Assembly: GCA_027919835.1 (NCBI GenBank)
Contig: JANVFP010000031.1
Location: 496,001 to 560,000, forward strand
DNA: 64,000 nucleotides
Reading direction: 5' to 3'
Origin: Lentinula raphanica
Lineage: Eukaryota; Basidiomycota; Agaricomycetes; Agaricales; Omphalotaceae
Shown here: piece by piece, positions 1-64,000 of the stretch
How the letters are laid out: each line of letters opens with the position of its first letter
Numbering within the stretch: the stretch's first letter is position 1
Notes under the pieces: generated by a model
The model's database searches: none
Seen by the model: only the letters and a program-made list of their open reading frames with translations
Told to the model about the DNA's origin: nothing
Program-made: the position numbers and the translations under genes

Positions 1-512
1 ATTGTCCCTCGATCTTTTATGTGATATGTATTATTTGAACTATCCTTAACTCTGTTTTTTTGCCTTTTCGATCTTTCATTATTTGTTCTGTCTAGTCTGC
101 TATTTTCTTGATTCGGTGTTTCCTCTTTCTCGGATGTATTATTCACCCTTGTAGTACACTCACTAAGACATGTTGTTTCCCTATACCAATTGTTAGTGAC
201 TAGTTGTTCGATTTCCCATTCAGAGATCCTCTTGAATAAGGATGCTCGATGTTTTCACAGTGAGAGAGCTACGTCCTTTCTCGGTATTGCAGGCCGCACA
301 AGCCAAGTGTAGAGGTTGATTTTCGCTGGAAGACACATTAGTTCTTAACCCCGGTAATACTGGTAAGACTCACAGAGTGCAGACAAGACAAGACCAGGTC
401 ACAGTGGCCCGTTTCTCAACCCTACTCATTGTGAGGCCTTTGTCAGTCATTCCAGATGCTTCCCTTTTTTGAGAAGCAGGTTTTGTTTCAATTTGTCTAC
501 CAAAACCCATAT
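1..512. other. Intergenic stretch, no gene seen
   Basis: AT- and CT-rich sequence lying downstream of the minus-strand metalloprotease gene. I find no reading frame with family resemblance, no RNA gene and no clear repeat. It may hold the 3' UTR of that gene. Confidence 0.5.
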
Positions 513-2078
513 TCAAGGAGGCCTTTTTACGTATCTTGGTAGGTGGTTCTGTGGATAGATTAATTCCCTGAGAGGTTGTGCTCTGAATGTATGATGTTTA
601 CCTGCTGATTGTTCGAACCCATTGGTTTTTCGTTTGCCATCGGACTTCGAGTTGGTGATGGGTCCGTTTTCATCTAACGAACTAATGACGACGTCGGAAC
701 AACCCTGCCCAGTAAATATAAAGTCATTTTGTGACTCCTGCCAAGCCGTTCTACTTGAGAGAGTTCGAAAAAATTCATCTGAATCTTGATTTGCGTCGAG
801 AAGTGCTTGTTTTCTGTCTGTATTTGATTCGAATATGATCCCTGTGTCTTCTAGACAGTCATCCTCGCCGCTATTTGACGTGGATGCAGTAGACGAGGTG
901 GAACTCCCTGTAGCTGAAAAGGTCGGCTGTAAATCAAGGCTATACCTGTACAATTTGGACCAAAAATGGCGTACGGATGCTCGAGTGTCTGAGTGCTTGC
1001 GTTCTTCTTTCGATAGCAAGAGCTCGTTCTTCTCGTGCTCGTTTACTGGAGTGGTATGTGCGGTGAGCACGTATTGGGAAATAACAATCGTACCTATGAG
1101 CTTGTTTTCTATACCCTAGACCTTTGTCACCTGTGCCTAGAAAGAGACCCTCACCTTGGAAAGCGTATTTAGATGTCACGCGAGATCCTGCTTTACGTTG
1201 CTTGGCGGTTTGCTTTCCAGTCTTGTTGGAGGCGACAACTTCTCTAGGAGGACGAGGACCTCTTCGTTGGCGTAGATGGGAAGGTCGAGTCTTGCTTTGG
1301 GCGCCACCACACTGAACAATGATTCGGGGTCAACGATCCAGAGAATATGAGACTAGGACTCACGATGTATTCCGGAAGATCGCCAGTATCCAGTCCCATT
1401 CCAGAACCTGGTACAACGACAGAATCGGCCAACCGCGTTCCAGCCGACCAGCAGCCTACAAGATGATCAAGGATGGCTCTAGAAGCGCATGAATTCGACA
1501 CCCGCACCATCTCCGTAGTAACCTCTGTTCTGGAGTTGCCGGACTTCGTTCCTCAGTGTTCGCCATAGTGCCTGGAACGCAGGTCCATGATTCATGTGCT
1601 TTTGTTGATCAGCTTTATACTGCAGCTATATATGGGTCGTTCAATTTTGGCTCACTGTGTTATGCGCCAGCTGAAACATTAGGGTCAGGATTGAATGGAT
1701 TTCAGATTACACGGAGAGATCGTACCTCATGACAAAGAGTACTCATGAGCCATGACGATGGTAGAAAAGATCCTCCAGGTCTTCTTAACACTAGCTCTAC
1801 GAAAGGGACGTTGGATTTGTCGAGGTTAAAGTCTTCGGTGGCTCCTCACCTATGGTTTCACCATTGTTCCAATTTCTGCCAGCAAATACCACATTGTGTT
1901 CGTATTCCTCGAGACTATTGACCGTGAAAGCGTGTGTTTTCATGATGGGGCGAACCTGAGCCGCGAGAGCGCGTAGTAGTTGCCTTGCATCTTCGCTGTC
2001 GTCAGCCGGAAGAGGTGTGATGAAGTGGATGTGAGGATTAGGATTCGTTTCTTTTTCGTTGAAACGGGAGTGGACCAT
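513..2078 (-). CDS. WLM-domain (Wss1/SPRTN-like) metalloprotease
   Basis: The protein starts MVHSRFNEKE and opens with a WLM domain, split by short introns. The catalytic helix reads CHELAHN at about 1700-1735, and a further His follows in HMNHGPAFQALW at about 1570-1600. Next come GYYGDG, a WSAGTRLADS block and LDTGDLPEYI, all hallmarks of fungal WLM proteins. WLM proteases of the Wss1 type cleave proteins crosslinked to DNA and bind SUMO/Cdc48 in yeast; that role is inferred from the family. The C-terminal part is Arg-rich (KRAREERALAIERR), then Ser/Thr- and Asp-rich and poorly conserved. The ATG at 2078 is chosen because the in-frame upstream start at 2093 is TTG. Introns near 960-1000, 1250-1320, 1440-1500, 1620-1730 and 1790-1850 are read by eye; one boundary near 1040-1140 is unresolved. 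Divergent from the phosphofructokinase gene. Confidence 0.85.
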
Positions 2079-2278
2079 GGTGGAAGAAGACAACCCCTAT
2101 CTATGTCACGTGTTTCGCCTAGATTTCATCGAGGGTTTGTCCCGACTCCGACGGCTGCAGCAACTTGAACTTGTAGCACAGCCCAAAGCTCTTCCATCGT
2201 ATAAAACTGTCCACCACACATTCCCATTCTCTCGCTCTCAAACTCAACTTCATCCGCTACGGAAAGCTATCTCCAGCC
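2079..2278. promoter_or_regulatory. Shared divergent promoter, WLM gene / phosphofructokinase
   Basis: 200 bp separate the two divergent start codons. A TATAAAA box lies at 2200-2206, 73 bp before the pfk ATG, followed by a CT-rich tract at about 2221-2250. That arrangement is common in strongly expressed fungal glycolytic genes. No equivalent box was seen for the minus-strand gene. Confidence 0.6.
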
Positions 2279-5200
2279 ATGAAGATCGCAGTTTTGACCT
2301 CCGGTGGTGATAGCGCTGGAATGAACGCTGTCGTTAGGGCAGTGGTCAAAGTTGCAATTCTCAAGCAAGTTGTCAGGATTTTCCACCGATCAACACTCCT
2401 CTTACCTCTATTACCTTTCCCCTTCTAGAGGTTGTGAAGCCTGGGTTGTCCGCGAAGGTTACGAAGGCCTTGTTCGTGGCAACACCGAGGCTTCGTCCGA
2501 ACAATTCATAGACGATGAACCTGTGAACCTACCAGATAATGCATCCACAGACGGCTCCAGTTTCAATCTTATTCACAATCTGCGTTTCGGAGACGGAGAT
2601 TTGTTGAAGGACGGTACTGGAGATCATCCCGGGACCCGATCTTTGAAAGGCAGATATATCGTTCGTGTGGGTTTCGACGATGTCAGAGGCTGGTTTGCGG
2701 AGGTCATTTCATTTACAATCTCAGTTGGACACAAGACTCATATCAGAGGTTAGGGAGGAACATTTATTGGAACTGCAAGATCAAAAACTTTTCGTACCCC
2801 TGAAGGTCGACTTCAAGCGGCCTATAACATGGTGAAAGAAGGGATTGACGCATTGGTCGTTTGTGGTGGCGATGGCTCTCTGACCGGCGCTGATGTTTTC
2901 CGTGCTGAATGGCCGAAGTTGATCGAATCTCTACAATCGGAAGGTACCTCACATCTTGGCAGAATTGAAGTCATTTGCTCATTCTCATATCTTCAGGTCG
3001 TATAACGATGGAGAAAGCCCAGCTTCATGCCCATCTCAGAATTGTTGGGCTCGTTGGTTCAATTGATAACGACATGTCAATGACTGATCTTACAATTGGC
3101 GCACCCACAGCTCTTCATCGGATATGCGAAGCGATTGACAATATCAATTCTACCGCTTCCAGTCATTCCAGAGCGTTCGTATTAGAAGTCATGGGACGGC
3201 ACTGCGGCTGGTTAGCTTTACTAGCTGGTGTTAGGTATGTAGTGTTCTTTTCACCCATTGAGGTCTAATGCATTTCCAGTGGCGGCGCTGATTTCATCTT
3301 CATTCCTGAACGCCCTCCGACAGCCGAATCATGGGAGGATCAAATGTGCGAGTGTATCCATCGTGTAGGTCCCGACAAACCGCTAAAGGAATGTCTGAAT
3401 GAATCTTGTCCCACCTAGCACCGTGAAGTCGGCAAACGGAAAACTATCGTCATTGTCGCAGAAGGCGCCATCGACCGCAATCTAAACCCTATCAAGGCTG
3501 ACCATGTCAAGGACGTGCTCACAGAAAGGCTTGGTTTGGATACTCGTGTTACTACATTGGGACATACTCAACGAGGAGGAAGGCCTTGCGCATACGATCG
3601 TATCCTGGTCAGTTATTGTGCCGACTATAGGATCATGATCTGTCTAAACCATCTTTTTAGCCGACACTCCAGGGTATGGAAGCTGTCGGAACCTTACTCG
3701 AAGCTACACCGACATCCCCATCCTACATGATTGGTATTCGTGAAAATAAGATTACCAGAGTACCCCTCATGGAGGCCGTCGAAATGGTACGTGCCATCGA
3801 GATCACCGCGCTTCACGGTTCTAACATGTAACAGACTCGAGCAGTTAGTGCCGCAATCGAGGCTAAAGACTTCGAGAAGGCGATGTCTTACAGAGATCCA
3901 GAATTCAAAGAGAGTTTCGAAGGTTTCTTGAAAATATCTACGTTGGACCAGGAAAAAGTACCCGAGGAACAGGTATGTGTTACTTCTATGGCTGTATCCT
4001 CTTCGTAGCTGATGAGACCATAACTTGCAGAGAATGCGAGTTGCCGTCATGCAGTAAGTAACTTCTGACTGTTTGATTTCTAAGACCTCATATCGTCCAT
4101 AGCATGGGCGCACCTGCAGGAGGTATGAATGCAGCGACTCGCGCTGCTGTCAGATACTGTATACGTCACGGGCATACTCCTATCGCCGTCCACAACGGTT
4201 TTCGCGGGCTCCTCGACGACGAAATTCACGAGCTCTCGTGGCTTGGCGTCGACTCATGGACGGCTCGTGGAGGCTCCGAACTTGGAACAAATCGCACTCT
4301 ACCTTCCGTTGATCTAGGCGCTATTGCGTCCAAATTCCAAGAGCACCAGATCCAGGGTCTGCTGATGATCGGTGGTTTCGAGGCATTCAATTCGTTGCTT
4401 ATCTTGGAAGAAGGAAGGAAGCATTACCCTGCTTTCCATATTCCGATGGCCCACCTGCCGGCGACAATCAGTAACAACGTGCCGATGACGGAATGGAGCT
4501 TGGGGAGTGACACCAGCTTGAACGCCTTGGTCGATGCTTGCGATGCAATCAAGCAGAGCGCCAGTGCCAGTCGGAATAGGGTTTTCGTGGTCGAAACTCA
4601 GGGTGGAAAATGTGGTTACATTGCTACGGTAGGAGCATTGGCGGTGAGTAAAACGTGGTCGCTGTTGACTCTTTTCCGCTCATTGTTCTCCTTAGACTGG
4701 TGCCAGTCTAGTATACACTCCGGAGCAGGGTATAGATTTGGATACACTACGAAGAGACGTCCGGTTCCTCAAGACGAGATATACGTTAGATGCAAAGGGC
4801 CGGAGTGAAGGTCGCCTGGTAATCAAGTACGTTTGTTGTTGGTGACCCGCTTTCGCCTCATTCTGAATACACGCAACCTATGCTCCCCTCAGGAACGAAG
4901 TTGCGTCACAAGTCTACACGACAGACGTGATGCAAAAGATGTTGAAGGAAGAAGGTGGAACTCTATTCGATGCTCGCTCTGCATCTCTCGGTCATACGCT
5001 CCAGGGTGGGGTACCGTCACCGATGGACCGTGCTCGTGCAGTGCGGCTCTCGCTCAAATGTATGGCCTTCCTCGAGAGGGAACATGCCAAACTTCTGCAG
5101 CAGTCTTCAAAATCAAGACACGCAACGCCAGATTCTGCCGCTATCATCACCATTCAATCCAGCTCTTTGAAGTGGGTCCCAGTTCAGGAAATGGTCGCAC

Positions 5201-5325
5201 ACGCAGACATGCAAAATCGCAGAGGCAGGAACCCTTGGTGGTCTGGAATTAAGGAATTGGCGGAAACTCTTGCTGGTAGACCTCAATTGATCGGACTGCA
5301 TGCGAAGGATCTTGCTCAATTATGA
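2279..5325 (+). CDS. PFK: 6-phosphofructokinase, eukaryotic two-lobe type
   Basis: ATP-dependent phosphofructokinase converts fructose 6-phosphate to fructose 1,6-bisphosphate, a cytosolic control step of glycolysis. The N-terminal lobe begins [20 protein letters not shown] and shows [12 protein letters not shown] (ATP site), [28 protein letters not shown] and LGHTQRGG. A second, duplicated lobe starts near 4104 with [18 protein letters not shown] and carries [27 protein letters not shown] and [15 protein letters not shown]. This fused two-lobe layout is normal for fungi. There is no N-terminal glyoxalase-like extension of the kind seen in budding yeast subunits. There are about nine or ten introns. 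The first (from 2364) has donor GCAAGT: only a GC-AG intron keeps the conserved [15 protein letters not shown] in frame. One oddity is [10 protein letters not shown] in the second lobe, where Gly is usual at the Met position. Confidence 0.95.
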
Positions 5326-5870
5326 ATACTGAAAGCTTGGAATAGACAGATGAGAATTTAGATGAAATATTGTGCTTCAATTAATCTACTTGTACGCAGC
5401 CAGAGATATCTTCGATAGAGAAATTTGCAATTTCTGCGGTTCATCTACATATCTTTTTCTGAACCAGCCTCGCAGATTCTGTTCTCTATTCCCCATACAT
5501 ACTGGTCATACTATAGGAGCCACGACTCGGTAGTGACTCTAAGGTGGTTACTCTTCAAAGCTACAATCGCCTCAGTATCAAACGATTTGAAAACATCGGG
5601 GTTCTCTCTGTTTCAGAACTTTTCAGGCCTCCTTGAAGGATCCAGTAAGTTGAGGAACCTGGAGAAAAACTTGGCATTAATCAGAGACTCCTTCTCATGA
5701 GCCAAAACTTCAATTTTTTGATACGTACCAAGCGAAATTAAATACAGGACGATGCAGCTGGATGAACTCAGAGAGTGATAATAATTGGTAAGCATGAACA
5801 GAAAAAAAAGATGAGGAGGATAAAAGTAAAAAAGGCAGTGGCGCCGCCTTATCGATACCATCAGTTGCCA
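5326..5870. other. Intergenic stretch, no gene seen
   Basis: 3' flank of the phosphofructokinase gene running up to the left inverted repeat of the Helitron-containing block. Frames here have no recognisable domain. A purine-rich run (AAAAAAAAGATGAGGAGG) sits near 5801-5820. Confidence 0.5.
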
Positions 5871-5871
5871 C

Positions 5872-5935
5872 TAGGTGCGCTCAGAGTTGAACTCGATTTG
5901 GTTCCCGAATCCGAATCGTCTCGATTCGAAAATTT
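5872..5935 (+). repeat. Left copy of inverted repeat
   Basis: Reads GGTGCGCTCAGAGTTGAACT and onward to AAAATTT. It matches the reverse complement of 14752-14813 with only about three mismatches. Weaker similarity continues inward: TAGCGCTCAC near 5974 has a partner on the other side near 14715-14724. The base pair just outside is TA. Confidence 0.8.
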
Positions 5936-6399
5936 GCTGACGCCGTGTGAAAAGAGATAACAACTAGCGCCTACTAGCGCTCACGGAACGATTCGGAATC
6001 ACCCATCACGGCACAACCGGCAAGCAAAGCCGAAACACCACCTTGATGTGCAGGAGCACAGTTTTCCTGCATGTTTCTCATTTTTTTGCTGAAGGCATCT
6101 CTACAAATCATAAGGAACCTTCATTTGACAACCCAATATAGTAAATATCTACTATACAACAGCAAAACCGCCTCTTTTACTTATTGATGTTAAACAAGCG
6201 CTGGACCTCTCCAAATTTGATCGCAATTATTACTAGAGAAGCGCCGCCTTCAGCGGCCAGCCCTTGCTTAGAGTAGAGCAAATAGCGTGTTCCAAGGATC
6301 ATCGATCAGCATTCAGACGAGATATAATCAAGAGTTACATTCAACGTTATACAGAATACAAGTACAGATTGAAGACAGATAGGTACATTGAAAAAAAAA
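5936..6399. other. Left non-coding end of Helitron block
   Basis: No coding frame with recognisable features. Contains tandem CTAGCGC/CTACTAGCGC motifs (5964-5980) and GCGCCGCCTTCAGCGGC (6241-6257), which could fold. The Helitron 5' terminus is expected in here but cannot be fixed without other copies. Confidence 0.4.
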
Positions 6400-7598
6400 C
6401 TAAGCTCTTTGTTTGCCTTTGCCTTTGCCTGATGGTTCAGCGAAAGGATATTTATCTAGCTTGCGTTTTCCGAGCAACTTTCGAGGAGAGTTTGAGATAC
6501 GCGCCTTAGGAGGGTCGATGACCAAGATAGAATACACGTCAGCGGTAAAAACGTCTTTGTGTTCACGGCTGATGTGGTTGTGAAAGAGAAAGAAGTGTAC
6601 AACAGCCAACGAACCTTCGAGGTGGCTGGTATAGAGGGAAGGGATGAGTTGATGACTTTCCCGGAGGATATCCAGTTGTTCGTATGCAGGAAGAGGAACG
6701 AGTTCATGGGACTTGGATGCTACCATCTCTGCAAGTTCATCTTTGGCACGTTGGGATCTCACAGGATAACCAGCGAGAACCAATTCGGACGCTGTGGTAT
6801 AACATGAAAATACAGACACGATAGAGCACAGACATACTCACATTGAGGAGGAGATGAACCAGTAGAAGGTTCCGGAAGATCGGTAGGGTCTGAGGGCTCT
6901 TCAGTCAAGGTAGGCTCGATGATTGGCTGATAGAAGAGACATTTGAAATGAGCAATCAGGTGGACGTGATAAATAAATATTTCATACATTGAAAACCCGG
7001 TGACGCAATTTCAATTTGGGTTCACTGTCAGCTGCTCCCAAACCTAAGACTCCTATAACCGCCTTGCTATTTTTACGAACTTTGGATTGTCGCAATTTGG
7101 AGATGGTATTGTAGGCGACGTCGAAGTCCTGTGCAAGAGATATGTTCTCTCGTTTTGGAATTCGTTCAAGAGCAATTGTAAGTTTGACGTCCGCAAGTTT
7201 CTCGGTGTATTCAGAAGGTTCCTTGAATGGGATAAATGTTAGAGTTGAGAGTGATAGCAGAATCGACATGGATGGCACACCTTAAAGAATCCATCAGGCG
7301 CAACAAAAGTGTCATCTCTCGAGATTCGAGCAATGAGAGCGAAACAGACATGTTTAGGAATAGCAGGAGAGTGTTCGTCAGGAGAATTGGTACTGTTTTC
7401 TCCTTCGGAAGGAACACATTTCAGTACAGGATAACTCTCTCCGCCATCGCTAAACCAAGCCAAGCGCTCAAAGGCATGAGGATCACCAAGGTAGATAACG
7501 TCGTCTGACTGAAGATATTTTTGGCGGAGATTTTCAATACGTTCTGCCAAATTATGAGGAACGTTGGACAGAGTCAAGGGTGCTGTTTTTGGGGGCAT
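6400..7598 (-). CDS. Helitron companion protein of unknown function
   Basis: Four exons join without a stop: MPPKTAPLTLSNVPHNLAER to DGFFK, intron near 7218-7280, EPSEYTEKLADVK to RHRVFN, intron near 6929-6991, PIIEPTLTEEPSD to SPPQ, intron near 6794-6843, then SELVLAGYPVRSQ to the stop at 6400. The product is about 340 residues. The middle part is charged (KLRQSKVRKNSKA), a Pro/Thr/Glu linker follows, and the tail KLLGKRKLDKYPF...GKGKGKQRA looks like a nuclear localisation signal. I recognise no catalytic motif. It is divergently transcribed 148 bp from the Rep-helicase gene and lies inside the same inverted-repeat block, so I infer a role in Helitron movement or regulation, or a captured host gene. 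The intact splicing argues that it is expressed. Confidence 0.7.
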
Positions 7599-7746
7599 AG
7601 ATGATGATGGACGTTGTAAGACAACAGATCGAAATTGAGGCTATTGCAGAATGTAGAAGGAATTTGAAATTTGCAAGTCACGTTTGCCACGAGACGGAGT
7701 TCCCTCCAATCTTGCTAGAGTAAGCTTGTTAACTCTTTCATCGACA
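7599..7746. promoter_or_regulatory. Divergent promoter of the Helitron genes
   Basis: 148 bp between the start codons of the companion gene (minus) and the Rep-helicase gene (plus). No clear TATA box was seen. Its shortness suggests the two genes are co-regulated. Confidence 0.45.
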
Positions 7747-10700
7747 ATGACCATAGCAGAGCTGAGCGCGCTGACTTTGTCTACAATCTATTCTCTTGTG
7801 AAAGACATTATTCACATACCCTATGCTGTTCGTCGTCAAGGCAAAAGTGCCGTTGTTGAATTCGTCGTCGAAAATGCTCCAGATCATCTGTTGAGTATAC
7901 TGCGGACGTCAGCAGAGGATAATAGCAAACGTCGAAAGCGAGACATGCTCACAGAGACAGACGAACTAATTCCATCGTCGAAACGGCCACGCTTTGGGGA
8001 GAAGTGGCAGGACAGCCATGACACAGATAAATTCTTGGCGATGCCTTCGAAAGCAGAACTGCATGCATGCTATGCTGCATTTTTTGCTGCCACAGGAAAT
8101 GAAGCTGTGAAGCTCGGAATTTGTGCAATATGTGGCCGAGAAGTCAGCGTCGAAGATTCACAGATGAAGGAATACAGAGTTGGTGGTATGACCGAATCTC
8201 AGCGCGAGCGACTAAAACCATTCAAGGTGCATTCTGCACATTACACTGTCGAAAACATGATCCTGGAGAGAAAAGGGGTTGAGCACAGAGATGGCGATAC
8301 ATACATCCACACCTGCCATGATTGCACAACTTCATTGGAATCGAGGATGACAGGTCCGCCGCCGTTGTCACTGGCGAACAACAACTGGATTGGAGACATA
8401 CCGACAGTGCTATCAAAGTTGACACTACCAGAACAGCTGTTGATTTCGCATTACCACCCTCGCGTGTATGTTTTCAAGTTATATCCAAAGAGTGGAAAGG
8501 GAAATCCGCGCCATCTTCAGCGGGCCATGAAAGGATCAGTGAGCACGTATGCTCAAGATATTGCCGCGATATCTTCAATGATCACTGGTAACCTCATGCC
8601 ACGACCACCTTCTATATTAGCAGCGCTTATCACTGTTGCATTTATCGGAAAAGGGAAACTGCCACGAGATTGGCTTCGGAGTACCTTTCGTGTTCGACGA
8701 ACTATTGTTATGGAGGCGTTGCAATGTTTGAAGGCCAACAATAATCGACACTACGTTGACGTGGATATCAGTGAAGAGAATTTGAGGTTACTACCAGACG
8801 ACGACATACCGTATGAGATAGAATCTCTGATCCGACAATCTGAAGATGAAGCAGTTGTTAGGCGAGAGGAGGCAGGATATGTTCCGGAAGAAGAATCAGG
8901 TTAGTTAAAAGATGAAGTAAAGACCATAACTTCTGATATCTCTTTATAGATGCAGATGAGAATGAAGAAACAAATCTGAAAGGAGCAGTCGAGTCTGAAA
9001 CATCGAAGGAAGAAGGTTAGTTGAGCGTCAATGCTGCAAGAAAAAATGAAAATGACTTCTTCAATAGACGACCCAGATGTCATACACTTTCAATGGCTGG
9101 GTGTACACGATAGTGAAATGAATAATCTTGCCCCAGACGAACTGATGAAGTGGGCTCTATCTAGGCTGTGGGATGAGAATGAGATGTCGGAAGGGATGTA
9201 TGCAGTACGACGTGGAGGGCAGCCCATACCTGATTTCATACGCCGAGCGAAAGTCGGAGAGGACATCACAGATGACTTTTTCGAGAAAGCATTCCCTGTT
9301 CTATTTCCTTACGGTGAAGGAGGTCTCGAACGAGAACGTCCAACGAAAGTGGATAATAGCAGCCTTATTCGACGCGCACTGATGTATCACGATCGACGCT
9401 TTCGGAAACACAGCACATTTCCATTCGTAGTTTTTGGCATTCAGCAAAAGCTCCAAGCGTTGAATTCTGCTCGACTGCAATTGCGCAAATCTTCATACGA
9501 CAGAGATATCCGGATTCTATCGAGTATAACCAGAGAACAGCTTCAGCACGCCGCTAAGGAAGAATCAGAGAAAAAGATGATCAGTGATCCTGCAGTTCGG
9601 TTGCTCAAAAAATACGTACATGCTTCAGCAGCAAATGTCGAAGGGTCGAACGCCTCTCGTACCAGACTGCGAAGTCAAATCTGGTCTACTGCTGTGGTAC
9701 ATGGCCCGCCGTTCTTGTGGTTGACAATCAATCCCAGCGATATAAACCATCCAATTGCGCAGGTATTCGCAGGAGAGAAGATTGATCTTGATAACTTCAT
9801 AGCTATGGAAGGCCCAGATTCAGATAGACGTGCAGCAAACATAGCAGATGATCCCTACGCTGCGGCAAAATTTTATCATTTCCTGATTCGAACGATACTC
9901 GAGAGTTTATTCTCGATCACGGTGACAAGATATCAGGTGAAGAGCTCGATGGGTATCATGGGCGATATAGCAGCATACTTTGGCCTTCACGAAACACAAG
10001 GTCGAGGGATGATGCATTTCCATGTACTCATGTTTCTTCGACATGCCCCTTCTGGAGATGAAGTGTTGGAAAAGTTGAAGACGGTGGAATTTCGGAATCG
10101 TGTGTTGGTGTATATCAAGGCCAACTTTCGAGCATATCTGCCAGGGTTTGAAAGTGCACAAAGTGTGAAGGCGATTCCGAAAGTCTCCGATGTGGGATAT
10201 AATCGACCACCAGATCCGAAATCTGCCAATTACGAAGACGAGCTGGAAAAAAGAGAGAAGGAAGTAGCGCGAGCTTGCCAAATACACGTCTGTGATTATG
10301 ACAGATGTTTGAAACTCGGTCATGACGGCCAGTACTATTGCAAACGTCGCGCACCTTTTGAGCTTGCTCCGGAAGATTTCATCGAAGAGAGTGGGAAATG
10401 GGGACCAAAACGATTGTATGGATATGTCAATAATTGGGTACCTCCAATATCCGTCAATCTTTCCTGCAATAACGATGGGAAATTCCTCACGAATGGTCGA
10501 GATGCAAACAACATTACTCGATATGTCACAGGCTACACAGCTAAAGCACAAGGCCAAAGTTATAACGAGAGCGCAGTCATAGCTGAAGGGTATGCGTACC
10601 ACCAGGAACATCCTCGATCACAATATGGGGATACCATTGAACATGCTGGGAAGCTTCTCCTTTTCCGTGTGTTGACCGCATTGAATCGCGAACAAGAAAT

Positions 10701-13690
10701 TGCTGCACCATTGGTCATATCTTACTTGATGGGATGGAGTGATCATACGTGTTCACATACCTATACTGCGATATATTGGGACGCATTTCGACGCGCGTTG
10801 AATCGTGCAAATCCTGAACTCGAGTGTTGGAATAAGAGAACAACTACAAATGAAGAACGGTGAGCATATGTGTTTGTGATGAAAAGTGTCAAATTACCAA
10901 TAATATGATACAGAATAGTGAATGAGAAAGATGGAGTAGATGAATTAGCAGAAGACGATGAGGATGAAGATGATACTGCGGACAATAACGTGAGTTTAAT
11001 CCGAAATGAAAAGAGCATCTTTTAATTTTATTGAATAGAATTCAGAAAGAGAAGAAGGACAAGTCACTCTAGACGTCGATAACACTGGCAAGGTGTATGC
11101 CAGAAGTCAAGTGATGGATTATGTGTTACGAGGAGAAGCATTGGCATCTATGAACGTATTGGATTTCTTCGTCAATACCTATGAAGAATATCATAAAGAA
11201 ACAAAAACGGACCTAGATATGCCATCGACTTCTTCCACCGAGACACGAAGAGGCCGACAACCTAATCCAAGGTATCCCTATCTAGCCACGCATCCGCGTG
11301 CCCAAACCACACAACGTGTACTCCGATCTGAAGGACATCGCAATCTTCCCAATTTCATTGGACGATGGTTTCCTAATCGAGATGACCCATCCGAAACTGA
11401 AGCATATATGGCGTCGATGTTGGTTTTGCTGAAGCCTTGGCGAAAGCTTGATCGTGATCTAAAAAGAAAAGATGAGGATTGGTCAGACGCTTTTGAGAGA
11501 CTGATTTCCGAAGACGATGGTCGTTACCGATATATCACATCAGGCATCCAGTTCTTCCATCAGACCAAGGCAACTGCAGATCGGCTTGAACCAGTGACCA
11601 TTGATGAGCAAGAACGAATAGTTCAATCTCAGCGTCAGCAGCTATATGAAGACGAAGACGAGGAACTGTACGAGGATGATGTAGAGGAGGTGGATGAGCA
11701 TACTTTATCTGCTCTTCGCTTTCAAGAGATACCAGAGCGTGAAAGACGACATGGAGAAATTGCAGTCAAGATAGCGAAGTCATTGGGACTCTTTTCTTCC
11801 ACTGGTGTTCTGTGGGAAATCGATGGTCACTGTGCTCGTCCTGCAGAAGGTGATGATATAGAAAAGTTGATTGACTGGAAAAAGAGGATGGTTGAAGAGG
11901 TAGCCAGACGTGGAGCAGATGAAGTACCTTGTATGGGAAACTTCGCGGGACTCTCAGAACCAGTGGTGCAAAGATTGACAGAGAAGGACTTCACAGATAT
12001 AGACGTTGGAGAGTATGATGTTCCTTTGGTGGGAGGAGAAGCCTTGCAATCCGTTGAACCGGAGAACTTGAAGGATGATCAGCGTCGCGCTTTTGATATT
12101 GTCAAATGGCATCTGGAACAAACCTTGGCTGGATCGAGTCCTCCACCTCTACGAATGATTATACACGGTGAAGGAGGAACTGGAAAGTCAAAAGTTATCG
12201 CCACTATCACAGATTTGTTTCGCAAGATGAACGTACCCAGTATGTTGGTCAAATCTGCTTATACCGGGGTAGCAGCGTCGGTTATTGAAGGAAAAACAAC
12301 ACATACAATCGCTGCGATATCTACCCGAGGCGGAAACCGAATTAGCGATGAAAAGAAGAAGAAACTGCAAGAACTTTGGCTTACGAAGCGGTATTTGATC
12401 ATTGATGAATTGTCGATGTTATCAAAGACCTTCATAACAAAGCTAAATGACCACATATCCACTGGCGTACGAGGAACAGATCATTTCATTACGGACAGTT
12501 CGTTTGGTGGTATAAACGTCATTCTAGCCGGCGATCATCATCAGTTTCCACCAGTTGCAGGTCCTAAACGAAGCGCGATGTATTTTCAACATCATCCGAC
12601 AGACACGTTGGAGATGAGATTGGGTCGACAGATTTATGAGGAGTTTTCAGTCGTCGTACTTCTTCAAGAGCAAATGCGCGTAACAGACGTAATCTGGAGA
12701 GCGTTCCTCACTCGTCTACGCTATGGCCGCGTTACAGATGAAGATGTTGAGATGCTGAATGGAATGGTGCTGAACAAAGGTAGTGGTGATGGGTTTGACG
12801 AAGAGGAAAAAGAGTTTTGGAAAGAAGCGGCTTTGGTGACTCCACGGCATGGAGTAAGGAAGTTGTGGAATTCAGAAGCTGTGCGCGAGCACTGTAGAAA
12901 GAAACATGTTCCACTCTACAGAATTGCAGCAGAGGACACCATAGGAGGGAGATCATTGACGTTGAAAGAGCAAATCGAGGTCGCACGTCGTGGGTCTAGG
13001 AACAACACAGCGCACAAAAACGGTCTTCCTAGTTTCATAGAGATAGCGGTTGGAATGAAGGTTATGGTGACCAGTAATGTGGAGACAGACCTTGATGTCA
13101 CCAATGGAGCTCGCGGAGAAATCGTTGATATCGTTCTGGATCCCAGAGAAGAATCGGCCACAGGCGAACAGGAAATAGCGCTGGAGTTTTTGCCGAAATA
13201 TGTACTGGTGAAGATGGATCGAACACGAATGGTTCAACTTCCTGGCTTAGAGGCAGGAGTCATACCCATTGAACCAGCGCAATCCAAATTCAAGATCATT
13301 GTTACAGGGCTGGGGCCAAAGATGGTTCAACGTAGACAGTTCCCTATGACAGCGGCATATGCGTTCACAGACTATCGGGCCCAAGGACAAACAATATCAA
13401 AAGTTATAGTTGATATGGGTAAAGTTCCAACAGGGGCACTAACGCTTACCTCACTATATGTCGCACTGTCACGCAGTTCAGGACGAGACACCATCCGTTT
13501 GCTACGAGATTTTGATGAAAAAGCACTGCGAGAAGCAATAGAATCAGATCTTATGACAGAAGACCAGAGGTTGGAAAAACTGAACAAGAAGACAAAAGAT
13601 TGGTGGACAGAAATAACGCATTGCTACAGACCAGATGATATGCCAGAAAGTAGATTGGATGGGAACTCGGCCCATATTGACGTTGCGTAG
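7747..13690 (+). CDS. Helitron rolling-circle transposase (DUF6570 + Rep + PIF1-like helicase)
   Basis: Five exons (7747-8899, 8950-9015, 9068-10859, 10914-10989, 11039-13690) total 5,739 nt and give 1,912 residues with no frameshift. The N-terminal region has a CxxC pair (GICAICG, HTCHDC) and the DUF6570-type core DIPTVLSKLTLPEQLLISHY at about residues 215-235. The Rep nuclease has the HUH motif as HFH (H723, H725 in GRGMMHFHVLMFL) and the tyrosine pair YVTGY (Y892, Y896). The SF1B helicase has Walker A GEGGTGKS (about 1406), Walker B IIDELSML (about 1484), GDHHQFPPV (about 1527), AQGQT (about 1810) and LYVALSRS. By family knowledge, Rep nicks and joins single strands and the helicase unwinds DNA for rolling-circle or peel-and-paste transposition. 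The ATG at 7747 is the first in frame. Acidic linkers occupy exons 2 and 4. All key residues are present, so it may be active. Confidence 0.95.
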
Positions 13691-13803
13691 ATGATACAGA
13701 GATCTGTACGAACGCTAGTATGTATGCACAACTGCGAGATTCGTGTAGGCCGCGCCCTGGAGAGAGCGCGCAAAAGCTGAGAATCAGAATCTTATGAAGC
13801 CCT

Positions 13804-13828
13804 GAGTCTCTTTAGAGACGACAGCTAG
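13804..13828 (+). other. Candidate Helitron 3' end: hairpin plus CTAG
   Basis: GTCTC-TTTA-GAGAC (13806-13819) can form a 5-6 bp stem, and CTAG follows at 13825-13828. A short hairpin a few bases before CTRR is the canonical Helitron 3' terminus. It lies 115 bp past the Rep-helicase stop codon. Confidence 0.6.
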
Positions 13829-14188
13829 GTGAGGTGATTGGCATGACATTGAAACCACGTAGGGAATAAACCATGATGGATATAAATGCTCCAAGATAAG
13901 ACGTTAACAGAGACAAGCTCGGCGCCGCTAGGGCGATGTTAACGCCTAACTGAAGTACCACAAAAGCATGTGATGTACACCAACAGAGTGCGATGGATCC
14001 GGAGTGCAAATGGCAACAGTTGAGGTGTGGAGAGAGACGGATGGGATATGGTGTTTGGGGAGGCATGCATTTGAGAGCCAAATCCAAAGGAGACTCGCAT
14101 CCTAGCGTTAGAGAGGCGTCAGGACGTGCATTTGCAAATATGGGAGGTTGACAAAGGGAGATTTTCATCTGTTTTGGGTGTAAGCCGC
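13829..14188. other. Segment between two Helitron-like 3' ends
   Basis: A 360 bp stretch between the two hairpin/CTRR signals. A minus-strand frame stays open across it, but the translation matches no family I recognise. It could be captured host sequence or the tail of an older Helitron copy. Confidence 0.4.
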
Positions 14189-14213
14189 GAGTCTCTTCCG
14201 AGACTTCAGCTAA
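14189..14213 (+). other. Second candidate Helitron 3' end: hairpin plus CTAA
   Basis: AGTCTC-TTCC-GAGACT (14190-14205) forms a 6 bp stem, possibly 7 with a G-T pair, and CTAA follows at 14210-14213. Stem sequence and spacing closely resemble the signal at 13804-13828. Confidence 0.5.
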
Positions 14214-14751
14214 GCTCTTCTGCAATCAGCGGGCTCTGTGACTCGAAAAAACCAACGAAACACAAAGCCACAGCGTGAATGACAGGAGGAATCCATAGGT
14301 ATAGCATGTGGACAGACTTTGAAAAGAAGGATATTTATGAGCAAAGGAGAGAGGAAATATTGAAAGAAACATACTATTACCAGCACAGTATATACAGATG
14401 AATGCATGGCCCAACTTTACCACAGGCCGAAGCCAAAGTGGAATGATGTATGAGAGACCGTAGTCAATCAAGGCCCAAATGTGGTATGAGAGACCGTAGT
14501 CACTCAAGACGATGTTTTGAATATTGTAGTTGTCGAACAAATGTGAGGACAGAACTGGGACAGAACGAGAAGCAAAGAACGGAGTCAAATTTTCGGGGAG
14601 CGGTACAGTGAAAAGAGCGTCAATATTAGGTAAGTTATTTGTACCCGATGTTTACGGAAAGCAACGGGCGCTTTGAAATAAGAAAGTGGAAAGCCCTTGC
14701 AAGCAAGGGAATCTGTGAGCGCTACTTTTTTTGACCGCATGTGACTTCGAA
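14214..14751. other. Right non-coding end of the inverted-repeat block
   Basis: Contains a 36 bp tandem duplication around 14442-14510, with the repeated core TATGAGAGACCGTAGTCA. A minus-strand frame (14226-14588) is hydrophobic but has no recognisable family, so I do not call it a gene. Confidence 0.4.
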
Positions 14752-14813
14752 AAATTTTCGAATCGAGACGATTCGGATTCGGGAATCGAATCGAGTTCAA
14801 CTCTGAGCGCACC
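14752..14813 (-). repeat. Right copy of inverted repeat
   Basis: On the minus strand it reads GGTGCGCTCAGAGTTGAACT inward, matching 5872-5935. The dinucleotide outside is TA (14814-14815 region), as on the left. It ends the Helitron-containing block. Confidence 0.8.
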
Positions 14814-14815
14814 TA

Positions 14816-15332
14816 CTGTTGGCTTGCCCGGCCATTGCCGACACGTCTTTTGAAAGTTCTCTTCGCTCAAACTCAGCTCAAATCTGTCACCGTTTTGCAT
14901 TTTACGTCTTCAATGGAGTGGCAAAGCTTACAGAACTGAACAAACTGAACCCCTCCATCAGTATTGATGACTCTTGGCCTCCATTTAGGCTACACCAAAA
15001 ATACACTAAAACAGCTGCCACTGAGCTTACAACTTGCAACCCTCTACAGCCCAAAAGGAGCCTCTCCTTATGGGTTGGGTGAAAGGCATTATCTAAAGTG
15101 ACCCGCGGCACATTTCGCGTTCCTAGCTTCGATTGTAGCATAAAGTATTGGATCCAGTAGCTCGCTGCCCGAAGGTGTCTCGACGTTTTATTTCCGATCC
15201 GGCTTCTCAGTCCCTTGGCCGTTTGCTTACCTTTTCCCTTTTCCCTTTTCCCTTCTTACTTATACTTCCTGCCAAAAGCTCACCCTCCTCAGCTCGACTC
15301 CAATCGTTTGTCAATCACCCTCTTTCATCGCT
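14816..15332. other. Intergenic stretch, upstream of DUF6534 gene
   Basis: No gene seen. A pyrimidine-rich run (CTTTTCCC repeats, 15231-15252) precedes the next start codon and probably belongs to its promoter. Confidence 0.5.
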
Positions 15333-17585
15333 ATGTCGACTTCGAGAGGCGAGACGTGAGCCTTCTCCCATCTATCTGCTGCTCCAACAGCATGATCTTC
15401 TATCTTAAATTTTTTCTAGCTTTGGCGCTGCATATATAGGAATAGTGGTCGCGGCTTTGTTGTTGGGAGGTCAGTTTTTCTGTGTTGCCCTTTCACTTCC
15501 AAGTAGGCTTACGCTGCTTTTTGTCTGGTCTAGTCTCAGCTATCCAAGGCGTGTACTACTTCACCCATAACAAAGACGGTTGGGTTTTGCGAGGCTTGGT
15601 AAGCTCGCATTTTCCCCTGCCAGTGGCTGATAAGCCGCTCATGATATGAATACATCTTCAGGTAGCGGCTGTACTCTTGTTCGACTTCATTCATCAAGTG
15701 CTCATCACCCACACTGGTATATGTTTCTTTTCATTTTCACGTCCTGCCTTCGTTCACCTCTATCTGAAAAGGCTACGTATATCTTGTCTCTTTTTGGCAA
15801 CAACCAGACAAACTTCAGACTGTAATATGGAGTCTTTTGGTACTGTGGACCCATGCTTTTTCGCTAGTAAAAATGCTCAGATTGTCACGGAATATCGAAG
15901 GCCGAAGTCCTCTTCAACGTGTGTTTTGCTCACGTCAATTCCTACTTCAAAATGACTGATAGTCAAATTCTAGGGTTTGACTGCGTTCGGCGTACAATGG
16001 TAAGTGCCAATCTCATAGTATACGCGTTATATCACTTATCCATGCTCTCTATCCCAGTTTCTTGACGTACAGAATCTTGAAATGTATGTCCTTCCTTCAT
16101 AGGTATCATAGTAGTTGATGGGAGCGTACTCAACCCACCTACCCACAGTGAGTGGAAACAAGATGTGGCTCACAATCACTGTGGTACGCTAAATTTTGAT
16201 CTTAGTCGATCATCTACTCTGACTTTCTGACTGGACCTCGATTATTTGATCCCAGATGGTGTTTGTACTGGCGGAGTTCGGTAAGGCCACCGATGTCTGA
16301 TTATCAGTGCAAGCTCATAAACTTCGTTCTGCAGCTTGTGTCATCGGTGCGGCACTTATTCAAGGGTACCTTTCCAAAGACGAGCTAAATCCTCTCCGTT
16401 ATATCCATTGAAGCGTTTGCTACCATCGCGTACGTGTTCAGTGTTCCTCGAAACCACCCGTAGATTTGATTGAACGACCATGCAGTTTCTTACGTGTCAG
16501 GACATTTGAAGAACTTTCTGCTGAGCTCAAGGTATTCAGACAATTTTCTTATTGCTCAAAAATCTGTACCGCTACTCTCAATAGGGTCTCTCCGTCGCTG
16601 TCAATGCTGGCGCTGTTGCTGGAGACATCCTCATTGCTAGCATATTGACTCTCCTTCTCCAACGCTCTAAAACTGGGTTCCGAAAGTATAGTCTAATCCT
16701 TCTTTGTCTTATACCCTTATCATTTACCTTCACCGTGCTACAGATCCGACACGATGATTAACAAGCTCGTACGGCTATTGCTTGGCGAAACTGTATATGG
16801 CTGATCGACGCGTTACTATAGACTATCTTCGCTGTGAATACTGGTGGCCTAACTAGGTGAGTTGATCCCATACTACAGCCTCGATCGATAACTCACGGTC
16901 AAGCTCATCAGTCTATGTGCCGTTGCCTCATTGATTTCAGTAAATCCCCAATCCGTTGATCTATCGTGGTTGATTGAGACCAGTTTCCAGATCCTTGCCG
17001 CACCCAATATGTTCATCTATATCTCGTTTTTCTTCTCAATGGGACGACGTCAGCATTGTTCTCTCTCTTGTCGACAACTCCTCGTGCTCATATCTTGTTG
17101 ATAGTCTACACTAACTCCCTTCTTGCGAACCTCAACGCCCGCCCCATGATCAAAAAAGCCGCAGAGGGTATCAACACTACTGGTGATACATCGCTTCCTT
17201 ACAAGGAGTACGGAAGGCACGCTTCTTCCTCCAAGGTACGCCAGAACCCAAGCTTCTCTGTTCGATCTTTGATATGCTTTCGTCAGTTGGTCTTCCAGCA
17301 TTCCAAACATCTCAACGCTACCAACATCTCCATTCAAGTCGACACTACCCGAGAATTCGTATCCGACCTTGAACATAATGCCATTACCAGGGACGGTTGC
17401 CTCTCCGACTTCAAGCACGATGAAAGTGAAATTGAGGAGGAGTTGTCCGAGGTTAGATTGTCGCATGGGGTATGTATGACGTCTTGAGAGAGACACTGTA
17501 TGGAAAGCTCAACATGAAGTGTTTGATCCTCGTACAGGATACCGAGTCCCGTACTTCCAACGAGATTGGCTGCACCGCAGTTTAA
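15333..17585 (+). CDS. DUF6534-type seven-helix membrane protein
   Basis: Many small exons (at least 13) splice into one hydrophobic protein. The start MSTSRGET leads into helix 1 FGAAYIGIVVAALLLGVSAI, then QGVYYFTHNKDGWVLRGLVA and LLFDFIHQVLITHTG. AEVLFNGLTAFGVQCFLTYR and KLSGNKMWLTITV follow, then helices VFVLAEFACVIGAALIQ and FATIAYV. The DUF6534 signature block is RKSDTMINKL...NTGGLTSLCAVAS, then PNMFIYISFFFSMGR, YTNSLLANLNAR. A hydrophilic cytosolic tail runs SKHLNATNISIQVDTTREF to the end, with a last tiny exon giving EIGCTAV and stop. These proteins are abundant in Agaricomycetes and have receptor-like topology; ligand and function are unknown. The exon order is as in the family, so I consider the gene intact. 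Confidence 0.85.
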
Positions 17586-18112
17586 TGCCATCCCAGAAGA
17601 CTTGGAGTCCTCCGCTGTTTCAAGAGTCAAAAAGTAGTTTGCGTTCACATGCTTGCTCGATTTATATGTACCCGTGGTTGATAGACGAACCGCGCTTGCT
17701 CGCTTCTTCGCTTTGGTATATGAAGATCATACGCTCTCATTTTGTTGTATCAGATGTATCTTGCCTTTCGTCTGTTCTGTTGAAGTCGTTGAAGCTATGT
17801 GTAGTCCACTTGAATGTGTAGTATGTATATCATATCCTTGCTCGATGTTTCTGGTCAACTTCTGGTCAACTTCTGGTTCTCTGGCGGGATCTCCAAGCTT
17901 CAACATCAAAATCTTGATCTTGATCTGTATGTTCGTTTCTATGTTTCTCGTCTTCTGCATATAAGTTCATTTGTTTGCTGTAACTTGCAGAGGGTGAAAT
18001 TGAATATCCTTTTTTGGAACAGGCAGTGGCAGTGTTATTTTTTGCACGTGGTTCGGTTGACCGCCGTTTCTGCACGTGGATCTATTATCTTGCCCTCATT
18101 TTACTCTTAACC
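17586..18112. other. Intergenic stretch between DUF6534 and Bqt4-like genes
   Basis: No gene seen. Has a short tandem repeat GGTCAACTTCT (about 17850-17872) and CTTGATCTTGATCTG. The last 100 bp form the promoter of the next gene. Confidence 0.5.
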
Positions 18113-19445
18113 ATGACCCGTCCTCCGCTCCCTCTGCACTGTGCAAACGCAAACATTAAGACCATCCGTGCGTTCCCTGCTTTGTGATATCGATGAACTC
18201 TGATGTACCAATGGGAATATAGTGTCTTCCGGAAACTTACCTCTCGTCAAATATCAGATTCTCAACTGCCAAGGACAAGATATCCTTGTGAGCCTTCTTG
18301 CAGATCTTACATCCTCTTCATTTAACCAACCTCCTTTGCTCACAGGTGGGAAGGCTGAAAATAGAGACGTCTACAGTACGCGTCTTTTCTTGATTCCCTC
18401 ATCTTCACGCTAACTTTCTCGTAGGGGTCTGGTCATGCATTCATTCTCCGGCGATACGACACTGGAGCAGTCAGCCTCACCACTATGTTCCGGGCGGCAT
18501 TTCCAAAAGCAGATGAGCAGAGCGAGAAGGACGAGATGCAATGGGTGAAGGACAACTATGATCTTTCTGGCAACAACGGGTCTTCCAAAGACACGAGTGT
18601 CACTCGACTAGCAGGAACTTGGGTCAATCCAGAACTTGCCCGGGAGCTTGGAAAGGCATACCTCCTTGACGAACTCATCTCTATCGTGGTCGATGCCCGC
18701 CCAGATCCAAATGCGAATTATCGTCGGTCGGGCAAAGGCGCCAATACCACACCTAAACCCGTCTCGTCCGCTGACAATCACTTTCCTCGCGCTCCTTCGC
18801 CAACTGCGGTGCCCAACCCCTCAAAACGCAGGAAGGAAGCGTCACCTGCTCCAGCACCTCCAGCCTCTCCACCTCCCGAAAGGCGAGTACTTCCTCGAAG
18901 GAGCACCCGCACAAAGAGCCCGGCACCCAAACCCTCAGCCATTCCTCTGGCCAAAACGTCCTCCCGGAAGACAATCAAACGTGAGGTGAAAGAAGAGGTC
19001 GCTACTCCGGGTGGGTCGGACGAGACAGCGGTGGATGAGGAAGCAGAGGGTGTTGAGGATGTTGCCGGCGAGCAACTGCGACAGCAAGATATAGCTGAAC
19101 AGAAGATCTTGATTGAAGATCTCAAGGCGAAGCGGAATGCTGCTATGAAGGCATCCGATGGTCAGATCGATGAATCTGAAAAACCCGTGGTGAAGAGGGC
19201 CCGGGAAGAGGAAGAAGAGGCTATAGTACGGTTCAACTTTAAGGAACCTGAGATTGGAGAACGAGCTATAGCAACCAACCGCAGGGTTGAAGGATATTTC
19301 GAGGAGCCGAGACGCAAGTCATTGGCTTGGGGTGTTGCTGCGTTCGCATTCGGTCTGGGTGCCGTGTAAGTCATTGATTTCATTGGCGTTTAAATTCACA
19401 CTGACTAAAGCTTTGTACAGAACTTTCCTCCCTAATTTCCTATAG
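18113..19445 (+). CDS. bqt4: Bqt4-like nuclear envelope protein
   Basis: Exons splice to MTRPPLPLHCANANIKTI, then LVKYQILNCQGQDILVGRLK, then GSGHAFILRRYDTGAVSLTT. The N-terminal APSES-like DNA-binding fold follows (MFRAAFPKADEQSEKDEMQW, NYDLSGNNGSS, LAGTWVNPELARELGK, VDARPDPNANYRRSGKG). A Pro/Lys/Ser-rich middle and acidic, coiled-coil-prone segments lead to a C-terminal hydrophobic segment SLAWGVAAFAFGLGAV TFLP at the very end. In fission yeast Bqt4 anchors telomeres to the inner nuclear membrane; this tail-anchored layout is the same. The last exon, after an intron from 19367 to about 19420, encodes only the end of the membrane segment. The start lies in a short first exon of 19 codons. Confidence 0.85.
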
Positions 19446-19733
19446 TCGATGTATTTCTTGTTACGATTCTAGTGTTATGTTGTTCTTTTCGGTGATGTCT
19501 TTGTTGCCCTAGTCTATCTTTATCAGTAGCTGTACGATTATACTTGGCGATACCATTTCTCCCATATACATTGATTTTTCGATAAATATATGACCCTTTA
19601 CATCTAACCTCCCCCCCATTTCTACAACGTCGCAGAGCGATTGAAACTTGGATGCCATACGATGATAATGAATTTGGTGTAATTACTATTAGTATAGACG
19701 AACGACCGTTCCATTCCTCCACTCAACTGTCAT

Positions 19734-21123
19734 TCAGTGACAAACCATTGCTCCTTCCTCCGCATACAGACCGGTGACATAGAAATTACCGGTAAGGGTG
19801 TCTAACAATCCGGTAGAACTTGTGGAGAAAGTTTCGCCGTTGCTCTGAAATAGAGTCTGCACTGTATGATGTTTGGGTGGAGGTACGATTTTACTTGCGG
19901 ATAAAGTCGCCCTCGAATCAGATTTAGGAGATACTCCTCCTTTGACTGGGGAGATAGAGGCCACCCAGCTGGGGGAAACATTGACTTTCCGTGCCAAGAG
20001 CTTTAGTAGAGTAGGGAAGTGTGGATGACCAGCTGCAACGAGGTTTCCGTCGTGGTCGTATTTGACATTGTCTGGCGGGAACGGAAGCTGCACTGAGGCG
20101 GAGAAGGCTAAAGCGTTGGTAGTAGTATTTCTTGAATAGAGATACACTGTCCCGATTGAGGTTGAAGCAATGGCTACTTCGTCTCCAGAGGGAGACAGAG
20201 CGATACCATTGCTGTAGGCAACAAACGGCGCTACGATCTTGTGTGAGAGTACAGCGTTCCCCGAAGCTGTCTCGTCAGGATCAACCGTGACATGGGCGGT
20301 AAAACTGAGTGGGAGCCCAAAGACAGTCTCGACCATTGGAACAACCGCACCGACGTACGGAAGACGTTTGGTGAACACATGGTCGTTCGTTACGTAGAAC
20401 GAAGTCGGAGATGTCAACGCGAGCGCGTTGGAAGCGAGGAATAGTGGATGGGAAAGGGTCCGGATGTGTTTCGCAACAGAGGAAGACGGGGAAAGAAGAA
20501 ACTGTTCTATGACAGTTTTGTTTGCTGCGTGGTTGACTACGTACATGTAGGAGGCATTTCCGGAGTAGGAGGGGTATGCTTCGACTCCGAGGGGGTGGAA
20601 AGTATGTTCAGGAGGGAAGTTCTCCAAGGTGAGACGGGTAGTGTCGCCCAGTTTTGGAGAGTGAACCCATAAGCTGCCTCTAGGAGTTGGGTTGAGAAGA
20701 GGACCCATGACGGTATTCCATTCCCTGCGTCCAGAATCGCAAGAGATGATCAAACGACGTTCTTCGAGTGTTCCCTTTGCATCGTCTGTATGAGAAAAGT
20801 AAATTCAGCAGATATGAAATGACAGTTGCACGGAGCAGAATGTATGGCTGTTCTACTCACAATTCTCCCAAAACGATGCGTCCTCGCAGTATTTGAAGGA
20901 TGAATCCGGCTTGGAGTTTACTGGGCGACAATGTGAGCTGACATCTCCTTTGAAGTAGTATCCATCTGGTAGATCCATCTTGGTTAGCATGTTGTAGTAG
21001 AGCGTGTATTTGCTCTTCCAGAGAAACAGGGCCTGGGAGGCTCGAGTAGTAAGTGGGGTCCAGCAGAATTTGGGCTCTGACACACACCAAGAGAGGAGCC
21101 AACGTAGCTGAGAGTAAACGCAT
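19734..21123 (-). CDS. Paraoxonase/arylesterase-like beta-propeller protein, secreted
   Basis: The first exon encodes a signal-like start MRLLSATLAPLLVCVRA. After introns the frame reads KPDSSFKYCEDASFWEN, then the main exon LIISCDSGRREWNTVMGPL, a motif of fungal serum-paraoxonase-like proteins. Propeller blades follow: GVEAYPSYSGNASYMYVVNH, VTNDHVFTKRLPYVGAVVPM, SNGIALSPSGDEVAIAS, PPDNVKYDHDGNLVAAGHPH. The C-terminus has FQSNGETFSTSSTGLLDTL and GNFYVTGLY. These are Ca-dependent lactonase/esterase relatives (PON); substrate unknown. Several N-x-S/T sites fit secretion. Intron positions in the first 250 bp are uncertain. Tail-to-tail with the Bqt4-like gene, 288 bp apart. Confidence 0.85.
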
Positions 21124-22085
21124 CTCTAAGTTGATTCCTGGGGTAGATGAAGAAAGGGATAGACGAAGTCTGGTACTCTGGGTTTATCTGAATAGCTTGA
21201 AAGTCTTCAACTTGTATGCTATGATCCCATCATCGCTGTCAGCATTGCGATGGCAGTTCATCACGATGTGGTGATGATACCTTTGAAAGTCGTGCTACTA
21301 TCGAGCAAGGTAGAAGACCATTTGCTGCTTCGTCTAATCGAATGGAATTGGTAGATGAGTCCGTGGTAGTCATTTATGTCGAGCGCTCATAAAAACGATA
21401 TCGATGATTACCACTGCCAGTGCCGCGTATGCCGATCGACTGTTCAACGTTCAACGTTCAAATTCAATGAGCAGGCTGCTGGACGAAATTGATAGTCACT
21501 ACACTACAGGCTACAGTGACAATGGACTACATAGACTCTAGTTGATGTCAGCATGAAGCAACACAAACTCGAAGGTGCCACTCAGAGCTGCGACGGATTC
21601 CAAGCAGAACGCAGTGCAGACTGTCATGCAGTGACTATACTTATTCAATGTACACACGAAGGTGAGTGTCTAGTACGTGCCAAAGCAACGATACACATAC
21701 TTGTATGGTATCTCCTATGACAGCAATCCAAACCCGAAGCGCGATACTAGATAGTGCTATCGCTCCAGAACATAAGATGCTGGAAGCGAGACGAGGGCTT
21801 GTATCGATACGACAAGGCAGGCATATATTGGATCCATAGCTTGACTGCCAGCAGGAACCTGGAAAATGCGATTGCGATCAATGCCATGGGATGGGTGGGG
21901 TGGGAGGGGCCGAGAGGTATGGATGGGACGAGACAGATGGGTGAGACGAGATAGATGGGGTGGATGGGATGAGATGGATGGGGTGGAGAGAATGAGACGG
22001 ATGCCAGGATGGGTGCCAGGGATGGCCACGATGTGAGCTGAAGGGATGAATGGGATTCCGGGCAAAATGGCACCGTACAATGTCG
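21124..22085. other. Intergenic stretch with left end of duplicated unit
   Basis: No gene seen. From about 21712 (GTATCTCCTATGACAGCAAT) the sequence resembles 23845 onward, marking the 3' flank of the duplicated secreted-protein unit. Confidence 0.5.
21888..22012 (+). repeat. GGATGGG/GAGATGG-type minisatellite
   Basis: Irregular tandem array of GATGGG and GAGACGAGAT words on the plus strand, strongly G-rich. It could form G-quadruplex-like structure. It is downstream of the first secreted-protein gene. Confidence 0.7.
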
Positions 22086-23172
22086 CTAAGCCTGTTTGCT
22101 ATCGGACGATCGAGCTGCCACCCTACATGGCCCTCTTCCAATCTGCACAAGAAGTTCAAGATCGGGTACGATTCTGGTTGGAAGTCGTTTGTACTGAGAA
22201 TGGTATTCTCTGCAGTTGTTTAAAAACAACCTGTGAAGTTGCCACTTGATGAGGTTCGCATCATACGCCTCCCCGGGGTCCTCGACACCATGTGTCTGCG
22301 GCTGATTCGCATTCGTCTGCGGCTGCTCTGCGATCGCCTGTGGGTGGTCTGTATTCGCTTTCGGCTGTGGCTGCTCTGTATTCAGCTGTGGATGCCCGAC
22401 ATTCGTCTTTTGCTGCTCGACTTGGTTACACAGTTCTTCCACCAGCTTCTCGTAGATTCCGCGCCACGAATCTTCCTCCACATGTAGCAAACCTAGAAGG
22501 ACTCCATTGAATTCCGCAGGATATTTTGAGATATAGGCCCGGCGGCGCAAGAAAATCAGTGCTGCGCGCATGAAAGCCGCATAACCCTGGAATCGAACTT
22601 GGCCAACCAGCTCTTTATTCAGAGCGGTATAGGAGCCTTTGGGAAGCTTGATACCCGGGATCCTGAACTGACCCAGCTTTTGAGCTGTTATTTTCCTGGT
22701 CGCTGGAGCCAATCTGCGGGTAGTAATCGTCGCTTCCCAAGGCCAATTGAGGTTGGATTTTGGATCTGTTGCACGATTGTATACTGCACGCATTCCCCGG
22801 GCTCGGGGGCCCATGCAGAGGGTTAAAGCCTTAAGCAGATTTTCCAAGCGTTCGTTCGGGATAAGCTTCAGTTCATTGGAGTCTGGGAAAGCATTGAGTC
22901 CAAACATGAAGTAGTCCGGTTTCGGGCTTCCTTCACATTGAAGGTTTAGATATATATACCAGTTCAGAAGATGGATGAGACTAACTGTCTGGGACCGTTG
23001 AGCCGCTTGCAACAACAGAAGTTACCACCGGGGGAGGCCGGTGGAAATTCTGAGTATCGCGTTCTTGACGCGTTTGCGCGGTAGGTGTCGGATGGCCCGT
23101 CACGACGACGCGGCCAACCACGATCGAAAGAACTATGAGTAGCAGTCGGATTGGGTAGGCAAGTGCAACCAT
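22086..23172 (-). CDS. Secreted lineage-specific protein with Q-P repeats, copy 1
   Basis: Two exons: a signal peptide MVALAYPIRLLLIVLSIVVG to VPDS, a phase-1 intron at about 22924-22983, then SPKPDYFMFGLNAFPDSNE to the stop. The mature part has LKLIPNERLENLLKALTL, NLNWPWEA, GQVRFQGYAAFMRAALIFLR and HRLFLNNCREYHSQYK. Between residues about 240 and 280 lies a hydrophilic repeat of 7-8 residues around QPQ/HPQ (EQPQTNANQPQTH). I recognise no named family. The product is about 340 residues. The neighbouring gene at 24052-25070 is a clear paralog with the same architecture and intron phase. Secretion and copy divergence fit an effector-like or cell-surface protein, but that is inference. Confidence 0.75.
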
Positions 23173-24051
23173 GGTACTACGATAAGGTTGGGCTTTGATT
23201 TTTGATTCTTGAGAGGGTTGAATAGGCGAAAATTCTACAATTGAGTACGGATGTGGAGTGGAATGAGTTCCCGCAGCACTCAGCAGAGCATGTTACTCAC
23301 TTCGTGAAGAGATTTGACCAGCAAATCTTTCCTTGGTGACAACGGAGATGAGAGGAACGAGTGACCACTGACGACCGTCGATGATGGGTTATAAGTTGTG
23401 AAGAGGCTGTGCAAAGATATTCATCTCATCAGAGTGGCTGAGTCCAGCTGAGTTCGTCCAACGTTTCATGATCATCATGGACCCTCCGTCGCCAAGTTCA
23501 CAGCCTACAGAAGCCTGAGAGCAGCTTGAGAGGTTAGAGCCGTAGGAGGCGGTAGGGGGAGCAAGCCTCTGTCTGCCTTCGGGAACTCTGGACTGAGTTT
23601 AGAGGTGTCCTTCAATTGTTTGACTAAAAACCTTTCGAGAAGGGTTCGTGATAGGGACTTGAAATAATTGAATGAAAAAGATCATGATGCAGAAGGATAT
23701 GTTAGTGCCGGCTGTTCCTATTTGGGACCCCACCACTGGTCAGTGGTGGAGCCGTGTATAATTCATTCATTCATTCAGAACGCCTGAACGACGCCGGATA
23801 ATGAAGCGTCTATGTGATAAAACAACAGTAACCATAATCGTCGTATCTCCTGGCAGCAATCCACACCCGAAGGTGACAGTGATCTTGCTAACGAATGGTT
23901 CGAATGATACAACGAGGCGGGCATAATGATAGGTTGAATCTATAAAGCAGCGGTAGCTGGCAGGGAAATCGAAAATGCAACGAATGAGGAGGAGGATGGG
24001 ATGGACGAGATGGAATTGGGAATCGTGTATTGCATGGCTGGAAGGGCTCCC
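23173..24051. other. Intergenic stretch between the secreted paralogs
   Basis: No gene seen. Holds one copy of the upstream motif TTTGACCAGCAAATC (near 23318), a palindrome CCACCACTGGTCAGTGGTGG (23730-23749) and an ATTC tandem run (23762-23777). From about 23845 it resembles the 3' flank of copy 1. Confidence 0.5.
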
Positions 24052-25070
24052 CTAGGATTTCTTATCGGACGACCGAGCTGCGATCCTACAGGACCCTTTT
24101 CCGAATGACAAGAGAATTTCAAGCGAGGGTGGGTCGTTTTCCTTTAGCTTGTAGTCGGAATGGTATGTCCTGCAGTTGTTGTAGAATAGCCGGTGAAGTT
24201 TCCACCTAATGTGGTCCTTCGCATCAGACTCTGGGCGCACGACATTCGTCTGGGGGTGGTCCGCGTTCGTCTGTGGCTGCTCTGAATTCGTCTGAGGGTG
24301 GGCCGTATTCGTCTGCGACTGCTCTGCCTCGTCACAAAGGCTCCTCACCAATGTCGCGTAGCGTTCGCGCCATATAGCTTCATCTGCGAGTAAGAATTCG
24401 TTGAGCAACCTGAGGTTGCTGAGCACGTCGACGTCTTTACTACTGGGTTTTGCTGCGATGTAGCGCTGACTTTTCAAAAGATCCAGTGCAACTCGAATGA
24501 AACCAACTCGACCCTGGAATTGAAGGTGATGCAGTTTCTCCTTCAAAATGCGGTAGTACGCCTTAGGTTTCCGGGAGCCCGGAGGAAACCTGATCTGACC
24601 TAAACTTCGAGCTCCCTTGGCCGTGACCGGGGTCTGCTTCGCGACAGTAGTCTTCGCTTCCCAAGGCCAGTTGAGGTTAAGTTTCGGGTCTGAGTCAGGA
24701 TTATCTATTGCATGATATCCCTGACGGGGTTGAGACCCAATGAACATTATCAAGTCCGCGAGCATATTTTCCGAAATTGGCCTCGAAGAAGCGTCAAGTC
24801 CCATTACGTAGCACCATCGACTTGATTCTTCAAATTGATTTGAGATATGTGAAGTTTGAACTGGTGGTTGGCAGATGGATGACGCTTACCCTTACGGACT
24901 GGACCAGTTTTCACTGCGCTAGACGGGTTGTATTCCACGAACTTGTGTTCTCGAGCTTCAGTGTGTGTGTTAGGTGCAGGTGTGGTAGGTACGGGATGGC
25001 CCGTTACCACGATGCTGATTAGTATCGAACAGAGTATGAATAGCGGTGAAACTGTTGGAATGGGAACCAT
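24052..25070 (-). CDS. Secreted lineage-specific protein with Q-P repeats, copy 2
   Basis: The signal peptide MVPIPTVSPLFILCSILISI precedes VVTGHPVPTTPAPNTHT. A phase-1 intron (about 24820-24890) joins to SSRWCYVMGLDASSRPISEN. The shared core with copy 1 includes LNLNWPWEAKTT, LQFQGRVGFIRVALDLLK, HRLFYNNCRTYHSDYK and GSCRIAARSSD at the end. The repeat region reads SQTNTAHPQTNSEQPQTNAD and is shorter than in copy 1. Function unknown. The two copies differ at most positions outside the core, so the duplication is old or fast-evolving. Confidence 0.75.
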
Positions 25071-25984
25071 GGATATGGTTGGGCTTGCGAAGGGAGCAGT
25101 CGAGTTAGAATTTTATGATGGTCATGAAGTCATGAGCACCCACCTGTAGAAGCGATGACTAGGAGGAGGAGGTGTAGCGTGAAGTGTTCGAATTGGTGAC
25201 AGTATAGGCGAAGCTAGTGGGAAAGAACGTTGTAGTTCCGGCTGCACTCGACGATAGGAAGTACTCACTATGAGAAGGAATTTGACCAGCAAATCCTTTC
25301 TAGATGGCAACCTGGCGACAAATGAGATGAAAAGAGATGAAAAAAAGTCAAGGCATACGGGCACTTTTATCTCGTCAAAAAAGCCAGAAGGCGATGAGTC
25401 CGACGTCGGAGCTCGAACTGTCCTAGGGAGCTGTTTCAGTCTGGCTGGCCGTCTGTAGTCTTCAAAGAGTGCAGAAGTAGAATGATTCGGCAGCCGGCTC
25501 GATTTTGACCACTACGAAGGAGTTTGACCAACATGATATCCTTTCTGGTGGCAACCTGGCGACAGTTGAGTTAAAAAGAGGTGAGAACAAAATCAAGGCT
25601 TACGGGCACATTTATCTGTCTCGTCAAAGAGAGGCAATAATACGTCCGACGACGGACGTCGGAGCCTCCGAGGAGGGCTGTGGCCCTGGCACTGCATGCA
25701 CGACCAGATAAGTGGTCCAAAAATATGTTGAACTTATTTTGAATTCTCGAATAATGGGAAAATCCTAAGTAGCCCCATATATGGTAAAACATATCCTATA
25801 CTATATCCTATACTATAAATCATCTATTTTCAAAGTCCGCTTATTAGTCATTTTTAGTCAGCAATTTCGGCGCTTCCTTGGATTTAGTCAGCAAAATCTC
25901 CCTTTGATTTAGTCAGCAACTCGGCGCTTCTTTTGCATGGGCCGTTCCACTGGATAAGCGCCAACTCAGCAAAAGTTCAGCCAA
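25071..25984. other. Intergenic stretch with duplicated promoter-like repeats
   Basis: No gene seen. Two diverged direct copies of an approximately 110 bp segment lie at about 25265-25375 and 25508-25620 (shared words: TTTGACCA, GGCAACCTGGCGACA, TACGGGCAC, TCTCGTCAAA). A related copy sits upstream of the first paralog near 23318. They probably derive from the gene duplication. Confidence 0.55.
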
Positions 25985-25994
25985 CTTGAGCCTG

Positions 25995-26265
25995 TAAAGA
26001 TGCATCAGCAAAACAGGTGCGCGCTGGACAGCGCTGGACAGCGGCTACACCAGCTACACCAGCTACACCAAGGGTCCCATTGCACAGCACTGCCCAACGT
26101 TGATTGAGCACTGTCCAATACTTATACAATGCTTGTACAGCGCTGGACAGCACTGAATGGAAGCTGTCCGGCACTGGACAGCATTGAATGGGAGCTGTCC
26201 AGCACTGGACAGCATTGAATGGGAGCTGTCCAGCGCTGGACAACATTCAATAGTACCTGTACAGC
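25995..26265 (+). repeat. Minisatellite of CAGCGCTGGA / 31 bp units
   Basis: Begins with CAGCGCTGGACAGCGCTGGA and three CAGCTACAC units. It then carries a 31 bp unit starting CAGCATTGAATGGGAGCTGT repeated almost perfectly (about 26181-26242), with degraded copies either side. The unit is partly self-complementary (CAGCGCTG). Confidence 0.8.
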
Positions 26266-26337
26266 ACTATTCAATGCTAGATATAGAATCAATTATCACC
26301 GGCACTTGAAACTGACGAATTGTGTGAATTGTGAGCG

Positions 26338-26462
26338 AATGGCCGACGAACGAACGACGAACGACGAAACAAACAACGAAACAAACGACGAAACAAACGA
26401 CGAACAATGAATGAACGACGAACGACAAACCACAAACGACAAACGAACGATGAATAATGAAT
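26338..26462 (+). repeat. AACGACGAA-type simple repeat
   Basis: Runs of ACGAAC, AACGACGAAACA and AATGA words in tandem. Low complexity, no coding meaning seen. Confidence 0.75.
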
Positions 26463-26605
26463 GACTGTGAACAAACAGTATTATTGAACCTATGTAGAAC
26501 GAGCAACAAGTTTGTTTCTATGCAGATGAGCAGTCCGCTGTGACTATGTACAAAGCACTTCTATGATATGAGATTACTGAGGCAGATTTAGTACGAGTTC
26601 AATAA

Positions 26606-29600
26606 TCAATCGAGAGTAATGCCAGCAAGGATCTCCTTTTCAATGTCCAAGTCGGAATCGTCTTCCCCTCCTAGGTTCTTCGACATACCAGCCGCTTTAC
26701 TTCAAAAAAAGGGAATGTCAGTAATGCTAAAAGTGAACGCCAACCAGACGCTTACCAGCCTGCCTGTGCCCAAGAGTTGAGATTGTTCTGGACTTTGTTC
26801 CAGTGTAGTGCGTTGGGTCTTATGCCGTTGATGATACCAAGCATACATTTATATGCCCGAGCGTATGTGGCGGAGGAGAGATCCTTCTTAACCAGCTTGG
26901 GACCCTCTTCGTACTCTTCGATACAATTGCGCACCTAAAAACCAATTCGTATTAGTCAACAACAATATCAGTACTATAATACGCACCACGGTCATGATGA
27001 ATGCCAAAGCGACTACTGGCACACTCGTAGAGAAATGTTCAGGGAATTTTCGTGCGATCGCGGAGTTCTCGTTGTAGTAGGCTTGCACGCAAGCGTCGCG
27101 TAAGCAAGGATTCGATATGTTATTGGTTTTGCCCTGATTCGCTCAAAGTTTGTTAGCAGCAAATGGACTAACAGTAAAAAGCAATCACCATTTCGTCAAC
27201 TCCGTACTTCAGAAAATCATGGTCTTTCAAGAGTGCTGCAACCTTATTCTGGACGATTCGGACCTCATCTGCAGAATTGCAGTTGCCACTCCTCGGTAAA
27301 TCAGCCTCCACGAGTGGAAGCTCATAAGCGGCGGTGACCAATGGGCGAATCTTCCGTTTGATGGCGCTCCGAAAAAAAGACGTGTCCTTATAGAGCTGTG
27401 ATAAGGATGCACATTTTCAGCGATGTAACTTTGTATAGGCACGGAAATTTACATACCAGTTTCAGAATGTCATTTCGGTGAATGTCGAGATATCCTGTAG
27501 CTGTATCAGAAAGGCCCATGGTAACACTAAAAGGACAAATCATACCTGCTTCCACTTGAATGTTTTCTTCAACACAGCGAGTGATTGCGTGGTTTAAAGC
27601 ATCCGCAAAACACGGATGACCCATACGAGGGAACGGCTCCTGCGTAACTAGATAAAGGTGGACGAGATGCTTTGCATACCCGATGAGCTTTTTCATCGAA
27701 GGCGGATAGAATTTTGCCATGGTTGGGCCTGAGGAAATCTGGGACGAGTGAGACGCTTTTGTCTCCGTTGAGTTGACTTGGGCTACAATAACCACACATT
27801 AGATTCTAGAATGACAATGATAAGTCACAAAACTTACATGAAGCAGCTGTGGGGGGAGGGTTGTATCCTGCAGAGACGGTGGATGAAGGTCTGACTGGGC
27901 CTCGCAAAGAAGCTCTGGAAGGCACTCTGGATACATTGGACAATGGAACACTCAATAGATTGTTCGTGGAAAAAGACTGGGCAGAAGAAGCCCGGGCTAG
28001 ATCAGGTATCAGTGCAGAATGGATCGTGAGTTGGAACTCGACTCATACCGAGATTTGTTGCACGAAGGAAGGGCACTGGAGAGAGATAACCTAGAGGTGT
28101 GAGTGAGAATAGGCTCTATCAATATTGGATCATGTCGAACTCACGGTCTCGGGGATTTGTGGGTGGGATATCATGGAAGTAGCGATTTGTACTGGCTGCC
28201 TCAGTATTAGCACCACCCTGGTCGTCGATATCTGCATCGCCGTCAGCATCTGCATCGCTGTCAGCGTCTGCATCGCCGTCAGCATCTGCATCGCCGTCAG
28301 CGTGTGCATTGCCATCTGCCTCGCTGTCAGCATCTGTGCCGAGCCCATAGTTTCCAGTAGACTGTTGAAAGTTACTATAGTGCAAAGACGCGGCAGTTGG
28401 AGGCTTGAAAGTGCGATTCCGTGATCGATAAGCGTCGACTACATCCTGAGTGAATATTAATACGGTTTCCAAAAAGTTTTAAAAAAAGACCTACCTCATC
28501 GTCCTCGTTGTGGCCGGACTCTCCTGGAAGATGCAAACCTTGAAGATAAGGACTTTCTGTATCGTTCCGATAGGCCGAAGACGTTCCTACGGGCCTGATA
28601 GTAAGCACAAGTCAGATATAGTTGAAAGTACGAACTGCTAGGTAGATGCAACTGCTCTGTACAAGACGTCAACAGAGCTACTAGTCGATGGGGATCAACG
28701 CATACCTTGCTGAGCCATATCAAGCATGCTGCGGTCCTGTTCATACCAGTCGTCGTCTTGAGGCAAGTTACCGGTGCCGTGAAGGTCGTCGTTGTTCCAC
28801 GGCATGGATATGTTGTTGAAGTCCTGTTGGTCTCGATTGTTGTTATCTGCTCTGACTCCAAAATTGTCGACGTTGTGATAATTCCGTTGAATTGCGTGCT
28901 GGTTGAAGTTGTCATAGTTCGGTTGGTTTGGATGCTGAAAGAAGTTGTTGCCGTTGTGATAGTTCGTTTGATTCGCATGCTGATCGACTGGGAAGTTGTC
29001 GGCGTTGTGATAGTTCAGTTGATTGGCATGCTGAATTGAGTTGTCGGCATTCTGAAAATTAAGCTGATTGATATGTTGGTCGACGTTGTGATAATTCATT
29101 TGATATCGATTGAAGGCGACGGTATTCACGTCCGTGTTCATGTTAGCGCCATGGTGCGAAGGAAGGTCTAAAAGTACAAAGTCAAAACTGAGATTCATGA
29201 GCTAGCGAGAAAATACGTGCGTGTCTGCATGGGGACATTGAATGAAGAAGCATTAGGAAACTTATGAGCTGCGTCAGAGGGTAAGCTGAGCAGAGAAGCA
29301 ACGAGAATACCTGGTTGTTATTAGTATGTATCTCAGGTATGCTAATAGGCTTTGGGATCGACCGTGGTTGAACAGGTTGTGGTGGAGGCAGCGCGTCATC
29401 AGCGCGAGTCTTCTTTGCTCTGGATCTGGGCTTCCTCTAAGTTGATACATAATTAGATAGGTAGCGGTTGAATCAAAGCTGAGCCTACTGAAGTCGGAGC
29501 CATTACATTGACTGACTCTTGGTTGTCAGCGGGAGTAACTTTTGACTTGCCTCCGCGTTGTTTTGGATTGGTGACCGAGTTCCCGACTTTCTCGAGCTGA

Positions 29601-29814
29601 GCGACAGCGCCCCCTAAACCTCGATTGGCCCGAACAGGTCGCTGTGTTCTCAATGCTAAATTATCATGATAAAATGCGACGGTGACCAATACGTACAGCT
29701 GACCAGAATTAGAGAACGATGAACATTGAAAGAAATGAGATACTTACTGTTCGTTTGTGCCGGATTGGGAGCACGAGATTGGCCTGAGTTTTGAACCGTG
29801 TTACCTGCCATGCT
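26606..29814 (-). CDS. DUF6532-domain protein with acidic and Asn-rich repeats
   Basis: A multi-exon gene from MAGNTVQNSGQSRAPNPAQT. The N-terminal part is basic (RKPRSRAKKTRADDA). A middle section has Asn-rich imperfect repeats (QHANQLNYHNADN, 28840-29100) and an Ala-Asp hexapeptide repeat. The C-terminal DUF6532 domain runs SMKKLIGYAKHLVHLYLVTQ, PCFADALNHAITRCVEENI, LDIHRNDILKL, then KFPEHFSTSVPVVALAFIMT and YARAYKCMLGIINGIRP. The last exon, reached by an intron at about 26701-26755, ends DIEKEILAGITLD. DUF6532 proteins are expanded in Agaricomycetes; function unknown. About eight exons; boundaries in the middle are approximate. The small gene upstream on the same strand ends in a similar VTLD. 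Confidence 0.75.
28209..28330 (-). repeat. 18 bp coding repeat (Asp-Ala-Asp-Gly hexapeptide)
   Basis: Tandem 18 bp units, plus-strand ATCTGCATCGCCGTCAGC with few changes, about six copies inside the DUF6532 gene. On the coding strand they encode an (ADADGD)n acidic tract. Likely variable in length between strains. Confidence 0.8.
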
Positions 29815-30023
29815 GGTAGTACAGGTGAGCGAGTTCAAACTTCAAACTCGAACAATGATGACCTTTGTCGTTCAATCACAGATGGCTTATTAATTATTTC
29901 TCATCACACTAGGTAGTAGCATTCAAATTTCTCATCTCACAATACTGGCAGACAGAAAACGAACGAATTTTTTGATAAAAGCAGCAAAGTACAACGTTTC
30001 AAAATATGCTATTGCAGTACATA

Positions 30024-30673
30024 TCAATCTAGAGTAACAGATGCATGGACGTTCCCGCAATAGACAGTAAGAATATCTGAAGGCCAAATGGATTGAGTGA
30101 ATCGCAAGCAGAGAAACGAGAGTGATACCTACCGTTCTCTCTTACGACATGAGTAGTGAAGTCAGGGAGGAAGTCAGATACGGACGAGTCTTCGTCAGAG
30201 CACAAAAGATAATCTTAAACAAGTTAGGAAACACTTGCGTTTGGCGCTGTATTGTACTTACCTGAGCTATGGGGGCAAGAAACGGGCCCATCAAATCTTG
30301 GCGTCACGTCTACTGTCTTTTCGGCCTCGTTGAGAAAAGAGTTGAGAGAACGATAGTGCTCGAATAGGAGTCGACATAGTTGAAGCTTGTGCTGTATGAG
30401 TTGATGCTCCGCCAATCGAATCGTCTCCCGCAATTCCGCGATGTTTAGAAGGTCATTGGTTTGTTGCTGTGTAGGCGGCACCGATTCCTGTTGAAAGTGT
30501 TAAAAGCAGTAGTAAACCATCGCCACACTTAGCAACATACGAATTCATTTCCTATGTCCCAAGCCATGAGTTCATCTAACTTAGGCTGAAGGTATTGGAA
30601 ATCTGAAAAGATTATGAACACCGTCAGCAGTACTGAGGTCTTTCAACGTACCTCTTTCGTTGTAGACCGACAT
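30024..30673 (-). CDS. Small conserved-looking protein, unknown function
   Basis: Five exons join cleanly: MSVYNER, DFQYLQPKLDELMAWDIGNE, ESVPPTQQQTNDLLNIAELR onward, then DYLLCSDEDSSVSDFLPD, then DILTVYCGNVHASVTLD and stop. The product is about 147 residues. Residues 35-85 form a likely coiled coil (NIAELRETIRLAEHQLIQHK). The C-terminal half is acidic with a short hydrophobic end. No known domain recognised. It lies 210 bp upstream of the DUF6532 gene on the same strand and shares its terminal -TLD. Confidence 0.65.
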
Positions 30674-31596
30674 ATTGAGACTAGAGATCATTAGTATGCT
30701 GATCACGACCTAATTTGCGGAATTTACTCACAATTTTTTGCGATGAGTTTACAAGGTTTACAAGGAACGTCGAAGTTGAGTGGAAAGACAAAAATGGTCA
30801 CATGGTTCAGGACTTTCAACCAATTTCACGCGCGCTTTTTCTGACGCCTTTTCTTTCTGGACCACCACTTCTCAGACCGCTCACCATCTACCGGCTTCAT
30901 TCTTTGCAGTCACCAGACGCCCAGCCCCTCCTTAGGCAAGGCTCTGTGGATTGTAGCGTCTCTCGGAAAGCACACGGGCGCTTTGGCTTGGTCTTCCTAT
31001 CAATGCTTGCGATAAAAGCGAAACAATGAGAGGGTCGTCGTTATTTCCAGGTAGGTGTCAGCCCACTTCTTGCATGATAGACCCATCTTATCTGGCTTGA
31101 AATAGTGATTTTCCAGTCAATTTCTGGCCGCCGTTCTCGTTTCTTCAGGAAAATTCAAGTCGTTGATGCCGGCGTTCTTTCATCTCTCTCAAGGCAATCA
31201 ACGGAAAGCTCAGCCATCCTTCCCCTCCCTTCCATTATGGGGCTGGCTGAAGCCAGTACTCCTTCGTCTCTAAATTTCAGTGAGCCCGCCTGTGCAGCAT
31301 ATGTCTGTATCACTCTTCGTACTCATTCAATCTTCCTCCAGATCCAAACCTGGACAGGTTCTATCTCTTAAAATTGAGAGTTTGCATCAACGAGTGCAGT
31401 GACATAGCTTTATTGCCTTGGTGGCTCGACCAATTTTTAATGGTTCCCATGAAACTTGCTTTGGTTCCTCTCAGGTATGGGCGTGAGTTTCCGAAGTTTG
31501 TCTTAAATTTCTGTCTGACCATTCTCCTTGATCAGCGTGGTTAATGAGATCGTCTCCACATTTCCATATGTTCACCGACGTCCATTCGCGACCTCC
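30674..31596. other. Intergenic stretch, no gene seen
   Basis: CT-rich sequence between the small minus-strand gene and the tandem repeats. Frames present show no family resemblance. Confidence 0.5.
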
Positions 31597-32215
31597 CACC
31601 GAGTCATCATCAAACCCACTGTCATCCACTCACGACCTCCCTGCTGCATTCACTTGCACTATCACCCGCCTAGCTTTTCTTCTGCCTGTTCGAGCGCGGA
31701 AACGCGTTGTCGTCCTGCCAATTTTGCCGTCTATGTATCAATCTACCCTTGTACGCTCCAAAAACCTTCTCTGCGGGGCTTTGCTCTGAGATAGGTCTCA
31801 AGAACTCTATGGGAATCAGCTACTCACGCATGCTCGTCAAATGCCCATCAAGGGCCACCGAATCATCTTCAAACCCACCGTCATCCACTCGCGATCTCCC
31901 TGCTTCTTCTGCACGTTTGAGTGTGGAAACGGGTTGTGTCTTGCCAATCTTGCCGTCTATGTATCAATCTGTCTCTTATAGGGCTATCATAGCCTTATTG
32001 AAGCCTTCTCTTTGAAACCATGGGCTTTGCTCTGGGATGTGTCCCAAAAGCTATTGGTTATGCATCACTTATGCATGTTTCTCAAATGCTCATCAAGGAC
32101 CACCGAGTCATCATCAAACCCGCCACCATCCACTCGCGAACTCCGTGCTGCCTTCGATTTTCTCAATCTTTTCTCCTGTGTCGTTCAAAGCCTTGCCATA
32201 CCGTCGCTCTTGCCC
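31597..32215 (+). repeat. Three diverged tandem units of about 245-260 bp
   Basis: Three copies of the block CACCGARTCATCWTCAAACC start at 31597, 31856 and 32101. Flanking words such as GGGCTTTGCTCTG and CATCAAGG also repeat at the same spacing. Unit similarity is moderate. Possibly a subterminal repeat of the adjoining Plavaka transposon or a local satellite. Confidence 0.7.
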
Positions 32216-32399
32216 TTTAAGTAATCACTTAGCTCGCACATATGTTCGATACGCCCGTCAAAGATTTTCATATATTTTTGTGTTGAATACGCAGACGAGT
32301 TGTAGGTACTATCAGTCTACATTAATTGAACCTGTTTGAGACCGATTCGAATATTTCTAAGAGGTCGGTTTCGAGGTCGGCGCCTATCTGAAAAAACTC
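32216..32399. other. Upstream flank of Plavaka fragment
   Basis: Short non-coding stretch between the tandem repeats and the transposase start. Nothing recognised. Confidence 0.4.
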
Positions 32400-33586
32400 A
32401 TGCCCTTTGCGAACAACCACAAACGTATTTGGCGTTGTGTCCACTGTGGCCGCCAGTGTAAAACGGAGAAAGGGTTGAATTCCCATGTCACGCAAGTCCA
32501 ATGCTGGAAGGCCAGTAGTATGCCCTTAATGACTCTCCAGTCGATGCTCGCCGCTTGCACTACATCTCTTCGGAATCTTCCCTCCATCCCCACAGCTCCT
32601 GAACCAAATTCAAGCCATACTACTCAAAGCAATCACACCGATATTCCGACCCAAATGGAACTTCTGAATCATAATTTACAGAGGAATGATGAAGAGGGGT
32701 TGAACGACAACTTGTTGACTGGCCCAAATCCGCACTCGAGCTCAAGCTCGAACATCAACACAAACACCCTCAGCTATTCCCGTCAACAACACCTCTGCAT
32801 TGAACCTTTTCCTGGGGCGGCCGCTGTTTACTACCCTGGACAGACTGCTTTGGACGAATTCAATGACGACAGATTTGCCACAGAGAGGAAGACAAATCTA
32901 TACTATCCTTTTGCGAATCGAAACGAGTGGCAATCAGCGAATTGGCTGCTCACCTCTTCACTAACAATGGCAGAAATTGATGGTTACTTGAAGCTTGAAG
33001 TTGTATGTGAACCCTTCGTCTTCGATACCTACCTTCAGCTGACTTTGATGCTATTGTTTAGACCAAGAATAATCAGCTCTCTTTCCGTACATCCCATGAG
33101 CTCAAGGCACGCATGGACTTGCTCCCTCCTGTTGCTCGCTGGAAATCAAAAAAATTGATTGTGGATCCCTCGTATCCTACAAAGAAGCCTGTCCATCTGT
33201 TCTACAGGGATGCCATCGAAGTCCTGCAAGACATCCTCAAAAGCCCACTCGTCCAAGATTATCTTTCCTTCACACCACTCCAGATATTTGAAACGGCGGC
33301 AAAGTTAACTAAAGTCTATGACTCTTGGCTTTCAGGCGAACGAGCTTGGAGGCTGCAGGTATGCTTCCAGTTATCGCCCCTCCTAAATATCATCTCTAAC
33401 CGGGACTTATTTCTAGTCAGAGCTTCCTCAAGGGCACACCCTCATTGGGACAATCCTCTCCTCGGACAAAACTATGATTTCGGTTATGACTGGAAACCGA
33501 TGTGCTCATCCACTTCTGATCAGTGTTGCCAACATCGACTGTGAATATCTGTCTAAGGCCTCCCATCATCTGTTCCAACTGCTCGC
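32400..33586 (+). pseudogene. Plavaka (CACTA superfamily) transposase, 3'-truncated
   Basis: Starts MPFANNHKRIWRCVHCGRQC, a C2H2-type finger (CVHCGRQCKTEKGLNSHVTQ). Next is a Ser/Asn-rich linker, then the Plavaka landmarks YYPFANRNEWQSANWLLTS and SLTMAEIDGYLKL. After an intron (about 33001-33062) come LSFRTSHELKARMDLLP, VHLFYRDAIEVLQDILKSPL and YDSWLSGERAWRLQ. A second intron (about 33358-33416) leads to GTILSSDKTMISVMTGNR and HPLLISVANIDCEY. The frame is open until SKASHHLFQLLA, where the LTR of the large retrotransposon begins. The DDE catalytic region would lie downstream and is absent. It is broken by insertion or recombination, not by stops. Confidence 0.88.
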
Positions 33587-35285
33587 TGTTGCGCGGTTTT
33601 TCCGCGCAGGCGTGCAATGATCAAAAAGAACAACTTAGACCGTTGCATAGTATCAATAAGGACTGTAGTGAGCCCGAACTAGCAGTCAAACTTGTATCAG
33701 TATAAGCTAGGATACAGATCCTTTGGCAGGACCAGCCATGAATATCCACTTAGAGCTATTGCTCGCACCCTTGGTCGGGGATCCTTCAAGAATGCTGACT
33801 ACTGGTACGAGCACACCAAGGGAATATCGACTTAGTATCAAGATCTGCCGGATCGGCACAACTGAGTTTGGTACTTGGCTGTGATGACGGAAATTTCACT
33901 TGATCTAGCAGATCAGACACGATGAGAGCCTATCCGGACGAGTTACCACACGGAAACCCTACGCAAAGTAGCGGAAACCGTCGGAAACATGATGATCTAG
34001 CATTTCCGTGGCAGTACGGGTGAAACCCGCAGCGGAAACACGCATATGTTCAAGTTCTAAACTGGGATATAGCGTATGCTATGTACAGCTTTGACCAGTA
34101 CTCACGGAAACGCGCGGAAACCTACGGAAAACACTTCTGAAGCATTTATCTTCGTTGTCCGCTCCAGAACACCAGGCTATATGCATACCGTTCGAAAGCT
34201 ACGGACCAGACCTACCTGATCCGCGAGATCAACCGCTGTTACGAGTCTATCTCATTAACTTGGGAAGACCACTACCATTCCGCGGAAGCAAATTCGTCGG
34301 AAACACTTGAGCAACACAGGCAGGAGCCACTCTGACGAGTTAGGCACCCTAGCATGTGGATGCCGCACAGACCATGGTCGGAACTTGCTTGGTCTTCTAG
34401 ATCTGGCGAAAGTACGACGAAATACGGACAAGTTTCATCTTTTTCTCTGTTTTCTTTACTATTTCCTTGCGTGTTTGTATCGTTTCAGTCATATTTTACT
34501 ATTTAAGTGTATATTATCGGACTCCGTCCGTAGAAATAGCTAGATCTACTAGATCAAGGACAAATACGGGTATTGGACTTTTCGTAGTGTACTTAAAGAC
34601 CTGTATCCGCACAAATGAAACAAGTTTCGCGCCCAGATCTCTCTGAACTGGTAATCCTTTTCATCCATACGTGGGAGTAAAGGCTTCTAAGCCGTACCGG
34701 ACCTTGCAGATTAAGTGTGTTACTTCATCGCGATAAGCCCGACTTTTGAGTGGTTTGACTTGGTGTCTGTCACTTGCTAGTTGAAGGTAGACTCCGTTCC
34801 GGAGATACAGAGGACTTGGTCTCAGGTTGTGCCAAGTGAACGTGCAGAGTTTTGGTGGCTCTGTTCAAGTTGACACGTAGTGATTGGTGATCTGCGTGAT
34901 CTTCGAGGTTTTACTGAGAATAGTGATCAGTACTGCTTCACCCGGGAGCGGAATCGATTGGTCTACCATAACGTCTGGTACCCCGTTGCTTTCCGAGCCT
35001 AAAAACCCTTATCCGAGTGGAAGCCGCTCAAAACAAACCCTCTAGTCCAGATCTTACGACTGGTATATCCGTGTCACTTCGTTCTGCTGACCAGTATTGC
35101 TGATCTAAAAGATCTTACAAGACTGCGTTCGACTTGAGATATAAGATAGTGCGGAATCTCTGACAACGCCCCACACCTCGCTATAAATACAATTTGATTG
35201 ACGAATCCGTGAAGTCGTACTCTGTGTTCGTGCTAAGTGACCTGTCATAAGGCATTATACTAAGAACCGACTTTATACCTCGTTA
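33587..35285 (+). repeat. 5' LTR
   Basis: Begins TGTTGCGCGGTTTTTCCGCG, which itself forms a GCGCGG/CCGCGC hairpin, and ends ACCTCGTTA. A TATAAATA box is at 35182-35189. The termini TG...TA are not the usual TG...CA. Contains the palindrome TGATCTAGCAGATCA at 33901. Confidence 0.92.
35182..35189 (+). promoter_or_regulatory. TATA box of the 5' LTR
   Basis: TATAAATA about 100 bp before the LTR end; the same box is at 50808-50815 in the 3' LTR. It probably sets the U3/R border a short distance downstream. Confidence 0.65.
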
Positions 35286-35287
35286 TC

Positions 35288-35304
35288 TGGAGCCCACCGC
35301 GAGG
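35288..35304 (+). promoter_or_regulatory. Candidate primer binding site
   Basis: TGGAGCCCACCGCGAGG starts two bases after the LTR end. TGG pairs with a tRNA 3' CCA. The exact tRNA was not identified. Confidence 0.6.
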
Positions 35305-35728
35305 GGTGGAATCTATATTTTGGTCGAACTCGAGAGATCTTCTTGATTTCTCAAAACTACTGCCTTTGATCGAATTTATTTGATCATTAAAAATAGCTCC
35401 AAGAGCTACTCGGACTTCGAAGAACGCGGGCTCAGCAGATTTCTTTGATCCAGCGATACAAGCTTCAGATCAGCGAAAGCGCGCAACAAAGAAACCCTCT
35501 GTACCTGTTTACGATCCGAGAAACCTCGGAAGAGCGAGTACTAGCAATCCAGATAACGGGAGAGCTCCTAGACCATCTTCGGAACAACCAGTAACGAAGA
35601 GATCTAACGTAGTGCCAGGAAACGGTAGACAGAAGGCAGCTACTGTTGGACCAGATCCGCAATCTAGTTCAGATCCTACATTACAACCCGAACCATTTGA
35701 TTTGATACGACTGTTTTTACCCAACAAT

Positions 35729-37300
35729 ATGTCCGAAGTGCATAACGGAAATGATCAGGGAGCCGCGGGAGCGAATGCTAACGCACCAGCAAACCCGACT
35801 GCCCAACAAAAACGACCGGAGGATCAACTCGACATCATAAGGATGCTTGGTCCTCCTGAACTGACTCCTGCGGAACAAGCAGAGTATAACAATACCAAGT
35901 TTCCGCTTACGCACAAAACTGCTATGATCCTGGACTTGGCCAATCCGAGCATGATCCCCGAGTGGGTGAGGTTCTGTTTGAACACGTTCCAGGCTACGGA
36001 AGTTACCTCCGAGAAGGTGAAGATGCAAAAGATCTTTTCTTGGATGACCCTTCAGACCAAGCAGGCTCTCGAGCATCTTCCCGGCGCGCAGGAGGGAAGG
36101 GAAGACGCGGACTGTTTCTTGCGTTCCCTGTGTGAAAGATTCCCGGCATCTCTAGGGAGACCAATGGGTTCGAAGAATACGCTCTTGCAGATCGTACAGA
36201 ACTATGCTCCTTTGGGTGTCCGGGACGGAGATAGGTTGCTCGGATATTGTCTGTTGATGGAGGTAGAAGCCAATAAGTTGTTGAAACCGCCTCCGGCGAT
36301 AGGAAACACGGAATTGGTGTCTCTTTTCCTGTCAGCATTCGATGACGAGTTACGGAAAGCTGTGAACCGTAAGGTTCAACAGCAGGTACCTGCTTTCCGC
36401 GTAGAGAAACGTCGGGTCGATGATCCATATCTGTTCATAGAGTACAAGGAAGCAGCAGAGGCCGTAGCAAGGCACCCACCCTTGGAATCGTTGTACCGGA
36501 CGGTAACAAGTCGGGATGGTGTGGTCTTCAATGCGGAAACCCACTCAAGAGGAGGTGTATACGTTCCGATTGGTGGTCCTCCGGTGATCAAAGAAGAAGT
36601 ACCGGATCTCTCGCATTTCTTCCGGTCTACAACCAAGCCCGTTGAAGTCAAACGAGAGGCTTCCGAGGAAACGGAAAGAGCACTAGCTGCAAACAGGGAC
36701 CAGTACAGTGTGTTGGTCAAAGATTTGGGAGCACTTAAGGCTACCTACAAAGAGGAACTTGAGACGTTGGCTCAAATGCTGGCTAACATCAAGACCGGAA
36801 ATGTTCAACCTGCGCAACGGGCGCAGCCCCATACTGCCGCTTCTGGTAGTGGTAATCCCGGAAACAGTGGGCCTCCCCGCGGAATCATTAACACGAGTCC
36901 GAATAATGCACAAGGTCAAAGGTCTGAGATGTTGTGTTTCCTTTGTCGGGAACCGAACCATATGATGCAAAGTTGTCCAATGTTCTTGGAACTCTTAGGG
37001 AAAGGTTGGATTATGCGTGATCCGCAAGATCCAAAGCGTCTTAAGTTGAAGGATGGGTCTCCGCTACCGAACAACTTCGGAAGTGAGAGTAGATACCAAA
37101 AGATCATGAAGTATGGTCAGGCCAAAGGATGGCCCGAGGTTTCGACGATGATGAACGAGATGATCCCGGACAATGAGGATTACTCGGAACAGTTGGCCGG
37201 ATCCCCAGCTTGGATGGTCATTGCCAACCTGGCGGAAATGGTGCAAGGGAGATCTAGCAATGGTGTTGCTACGGTGTACACGAACGAGTCGGGAAACTGA
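35729..37300 (+). CDS. gag: Gag (capsid/nucleocapsid) of the large gypsy element
   Basis: 523 residues from MSEVHNGNDQGA. Residues about 40-240 are capsid-like and helical (HKTAMILDLANPSMIPEWVR, LLGYCLLMEVEANKLL). A coiled-coil segment follows (DQYSVLVKDLGALKATYKEE). The nucleocapsid zinc knuckle is CFLCREPNHMMQSC, a perfect C-x2-C-x4-H-x4-C, at about residue 405. The protein ends YTNESGN. ATG 35729 is the first in frame; the frame is open back to 35379 without any ATG, so a non-AUG or spliced start is possible. The stop at 37298-37300 directly follows a slippery heptamer leading to the protease frame. Confidence 0.9.
   Translation: MSEVHNGNDQGAAGANANAPANPTAQQKRPEDQLDIIRMLGPPELTPAEQAEYNNTKFPLTHKTAMILDLANPSMIPEWVRFCLNTFQATEVTSEKVKMQKIFSWMTLQTKQALEHLPGAQEGREDADCFLRSLCERFPASLGRPMGSKNTLLQIVQNYAPLGVRDGDRLLGYCLLMEVEANKLLKPPPAIGNTELVSLFLSAFDDELRKAVNRKVQQQVPAFRVEKRRVDDPYLFIEYKEAAEAVARHPPLESLYRTVTSRDGVVFNAETHSRGGVYVPIGGPPVIKEEVPDLSHFFRSTTKPVEVKREASEETERALAANRDQYSVLVKDLGALKATYKEELETLAQMLANIKTGNVQPAQRAQPHTAASGSGNPGNSGPPRGIINTSPNNAQGQRSEMLCFLCREPNHMMQSCPMFLELLGKGWIMRDPQDPKRLKLKDGSPLPNNFGSESRYQKIMKYGQAKGWPEVSTMMNEMIPDNEDYSEQLAGSPAWMVIANLAEMVQGRSSNGVATVYTNESGN
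37291..37300 (+). promoter_or_regulatory. Putative -1 frameshift site, gag to pro (G GGA AAC TGA)
   Basis: In the gag frame the end reads TCG GGA AAC TGA. The heptamer G GGA AAC fits X XXY YYZ in the right phase and the protease frame is -1. The alternative is reinitiation at the ATG at 37309, or a one-base deletion in this copy. Confidence 0.6.
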
Positions 37301-37308
37301 GGAATCCA

Positions 37309-38787
37309 ATGATTGAGTTGACCTCTGGACCCAGGACACGGTCTCAGCAACAGGCAACAACTCATGAGGGTGCCCCAAAGCCTAACTCACCAAAAGCAAT
37401 ACCCGCCGTCAAGAATAAACGCTTTGACGGGGTGCATATACCCATAGATCGAAATAACCCTAATAAAAACAAAACATCCGAAAAACCGAAGTCCAATCCG
37501 GACAATTCTACGCCTAATCATGACAGATCTGCTGGATCAGACCCCAATTCTTCTCAATCACTGAGGGAAGCTGCTTTGGAAAGGATACAGTCAGTGACCA
37601 TTGACGATTTAACGGATGAGAGTGCTTTAGGCTCGGGACGCGAGCCTGATCAGACAGATCAACGGAAATCGAAGCAAGTACGATTCCGCGATCCGTCACC
37701 TCCTCGTACGGAAAATCCGAGAAGACCATTTGATGATGTTCAGCCCAGAGAAGTTACACCTCACCCTCGAAATCAACCAAAGCCGGAAAAGGTACCTGAA
37801 TCTAAGGGATCTTCGAAGGCACCAAAATACAGGCTGCAGAATGAACTGTTTACGCCTGGTCTAGAGGAAGAGCTTGCTGACCGGATAGTGCGAAAGACGA
37901 TTGAATTGACTTCTTCCGAAGCGTTACAGCTTTCGGGGAAGATCAGGCAGATCGTAGCACGAAAGATACGGAATAAGCGAGTACTTCCGCAAGATCGAAA
38001 GAAAATGCTGCTGAACCTGGCTGATCAACAAGATCTAGCTACAGAAACACTTTCAAATGATGATTCCGAAGACGAACAAGTCATTTCCGTGGATGATCTA
38101 GCATTACCCGAAGCTTGGGCTTTTGAAAGATTATCTGAGGATCGGGATGGGATGAAAGCAGGAGCGTTTGTTCAAGTAGATCCAGTAGAATCATTCTTAA
38201 GTGATGTCGACGAGAATGATGAACGACGAGATATGACCATAGTTGCTACCATAGGCAATGGTCTCCGCGCCGTGTGGCCTGTTGTGAATGATCGGGAAGA
38301 TCTCGAAGTAGAGAACCTCCTGGACTCAGGATCACAGATAGTCGCAATCGATATGAGCGTGGCGTTAGGCTTAGGTCTAGGTTGGGATCCCGGAATCACC
38401 ATACAGATGCAAAATGTACATGGCGGGATCGCGCGGACCAAAGGTTTAGCCCGAAATGTGCCCTTTCGATTTGGACCAGTCACAGTGTATTTGCAGTTAC
38501 ATGTTCAAGAAAAGGCTCCCTTCGAAATACTGTTGGGACGTCCGTTTGATGTGTTAACTGAGAGTGTCATTCAGACTTTTGGATCGGGTGATCAGGAACT
38601 TACGATTACGGATCCGAATACTGGAAAACGGTATACCATGGGTACATATCCGAAAGGACATGGACCGAGAGCACCAAGGAAGGTGGTGGAACGAAAAGTA
38701 TCACAGCCAACTCAACAGTTGCAACCCGAATCAAGACGGGAAGACACTCACGAGGAGGCAGAGAAAGTTCCGCAACCAAATTTTTGA
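37309..38787 (+). CDS. pro: DUF4100 + aspartic protease (pro) of the large gypsy element
   Basis: About 492 residues from MIELTSGPRTRSQQQATT, preceded by four open codons in frame. The N-terminal third is hydrophilic and Pro/Ser-rich. The DUF4100-type segment runs LQNELFTPGLEEELADRIVR to IVARKIRNKR (about 172-222). The retropepsin has the active site LLDSGSQIVAIDM (D at about 337) and the flap/closing motif APFEILLGRPFDVL. It cleaves the polyprotein by family knowledge. The frame ends PQPNF-stop at 38785-38787 right behind A AAT TTT. Confidence 0.9.
   Translation: MIELTSGPRTRSQQQATTHEGAPKPNSPKAIPAVKNKRFDGVHIPIDRNNPNKNKTSEKPKSNPDNSTPNHDRSAGSDPNSSQSLREAALERIQSVTIDDLTDESALGSGREPDQTDQRKSKQVRFRDPSPPRTENPRRPFDDVQPREVTPHPRNQPKPEKVPESKGSSKAPKYRLQNELFTPGLEEELADRIVRKTIELTSSEALQLSGKIRQIVARKIRNKRVLPQDRKKMLLNLADQQDLATETLSNDDSEDEQVISVDDLALPEAWAFERLSEDRDGMKAGAFVQVDPVESFLSDVDENDERRDMTIVATIGNGLRAVWPVVNDREDLEVENLLDSGSQIVAIDMSVALGLGLGWDPGITIQMQNVHGGIARTKGLARNVPFRFGPVTVYLQLHVQEKAPFEILLGRPFDVLTESVIQTFGSGDQELTITDPNTGKRYTMGTYPKGHGPRAPRKVVERKVSQPTQQLQPESRREDTHEEAEKVPQPNF
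38778..38787 (+). promoter_or_regulatory. Putative -1 frameshift site, pro to pol (A AAT TTT TGA)
   Basis: The protease frame reads CCA AAT TTT TGA; A AAT TTT matches X XXY YYZ in phase. The RT frame is -1 and opens here (NNLWDLSSDQGE). A lost T in the T5 run would give the same picture. Confidence 0.6.
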
Positions 38788-41700
38788 ATAACCTCTGGGA
38801 TCTGAGTAGCGACCAGGGAGAGGTAGAAATCGCTCTTAGTGGGTACTGGGATGCTCAAGCGGAGGAAGTGGTTATCGAGTCGAATCAGGTGAAACGAGGT
38901 ACCTTCTCCGATGAAGAATTAGCGGACGTGTATGTACAATGCTGTCTGCCAACGATCGAGAAGTCACACCCCGGAATTGCCGAAATCATATCACTATACC
39001 TGAACCAAGGTGTAGATCATCAACAAAATCGTGTGATCAACCCATGGAAGGAAGGATTTAGAGCTGATCCGACCGTTGAGGACCTGAAGGAGACCTTTTA
39101 CCAGTCCATGACAAAGGACGTTAGGTGGAAAGACTTACACGGGTTAACTCGTCCATATGATAACACGGAAGATCTACCAGATCAAGTAGATCAAGCAAAA
39201 GATGCGGAATTGTCTTCAATGACCCAAGATTTGGAGGCTGCGATGCATCGTGTTAAGCTCTGGGAACTTAAGAACGAGACGATTGACCAGCATATATGCG
39301 CATATAATGATGTGTTTTTGTCAGATCAGCCAGTTTCGGTCTTCGGTTCTCGAAAATATAAGCCTGTAGCGGTGAAAGTTCGCCCTGTCAAGGCTGATCT
39401 ACCGGAAGAATTCCGTGTGCGGAGACACATTTACGGGGATCCTTTGGCTGATCTGCCAGATCTACCAACTCATCCTCCGGAATTCACGCCGGGTATTCGG
39501 TATACGCAAGAACGGAAAGAGATCATCGAGAAAAACCATGCGGAAGGTTTCCTTTCGGACGAGGAAATGAAGCTAGTTCATCATATGATGAAGTTGCAGG
39601 AAATGGGTTTTGCTTGGGAAGCCTCCGAGGGCGGAACATTCAGAGAGGACTTCTTTCCTCCCGTGAAAATTCCGGTCATACCTCATGAGCCCTGGGTCGA
39701 ACGAAATATTCCAATTCCTCCCGGAATCTTCGAAAAGGTTTGTAAGATCATCAAGGATAAGATTGATGCTGGAGTTTATGAACCATCCTGCTCGAGCTAT
39801 CGTTCAAAATGGTTTTGTGTGGTTAAGAAGGATGGAACGAGTCTTCGTTTAGTACATAGTTTGGAACCCTTGAACAAGGTGACCATTCAACACTCCGGGA
39901 TTCCTCCTGCTACCGCGGATATTGCTCGTCATTTTGCGGGTCGTGCCTGTGGTGGTTTGTTGGATATCTATGTGGGTTATGATGAACGACCACTTGATGT
40001 TAGTTCGCGAGATCTGACGACCTTCCAAACTCCGTACGGACCACACCGTCTCGTAAAGTTGCCTATGGGTTGGACGAACTCTGTTCCGATATTCCATGAC
40101 GATGTAACTTACATGATGCGAGATGAAATTCCGGAATATACTATTCCTTACGTCGATGATGTTCCTATCAGAGGCCCCGGGACTCGTTATGAATTACCGG
40201 GTGGCGGATACGAAACTATCCCTGAAAATCCTTTGATCAGACGATTTGTCTGGGAGCATCTCCAAAATGTGAACCGAATCATTCAGCGGATGCGGTATTG
40301 CGGTGGAACCTTCTCGGGACCTAAAGCATTCCTGTGTTGTGCTGAAACTGTAGTGGTTGGACACCGTTGCACGTACGAAGGACAGAAACCGGAAGATAGA
40401 ATCGCAACTACGGTTCTAACTTGGCCTCCGTGCTCTTCTAAGACACAGGTCCGAGCCTTTCTGGGAACTGTTGGTCAGCTCCGGATGTTCATTCACAATT
40501 ACGCTAAGAAAGCCTCACCTTTGACCAAATTAACGGCGAATATTCCGTTTGAGTGGAAGGATGAGCATGTCATAGCCATGGACCTGTTGAAAGACGGAGT
40601 CCGTAATGCACCAGCCTTAAGAGTCATAGTATATGACTGGGAAACACACTTAGCAGTGGATAGTTCTTACATGGGTACGGGATTTTACATCTATCAGATT
40701 GATCCTGTAGATCAGACGAAGATTTACTATAATTACTTCGGATCCATCCCGTATAATGAACGTGAAGCTCGGTTTTCTCAATCTAAGCGTGAACTCTATG
40801 GTTGAAGGTTGCTCTCCGAGCAACACACTATCTTCTTTATGGATGTCGGAAACTCACGGTGGAAACGGATGCTAGCTATATTCAAGGAATGCTTGAAAAT
40901 CCGAGTAGTGGTCCAAACGCTACGATCAACCGTTGGATTGAAGATATCCGTAAATTCCATTTCGATTTGATTCATGTCAAAGGAGCAACCTTTGGACCTG
41001 ATGGTTTGTCTCGAAGACCTCCGGGAGGTTGGACTACTCCTCGTCGGGAAACCGAAGAGGATCTAGCAGAAGATGCAGATGACTCCAACAACGTTAGGTT
41101 CTTCAAAGCGGACGAAGCGGATGATCCATTGCCCTTTGAATCATTCAAAGATCATATAGATCCCCGGACAGGATACTTTGCGAGACCATTGAAGATGAGT
41201 TTGCGGAAGATCTTCAAGTTGCCCGGGAGGAAGAGATCCAGCATGCATTCCTCAAAGAACGTTTAGAGGCCTCGGGAATGCCTTTGACCTCTCAGTTTCT
41301 GCAGTATACTGCGATCCCCGACAATGCTACTTGGGGACCTGATCACAAATATCCGATATCTCATAGATCGGATGGCGGAAATCGTCTAGATCAGCAGTTA
41401 CCGGAAATCCGAGCATGGCTTAAGGACCCGAATGCTGAGCAATTCGCGAAGTTGGACAAGAGACAACGAGCGGAAATGGACCGGAAAACACTGTCCTTTT
41501 CAATAGACTCGGAAGGTCGACTGTTCCATCGGAAACCATCCACAGATCAACTGCGTTTAGTGGTTGAACCGGAAAAACGAATGTATCTATTGCACAGTGC
41601 TCATGATGCTTAGGACACAAGGGCACATATGCTACGAAAGACTTCTTAGAAAAGAGGTTTTGGTGGCCTGATCTGGAGAAAGACGTGGAGTGGTATGTGA

Positions 41701-42953
41701 AAACATGTCAAGCCTGCCAAGATCGACTTAGGTCTTTGGTACGGATCCCTCCAACGGTGACCTTCACGCCATCCTTGTTCCAAAAGATACATATCGATAC
41801 TATGGTTATGTCTCCGGCCAGTAATGGTTGCAGATATATCGTTCACGGAAGGGATTCATTGTCGAGTTGGTCGGAAGCTAGGGCACTGAGAGTTGAAAAC
41901 GCGAGATCACTCGCGGAATGGTTCTTTGAAGACATCATATGTAGATGGGGATGTCCGGAAATCGTGGTCTCGGACAATGCACCACAGATGAAGCTTATGT
42001 TGAGATGGCTCGAACAGAAATACGGGATCCGTGGAATACAGATATCGCCTTACAATTCACAAGCTAACGGAAAGATTGACGTGCTCACTTTGATCTGAGA
42101 CAAGCACTTGCGAAAGCGTGTGCGGGAGATCTGTCAAAATGGTACTACTTCTTGAAACCGATACTTTGGGCTGATCGTATTACTGCACGGAGAGGTTTAG
42201 GCTGTTCACCATACTTCGTAGCTACCGGTACGGAACCTCTGCTACCTTTCGATATTGTTGAATCTACATATTTGGTCAATCCACCAAATCGAATACTATC
42301 ACGGGAAGAGTTACTGGGCTTCCGGGCTCAGGCTCTTTCCAAACATCGTTCCTTCGTCGAGAACATGAAATCACGGATCGACGAGAACAAACGTCGAGAA
42401 GCGAGAGTTTTCGAGGAAAAGTACAAGTACACATTAAGGACTGGGATTTCAAACCGGGAACCTTAGTACAGTACGGAACACCGCCATCGAGAAGAATTTG
42501 GATCGGAAAATGTACCTTCGATATCGTGGACCTATGGTTGTCATCCGGAGGACACGAGGAGGTGCATATATCATTGCGGAAATGGATGGCACTGTACTTA
42601 AAGACAAAGTGGGTGCTTTCCGTGTGATCCCGCATCATGCTCGTTACGAACCGATTGAACTGCCGGAAAATATACATGATCTGATAGATCTGTCGCCCGA
42701 GCAGTTAGAATCTATGGTACAGGATGAGGAAGACGAACCTGAGGAAGTGGAGGACTTTATTTTCAGTACTGTCCCTCGAATAAACATTTCCGGTGATGAT
42801 CAGTCGAATTCCGTTGAACCACCACTGGTTCCGCCTGTTGAACAGCTTGATCCGGAGGATCTGAAGGCTGCTGAGTCCGAAGATCAAGAGGAAGAGGCGA
42901 ATCCGTCTCTACCGAATGGTCCACGACGAAGTGGTCGACGGAAATCTTTCTAA
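38784..42953 (+). pseudogene. pol: Pol: reverse transcriptase, RNase H, integrase, with six frame losses
   Basis: The RT is intact through 40805: a Ty3-type core KIIKDKIDAGVYEPSCSSYR, VKLPMGWTNSVPIF and the catalytic box TIPYVDDVPIRGP (about residue 455). RNase H starts HLAVDSSYMGTGFYIYQ and continues in another frame as LTVETDASYIQGML, LIHVKGATFGPDGLSRRP. Integrase has an HHCC finger ending CQACQ, core IHIDTMVMSP, VVSDNAPQM and NSQANGKI. Frame breaks lie near 40805, 41190, 41612, 42072, 42434 and 42487, each explained by one missing base, usually in a run of two or three. The last frame ends at 42953 with NGPRRSGRRKSF. No chromodomain is seen. Either sequencing/assembly error or recent decay. 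Confidence 0.85.
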
Positions 42954-42976
42954 ACATGCCTGATCCAACAGATCAG

Positions 42977-42990
42977 TTAGTTTGGGGGAG
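42977..42990 (+). promoter_or_regulatory. Internal polypurine-tract copy 1
   Basis: TTAGTTTGGGGGAG directly after pol. Identical in its core to the PPT before the 3' LTR, but 6.2 kb upstream of it. Confidence 0.6.
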
Positions 42991-43163
42991 TTTCCGCGAT
43001 GTTTCAACTTATTCTATCTCAATATCACTCGAGGAATTTAGTTGCCACTGGATTACCTCAAAAACTACCAATGATACTTGACTTGACAAAAGTACAGGTA
43101 TAAAAATAGGCGACAGGGCAGAATGAACGATGATCTAGATGGTCAGCCTCGATAAGCACTTGC

Positions 43164-45169
43164 TTAAGGTGCGGAGCGTGGCCCTTGCATTTCGGGATCC
43201 TCTAAGTCTGTCTGCGCAATTTTAATTACGGGTGGCAGCGACGGTGGTGCGGAAAACACGTACACCTCTTCAACGTCGGCAGGAGTCATGGTGGTGTCCT
43301 CGTCTTTGGGCAGAGGTTCACCAGCCTTCCGAGCAGCCCTGGCGTTGTCGATGATCCGTTGACTAGCCTCCCCACGGTGTGCATAGAAACGAGCTTTCAT
43401 AACACAGTCGAAGAGTTGGGTCGTATGGAAGTTGATGAAGGCATTGTACTGCTCTTCGGTGTACGATTCAACCTCCGGGTTGTGGGCGAGTCCGATGTTG
43501 TGAAGAAGTTGCACGAGATCTCGATGATCTGTATCGTCGGGGGTACCTGTAACGATAATCAGTAACACGAAGCTTGCGGAAGGTCTCCGGACTATGCAAA
43601 ACGAAATTATCTAACGGAAAATGCGTGATCTAGCAGATCAACGAGTTTCCGTAGAAGTCCGTACGAAAAAGCGGAAAATGGAAGTGGTACTCACTAGTAT
43701 CCGCGAGTTCCAACGAATACTTCACCCTCTTAATCAGATCTTCACCAACAGCACGAGGCTGGGAGATCGCGGTTACAGCGTGCACAGTGCTATGTGCTGG
43801 GAGACAGAGCCCGCTCAGTCTCATCACCGTCCGCGGGACCAACATCGCGTTCGGAACGTTTGCGCTTGCTCTTGGTCTTGGAAGACTTCGGAGTGTCATC
43901 GTCGTCGACGGTGTCGCGCTTTTTAGTTTTGGTCTTAGCCTTCGCAGGAGTAGAATCCTCGACGTCGTCAGCCATCTAGGCACGGGTTAGTCATAAACTT
44001 GTCTGATCTACAGATCAGCCACGTACCGAGACATCCTGATCTGCCAGAGCGGCGGGTTCGTCGTCAGGGGATTTCTTCTTGCTTTTGGAACGAGTAGAGG
44101 GCCTGGTAGGAGGAGGAGGAGTCGCTTCCGCGGTCTTCTTCCCCTTCTCGCCTTTTTCACGTTCCTCCTTGGCGTGCTTGATCCTTTCGTCCATACCAAT
44201 GATATGATCGATGACGAGTTCAGCACGACGAGGCTGGATAAACCGTTAGCAGCTGATCTAACAGATCAAGGTACCATACTTACCGGAGGGTCATACCGCG
44301 GAACAGGAACCCCATACGCAGTGATTCTTGCATTTCAAAGCGTTGCTCGCGTGGACTACGGAAGTGGCCTCGCATGGGAAGTCCGCGGCCTCGTAAATGG
44401 TTAGCAAGTGCGCCTCGAGGACCTTTTGGAGGAGAAGGACCATGTTCTGCAAGATCAGCATCCTGGAACCTTTAGTCAATAAACGAATCTTCGAAACAGT
44501 TGCGGAAACGCACCACCTCGGCCATGAACTTGGCGTCAGCATCGGAAACTGCTGGATCTGCTGGATCAGTCGCAACTTCCTTGCCTTTCGACTTGGATTT
44601 CGACGGTCCTTCAGGATCAGCAGGTGGAACACTAGGTCCGCGAGTACTGACGCAGGGAACCCTGTCTGCCTTGGTCCTCACGGAGCTTTTTGCGACGAAG
44701 GTCGTTCAGCTGAATGTAGAAACTGACGATCTCAGCGTTCTTCCCTCCCTCTTCGGAGAGTTTGGGAAACTGCTTAGGGATCTCGTCACGGATAGTGCGG
44801 TACGCATTCACGGCGGAAAGTAATTCCTCCGCGAGATTGTCGTACGCCCGCAGATATTCCTTGTTCATACACGCAGCGTCGCGGGACACTCGAATGAGCT
44901 AACGGAAAATGGTTAGTTTTGTAGATCTAGCAGATCAACGATTTCCGTACCAAATGAGTGTACGCGCAACGGACATCGTTCAAAAAGATCGTTTTGTTGG
45001 ACGTGGTGAACTCGACCTTGTCCTTGCTAGAACTGTACTTGGCACCTTGCCAGGCCAGGCTCTTGTCATCGCTAACACGAGCAGCCCAGTACTCCGCGTC
45101 GACGCACCAGTTGGCAAAGTCAGCTTCAAGCGAGATAGGGAGATTGTGGTACTCGAAGTTGGGAGCCAT
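43164..45169 (-). CDS. Antisense gene 1 of the retrotransposon, unknown function
   Basis: Six exons from MAPNFEYHNLPISLEADFAN. Introns 44899-44950, 44463-44513, 44234-44283, 43976-44026 and 43547-43694 all have GT-AG ends. The first part is helical (AYDNLAEELLSAVNAYRTIR). A Lys-rich linker (GPSKSKSKGKEVATDP) and an Arg-rich stretch (GPRGALANHLRGRGLPMRGH) follow, then a charged section MADDVEDSTPAKAKTKTKKR with nuclear-signal-like KSKRKRSE. The end is ELADTSTPDDTDHRDLVQLL to PEMQGPRSAP. No known domain. Two frame breaks (about 44690 and 43795) are not solved by introns. Four of the five introns contain the palindrome GATCTNNNAGATC. It lies between two PPT copies. Confidence 0.6.
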
Positions 45170-45255
45170 TTTTCGTTGAGTTGGGAGTCGGATCTCTTAG
45201 ATCAAGGGCTTTTATACCTTTTCCGATGCTTCGGGTCAGCAGGGGACTGCTGAGC

Positions 45256-45270
45256 TTTAGTTTGGGGGAG
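45256..45270 (+). promoter_or_regulatory. Internal polypurine-tract copy 2
   Basis: TTTAGTTTGGGGGAG, identical over 15 bases to the PPT at 49197. Lies 86 bp upstream of the antisense gene 1 start. Confidence 0.6.
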
Positions 45271-45983
45271 GGGACACACGGTGTTTCAAGAATTTTCGAA
45301 ATTTCAGAAATTTTCATGAAAATTTTACGAGATCTAAAAGACCTGTGCTCGTGGACAGCTTAAGCATGCGTACAACGCAAAGACTTAGATCTAAAACCGA
45401 CGCAGTTTGCAATTTGTAAAGCCCAATGGATTTAACATGCCATGTGAGGCTGCAACCACCAACTTGATAACCGAAGAAATAACATTGATGAGTCTGATCT
45501 AGCAGATCAAAATGATCTAGCAGATCAGACTCAGTTCAGGAGGAAAAGACAGCGGAAAAGTAATGCAAAAGACTCAGAAAGGACATAGAGTGTCTAAGGC
45601 AGATACTTAGAAGAACAACATAGGTCAATGAGCTACTTATAGGGTTCTATCAGGTAGCAGCCAAGGAAAACTTGAAGCATTAATTTATAGGCTGGGGAAG
45701 GGAAACCTCAGAAGACATCTTAGGAGATATCTCAAGTGTCTTGAAGTTTCAACTTAGGAATTCTGCAAGAGATCTCAGACCAAGGAGTAGAAGACAAGAT
45801 TGAGCCCACATGGGCATTGACATTCCAAGCAGAAGGCTACTAGCTAGCTAGAGACCAAGAAGGGTACTATATACTGCAAGACAAAGTACAAGTTGTGAGG
45901 TAGAATTAGTCTGGCTCGAGAGAGAGTCCGATCACTAATCTACGAGGGCAAAAGTCCGGAAATTGCATAAGTCCATGGCTACC
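45271..45983. other. Spacer between the antisense genes
   Basis: No gene seen. Has an AT-rich palindromic start (GAAATTTCAGAAATTTTC) and two adjacent copies of TGATCTAGCAGATCA (45495-45509 and 45513-45527). May be the promoter of antisense gene 1 read leftward together with the 3' flank of gene 2. Confidence 0.5.
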
Positions 45984-48751
45984 CTACTTACGAGACTGGG
46001 GCGATCTCAGCGTTGTGGGAGGTTCGAGCTCTACCGGAACGTCTTCGTCGGTATCGTCCCCCGCTATTTCCTCCTCTTCACTATCGTCGTGCTCAGCTAC
46101 CAAAGCCTGTGCCACCGAGGTCCGGGAAGTTCCTTCTTCGACGTCCATCTCGTCGTCGGCTGTAGTTGATGCGGGAGGCGTGTGAAATTTAGACTCGGAC
46201 GAATAATTGCTTGGTACGGCAGCTGCAGGACGGCGGCGTGAACGGAGGATTGGCTCTGGAGGTAGCAAAGTGGCGACGGGAGGAGAACGAGGAGCTGAGG
46301 ACGGATCAGCCACGGAAGTGGTAACCAAGGCCGGAATAGAGGGCCCAGTAGAATCATCGGCGGGAAACTCATTAGATCGAAGGAATTCTTCTAAACGAGC
46401 CGTGTCGTTGGGGTCCACCAGGAAAGATGAGAGGTTGCACGCGGAATCCCAACCAAAGAAGGTGGCCAGCCAAGTGAGCAGGTCGTAATCCAAGGGGAGA
46501 TTCGGATTGTCGTCCGCCCATTTAGACAAGACCACGTTAAAGTCGAACCCGTTTGTACGAATATCTTGCAGATTAAGGGCGAGGCGACGACGGACGTCAC
46601 CAAAGATAGTTTCGAAGGAGGACATGATGTGACCCATCTCTTCAAGGGTATCGCGGAACCGCTCTAAAGAACCGGAATAACCTGGAAAGCGTTAGAACAA
46701 GGGCATAGGTCGAAGAATGGAAACCACCTTACCTGCAGGGTAACCCTGGATAGTGTTGTGTATGGCGAGAAAGCGATCCCGGTGTTCGTCCAAACCCAGG
46801 CAGCTGGGGCAGTTGCGGTGTGTACGATCGCAGTGACCGCAGGGCCCGCCGATTTTAGTACCGCCCTCACAGACGACGCCCCGGCTAAGGCATGACAAAC
46901 AGTTGTTGGGAGAAAGCAAGGCTTCAGGAGAAGGAAGAGTGGTGCTAGTGGATGACTGTAGAGGTCGAGAAGCTAGATAGTTATATCGACTTAAACCCTG
47001 TAAGGAGAAAGAGGTGTCGGCAGAATTTATGAAGGCTCCAAAGTTCTTCATCTCGTCGGAAAGTTTCCATTTGGGTCGACGAAGGAACGGTAGCTTGGGA
47101 GCGCGAGGGTTCTGAGCGACAGTCTTGCGAATCAGCTCGGAAAAGGGAGCCTTGGGTTTAAAATTCGGGTTGGTCAGGAAGCGGGCATGAGTAGACGTTC
47201 GGGAATCGTCGCCGGTAAAGTAATCCGGTTCCCCCTCTTGAATGCGGAAGGGTTCCTCGTCTTTGGGAGACGATTCCTCCAGAGCTGGGACCAGGGACTC
47301 CGCGCGAGCTTTCCCAGCGGATTTCTGGGTGCGACGCTTCTTAGTCGGCGGGGCAGCGGTGGAAGAAGAAAGGGCAATGCTGGGTGGAGAATGTTCGCGT
47401 TTATGAACGGAAGACGGAGCAGGAACTTTTCGAAACTCCTCAGGGATTTTCGGTTTCGCCTTGGCGGCACGCGCAATGCTGGGACGAATGACTAACACAT
47501 CAGGAGTCCCCGAATCCTTGAACACGTCGGTTGCCGTGAGGTCTTCCTCCTCAACATCCTCAACAATGGGATCTGGAGTGACTGGAAACTTCGCAGGGGG
47601 ACGACGAGACTGGGGCGAGTTGGTAGTCAGCGGCTGACCTATGGGTTGGTCAAAGTCTGGCGAAAGGGGACGCAGGCGTCGTTTGGGAACCGAAGAAGAG
47701 GAAGCCTGGGGTGCTGGCAAAGGCACTGCAAATGCCGGGTCAGGAAGAAGAGCTCGTTTAGAGGCAGGATGGACGATCTGGTCGACACGGGAACCCTGAC
47801 TGGCAACAGTAAGGATGAGTTGTCCCTCCCTGGTCAAAGAATCAAACGGTATAGGAAGAGCGAGGTCCTGGAGTTCAAAAATTTCGGTAATATCCTCCTG
47901 AGCAAGGACATTAGCCAACCTGGATTAAGGAGGAAGGGCGAATGGCTTACCAGCAGACGATCGCGAGTTTTAAGACTCATACCCGGGCCGTCTCTAATCC
48001 TGGCATCGTATACTCGTTCAGCGTACTCGGCCTCGGACAGATGTTCTTCGCAAAATTCGCAGATGAGGATGACTAGGAGAGGCGCGACGAGGGGGCAGTT
48101 ACTGTGACCGTGCCAAAACAACTGGTAGTATTGCTACCGAGAGGGATGAGCAAGGCGATGGGAACAAAATAGGTCGAGGAGACTTACCAAGCTATGCGAA
48201 AAGTTGGGGAGGCTGGTGAATTTTAAGAGACGACGATGGATCTCACTCTTAGCGAGATGGCCACGGATAATTCGCGAAAAACCGCGCTGCAGGAAGGCTA
48301 GGGCTTGATAAAGTTGAAAGGCCTCGCCTGTGGAGACGGACCCGGTCGCGAAAGTGGTACAAAAGGAGGTCAATTGGGAAGGATAAAAAGTCTGAAGCGG
48401 GGTCTCGCCGGAAACTTGGTCCAAGAGCTCTTTAAAATCGACATCTTCCGGATGGGAATAGCGTCTCAGGCTAAACGCCGGACTGGCATTGTTGGGTTTG
48501 TGTTTCCAGCGGTTGACGAGTATTGAGCATTCCTCAGCGGATGCTGGAAGGAATAGGGCGTCTGAATCGTTGGCAACCTGGCCCAGCTCTCGAACTGAGC
48601 GGTCGAAATGAACGTGATGTACGGCGTCGAGGTCCAAAGTATCCACAGGACGAACTGAAAGCTTCTTCCGCGGGTAGGGCACAGTAGAAGGAGTGGTAGT
48701 TAACTTGGGGAGAGGCCGCTTCGACGAGGAGCCTTTGGACGAAGAAGCCAT
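45984..48751 (-). CDS. Antisense gene 2 of the retrotransposon, Cys-rich zinc-finger-like protein
   Basis: Four exons splice without any frame break, giving about 850 residues. The start is MASSSKGSSSKRPLPKLTTT; introns lie at about 48125-48187, 47895-47947 and 46682-46732. The N-terminal third is globular (LVNRWKHKPNNASPAFSLRR, FSRIIRGHLAKSEIHRRL). A long disordered Pro/Ser/Glu section contains basic signals (KREHSPPS, PPTKKRRTQKS). A cysteine cluster follows: CLSCLSRGVVCEGG, GPCGHCDRTHRNCPSC. After it come LERFRDTLEEMGHIMSSFET and an acidic tail (DDSEEEEIAGDDTDED). The Cys/His spacing suggests zinc binding, perhaps nucleic-acid contact. I know no named family. It is intact although pol is not. 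ATG 48751 is used because the upstream in-frame start is TTG. Confidence 0.75.
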
Positions 48752-49196
48752 CGTGTCGAGAGCGAGGACAACGATGGGAGAAGCAGAGGAAGAAACGAAC
48801 TTAGAAAATTTTTCCAAGTCCGTTGAACCTTTGTCAGCACTTACTAATCCCAGGCCTAGGCATAGGGATAGTATGTAAAATGTTGAAAAGAAGTTGTTTC
48901 GAGGAAGTGTGTATGTGATGTGATAGAATTGGAAGCGTGATTTACGTCATGATATCACACTCGGAAATTAAGCGCCGATAACAAACCGAGGACTTAGTGT
49001 TTTCGACAAGAGGACAGCGGAGTTGTCGGTACGGGTGCTAAGATCAACGGATCAACTTGATCTGTTAGATCACCGGGAATAATCAAGTCAGAATGTTGCG
49101 GAAAAGTGATTGATCTGTCGGATCAGCTACAGTACCACTCCTTTTGAGGGATACGAGCCTACACTACCCATAGCGATGACCGGGGACGGTCAGATC
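48752..49196. other. Upstream region of antisense gene 2
   Basis: No gene seen. Contains TGATCTGTTAGATCA (49058-49072) and a related TGATCTGTCGGATCA. Probably promoter and 5' UTR of antisense gene 2. Confidence 0.45.
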
Positions 49197-49211
49197 TTTA
49201 GTTTGGGGGAG
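49197..49211 (+). promoter_or_regulatory. Polypurine tract before the 3' LTR
   Basis: TTTAGTTTGGGGGAGA ends directly at the LTR start TGTTGCG (49213). This is the expected position of the plus-strand primer. Confidence 0.8.
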
Positions 49212-49212
49212 A

Positions 49213-50911
49213 TGTTGCGCGGTTTTTCCGCGCAGGCGTGCAATGATCAAAAAGACCAACTTAGACCATTGCATAGTATCAATAAGGACTGTAGTGAGCC
49301 CGAACTAGCAGTCAAACTTGTATCAGTATAAGCTGGGATACAGATCCTTTGGCAGGATCAGCCATGAATATCCACTTAGAGCTATTGCTCGCACCCTTGG
49401 TCGGGGATCCTTCAAGAATGCTGACTACTGGTACGAGCACACCAAGGGAATACCGACTTAGTATCAAGATCTGCCGGATCGGCACAACTGAGTTTGGTAC
49501 TTGGCTGTGATGACGGAAATTTCACTTGATCTAGCAGATCAGACACGATGAGAACCTATCCGGACGAGTTACCACACGGAAACCCTACGCAAAGTAGCGG
49601 AAACCGTCGGAAACATGATGATCTAGTATTTCCGTGGCAGTACGGGTGAAACCCGCAGCGGAAACACGCATATGTTCAAGTTCTAAACTGGGATATAGCG
49701 TATGCTATGTACAGCTTTGACCAGTACTCACGGAGACGCGCGGAAACCTACGGAAAACACTTCTGAAGCATTGATCTGCATTGTCCGCTCCGGAACACCA
49801 GGCTATATGCATACCGTTCGAAAGCTACGGACCAGACCTACCTGATCCGCGAGATCAACCACTGTTATGAGTCTATCTCATTAACTTGGGGAGACCACTA
49901 CTATTCCGCGGAAGCAAATTCGTCGGAAACACTTGAGCAACACAGGCAGGAGCCACTCTGACGAGTTAGGCACCCTAGCATGTGGATGCCGCACAGACCA
50001 TGGTCGGAACTTGCTTGATCTTCTAGATCTGGCGAAAGTACGACGAAATACGGACAAGTTTCATCTTTTTCTCTGTTTTCCTTACTATTTCCTTGCGTGT
50101 TTGTATCGTTTCAGTCATATTTTACTATTTAAGTGTATATTATCGGACTCCGTCCGTAGAAATAGCTAGATCTACTAGATCAAAGACAAATACGGGTATT
50201 GGACTTTTCGTAGTGTACTTAAAGACCTGTATCCGCACAAATGAAACAAGTTTCGCGCCCAGATCTCTCTGAACTGGTAATCCTTTTCATCCATACGTGG
50301 GAGTAAAGGCTTCTAAGCCGTACCGGACCTTGCAGATTAAGTGTGTTACTTCATCGCGATAAGCCCGACTTTTGAGTGGTTTGACTTGGTGTCTGTCACT
50401 TGCTAGTTGAAGGTAGACTCCGTTCCGGAGATACAGAGGACTTGGTCTCAGGTTGTGCCGAGTGAACGTGCAGAGTTTTGGTGGCTCTGTTCAAGTTGAC
50501 ACGTAGTGATTGGTGATCTGCGTGATCTTCGAGGTTTTACTGAGAATAGTGATCAGTACTGCTTCACCCAGGAGCGGAATCGATTGGTCTACCATAACGT
50601 CTGGTACTCCGTTGCTTTCCGAGCCTAAAACCCCTTATCCGAGTGGAAGCCACTCAAAACAAACCCCTTAGTCCAGATCTTACGACTGGTATATCCGTGT
50701 CACTTCGTTCTGCTGACCAGTATTGCTGATCTAAAAGATCTTACAAGACTGCGTTCGACTTGAGATATAAGATAGTGCGGAATCTCTGACAACGCCCCAC
50801 ACCTCGCTATAAATACAATTTGATTGACGAATCCGTGAAGTCGTACTCTGTGTTCGTGCTAAGTGACCTGTCATAAGGCATTATACTAAGAACCGACTTT
50901 ATACCTCGTTA
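49213..50911 (+). repeat. 3' LTR
   Basis: Same length as the 5' LTR. About 27 differences were counted by eye, some 23 of them transitions. TATA box at 50808-50815. Ends ACCTCGTTA, after which the sequence switches straight into a chromovirus integrase frame. Confidence 0.92.
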
Positions 50912-52458
50912 GCGCCTCTGTCCTCAGTCTATCCGCGGATGCCTCTCTCCTTCGCCAGATCAAGGCTGGTTATGATAAGGACGATTTCATACACAAGATT
51001 GTCCATGGTGGTTCTCTCGTTCCTGGAATATCACGCTCCGAGGGACTATGGTATGTCCATGGCCGTCTGTATGTCCCGGATTCTGGTTCAATTCGCGAGG
51101 ACCTTTTTCATCTCGCTCACGATACCTCTGGCCATTTCGGTGCGGACAAGACGTACGCACTGCTCGCCGAATCCTTCTACTGGCCCTCTATGCGTACACA
51201 TTTATACAAGAAGTACATCCCCGCTTGTGAGCCTTGTCAACGCAACAAGGATCGTACTAGCAAGACTTCAAAGGGTCCCCTCCACCCCCTTCCTGTCCCC
51301 GATGCTCGTGGCAACAGTGTCGCTATCGACTTCATCGGTCCATTGCCTGAAGACGAGGGATTCAACTGCATCATCTCGATGACGGACCGTCTCGGAGCTG
51401 ACCTCAAGATAGTACCGTCGCGCCTTGATCTGACCGCTGAGCAGTTTGCTCGTGTCTTTTTCGACACTTGGTACTGCGACAATGGCCTACCCTTGGAGAT
51501 CGTTTGCGACAGAGATAAGTTGTTCGTCTCGAAGTTTTGGCAGACATTCACTAAGCTTTCTGGCGTCAGATTGGCGATGTCCTCGGCATATCACCCTGAA
51601 ACGGATGGTTCTAGCGAACGTTCCAACAAAACTATCAACCAGTGTCTACGATTTTACGTCGAACGTAACCAAAAAGGCTGGTCAAGAGCACTGCCTAAGG
51701 TCAGGTTCGACATCATGAACTCCCTCAATGCCTCCACCGGCCTCTCCATGTTCCAACTTCGTCTGGGCCGCTCCCCGCGTGTATTCCCCCCTCTGGTTGC
51801 CACCGAAGTCCCTGCTTCCGACCCTTCTTCGTCTGCCCGCGACGCTGCTGATCTCATAGAGTCGTTCCGTACCATCGAGTTGGCCGCTCGCGACGCACTC
51901 ACCCTTGCTAAGGTTGTGCAGGCTTATCACGCTGACAAACACCGAGGACCCTGTGAAATTTTCGAGGTCGGCGACAAGGTCTGGCTCACGACGTGGCACC
52001 GTCGCGACAGCTACAAGAAGTCGGGCGAATTCCGTGCGGCGAAATTCTTCCCCCGGTTCGACGGACCTTACAATATCGCGAACGCACACCCCGAGTCCAG
52101 TTTTTATACCCTCGACTTGCCTTCGCACTCAAAAGTCTTCCCTTCGTATCACGTTGAACACCTCAAGCGTTACGTTCCGAACGACCCGGTTTTGTTCCCT
52201 TCGCGTGAACGAGGCACGCCTCCCTCTGCTATTGTGGACGGACAGATCGAGTATGAAGTGGAGCGTATTCTGGACTCTCGACGACGTGGTCGTGGCTGGC
52301 AGTTTCTTGTCCGTTGGGTTGCCCAGGCGCCTAGCGAGGACCAATGGCTCTCATACTCTACGCTGAAGGATTGCGCCTGCTTGGACGACTGGGTCCGGGC
52401 TGGTGGCGACGGCCCCTCCGAATTACTTACCTCGGTCGACATTGCCCCTCGTGCTTAA
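50912..52458 (+). pseudogene. Chromovirus integrase with C-terminal chromodomain, 5'-truncated
   Basis: A single open frame from the LTR junction, SADASLLRQIKAGYDKDDF. The integrase zinc finger is HLAHDTSGHFGADKT...CEPCQ. The catalytic core reads VAIDFIGPLPE, VCDRDKLFVSKFW and HPETDGSSERSNK, supplying D, D and E. The C-terminal GPY-like part follows (VWLTTWHRRDSYKK, FDGPYNIANAHPESSFY). The chromodomain runs YEVERILDSRRRGRGWQFLV to WLSYSTLKDCACLDDW. Chromodomains guide such elements to heterochromatin by family knowledge. Gag, protease, RT and RNase H are absent. No stop interrupts the remaining part, so truncation was recent. Confidence 0.92.
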
Positions 52459-52588
52459 TCTCTGACCTTTTTTTTTAGCTCCGGTTGCCGTGTTTCCTGT
52501 AGGAATTTCTCCCTCTAATGCTCTCTGCTTGGTACTTCGACCCCTGCTCCTCCCCCTGGTTGATTCAATGTTTTTGGACGGGTGGGAG

Positions 52589-52842
52589 TGTAAACGCGCC
52601 CTACGCGCATTCACCTGAACTGCTAAGACACAGGTCACGCACACGTGACTATTACTATATATAAGCTTCTCCTACGTACATCCTAGATTATTCCTTCTTA
52701 CTCTCGTACCACTATCTCCCCTGATACCTGTACCTCATAACTCTCGCGTACCTCTCCTCAATCTAACTGTGGTCTACTCAAGTATCGCATCTTCGTGAGT
52801 GTTCGCACACATAGTGCGCTTCCAGCCCCTGCGTCATCTCAA
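52589..52842 (+). repeat. 3' LTR of the chromovirus fragment
   Basis: Starts TGTAAACGCGCCC right after the purine tract; TATATATAAG near 52654 serves as TATA box. The end is placed at a CA near 52842 and is uncertain, because no 5' LTR is available for comparison. Confidence 0.55.
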
Positions 52843-53167
52843 CATTGTAGATACTCTATGATAACTGGTTTTAGAACGAGAACAGGACACGAAGAAATGA
52901 CAAAGGTATGTTTGAAGAGGAGGGCATGAACCTATGCGGGGAGAAAATCACTACGGCCAGGTACCCTCGGTGCTTGCATGTTGAACTTGATTGCTTGTAG
53001 CCTAACCCTCAAAGTGTCTCAAAATCACCGACGCCAAATGGCTTGAAGCGGCGCAGCCCTCCTGTGTACGAAGAAGAGCGCAAAAATATCGACTGCAATT
53101 GGATTAGCTTATGCGTATCATTTCAAAACGGAGGTTCTGCGAGGCTCTCATACTATGACAATTCATG
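52843..53167. other. Intergenic stretch, no gene seen
   Basis: Short spacer between the chromovirus LTR and the 3' end of the BUD32 gene. Nothing recognised. Confidence 0.45.
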
Positions 53168-54254
53168 TCATCCAACCATACTACGTTTCCGTCCTCTTAG
53201 ACGAACTAGATTCGAAGGAAGTTCGTGAGATGAGCTTACATATCTCAAAGTCTCGAATAATCAGATGAAACGCACCATCGTCTAACCTGTGTTTTATCGC
53301 AGGCCAATCTCCTGCCATTATCTCAGCATATCCAGCCAACACCTTTGCGAACATCGGCTCTGAATCAGGATGGGTGGACGAAAATGCCCGTTCAAGAACA
53401 TAAAGATCGACGGCTTTATCTTCAGCCAAGGTGGATTGGTATGATAATCCAAAATCTATGAGCACCTTTTTTGTGCATCAGACTGAAGAAGAATGCCGAA
53501 CAGCACAACTCGACATACCAGTGCCGTTTTGATATCGTGGTTCTGAGGAGGAACGAAAGATCCAGGTTGTCGAAGAATCATGTTGGAGGTTGTTAAGTCT
53601 CCGTGTATAACATCAACTTGATGCATTTTTGCAATTTCAACACCGATGAGCTTCATCAGTTCATCTAGAATGTTGTTAGTGTTCAGTAGGATTGAGGCTT
53701 TCTATGAATCACATTCATACCGACAGATACACCGTACTCATTCAGGTTCACTGAGTCTATGACATCAACGTTATCGACATCGTCGGACCCGTCGTCCTCG
53801 GCTCCTCCAGGTAGCAGTTTCCTGACACTATGACCTTCAATCCACTCAATCCCAAGTACACCCTCGGTCGCATCCACCATCCGTATTCCAGGAACATTAA
53901 TGCTTGAACTAGGGGTCATATATCATTGTTTAACCATTTGTCTGTTTCAAGGAATCATGATATCTAAACACACCGTAGGCATTTCAGTAGTGCCCTAGCT
54001 TCTCCCGCAATACGAGAGCGAGTGAGATTCGTGTCGAGAAACGGGTGCCTGTAGTTCTTTTGAAAACGATATTTCAGTAGTATTGGTGGCGAATCTGGAG
54101 TTAACTGGGCTTTGTAGACTTTCTATTGAGGTCGAATCAAGGTGGCCATGAGGCTAGGGTGTTATCGGAGAAGAATCGGGAGACTTGCAGCTTCAGCCCC
54201 TTGAGAAATTGGCAGAGACGACTGTATTAGACTTTGCGATATGGATATAGTCAT
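53168..54254 (-). CDS. BUD32: BUD32/TP53RK-type kinase of the KEOPS complex
   Basis: Small atypical kinase that supports t6A modification of tRNA within KEOPS/EKC. Start [20 protein letters not shown]; the intron after GAEA has donor GCAAGT, and only a GC-AG splice yields the family motif QGAEAKVYKA. Then [56 protein letters not shown]. An acidic insert ([15 protein letters not shown]) precedes the catalytic loop [15 protein letters not shown] and metal motif [20 protein letters not shown]. Next is [16 protein letters not shown]; a last intron (about 53216-53269) leads to the canonical end RGRKRSMVG. Length about 265 residues, as expected. Divergent from the next gene, 108 bp apart. Confidence 0.93.
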
Positions 54255-54362
54255 GGGAGTTGTAGAGCAAAACTTGAGTCGGAGTTGTACGCGACAAGCG
54301 CCAGTAACTTTAAGCGCCTAACAAGCGCCTTCAATTCCTATTGTCACTCGCTGTCTATCATC

Positions 54363-54974
54363 ATGACCATGACGAAGTTCAAGATGAACGACGAAAAATG
54401 TCTGTAAGTGCATCCTATTCTATGCAGACAACGGCTCTGATACTCTATCATAGCTCCGTATGCTGCGGCTGCCCATGTTCCTCTCATCAAATCCCCCAGC
54501 CTCCGAGTACCTCCAAGAGTGGAACTCCCTGAAGATATACATCCCCTCCCCGATTCAGTCACACCTTATGTATGTTGTACACTGAATTAACTAGCTGCCC
54601 TCTCACGAAATAACCCTATCTAGTTTGTCTATCCATTCACCCTAGAACCTCATGTGCTCACTCTGGAATCATCTCGTCGCTCAACAATGGCGGCTCATCA
54701 AGCCCGGCATGAGGCATATCTACGTTCAAGAGAAGATGAAAAAGAGCAGAGGAAGCGTGAGGCTTTGCGGAAGATCGCACCTGGATTCGAACCGAGAGGT
54801 TCAGTGCTTGTTCCGACCAGAGCTACTTCCGTTCCACTGTCGGCACCACCGAATAATGTCAGTCCAAGCAATGGTCCGAATGGCATCGGTGGCGATTATA
54901 GACATACCAAGTCAGTGATGGAGGATCTAGTGGATCAGTTGGCTGCGTTTGACTCCAATATAGCAGCAGGGTGA
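54363..54974 (+). CDS. Small conserved-looking protein, unknown function
   Basis: The main exons read APYAAAAHVPLIKSPSLRVP, then EDIHPLPDSVTPY, an intron (about 54571-54621), then FVYPFTLEPHVLTLESSRRS and MAAHQARHEAYLRSREDEKE up to QLAAFDSNIAAG and stop. The middle is highly charged and helical (REDEKEQRKREALRKIAPGF). The first exon and start are uncertain: the intron near 54403-54452 does not keep frame with the ATG at 54363 as I read it, and a start at or inside 54341-54402 in another frame is possible. No family name recognised. Confidence 0.55.
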
Positions 54975-56703
54975 TGATGGGAAGGTCATTGGAAGCCGGG
55001 AGATATGCTCCAGGAAGTTTATACGATAAGTTGTATTGTGCGTATCAATTTTCATGGCTCCTTAGCGCATTCATACTGACCCGAATTTTTTCGGAAGGTA
55101 CCAGTCGGCTGTATATGTGTAAACGGGTTGATATACTCAAGTACTGGTCGGAGGTTCGATGTGTCCTTTCCCTCAGATACGTGTAGTCATGTTGAACTCC
55201 TTGCGGGGAAGGATGGACCCCGGCGCCTTCAATTCAAGGTTTTTCAGTTCAAGAAAGATTCAATTCACTCACAGGCGTCTTTCTGTTGGACAAATCGATA
55301 TACAGACTTCGATATCCCGACCAAATGTTAGAACCTTCCGATTGGAAAGTCTCACTGGACACAAACATCTCCCGCAAAATCATGATACTGGTTGCCTCAT
55401 AGAGCAACTCTCTATCCCACACTCGCGCCGAAGGCACTTGAGATGCTGAACGCGAGGGATTCATAGAATGCATATTGCCACGGGTAGCGAGGAAAGGAAG
55501 AGCGTCTGTTTTCTAGAAATCGTCAGCGCTTCAATTTCATTCTTGCAGCCAGATTGAAGTGGTCGGAACAGATTTGGTTGAGCCCCGGCCAACCAAGGAA
55601 GTGGTCATTCCGAATATGGGCTTTCAGTCCATGCCAACTTCGTCGATCTAGCTTGCATAAGGTCATAAGACTGCTGCATCCGCAGGTGAAATTATGTCTA
55701 TTTCGCTTTCCCGACTCGACCGACGACGCCACACGCGCGACGATTAATGTCTGTCAACGCAATGCAATCTCTGGGAATCTCGGTCAATTCTGGTCAATCA
55801 CGGTGAATTTTTACTAGATTTGTCGTGGATTGAATCATGTATCATCGGAGCCTTCTCCAGGAAAATCCCTAACTTGTTCGGGCGTTGATATCACCCGGCG
55901 CCTTCAAACTGCGGACTCTCTTCACGACGACGCTCCCGCCAGAATTCCGATTAGAAACACTAGCAGTCGGCGCTGTGGCTACCGTACAACGAGTGAGTAG
56001 CATGTCTTTTACTTTATGGAGGTGTTTACCTCGTACAGAGCCCGGATCTCACCTGTCCATAAATTTTTGCGACTGCATCAATCAGCTACAGTTTGTCCGT
56101 GCTTCCGTCACTTCCGGGATCTGATAGGAACAGGAGCGCCCCGACTCCTCATTCGTGAGCGCTAGGTCATCGCGGGGCGTGTGGAAGCTAATGTAAGCAT
56201 GTATGCCTTCAACCACTTTCCCCTTTCGATTTCTTTGCCGTCTGACCTCGTCTGACCTTTCCCAATCCGTCTCTGTATGTCGATCCAGCATGGGAGCTAT
56301 CCTCGTAGCGCCGGTACTTCACAACGACCGATGTTGTAACCTGTTTATCTGCGGAGAAGAGGGATAACAAATGACACAAAAATTTCGCAAGCCTCACGAG
56401 TCACGACAGAAAATCATTACAGTAACTGGATATGATAACCATGAACCTAATCGAGTTGTTATCTGTTGTTATCCAGCTGTCACTTGCTGGATCGGTGGCT
56501 CAATCAAAGACGAGGTCCGTCTCGGGGTGGTTTCGGGAGTGTATTCATGCAGGCACGCATTAATCCCAGCGCTTTCTTATTTCGACAGTAATCCATCAAG
56601 GCAATCTTCTACTATATCCGATGGAAAACCCGTATCCGTCATATAAGTAGGACAAGTCTTACCCATCTGGATGTGAATCAACAGCCCGTTTTCCATACCC
56701 AAC
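54975..56703. other. Long intergenic stretch, no gene seen
   Basis: 1.7 kb with no convincing coding frame. The motif CCCGGCGCCTTCAA recurs at about 55219 and 55892 and a related GCGCCTTCAATTC at 54324, hinting at degraded dispersed repeats. The last 100 bp are promoter of the P450 gene. Confidence 0.5.
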
Positions 56704-59049
56704 ATGCATCCCTCCAATTATCGTATGAGGTTACTCCTGGATTTCCTCAGAATCCTTGTTGTCCCTTCCCTGGTGTTCTATACCATCATCACATATTTCA
56801 CAAATGCTCACCTAGGCTTCTTCACTGCACCGTCATATCTTGGATTCATCATATGTTGGTCAATAACAAAAAGTTTCCTGACCAAGATGCTGCAACGTGC
56901 GGAACGGCAAAAATTAGGAGCACAAGAGATCCCTTGTATTCGAGGGGCTTGGCCGGGAAATATCGACGTCCTGTTGAAGATGCTGCGGGCTTTCAAGACG
57001 AGCTATATCCTCGATGTTTACCTCCAGCTTTTCGAAGAGTACCAGTGTACCACACTAAACACTAGAATTCTGTGGACTGATCATGTAAGTTTTATTCACC
57101 TGAAACTCTTGGTTGCGGCCATGACTCAGACATATGTTACATACGTTAAACTTATGTGTTGCATCTAGATTATTACCATGGACCAAGAACATATCAAGTT
57201 CGTTCTGTCAACCGGGTTTGAGCATTTCTGGAGGGGTCGATGGCAGAAAGAGCGAATGTGAGTATTTATATCTGACGTTTTTCTTTGTTTCAAGTTGATG
57301 GTGAAACTGTGTAGGGAACGTTTCCTCGGGCAAGGTATCTTCAATAGAGATGACGAGGTAATGCTCAATTCATCTCATCCATCTTTCATTTTCACTGATG
57401 GATTTGGACATTCTAGATGTGGCGTATGGTCAGTAAAACCCGCGACAAGTGTTACTGTTCCGTCTTTCTGATAAACTTCGATAATATCAGCATCGTGGAA
57501 ATACTCGCCCCTTCTTTGCCCGAGAAAGGATATCCGATTTCGATATTTTTGAAAAATATACCGCACGGACTCTGAACATCATGTCATCAGTGTCGAGCCA
57601 GCATGCTACTCCAATTGATGTACAGGATCTCTACTCGCGATTTGCCTTAGATGCAGCCTCGGAATTCCTCTTCGGCCAAAATCTCGACACCCTCTCAGCG
57701 ACATTACCTGTAGCAGGAAAGACCAAGATGGGACCAAAGGGGTCTGCGACCGAAGACCCCTGGGGATCTTTTGCTAGTGCATTTGAGATGGCACAACAGG
57801 TCATTACAGCACGAAGCCGGGTAGGCTATTTCTGGCCCGTGTTTGAGATTTTTAGAGATCAAAATGCTCCGCACGCGGAGGTGGTCCATCGATGGCTCGA
57901 TCCCTTGGTAAAAAGTGCGTTAGGTGAGAAAGAGAAAATGGAGAAAGCCGGGATATGTAGTCCTGTGGCAGAAAAGAATTTTTTACAGCATCTTGCTGAA
58001 AGTACCGATGGTGCGTTCATTCGAAGTTAACTTATGGTAACGATCGTTCAACTTCCGCATGATAGACCCAATCATAATCCGCGATCAGCTCCTCAGCCTG
58101 TTACTAGCGGCTAGAGATACGGTAAGTGTCGATACTCGATCCTAATTTGTATTACTGATACGATACGCTCAACACAGACTGCATGCTTATTGACATATGT
58201 GACTTATTTCATGGCTGTTTATCCGGAAGTCACGAAAAGGCTTCGGGCGGAGGTGCTGGAGCATTGCGGTGCTGCTGGCTCAATAACCTACGAACAGCTG
58301 AGGAATCTCAAGTACAGTATGTCCGACTGTCTGTCTGTTTGTTGTTCGGCTCTTTAACATTTGGATTTCGCAGTGCGCGCAGTGATAAACGAGACTCTAC
58401 GTCTTTACCCTCCCGTGCCGCTAAACGTCCGTGAAAGTCGTGCAGGTTGCACACTCCCCCCTTCAGATTCGACGTTCAAATCTAATTACGACGCGGGAGG
58501 AAGGGAACCCGATTCTCGACCACTTCATATGCCTGGTTGTACAGCAATCACTTTCTTGCCCTTGCTCACTCAGCGAAATAAAGAGTTATGGGGTTCAGAC
58601 GCGGATTCTTTTGATCCCGACAGGTGGCTAGAAGGGGAAAGGCTTTCTCGGTTTGTGGCCAATCCCACAATGTTCACGCCGTTCAGTGCGGGGCCTAGGA
58701 TTGTAAGTATCTATATTTCCTAGTATATGTCTTACTGAACCCCCTGTTTCCGCAGTGCTTGGGTCAAAATTATGCGTATAACGAAGCCTCGTTCTTCCTC
58801 GTCCGGCTCCTACAGCAATTTGACACATTTTCCCTGGCTCCAGAGGCCCAGCCCAGTGGTTCTCTACCTCCTCTTGAATGGAAACGCAGAAAGGGCCGAC
58901 AATCTGATGAAAAGATCTGGCCTGCAGCAGCGCTCACGCTGTTCGTCAAGGTCAGAACTACGCTGTAATTTTATAAAATGCTGTTTTGCTTACCTTGCAT
59001 TTTTCATCAGGGTGGACTATGGGTGCGTGTAGCTAGAGAAGCGCATTGA
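56704..59049 (+). CDS. Cytochrome P450, CYP63-like
   Basis: Multi-exon heme monooxygenase. The N-terminus MHPSNYRMRLLLDFLRILVV has one or two membrane segments for ER anchoring. Later blocks: DQEHIKFVLSTGFEHFWRG, NTRPFFARERISDFDIFEKY, FALDAASEFLFGQNLDTL. Helix I is LLLAARDTTACLLTYVTYF, with ARDTT and a phase-0 intron between the two Thr codons. The ExxR helix reads INETLRLYPPVPLNVRESR; FDPDRWLEGE follows. The heme loop FSAGPRICLGQNYA supplies the Cys ligand and is split by an intron (about 58704-58756). A last intron precedes GGLWVRVAREAH and stop. The PLLTQRNKELWG and LLQQFDTFSLAPEAQP style resembles CYP63 of white-rot fungi, linked to alkane and aromatic oxidation; substrate here is unknown. 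No disabling change seen. Confidence 0.88.
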
Positions 59050-59420
59050 GGCGGCACATTAGAATCTCGCATCGGACTGACCATATACCCGCTCACGAAT
59101 CAACTATGTAAATGGACTTCAAGTTGTATCATTTTACCCACTGTGGATACTATTTTGTAGATACTATGTATATATCGATACCACGTCACAGCTTTGAATA
59201 CAGGGATCAGGATATAAATCCAGGCGTACCTTCTCTGATATCGTGCGCAAGATCCAGAGTTACCAGACTCAGGTTTAAACGATACTCCGAGCAGTCAGTA
59301 CCAATGACTCATGAGATCACGCGCACGTGCTCGTGAGAATGCTGAAGTACGTACCACTGCCAGTGGCACTGGACGCGTAGGCTTAGCTTTACTATCAACT
59401 CTCATACCACCTTTTTGAAC
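59050..59420. other. Intergenic stretch, no gene seen
   Basis: Spacer between the P450 and the p47-like gene; holds the promoter of the latter. Nothing else recognised. Confidence 0.45.
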
Positions 59421-60952
59421 ATGTCTGACAACGGTCACAACGGAGGAAGATCTCTTGGGGGCGGATCGAATGAACCTTTGCCATCTGGCTGGGGACAGTC
59501 GAGCTCTACACGAAGGATTGGGCGTATTGGAGATTTATCTGGCTCATCTGGGTAATATCCAAAGACTACACTGTTCATCGTTAATTCTTTGACGTGCTTG
59601 TAGAGCTCGATCTAGCAGTAATGGAGGAGCTAGGATACGTACGCTAGGCGAGGTTATTGGCAGCAGTGCACCTCCACCAGGAGGAGGAGGAGGTCATGGT
59701 TCTGATGACGATGAGGACAACGACCAGGGTGAAAGTTGGTTTGCGGGTGGGGAGCGCAGGTTTGCTCACTTCTTCGACTAGATCAGGATCAGAACTCAAT
59801 CGGTCGTTTTTACTTACGGTTGCAGTGGTATCTCTGTACAGAATCCAGATCGACCAGGAGCTGAAAGAGGAGGGGCAGTACCTGGGGGAGATATGGTTAG
59901 GAACATATTGCGCCGTGCAGCAGAGTATGTCCCTATCCCTTGTCCATCTAAGACGGGCATGCCAAAATGAAACGATTCGCAGAGGAGGAGTTCCAGCTCC
60001 TGTGGAACCTACTTCGCGCAACTTTTTCGGAGGAGGACATAGGCTAGGAAGCGATGAGGTCGAAAGCTCATATGTTCCTGATCCTGAGCAAAATCGAGGT
60101 GCGCTTGAAGTCATGGTCAACAACTATGGCATTGAATATTCGTATTTGATAGAGGAGCCAATTATTCGTCACCTCACCTTTTGGAGGGACGGATTTACTG
60201 TCGAAGATGGCCCTTTGATGCGCTACGATGATCCCGCACATGCTTCCGTTCTTACAGAGATCGAATCAGGGTAACATGTCCGCTCTTGTCGTTCTCCAGA
60301 TGGTTTCTCATGACATATCTTGTTGATCTTAGCCGCGCACCTCCTTCTTTACTGAATATCAATCCAGGGGATCCTGTAGAGCTGCGTGTGGCGAAGCGCG
60401 TGAACGAAGAATTTGTACCACCCAAGGCTAACGCCTTTTCCGGTAGTGGACATCGATTGGGTGCTCCCGTACCGGAGTTTGCTGGTGCCAGTGTAGGCGG
60501 GGGATCGGCTATGCCCGGTTCGTTCATTGACACACCATCTGAACCTTCGTCAGGAAGGACAGAACCTACTAGCGTGAACACGAAATTTGAAGTGGACCAG
60601 AGCAAGCCGATGACCAGTGTCCAAATCAGGCTGGCGGATGGAACGAGGTCTGTTGGATTCAAACTCACGGCCGTTACTGAGTTGACATTTTTCACTACTA
60701 GGATGGTTTGCCGCATGAATTTGACACACACTGTCCTTGACCTTAGAAACTTCATCAATGCGTAAGTGCCGCTTCCCCCCCCAGAAATCGGAGCCAAATA
60801 GAACTCATCATACCTACAGGTCTCGTCCAGAAAATCTCACTCGCCCTTATTCAATCGGGACCACATTTCCCAATCGTACTCTCGATGATCTCAATGCCAC
60901 AATTGAACAAGCCGGTTTGAAAAACAGTGTTGTAGTGCAGAAATGGGAATGA
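59421..60952 (+). CDS. SHP1: p47/Shp1-type Cdc48 cofactor (SEP and UBX domains)
   Basis: Adaptor that recruits the AAA ATPase Cdc48/p97 to ubiquitylated substrates and membranes. Starts MSDNGHNGGRSLGGGSNEPL; Gly/Ser-rich with a FAGGERR motif and NPDRPGA. The SEP domain runs IRHLTFWRDGFTVEDGPLMR, HASVLTEIESGRAPPSLLNI and NPGDPVELRVAKRVNEEFVP. A linker with SGSGHRLGAPVPEFAG follows, then the UBX domain at the C-terminus: SVQIRLADGTR, MVCRMNLTHTVLDLRNFINA, YSIGTTFPNRTLDDLNATIE, ending VVVQKWE. The intron inside the UBX domain (60648-60701) is 54 nt with no stop in frame, so retention would add 18 residues. No N-terminal UBA is seen in the first exon. Introns at about 59550-59601 and near 59740-59820 complete the model. 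Confidence 0.92.
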
Positions 60953-61222
60953 GAATGTCCAATGTTGAGGGATGATCCATGATAGCATGAAGATGCGTGC
61001 AGGAATAAACATTGTAGAGACCAAACATAGTTGTGCTTATTGTATAACAGCAATCAGAGTAACACAAGGGGCAATACAAATACATAGAAGAGACTCGAGA
61101 AGTACTGAATCTCAAACCCCGCTCACCCTGCAGCTTGAACCGCAGATGGGTCCAAAATTCAACAGTCGGGAATGTTCGTCTCATCAATATTTAATTGGGA
61201 TAGGTGGCTGCCCAGGGACTTG

Positions 61223-62117
61223 CTACATTTTTATAATCTTGAATCCGTGGTTGGCACCAGTGTCAGGAACATAACTCACCTCCAGTCTGAACTTGCAGAC
61301 TGCGAACCCGGTGGCAGGGTCTTTGTCCATATATGCCTGTTTTATGAATTCAATGGTGAATGAGCGGCATTTCCATGAAAGAGATTGGAATATTGATTCA
61401 CATACAGCAGTCACAGTATACATCCCATCATAGCGATAACCCTCTGAAGGACCGTATTTTGATTTACTGGCTCCGCGTATGAGACGTATTGGTCGTGCGG
61501 TGATGTAGGATTTCTGAGGACAGGAGGGTCATACACAAACACCAGATCGGATTCGAAAGTGAGCGTTACACACAACAAGATACTGGTTCATCGGATGTTC
61601 AAAGGATTGGTCTTGCACTTGGGGACCAGGATTCTGACATGAATCAACCTCAGGACTATTATATTGAGTGTGTACGAATTAAACATACCCTGTAGACATT
61701 CTCTTGTCCACCTGTCGAATACAATCCATTTCGAGTTTAGAGTGAAAGGGAGCGAACGACCAAACCTACCGGTTCCGGTGTATGTGCTACAGTTTTTCAT
61801 GGTCATTGGTCAACAGAGCGTCGAGGGAAACGCATGCAACATCGATACGCACACAATGCTTCCTTTGTCCTCATCAGCATACTTTCCCGATAACACGACG
61901 GATTGAGCGCCCAAGTCCTTTGAGCCACTAATTCCAGCATGGATGGGTCGATGAACCTGTTTCTCCGAAAGTTCCTTCCTGTACGAGTTCAATGAAAACG
62001 AGATCGATGAGGATCCTCGAAACGATAGCACCTAGATTCGAAGTGTGTTCCAACAGCAAGGCCTTTGATCATATTGTCACCCATAGTGTGGTGTCGAGGG
62101 TAGAGATTCGTATCCAT
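61223..62117 (-). CDS. Compact SRA-YDG domain protein
   Basis: Exons splice to a nearly stand-alone SRA domain: MDTNLYPRHHTMGDNMIKGL, VGTHFESRKELSEKQVHRPI, HAGISGSKDLGAQSVVLSGK, then TYTGTG split by introns, QDQSFEHPMN, RPIRLIRGASKSKYGPSEGY, RYDGMYTVTA and MDKDPATGFAVCKFRLE. SRA domains bind hemimethylated or methylated cytosine by flipping the base (UHRF1 and plant SUVH families). There is no room for PHD, RING or SET domains, so this would be a reader only. The 3' end is uncertain: translation either stops at 61223 or continues through another exon toward 60950. The gene shares a 269 bp divergent promoter with GPN1. Confidence 0.7.
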
Positions 62118-62386
62118 CAGCAACTGCGCTCGTCTAGGAGTGGTAATGATTTGTATCATTTAGAAAGGATCATTGACCTACTATGTAACTTTCAAAAAAA
62201 AGAGGACTGCTTACAATCGTTCGAGCGCCATTTGAGGAATACAGGAGATAGCGAAGGATGATGATAACAAAGAAGGAATAAAATGAGGGGCCCACACTGT
62301 ATTTTACATGTTCAATTTGAACGGGCGACACGAGTGTTTGAATCAATGTGATTTGGTAATCATTCCTGTCTTTGACTGTGACCACC
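62118..62386. promoter_or_regulatory. Divergent promoter of SRA protein and GPN1
   Basis: 269 bp between the two start codons. No TATA box or other site could be named. Confidence 0.4.
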
Positions 62387-63822
62387 ATGTCGTCGTCTAG
62401 CTCCGATACGCCGACAAAGCAGAAGCCGATTACAATCATTACCATCGGCATGGCTGGTGCAGGGAAATCGACGTTTGTCCAACGAATAAACTCTTATCTT
62501 CATTCGAAAAACTCTCCTCCTTATGTGTTGAATCTGGATCCAGCGGTAGCCTTCATGCCTTTTGAAGCCAATATCGACATTCGGGATACTGTCAACTACA
62601 AAGAGGTCATGAAGCAGTGTGTAAAGATCACCCGTGTCTTTCCCTCATGGTCATGAACCAGTGTCTTCAAGGTATAATCTTGGCCCTAACGGAGGAATTT
62701 TAACAGCCCTCAATCTTTTCACTACCAAGTTCGATCAGGTTCTATCACTGGTTGAGAAACGTGCGGACACAGTTGAGTTAGTCTGTCCACCTCCTTGGCT
62801 TTTGTACCTTTCTGATCAAGCTTGGATACAACAGCTACGTGATCCTTGACACACCAGGCCAGATCGAAATTTTCACCTGGTCTGCTTCTGGAGCTATCAT
62901 AACTGATGCCATCGCTTCCTCGTTCCCGACTGTGGTTGCATACATCATTGATACCCCTCGAGCCTCTGCCCCAGCTACTTTCATGTCAAACATGCTGTAT
63001 GCTTGCAGGTATAGTCACTGTTCTAGCCTTATCACGCCACTTATCCTCATACTCTGCAGTATACTGTACAAAACAAAGTTACCCTTTGTGCTGGTGTTCA
63101 ACAAGACTGACGTTCAGCCACACGATTTCGCCTTAGAATGGATGCACGACTTTGAAGCATTCCAGGAGGCATTGGCCACGCACGGTGGCACACGCGATGC
63201 TGAAGGCGAACCTACGTACATGAACAGTCTAATGAACAGCATGAGTCTAGTCTTGGATGAGTTCTACAAAAACCTGAAGGTTTGCATCATCTCAGCCCTT
63301 CTATTGCAATCTGATGAAGAATTTCTAGGCTGTCGGTGTATCTAGCATGACTGGAGATGGCATAAAAGAATTCTTCGATGCAGTGGATGCTTCTAGGGAG
63401 GAATACGAAACGTATGTTGCTTTGCATACCTTTCACTACCGCCCTTCTCGGCTTAATCTCTGCATCGTTCCACAGACAATATGTCCCTGAGATTGAACGC
63501 GCTCGCGCTGCGCGCGAAAAGACTCTACAAGATGCCAAGGCAGATTCACTAAATAGAATGATGAAGGACTTAGAGGTCGATAGAGCGCAACATCCTGAGG
63601 CGGCGGCGCAAGATCGATGGGATCCTGAAGAGGATGAAGATGTCGAAGATGAGGACTTGGATGTTAACATCATTGATAGAAGTATGTTGTTCGTGTCTCT
63701 TTGCTTGCTCACCATTCTGAATCTATCTTACAGATGAAGAACGCTGGCCTGGGGAATACATCGACGTAACCCGTGCTCAGCGACATGGAGATGAAGGAAT
63801 TCATTGGCCGAGACCCGGATGA
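62387..63822 (+). CDS. GPN1: GPN-loop GTPase 1 (Npa3 type)
   Basis: GTPase needed for assembly and nuclear import of RNA polymerase II. Start [20 protein letters not shown], then the P-loop [21 protein letters not shown], the signature GPN loop [14 protein letters not shown], switch [14 protein letters not shown] and guanine-specificity motif VLVFNKTDV. The helical C-terminal part includes [29 protein letters not shown] and [17 protein letters not shown]. The tail has an acidic stretch ([14 protein letters not shown]) and ends GIHWPRPG, as in the family. Six or so introns; the first falls in [10 protein letters not shown] (about 62617-62668). No missing residue. Length about 395 residues. Confidence 0.95.
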
Positions 63823-64000
63823 AGGGCATCAGGTTATATCTTGAAGAGGCTCCCAAGTTAATCTCCGGTTGACAGAATTTGGTTTTACTTTCAAAGCGTA
63901 ATGGATACGACAATTCAACAGAAAGGACGCGTCCAAAAGCCACGACAACGGATGTCATCCAGCTTTCGTAACTTACCTTGCACTCATTAGGCCTTTTCGG
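63823..64000. other. Window edge, no gene seen
   Basis: 3' flank of GPN1. Nothing recognised before the window ends. Confidence 0.4.

Follow-up and report, generated by a model that had tools for sequence, protein, structure and literature searches.

The window analysed here, a 64,000-nucleotide stretch of DNA from the mushroom Lentinula raphanica, related to the shiitake, contains a Ty3-type LTR retrotransposon that carries two antisense genes between pol and its 3' LTR. We give an even chance to the reading that the second of these, gene 2, occurs in near-identical elements as a large set of alleles that diverged long ago, that it is likely to encode a nuclear regulator, and that its diversity is kept by selection. 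The anatomy of the element, purifying selection in the copies modelled, a sharply bounded divergent block at gene 2, the exchange of this block between backbones and a matching contrast in a sister family are all shown by the data. A first-pass annotation had placed two antisense, intron-containing genes between pol and the 3' LTR, and the LTR pair, the domain order, the positions of PPT-like tracts and the gene models all agree with it; the hypervariability of gene 2, a frameshift in the window's gene 1 and a second family of the same design go beyond what it described.

The element, assigned here to family A, is laid out in the window as follows.

33587..50911, plus strand: family A Ty3-type LTR retrotransposon, 17.3 kb, recognised by its LTR pair and domains
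33587..35285, plus strand: 5' LTR, one of a direct repeat pair, 1,699 bp, 98.47% identical
35384..37300, plus strand: gag, an open frame of 638 codons that includes a CCHC-like motif
37258..42953, plus strand: protease-RT-RNase H-integrase, broken across several frames in the window copy
42977..42990, plus strand: PPT-like tract 1, 3' of pol, TTAGTTTGGGGGAG
45257..45270, plus strand: PPT-like tract 2, separating antisense genes 1 and 2, TTAGTTTGGGGGAG
49198..49211, plus strand: PPT-like tract 3, adjoining the 3' LTR, TTAGTTTGGGGGAG
49213..50911, plus strand: 3' LTR, the other member of the direct repeat pair, 1,699 bp, 98.47% identical

The PPT-like sequence TTAGTTTGGGGGAG occurs at 42977, 45257 and 49198, which places the stretch 42977-49211 between pol and the 3' LTR. 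Pfam matches in the sense frames run Asp_protease_2, RT_RNaseH_2, Integrase_H2C2, which is the Ty3 order; in the window's pol frames rve fell below the cut-off score and RVT_1 had no match. The assignment to Ty3/Gypsy thus draws on two direct LTRs, on domain order and on a target-site duplication seen in other copies. The window copy itself is flanked by TCGC on the left (33583-33586) and GCGC on the right (50912-50915), with no matching duplication, and a 4-bp NCGN duplication matches in five of seven other copies tested and is absent in two. All 17 of the 3' flanks compared (50912-50915 and those of copies L009-L028) begin NCG, and the same pattern stands at the corresponding place in the 5' flanks of seven other copies tested and of the window copy, so the insertion target is a CG-centred 4-bp site. 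Copy L009, on contig C4, has a 3' LTR identical to the 5' LTR of the window copy and carries TCGC on its right flank, which, set beside the window's own TCGC and GCGC, would fit an exchange between the two copies.

The element belongs to a numerous family in its own genome (49.06 Mb searched, in 75 contigs). Its 5' LTR was found at 99-100% identity in at least 40 places, among those scored of 303 candidates; gag matched at full length and 97-100% identity in 37 of the 42 matches listed, and RT at full length or within two bases and 98-100% identity in 28 of the 42 listed. In at least 10 other copies, with RT matches of 98% identity or more, the open frame runs to 1447-1458 codons; some copies are therefore less damaged than this one. 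Two neighbouring features were seen outside the antisense genes. A 522-codon open frame at 50890-52458, integrase-like by eye, starts at the right end of the element and is apparently part of another LTR element beside or around this one, and three tandem copies of a 56-bp unit, 84-86% identical and spaced by 259 and 245, lie outside the element at 31596-32155.

Gene 1 (45169-43164) was modelled with six exons and five predicted introns, the number given in the first-pass annotation, the fifth being about 148 nt; the edges of introns 2-4 were read by eye and are good to a few bases.

44951..45169, minus strand: gene 1 exon 1
44514..44898, minus strand: gene 1 exon 2, frameshifted in the window copy
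44284..44462, minus strand: gene 1 exon 3, edges approximate
44027..44233, minus strand: gene 1 exon 4, edges approximate
43695..43975, minus strand: gene 1 exon 5, edges approximate
43164..43546, minus strand: gene 1 exon 6

In the window copy, gene 1 is thrown out of frame by a small change in the length of exon 2. Other copies keep the segment, as the first-pass annotation expected: gene 1 is covered over at least 99% of its length, at 95-100% identity, in 28 of the 40 matches listed from its own genome, and the stretch from PPT-like tract 2 to tract 3 (PPT2-PPT3) with gene 2 is complete in 17 of the 21 copies examined. Across exons 1-4 in 16 copies, mean dS is 0.0905 and mean dN 0.0096, a ratio of 0.106; these are 16 of 21 copies, and the dropping of five whose models differed (the window copy, L009, L013, L022 and L028) biases the figure towards intact copies. 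The introns of gene 1 differ between copies by 0.080, similar to its dS.

Gene 2 reads through four exons without a frame break, as had been noted at first pass: the spliced model is identical over all 869 aa to the deposited L. raphanica protein C8R42DRAFT_727145. Its introns are 54, 53 and 51 nt long, all GT-AG, and exon 2 is 183 nt in eight of the nine family A models listed. The splicing of both antisense genes is predicted from gene models.

48188..48751, minus strand: gene 2 exon 1
47951..48133, minus strand: gene 2 exon 2, 183 nt
46733..47897, minus strand: gene 2 exon 3, with a Cys cluster
45984..46681, minus strand: gene 2 exon 4

Among ten modelled alleles of gene 2 (10 of 18 models, eight being left out), dN/dS is 0.057-0.150 in the eight of 45 pairs that have a finite dS. 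In seven models introns 1 and 2 keep their place, their phase and their GT-AG or GC-AG ends, with mean sequence identities of 0.54 and 0.44. Both antisense genes are therefore under purifying selection in the copies modelled, with dN/dS between copies of about 0.1 and not 1, in keeping with the first-pass view of them as genes, and this ratio together with the retention of intron positions without intron sequence indicates that they are more than chance. Damage in the window copy, where pol is split over frames and gene 1 is frameshifted, is what one would see if the antisense frames were chance products, or leftovers of host genes caught in a defunct element. Given a full deposited model, the low dN/dS, the conserved intron positions and homologues of both genes in the sister family, family B, we find this explanation scarcely credible; barring alignment artefacts, the dN/dS and family B results refute it. 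The first-pass proposal that antisense introns survive retrotransposition fits the data, since copies stand at different NCGN sites with their introns kept and five of seven with a 4-bp duplication: the antisense orientation would let the introns pass through the genomic RNA unspliced. Each antisense gene is bracketed by PPT-like tracts, and each was perhaps added together with a copy of the tract; the presence of such tracts around the antisense genes in both families suggests either stepwise addition of gene plus tract or extra plus-strand priming sites.

The predicted product of gene 2 has the layout of a putative nuclear regulator. In the structure model a helical part (about residues 94-285) leads into a long linker, variable in sequence and bearing a KKRR motif; beyond it come a Cys cluster, more helical structure and an acidic tail. 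The cluster, at residues 582-615, reads C-x2-C-x6-C-x9-C-x2-C-x6-C-x2-C, and so matches C-x2-C-x6-C-x5..16-C-x2-C-x6..8-C, which we take to be the spacing of the fungal Zn2Cys6 transcription factors (PF00172). Among the 57 deposited gene 2 proteins, partial ones included, 40 have the six-Cys pattern, and a KKR-type basic motif is present in 44 of the 57. Pfam searches of 31 gene 2 proteins at E up to 1 gave no Zn_clus match, nothing above E 0.02 and no family at a convincing score; a PDB sequence search found no relative (a single match, E 5.9), and the structure model, with a mean pLDDT of 46, had no significant fold match. The conserved KKRR could take the protein into the nucleus and the Cys cluster could bind metal, perhaps DNA.

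Gene 1 is conserved between copies, unlike gene 2, which is hypervariable. In the own-genome search only five of the 49 gene 2 matches listed reach 87% identity over most of the query, the rest being short or at 64-85%. In the 17 copies with a complete PPT2-PPT3 stretch (of the 21 examined, L011 runs off its contig and PPT3 was not seen in L010, L018 and L019), mean divergence is 2.53% on the gene 1 side and 1.76% on the LTR side but 32.8% between PPT2 and PPT3. These copies fall into 13 gene 2 allele groups, and pairs from different groups differ by at least 22.7%; window/L009, L017/L021 and L023/L024/L026 are multi-copy groups and the other ten copies are single. Over the 45 pairs of the ten modelled alleles the median pS is 0.77 and the median pN 0.29, so that synonymous sites are saturated between allele groups. 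The dN/dS of gene 2 is no higher than that of gene 1, and there is thus no sign of fast protein change.

The divergent block fits the gene, starting about 50 bp upstream of the ATG and ending in the 3' UTR.

45510..48800, minus strand: hypervariable cassette, spanning ~50 bp at the end of the gene 2 leader, the coding sequence and ~470 bp of 3' UTR
45496..45526, no strand assigned: double GATCTAGCAGATC (GATC) palindrome at the cassette's 3' edge

At the 5' edge of gene 2, mean pairwise identity is 0.94-1.0 over 48800-49179, 0.77-0.85 over 48740-48799 (the ATG is at 48751) and 0.44-0.57 just inside, with about 0.47 within the block. At the 3' edge it is 0.95-1.0 up to 45479, 0.90 at 45480-45509 and then about 0.7 through the 3' UTR, which puts this distal edge between 45480 and 45540. 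The alleles of gene 2 are thus far older than the flanks and the block is centred on the gene, as is looked for under balancing selection.

Two short motifs are abundant in the element backbone. GATC-N5-GATC occurs 39 times in the element (33587-50911) and twice in the remaining 46.7 kb of the window, GATCTNNNAGATC occurs 17 times in the element against 0.18 expected in shuffles, and over the 17 copies the GATC palindrome motif was counted 187 times in 48.5 kb of flanks and twice in 46.9 kb of gene 2. No hexamer is more enriched in the LTR than CGGAAA (9 occurrences, with 0.4 expected under a first-order model), which is strand-biased in the element, with 55 sense and 15 antisense occurrences, against 12 and 17 in the rest of the window and 2 and 2 in family B. 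We rejected both motifs as allele-specific binding sites: they are dense in the backbone and nearly absent from gene 2, and no link to alleles was found.

That variation is confined to one gene of an RT-carrying element recalls the bacterial diversity-generating retroelements, and a hypermutation system that rewrites gene 2 would account for this. Its codons are under purifying selection, however, and its introns and 3' UTR vary too; the alleles recur across strains and are mosaics, and the close pairs L017/L021 and window/L009 differ by under 1.1%. No template repeat of at least 40 nt was found within 30000-60000, and the variation spans the whole of gene 2. We hold hypermutation to be very improbable, and have rejected it, as we have the chance-ORF explanation.

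Family B, marked by RT matches at 73-84% identity (about 75%), has both antisense genes and the same contrast between a conserved and a variable one. Its anatomy was read from one copy, L030, which has PPT-like tracts at 1881 and 4141, a gene 1 homologue that is 31-39% identical in two segments, and a gene 2 homologue that agrees with family A in the phase of introns 1 and 2 and in the 183-nt length of exon 2. Gene 1 of family B is present in at least 20 full copies at 97-100% identity, and seven of the 25 gene 2 matches listed are nearly full, at 100, 98, 96, 79, 79, 79 and 78%. In a gene 2 tree of 26 of the 57 deposited proteins plus family B, patristic distances are 1.24-1.76 inside family A and 2.6 between the families; a separate alignment took in 31 of 54 proteins. 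Protein searches with gene 2 gave 54, 46 and 54 matches, which are 57 different proteins, all from L. raphanica; their locus-tag prefixes point to six assemblies, and clustering at 70% identity gives 24 groups, eight of which span more than one assembly. No relatives outside L. raphanica were found by this method, which needs shared five-residue words and in two of the searches scored only the best 7,991 and 7,984 candidates; family B, at about 30% identity, was itself largely missed, so equally distant relatives in other species would be missed too.

Gene 2 alleles have moved between backbones. L017 and L021 differ at 12 positions in about 3,500 bases of gene 2, with 50 differences in 1,491 bases on the gene 1 side and 30 in 2,250 on the LTR side, and with only 2 differences, once more, in the first 750 bases; that their gene 2 is nearly the same although the flanks have diverged shows that the cassette has been exchanged. 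L009 and L015 have the opposite pattern, with close flanks and a gene 2 that is 30-45% different in most windows. Recombination between two co-packaged genomic RNAs during reverse transcription could move the alleles in this way. In Mantel tests the distances at gene 2 did not correlate significantly with those at either flank (r 0.14, p 0.11; r 0.11, p 0.20), and left and right flank distances were likewise uncorrelated (r 0.12, p 0.29), so recombination is general and the Mantel result by itself does not single out gene 2. Mosaics also occur within the gene, as in P0020/P0031, where 80-aa windows range from 0.94 to 0.24 identity; they were seen by sliding windows only, and several of the top pairs include deposited models with doubtful N termini (P0005, P0033, P0034).

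This general recombination, seen in the uncorrelated flanks and the mosaics, is the strength of the main rival explanation, in which one LTR-gag-pol backbone was spread by recombination and the gene 2s of old lineages were left in place, with no selection for diversity; that dN/dS is the same in gene 2 as in gene 1 also agrees with it. For such a sweep, at least 13 allele groups must have undergone exchanges to either side of one and the same 3.3-kb block, and family B must have done likewise. Nor do the matches listed include a family A element with a backbone of the same age as its gene 2: gag and RT at full length were either 97-100% identical or of family B. We regard this explanation as possible, if doubtful.

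A further possibility is that the nucleotide sequence of gene 2, and not its protein, is selected to differ: the gene 2 mRNA, antisense to the genomic RNA by anatomy, would be complementary to genomic RNA of the same allele, and pairing or small RNAs would limit common alleles. The saturation of synonymous sites and of introns 1 and 2 beside a constrained protein would fit such interference. Gene 1 is antisense as well, yet its mean dS is only 0.09, and the transcribed 3' UTR of gene 2 is less diverged than the coding region, on which the peak therefore falls. Interference at the RNA level is in our view quite unlikely.

The combination of old alleles, constrained proteins and sharp edges, in two families, argues for long-term selection that favours diversity in gene 2. 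From the age and location of the diversity, this selection may be frequency-dependent. The gene 2 protein would then work in the nucleus, where it would regulate or protect the element or act on host-side control, and rare alleles would gain because common ones are recognised by the host or by resident copies, in the manner proposed for mating-type and immunity genes. In a bolder and, we think, unlikely form of this proposal, gene 2 would be the element's own compatibility gene, setting self-recognition groups among copies, and a rare allele would escape being repressed by the host or by resident copies; a single genome would hold two families that keep dozens of ancient alleles, traded as cassettes, whose introns survive only through their backwards orientation. 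Several observations weigh against selection of this kind. The dN/dS of gene 2 does not exceed that of gene 1, some copies of gene 2 are damaged (L013 has several stops in its tblastn match and the L026 model ends at 592 aa), and no second variable region that might be the partner in allele-specific recognition was found in the element.

The L. raphanica element thus has a pair of antisense genes with predicted introns, under strong purifying selection in the copies modelled, and the alleles of one of them are far older than their carrier. It lends itself to testing whether selection among the copies of a selfish element is frequency-dependent, whether reverse transcription in a fungus is accompanied by recombination, and how introns persist in retroelements. 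Because elements with identical LTRs can still differ, the diversity of gene 2 would be missed by LTR dating and by consensus libraries.

Both plant elements and retroviruses have members with antisense accessory genes. A full-text literature search, which covered few subscription papers, turned up no LTR element of a fungus that carries intron-containing genes in antisense or a hypervariable gene, and the main text of a 2011 survey of fungal LTR elements mentions neither antisense genes nor introns (PMC3248453). The plant Ty3/Gypsy elements Retand, Grande and RIRE2 have antisense ORFs between pol and the 3' LTR and resemble the L. raphanica element in their Ty3 affiliation, in a long region between pol and the 3' LTR, in antisense genes present in nearly all copies and in a suggested regulatory role; their hosts are plants and not fungi, and the accessible text of that paper mentions neither introns nor hypervariability like that of gene 2 (PMC11963269). 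Like the Retand type, most copies of the L. raphanica element carry an antisense gene between pol and the 3' LTR, whereas the TRP28 domain (PF04195) of the Retand type was not found in 31 L. raphanica gene 2 proteins (Pfam, E up to 1). LTR elements of bdelloid rotifers have captured ORF3 types 3' of pol and exchange them as modules; as far as the available text of that paper goes, these are different gene types in different families, whereas gene 2 is a set of alleles of one gene in one family, and introns are unmentioned there and antisense is mentioned once (PMC5408684). HBZ of HTLV-1 is an antisense gene near the 3' LTR with a spliced transcript and, according to the parts of the source available, it regulates the transcription of its own element (PMC1459196). 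HBZ is a bZIP factor, whereas gene 2 has no bZIP match in Pfam, and L. raphanica has two genes with several introns whose splicing is predicted. We know of no allele series of HBZ.

The compatibility-gene proposal has its likenesses in mating-type loci, incompatibility loci and the interference groups of retroviral env. The env subgroups, for example those of avian leukosis virus, combine near-identical gag-pol with divergent versions of one gene, a pattern explained by receptor interference; env is a sense gene for a membrane glycoprotein, whereas gene 2 is antisense and its product combines a Cys cluster with a basic motif of the nuclear type. The multi-allelic mating-type and heterokaryon-incompatibility loci of fungi have anciently diverged alleles between conserved flanks, but those are host loci, whereas the alleles of gene 2 ride on a multi-copy mobile element.
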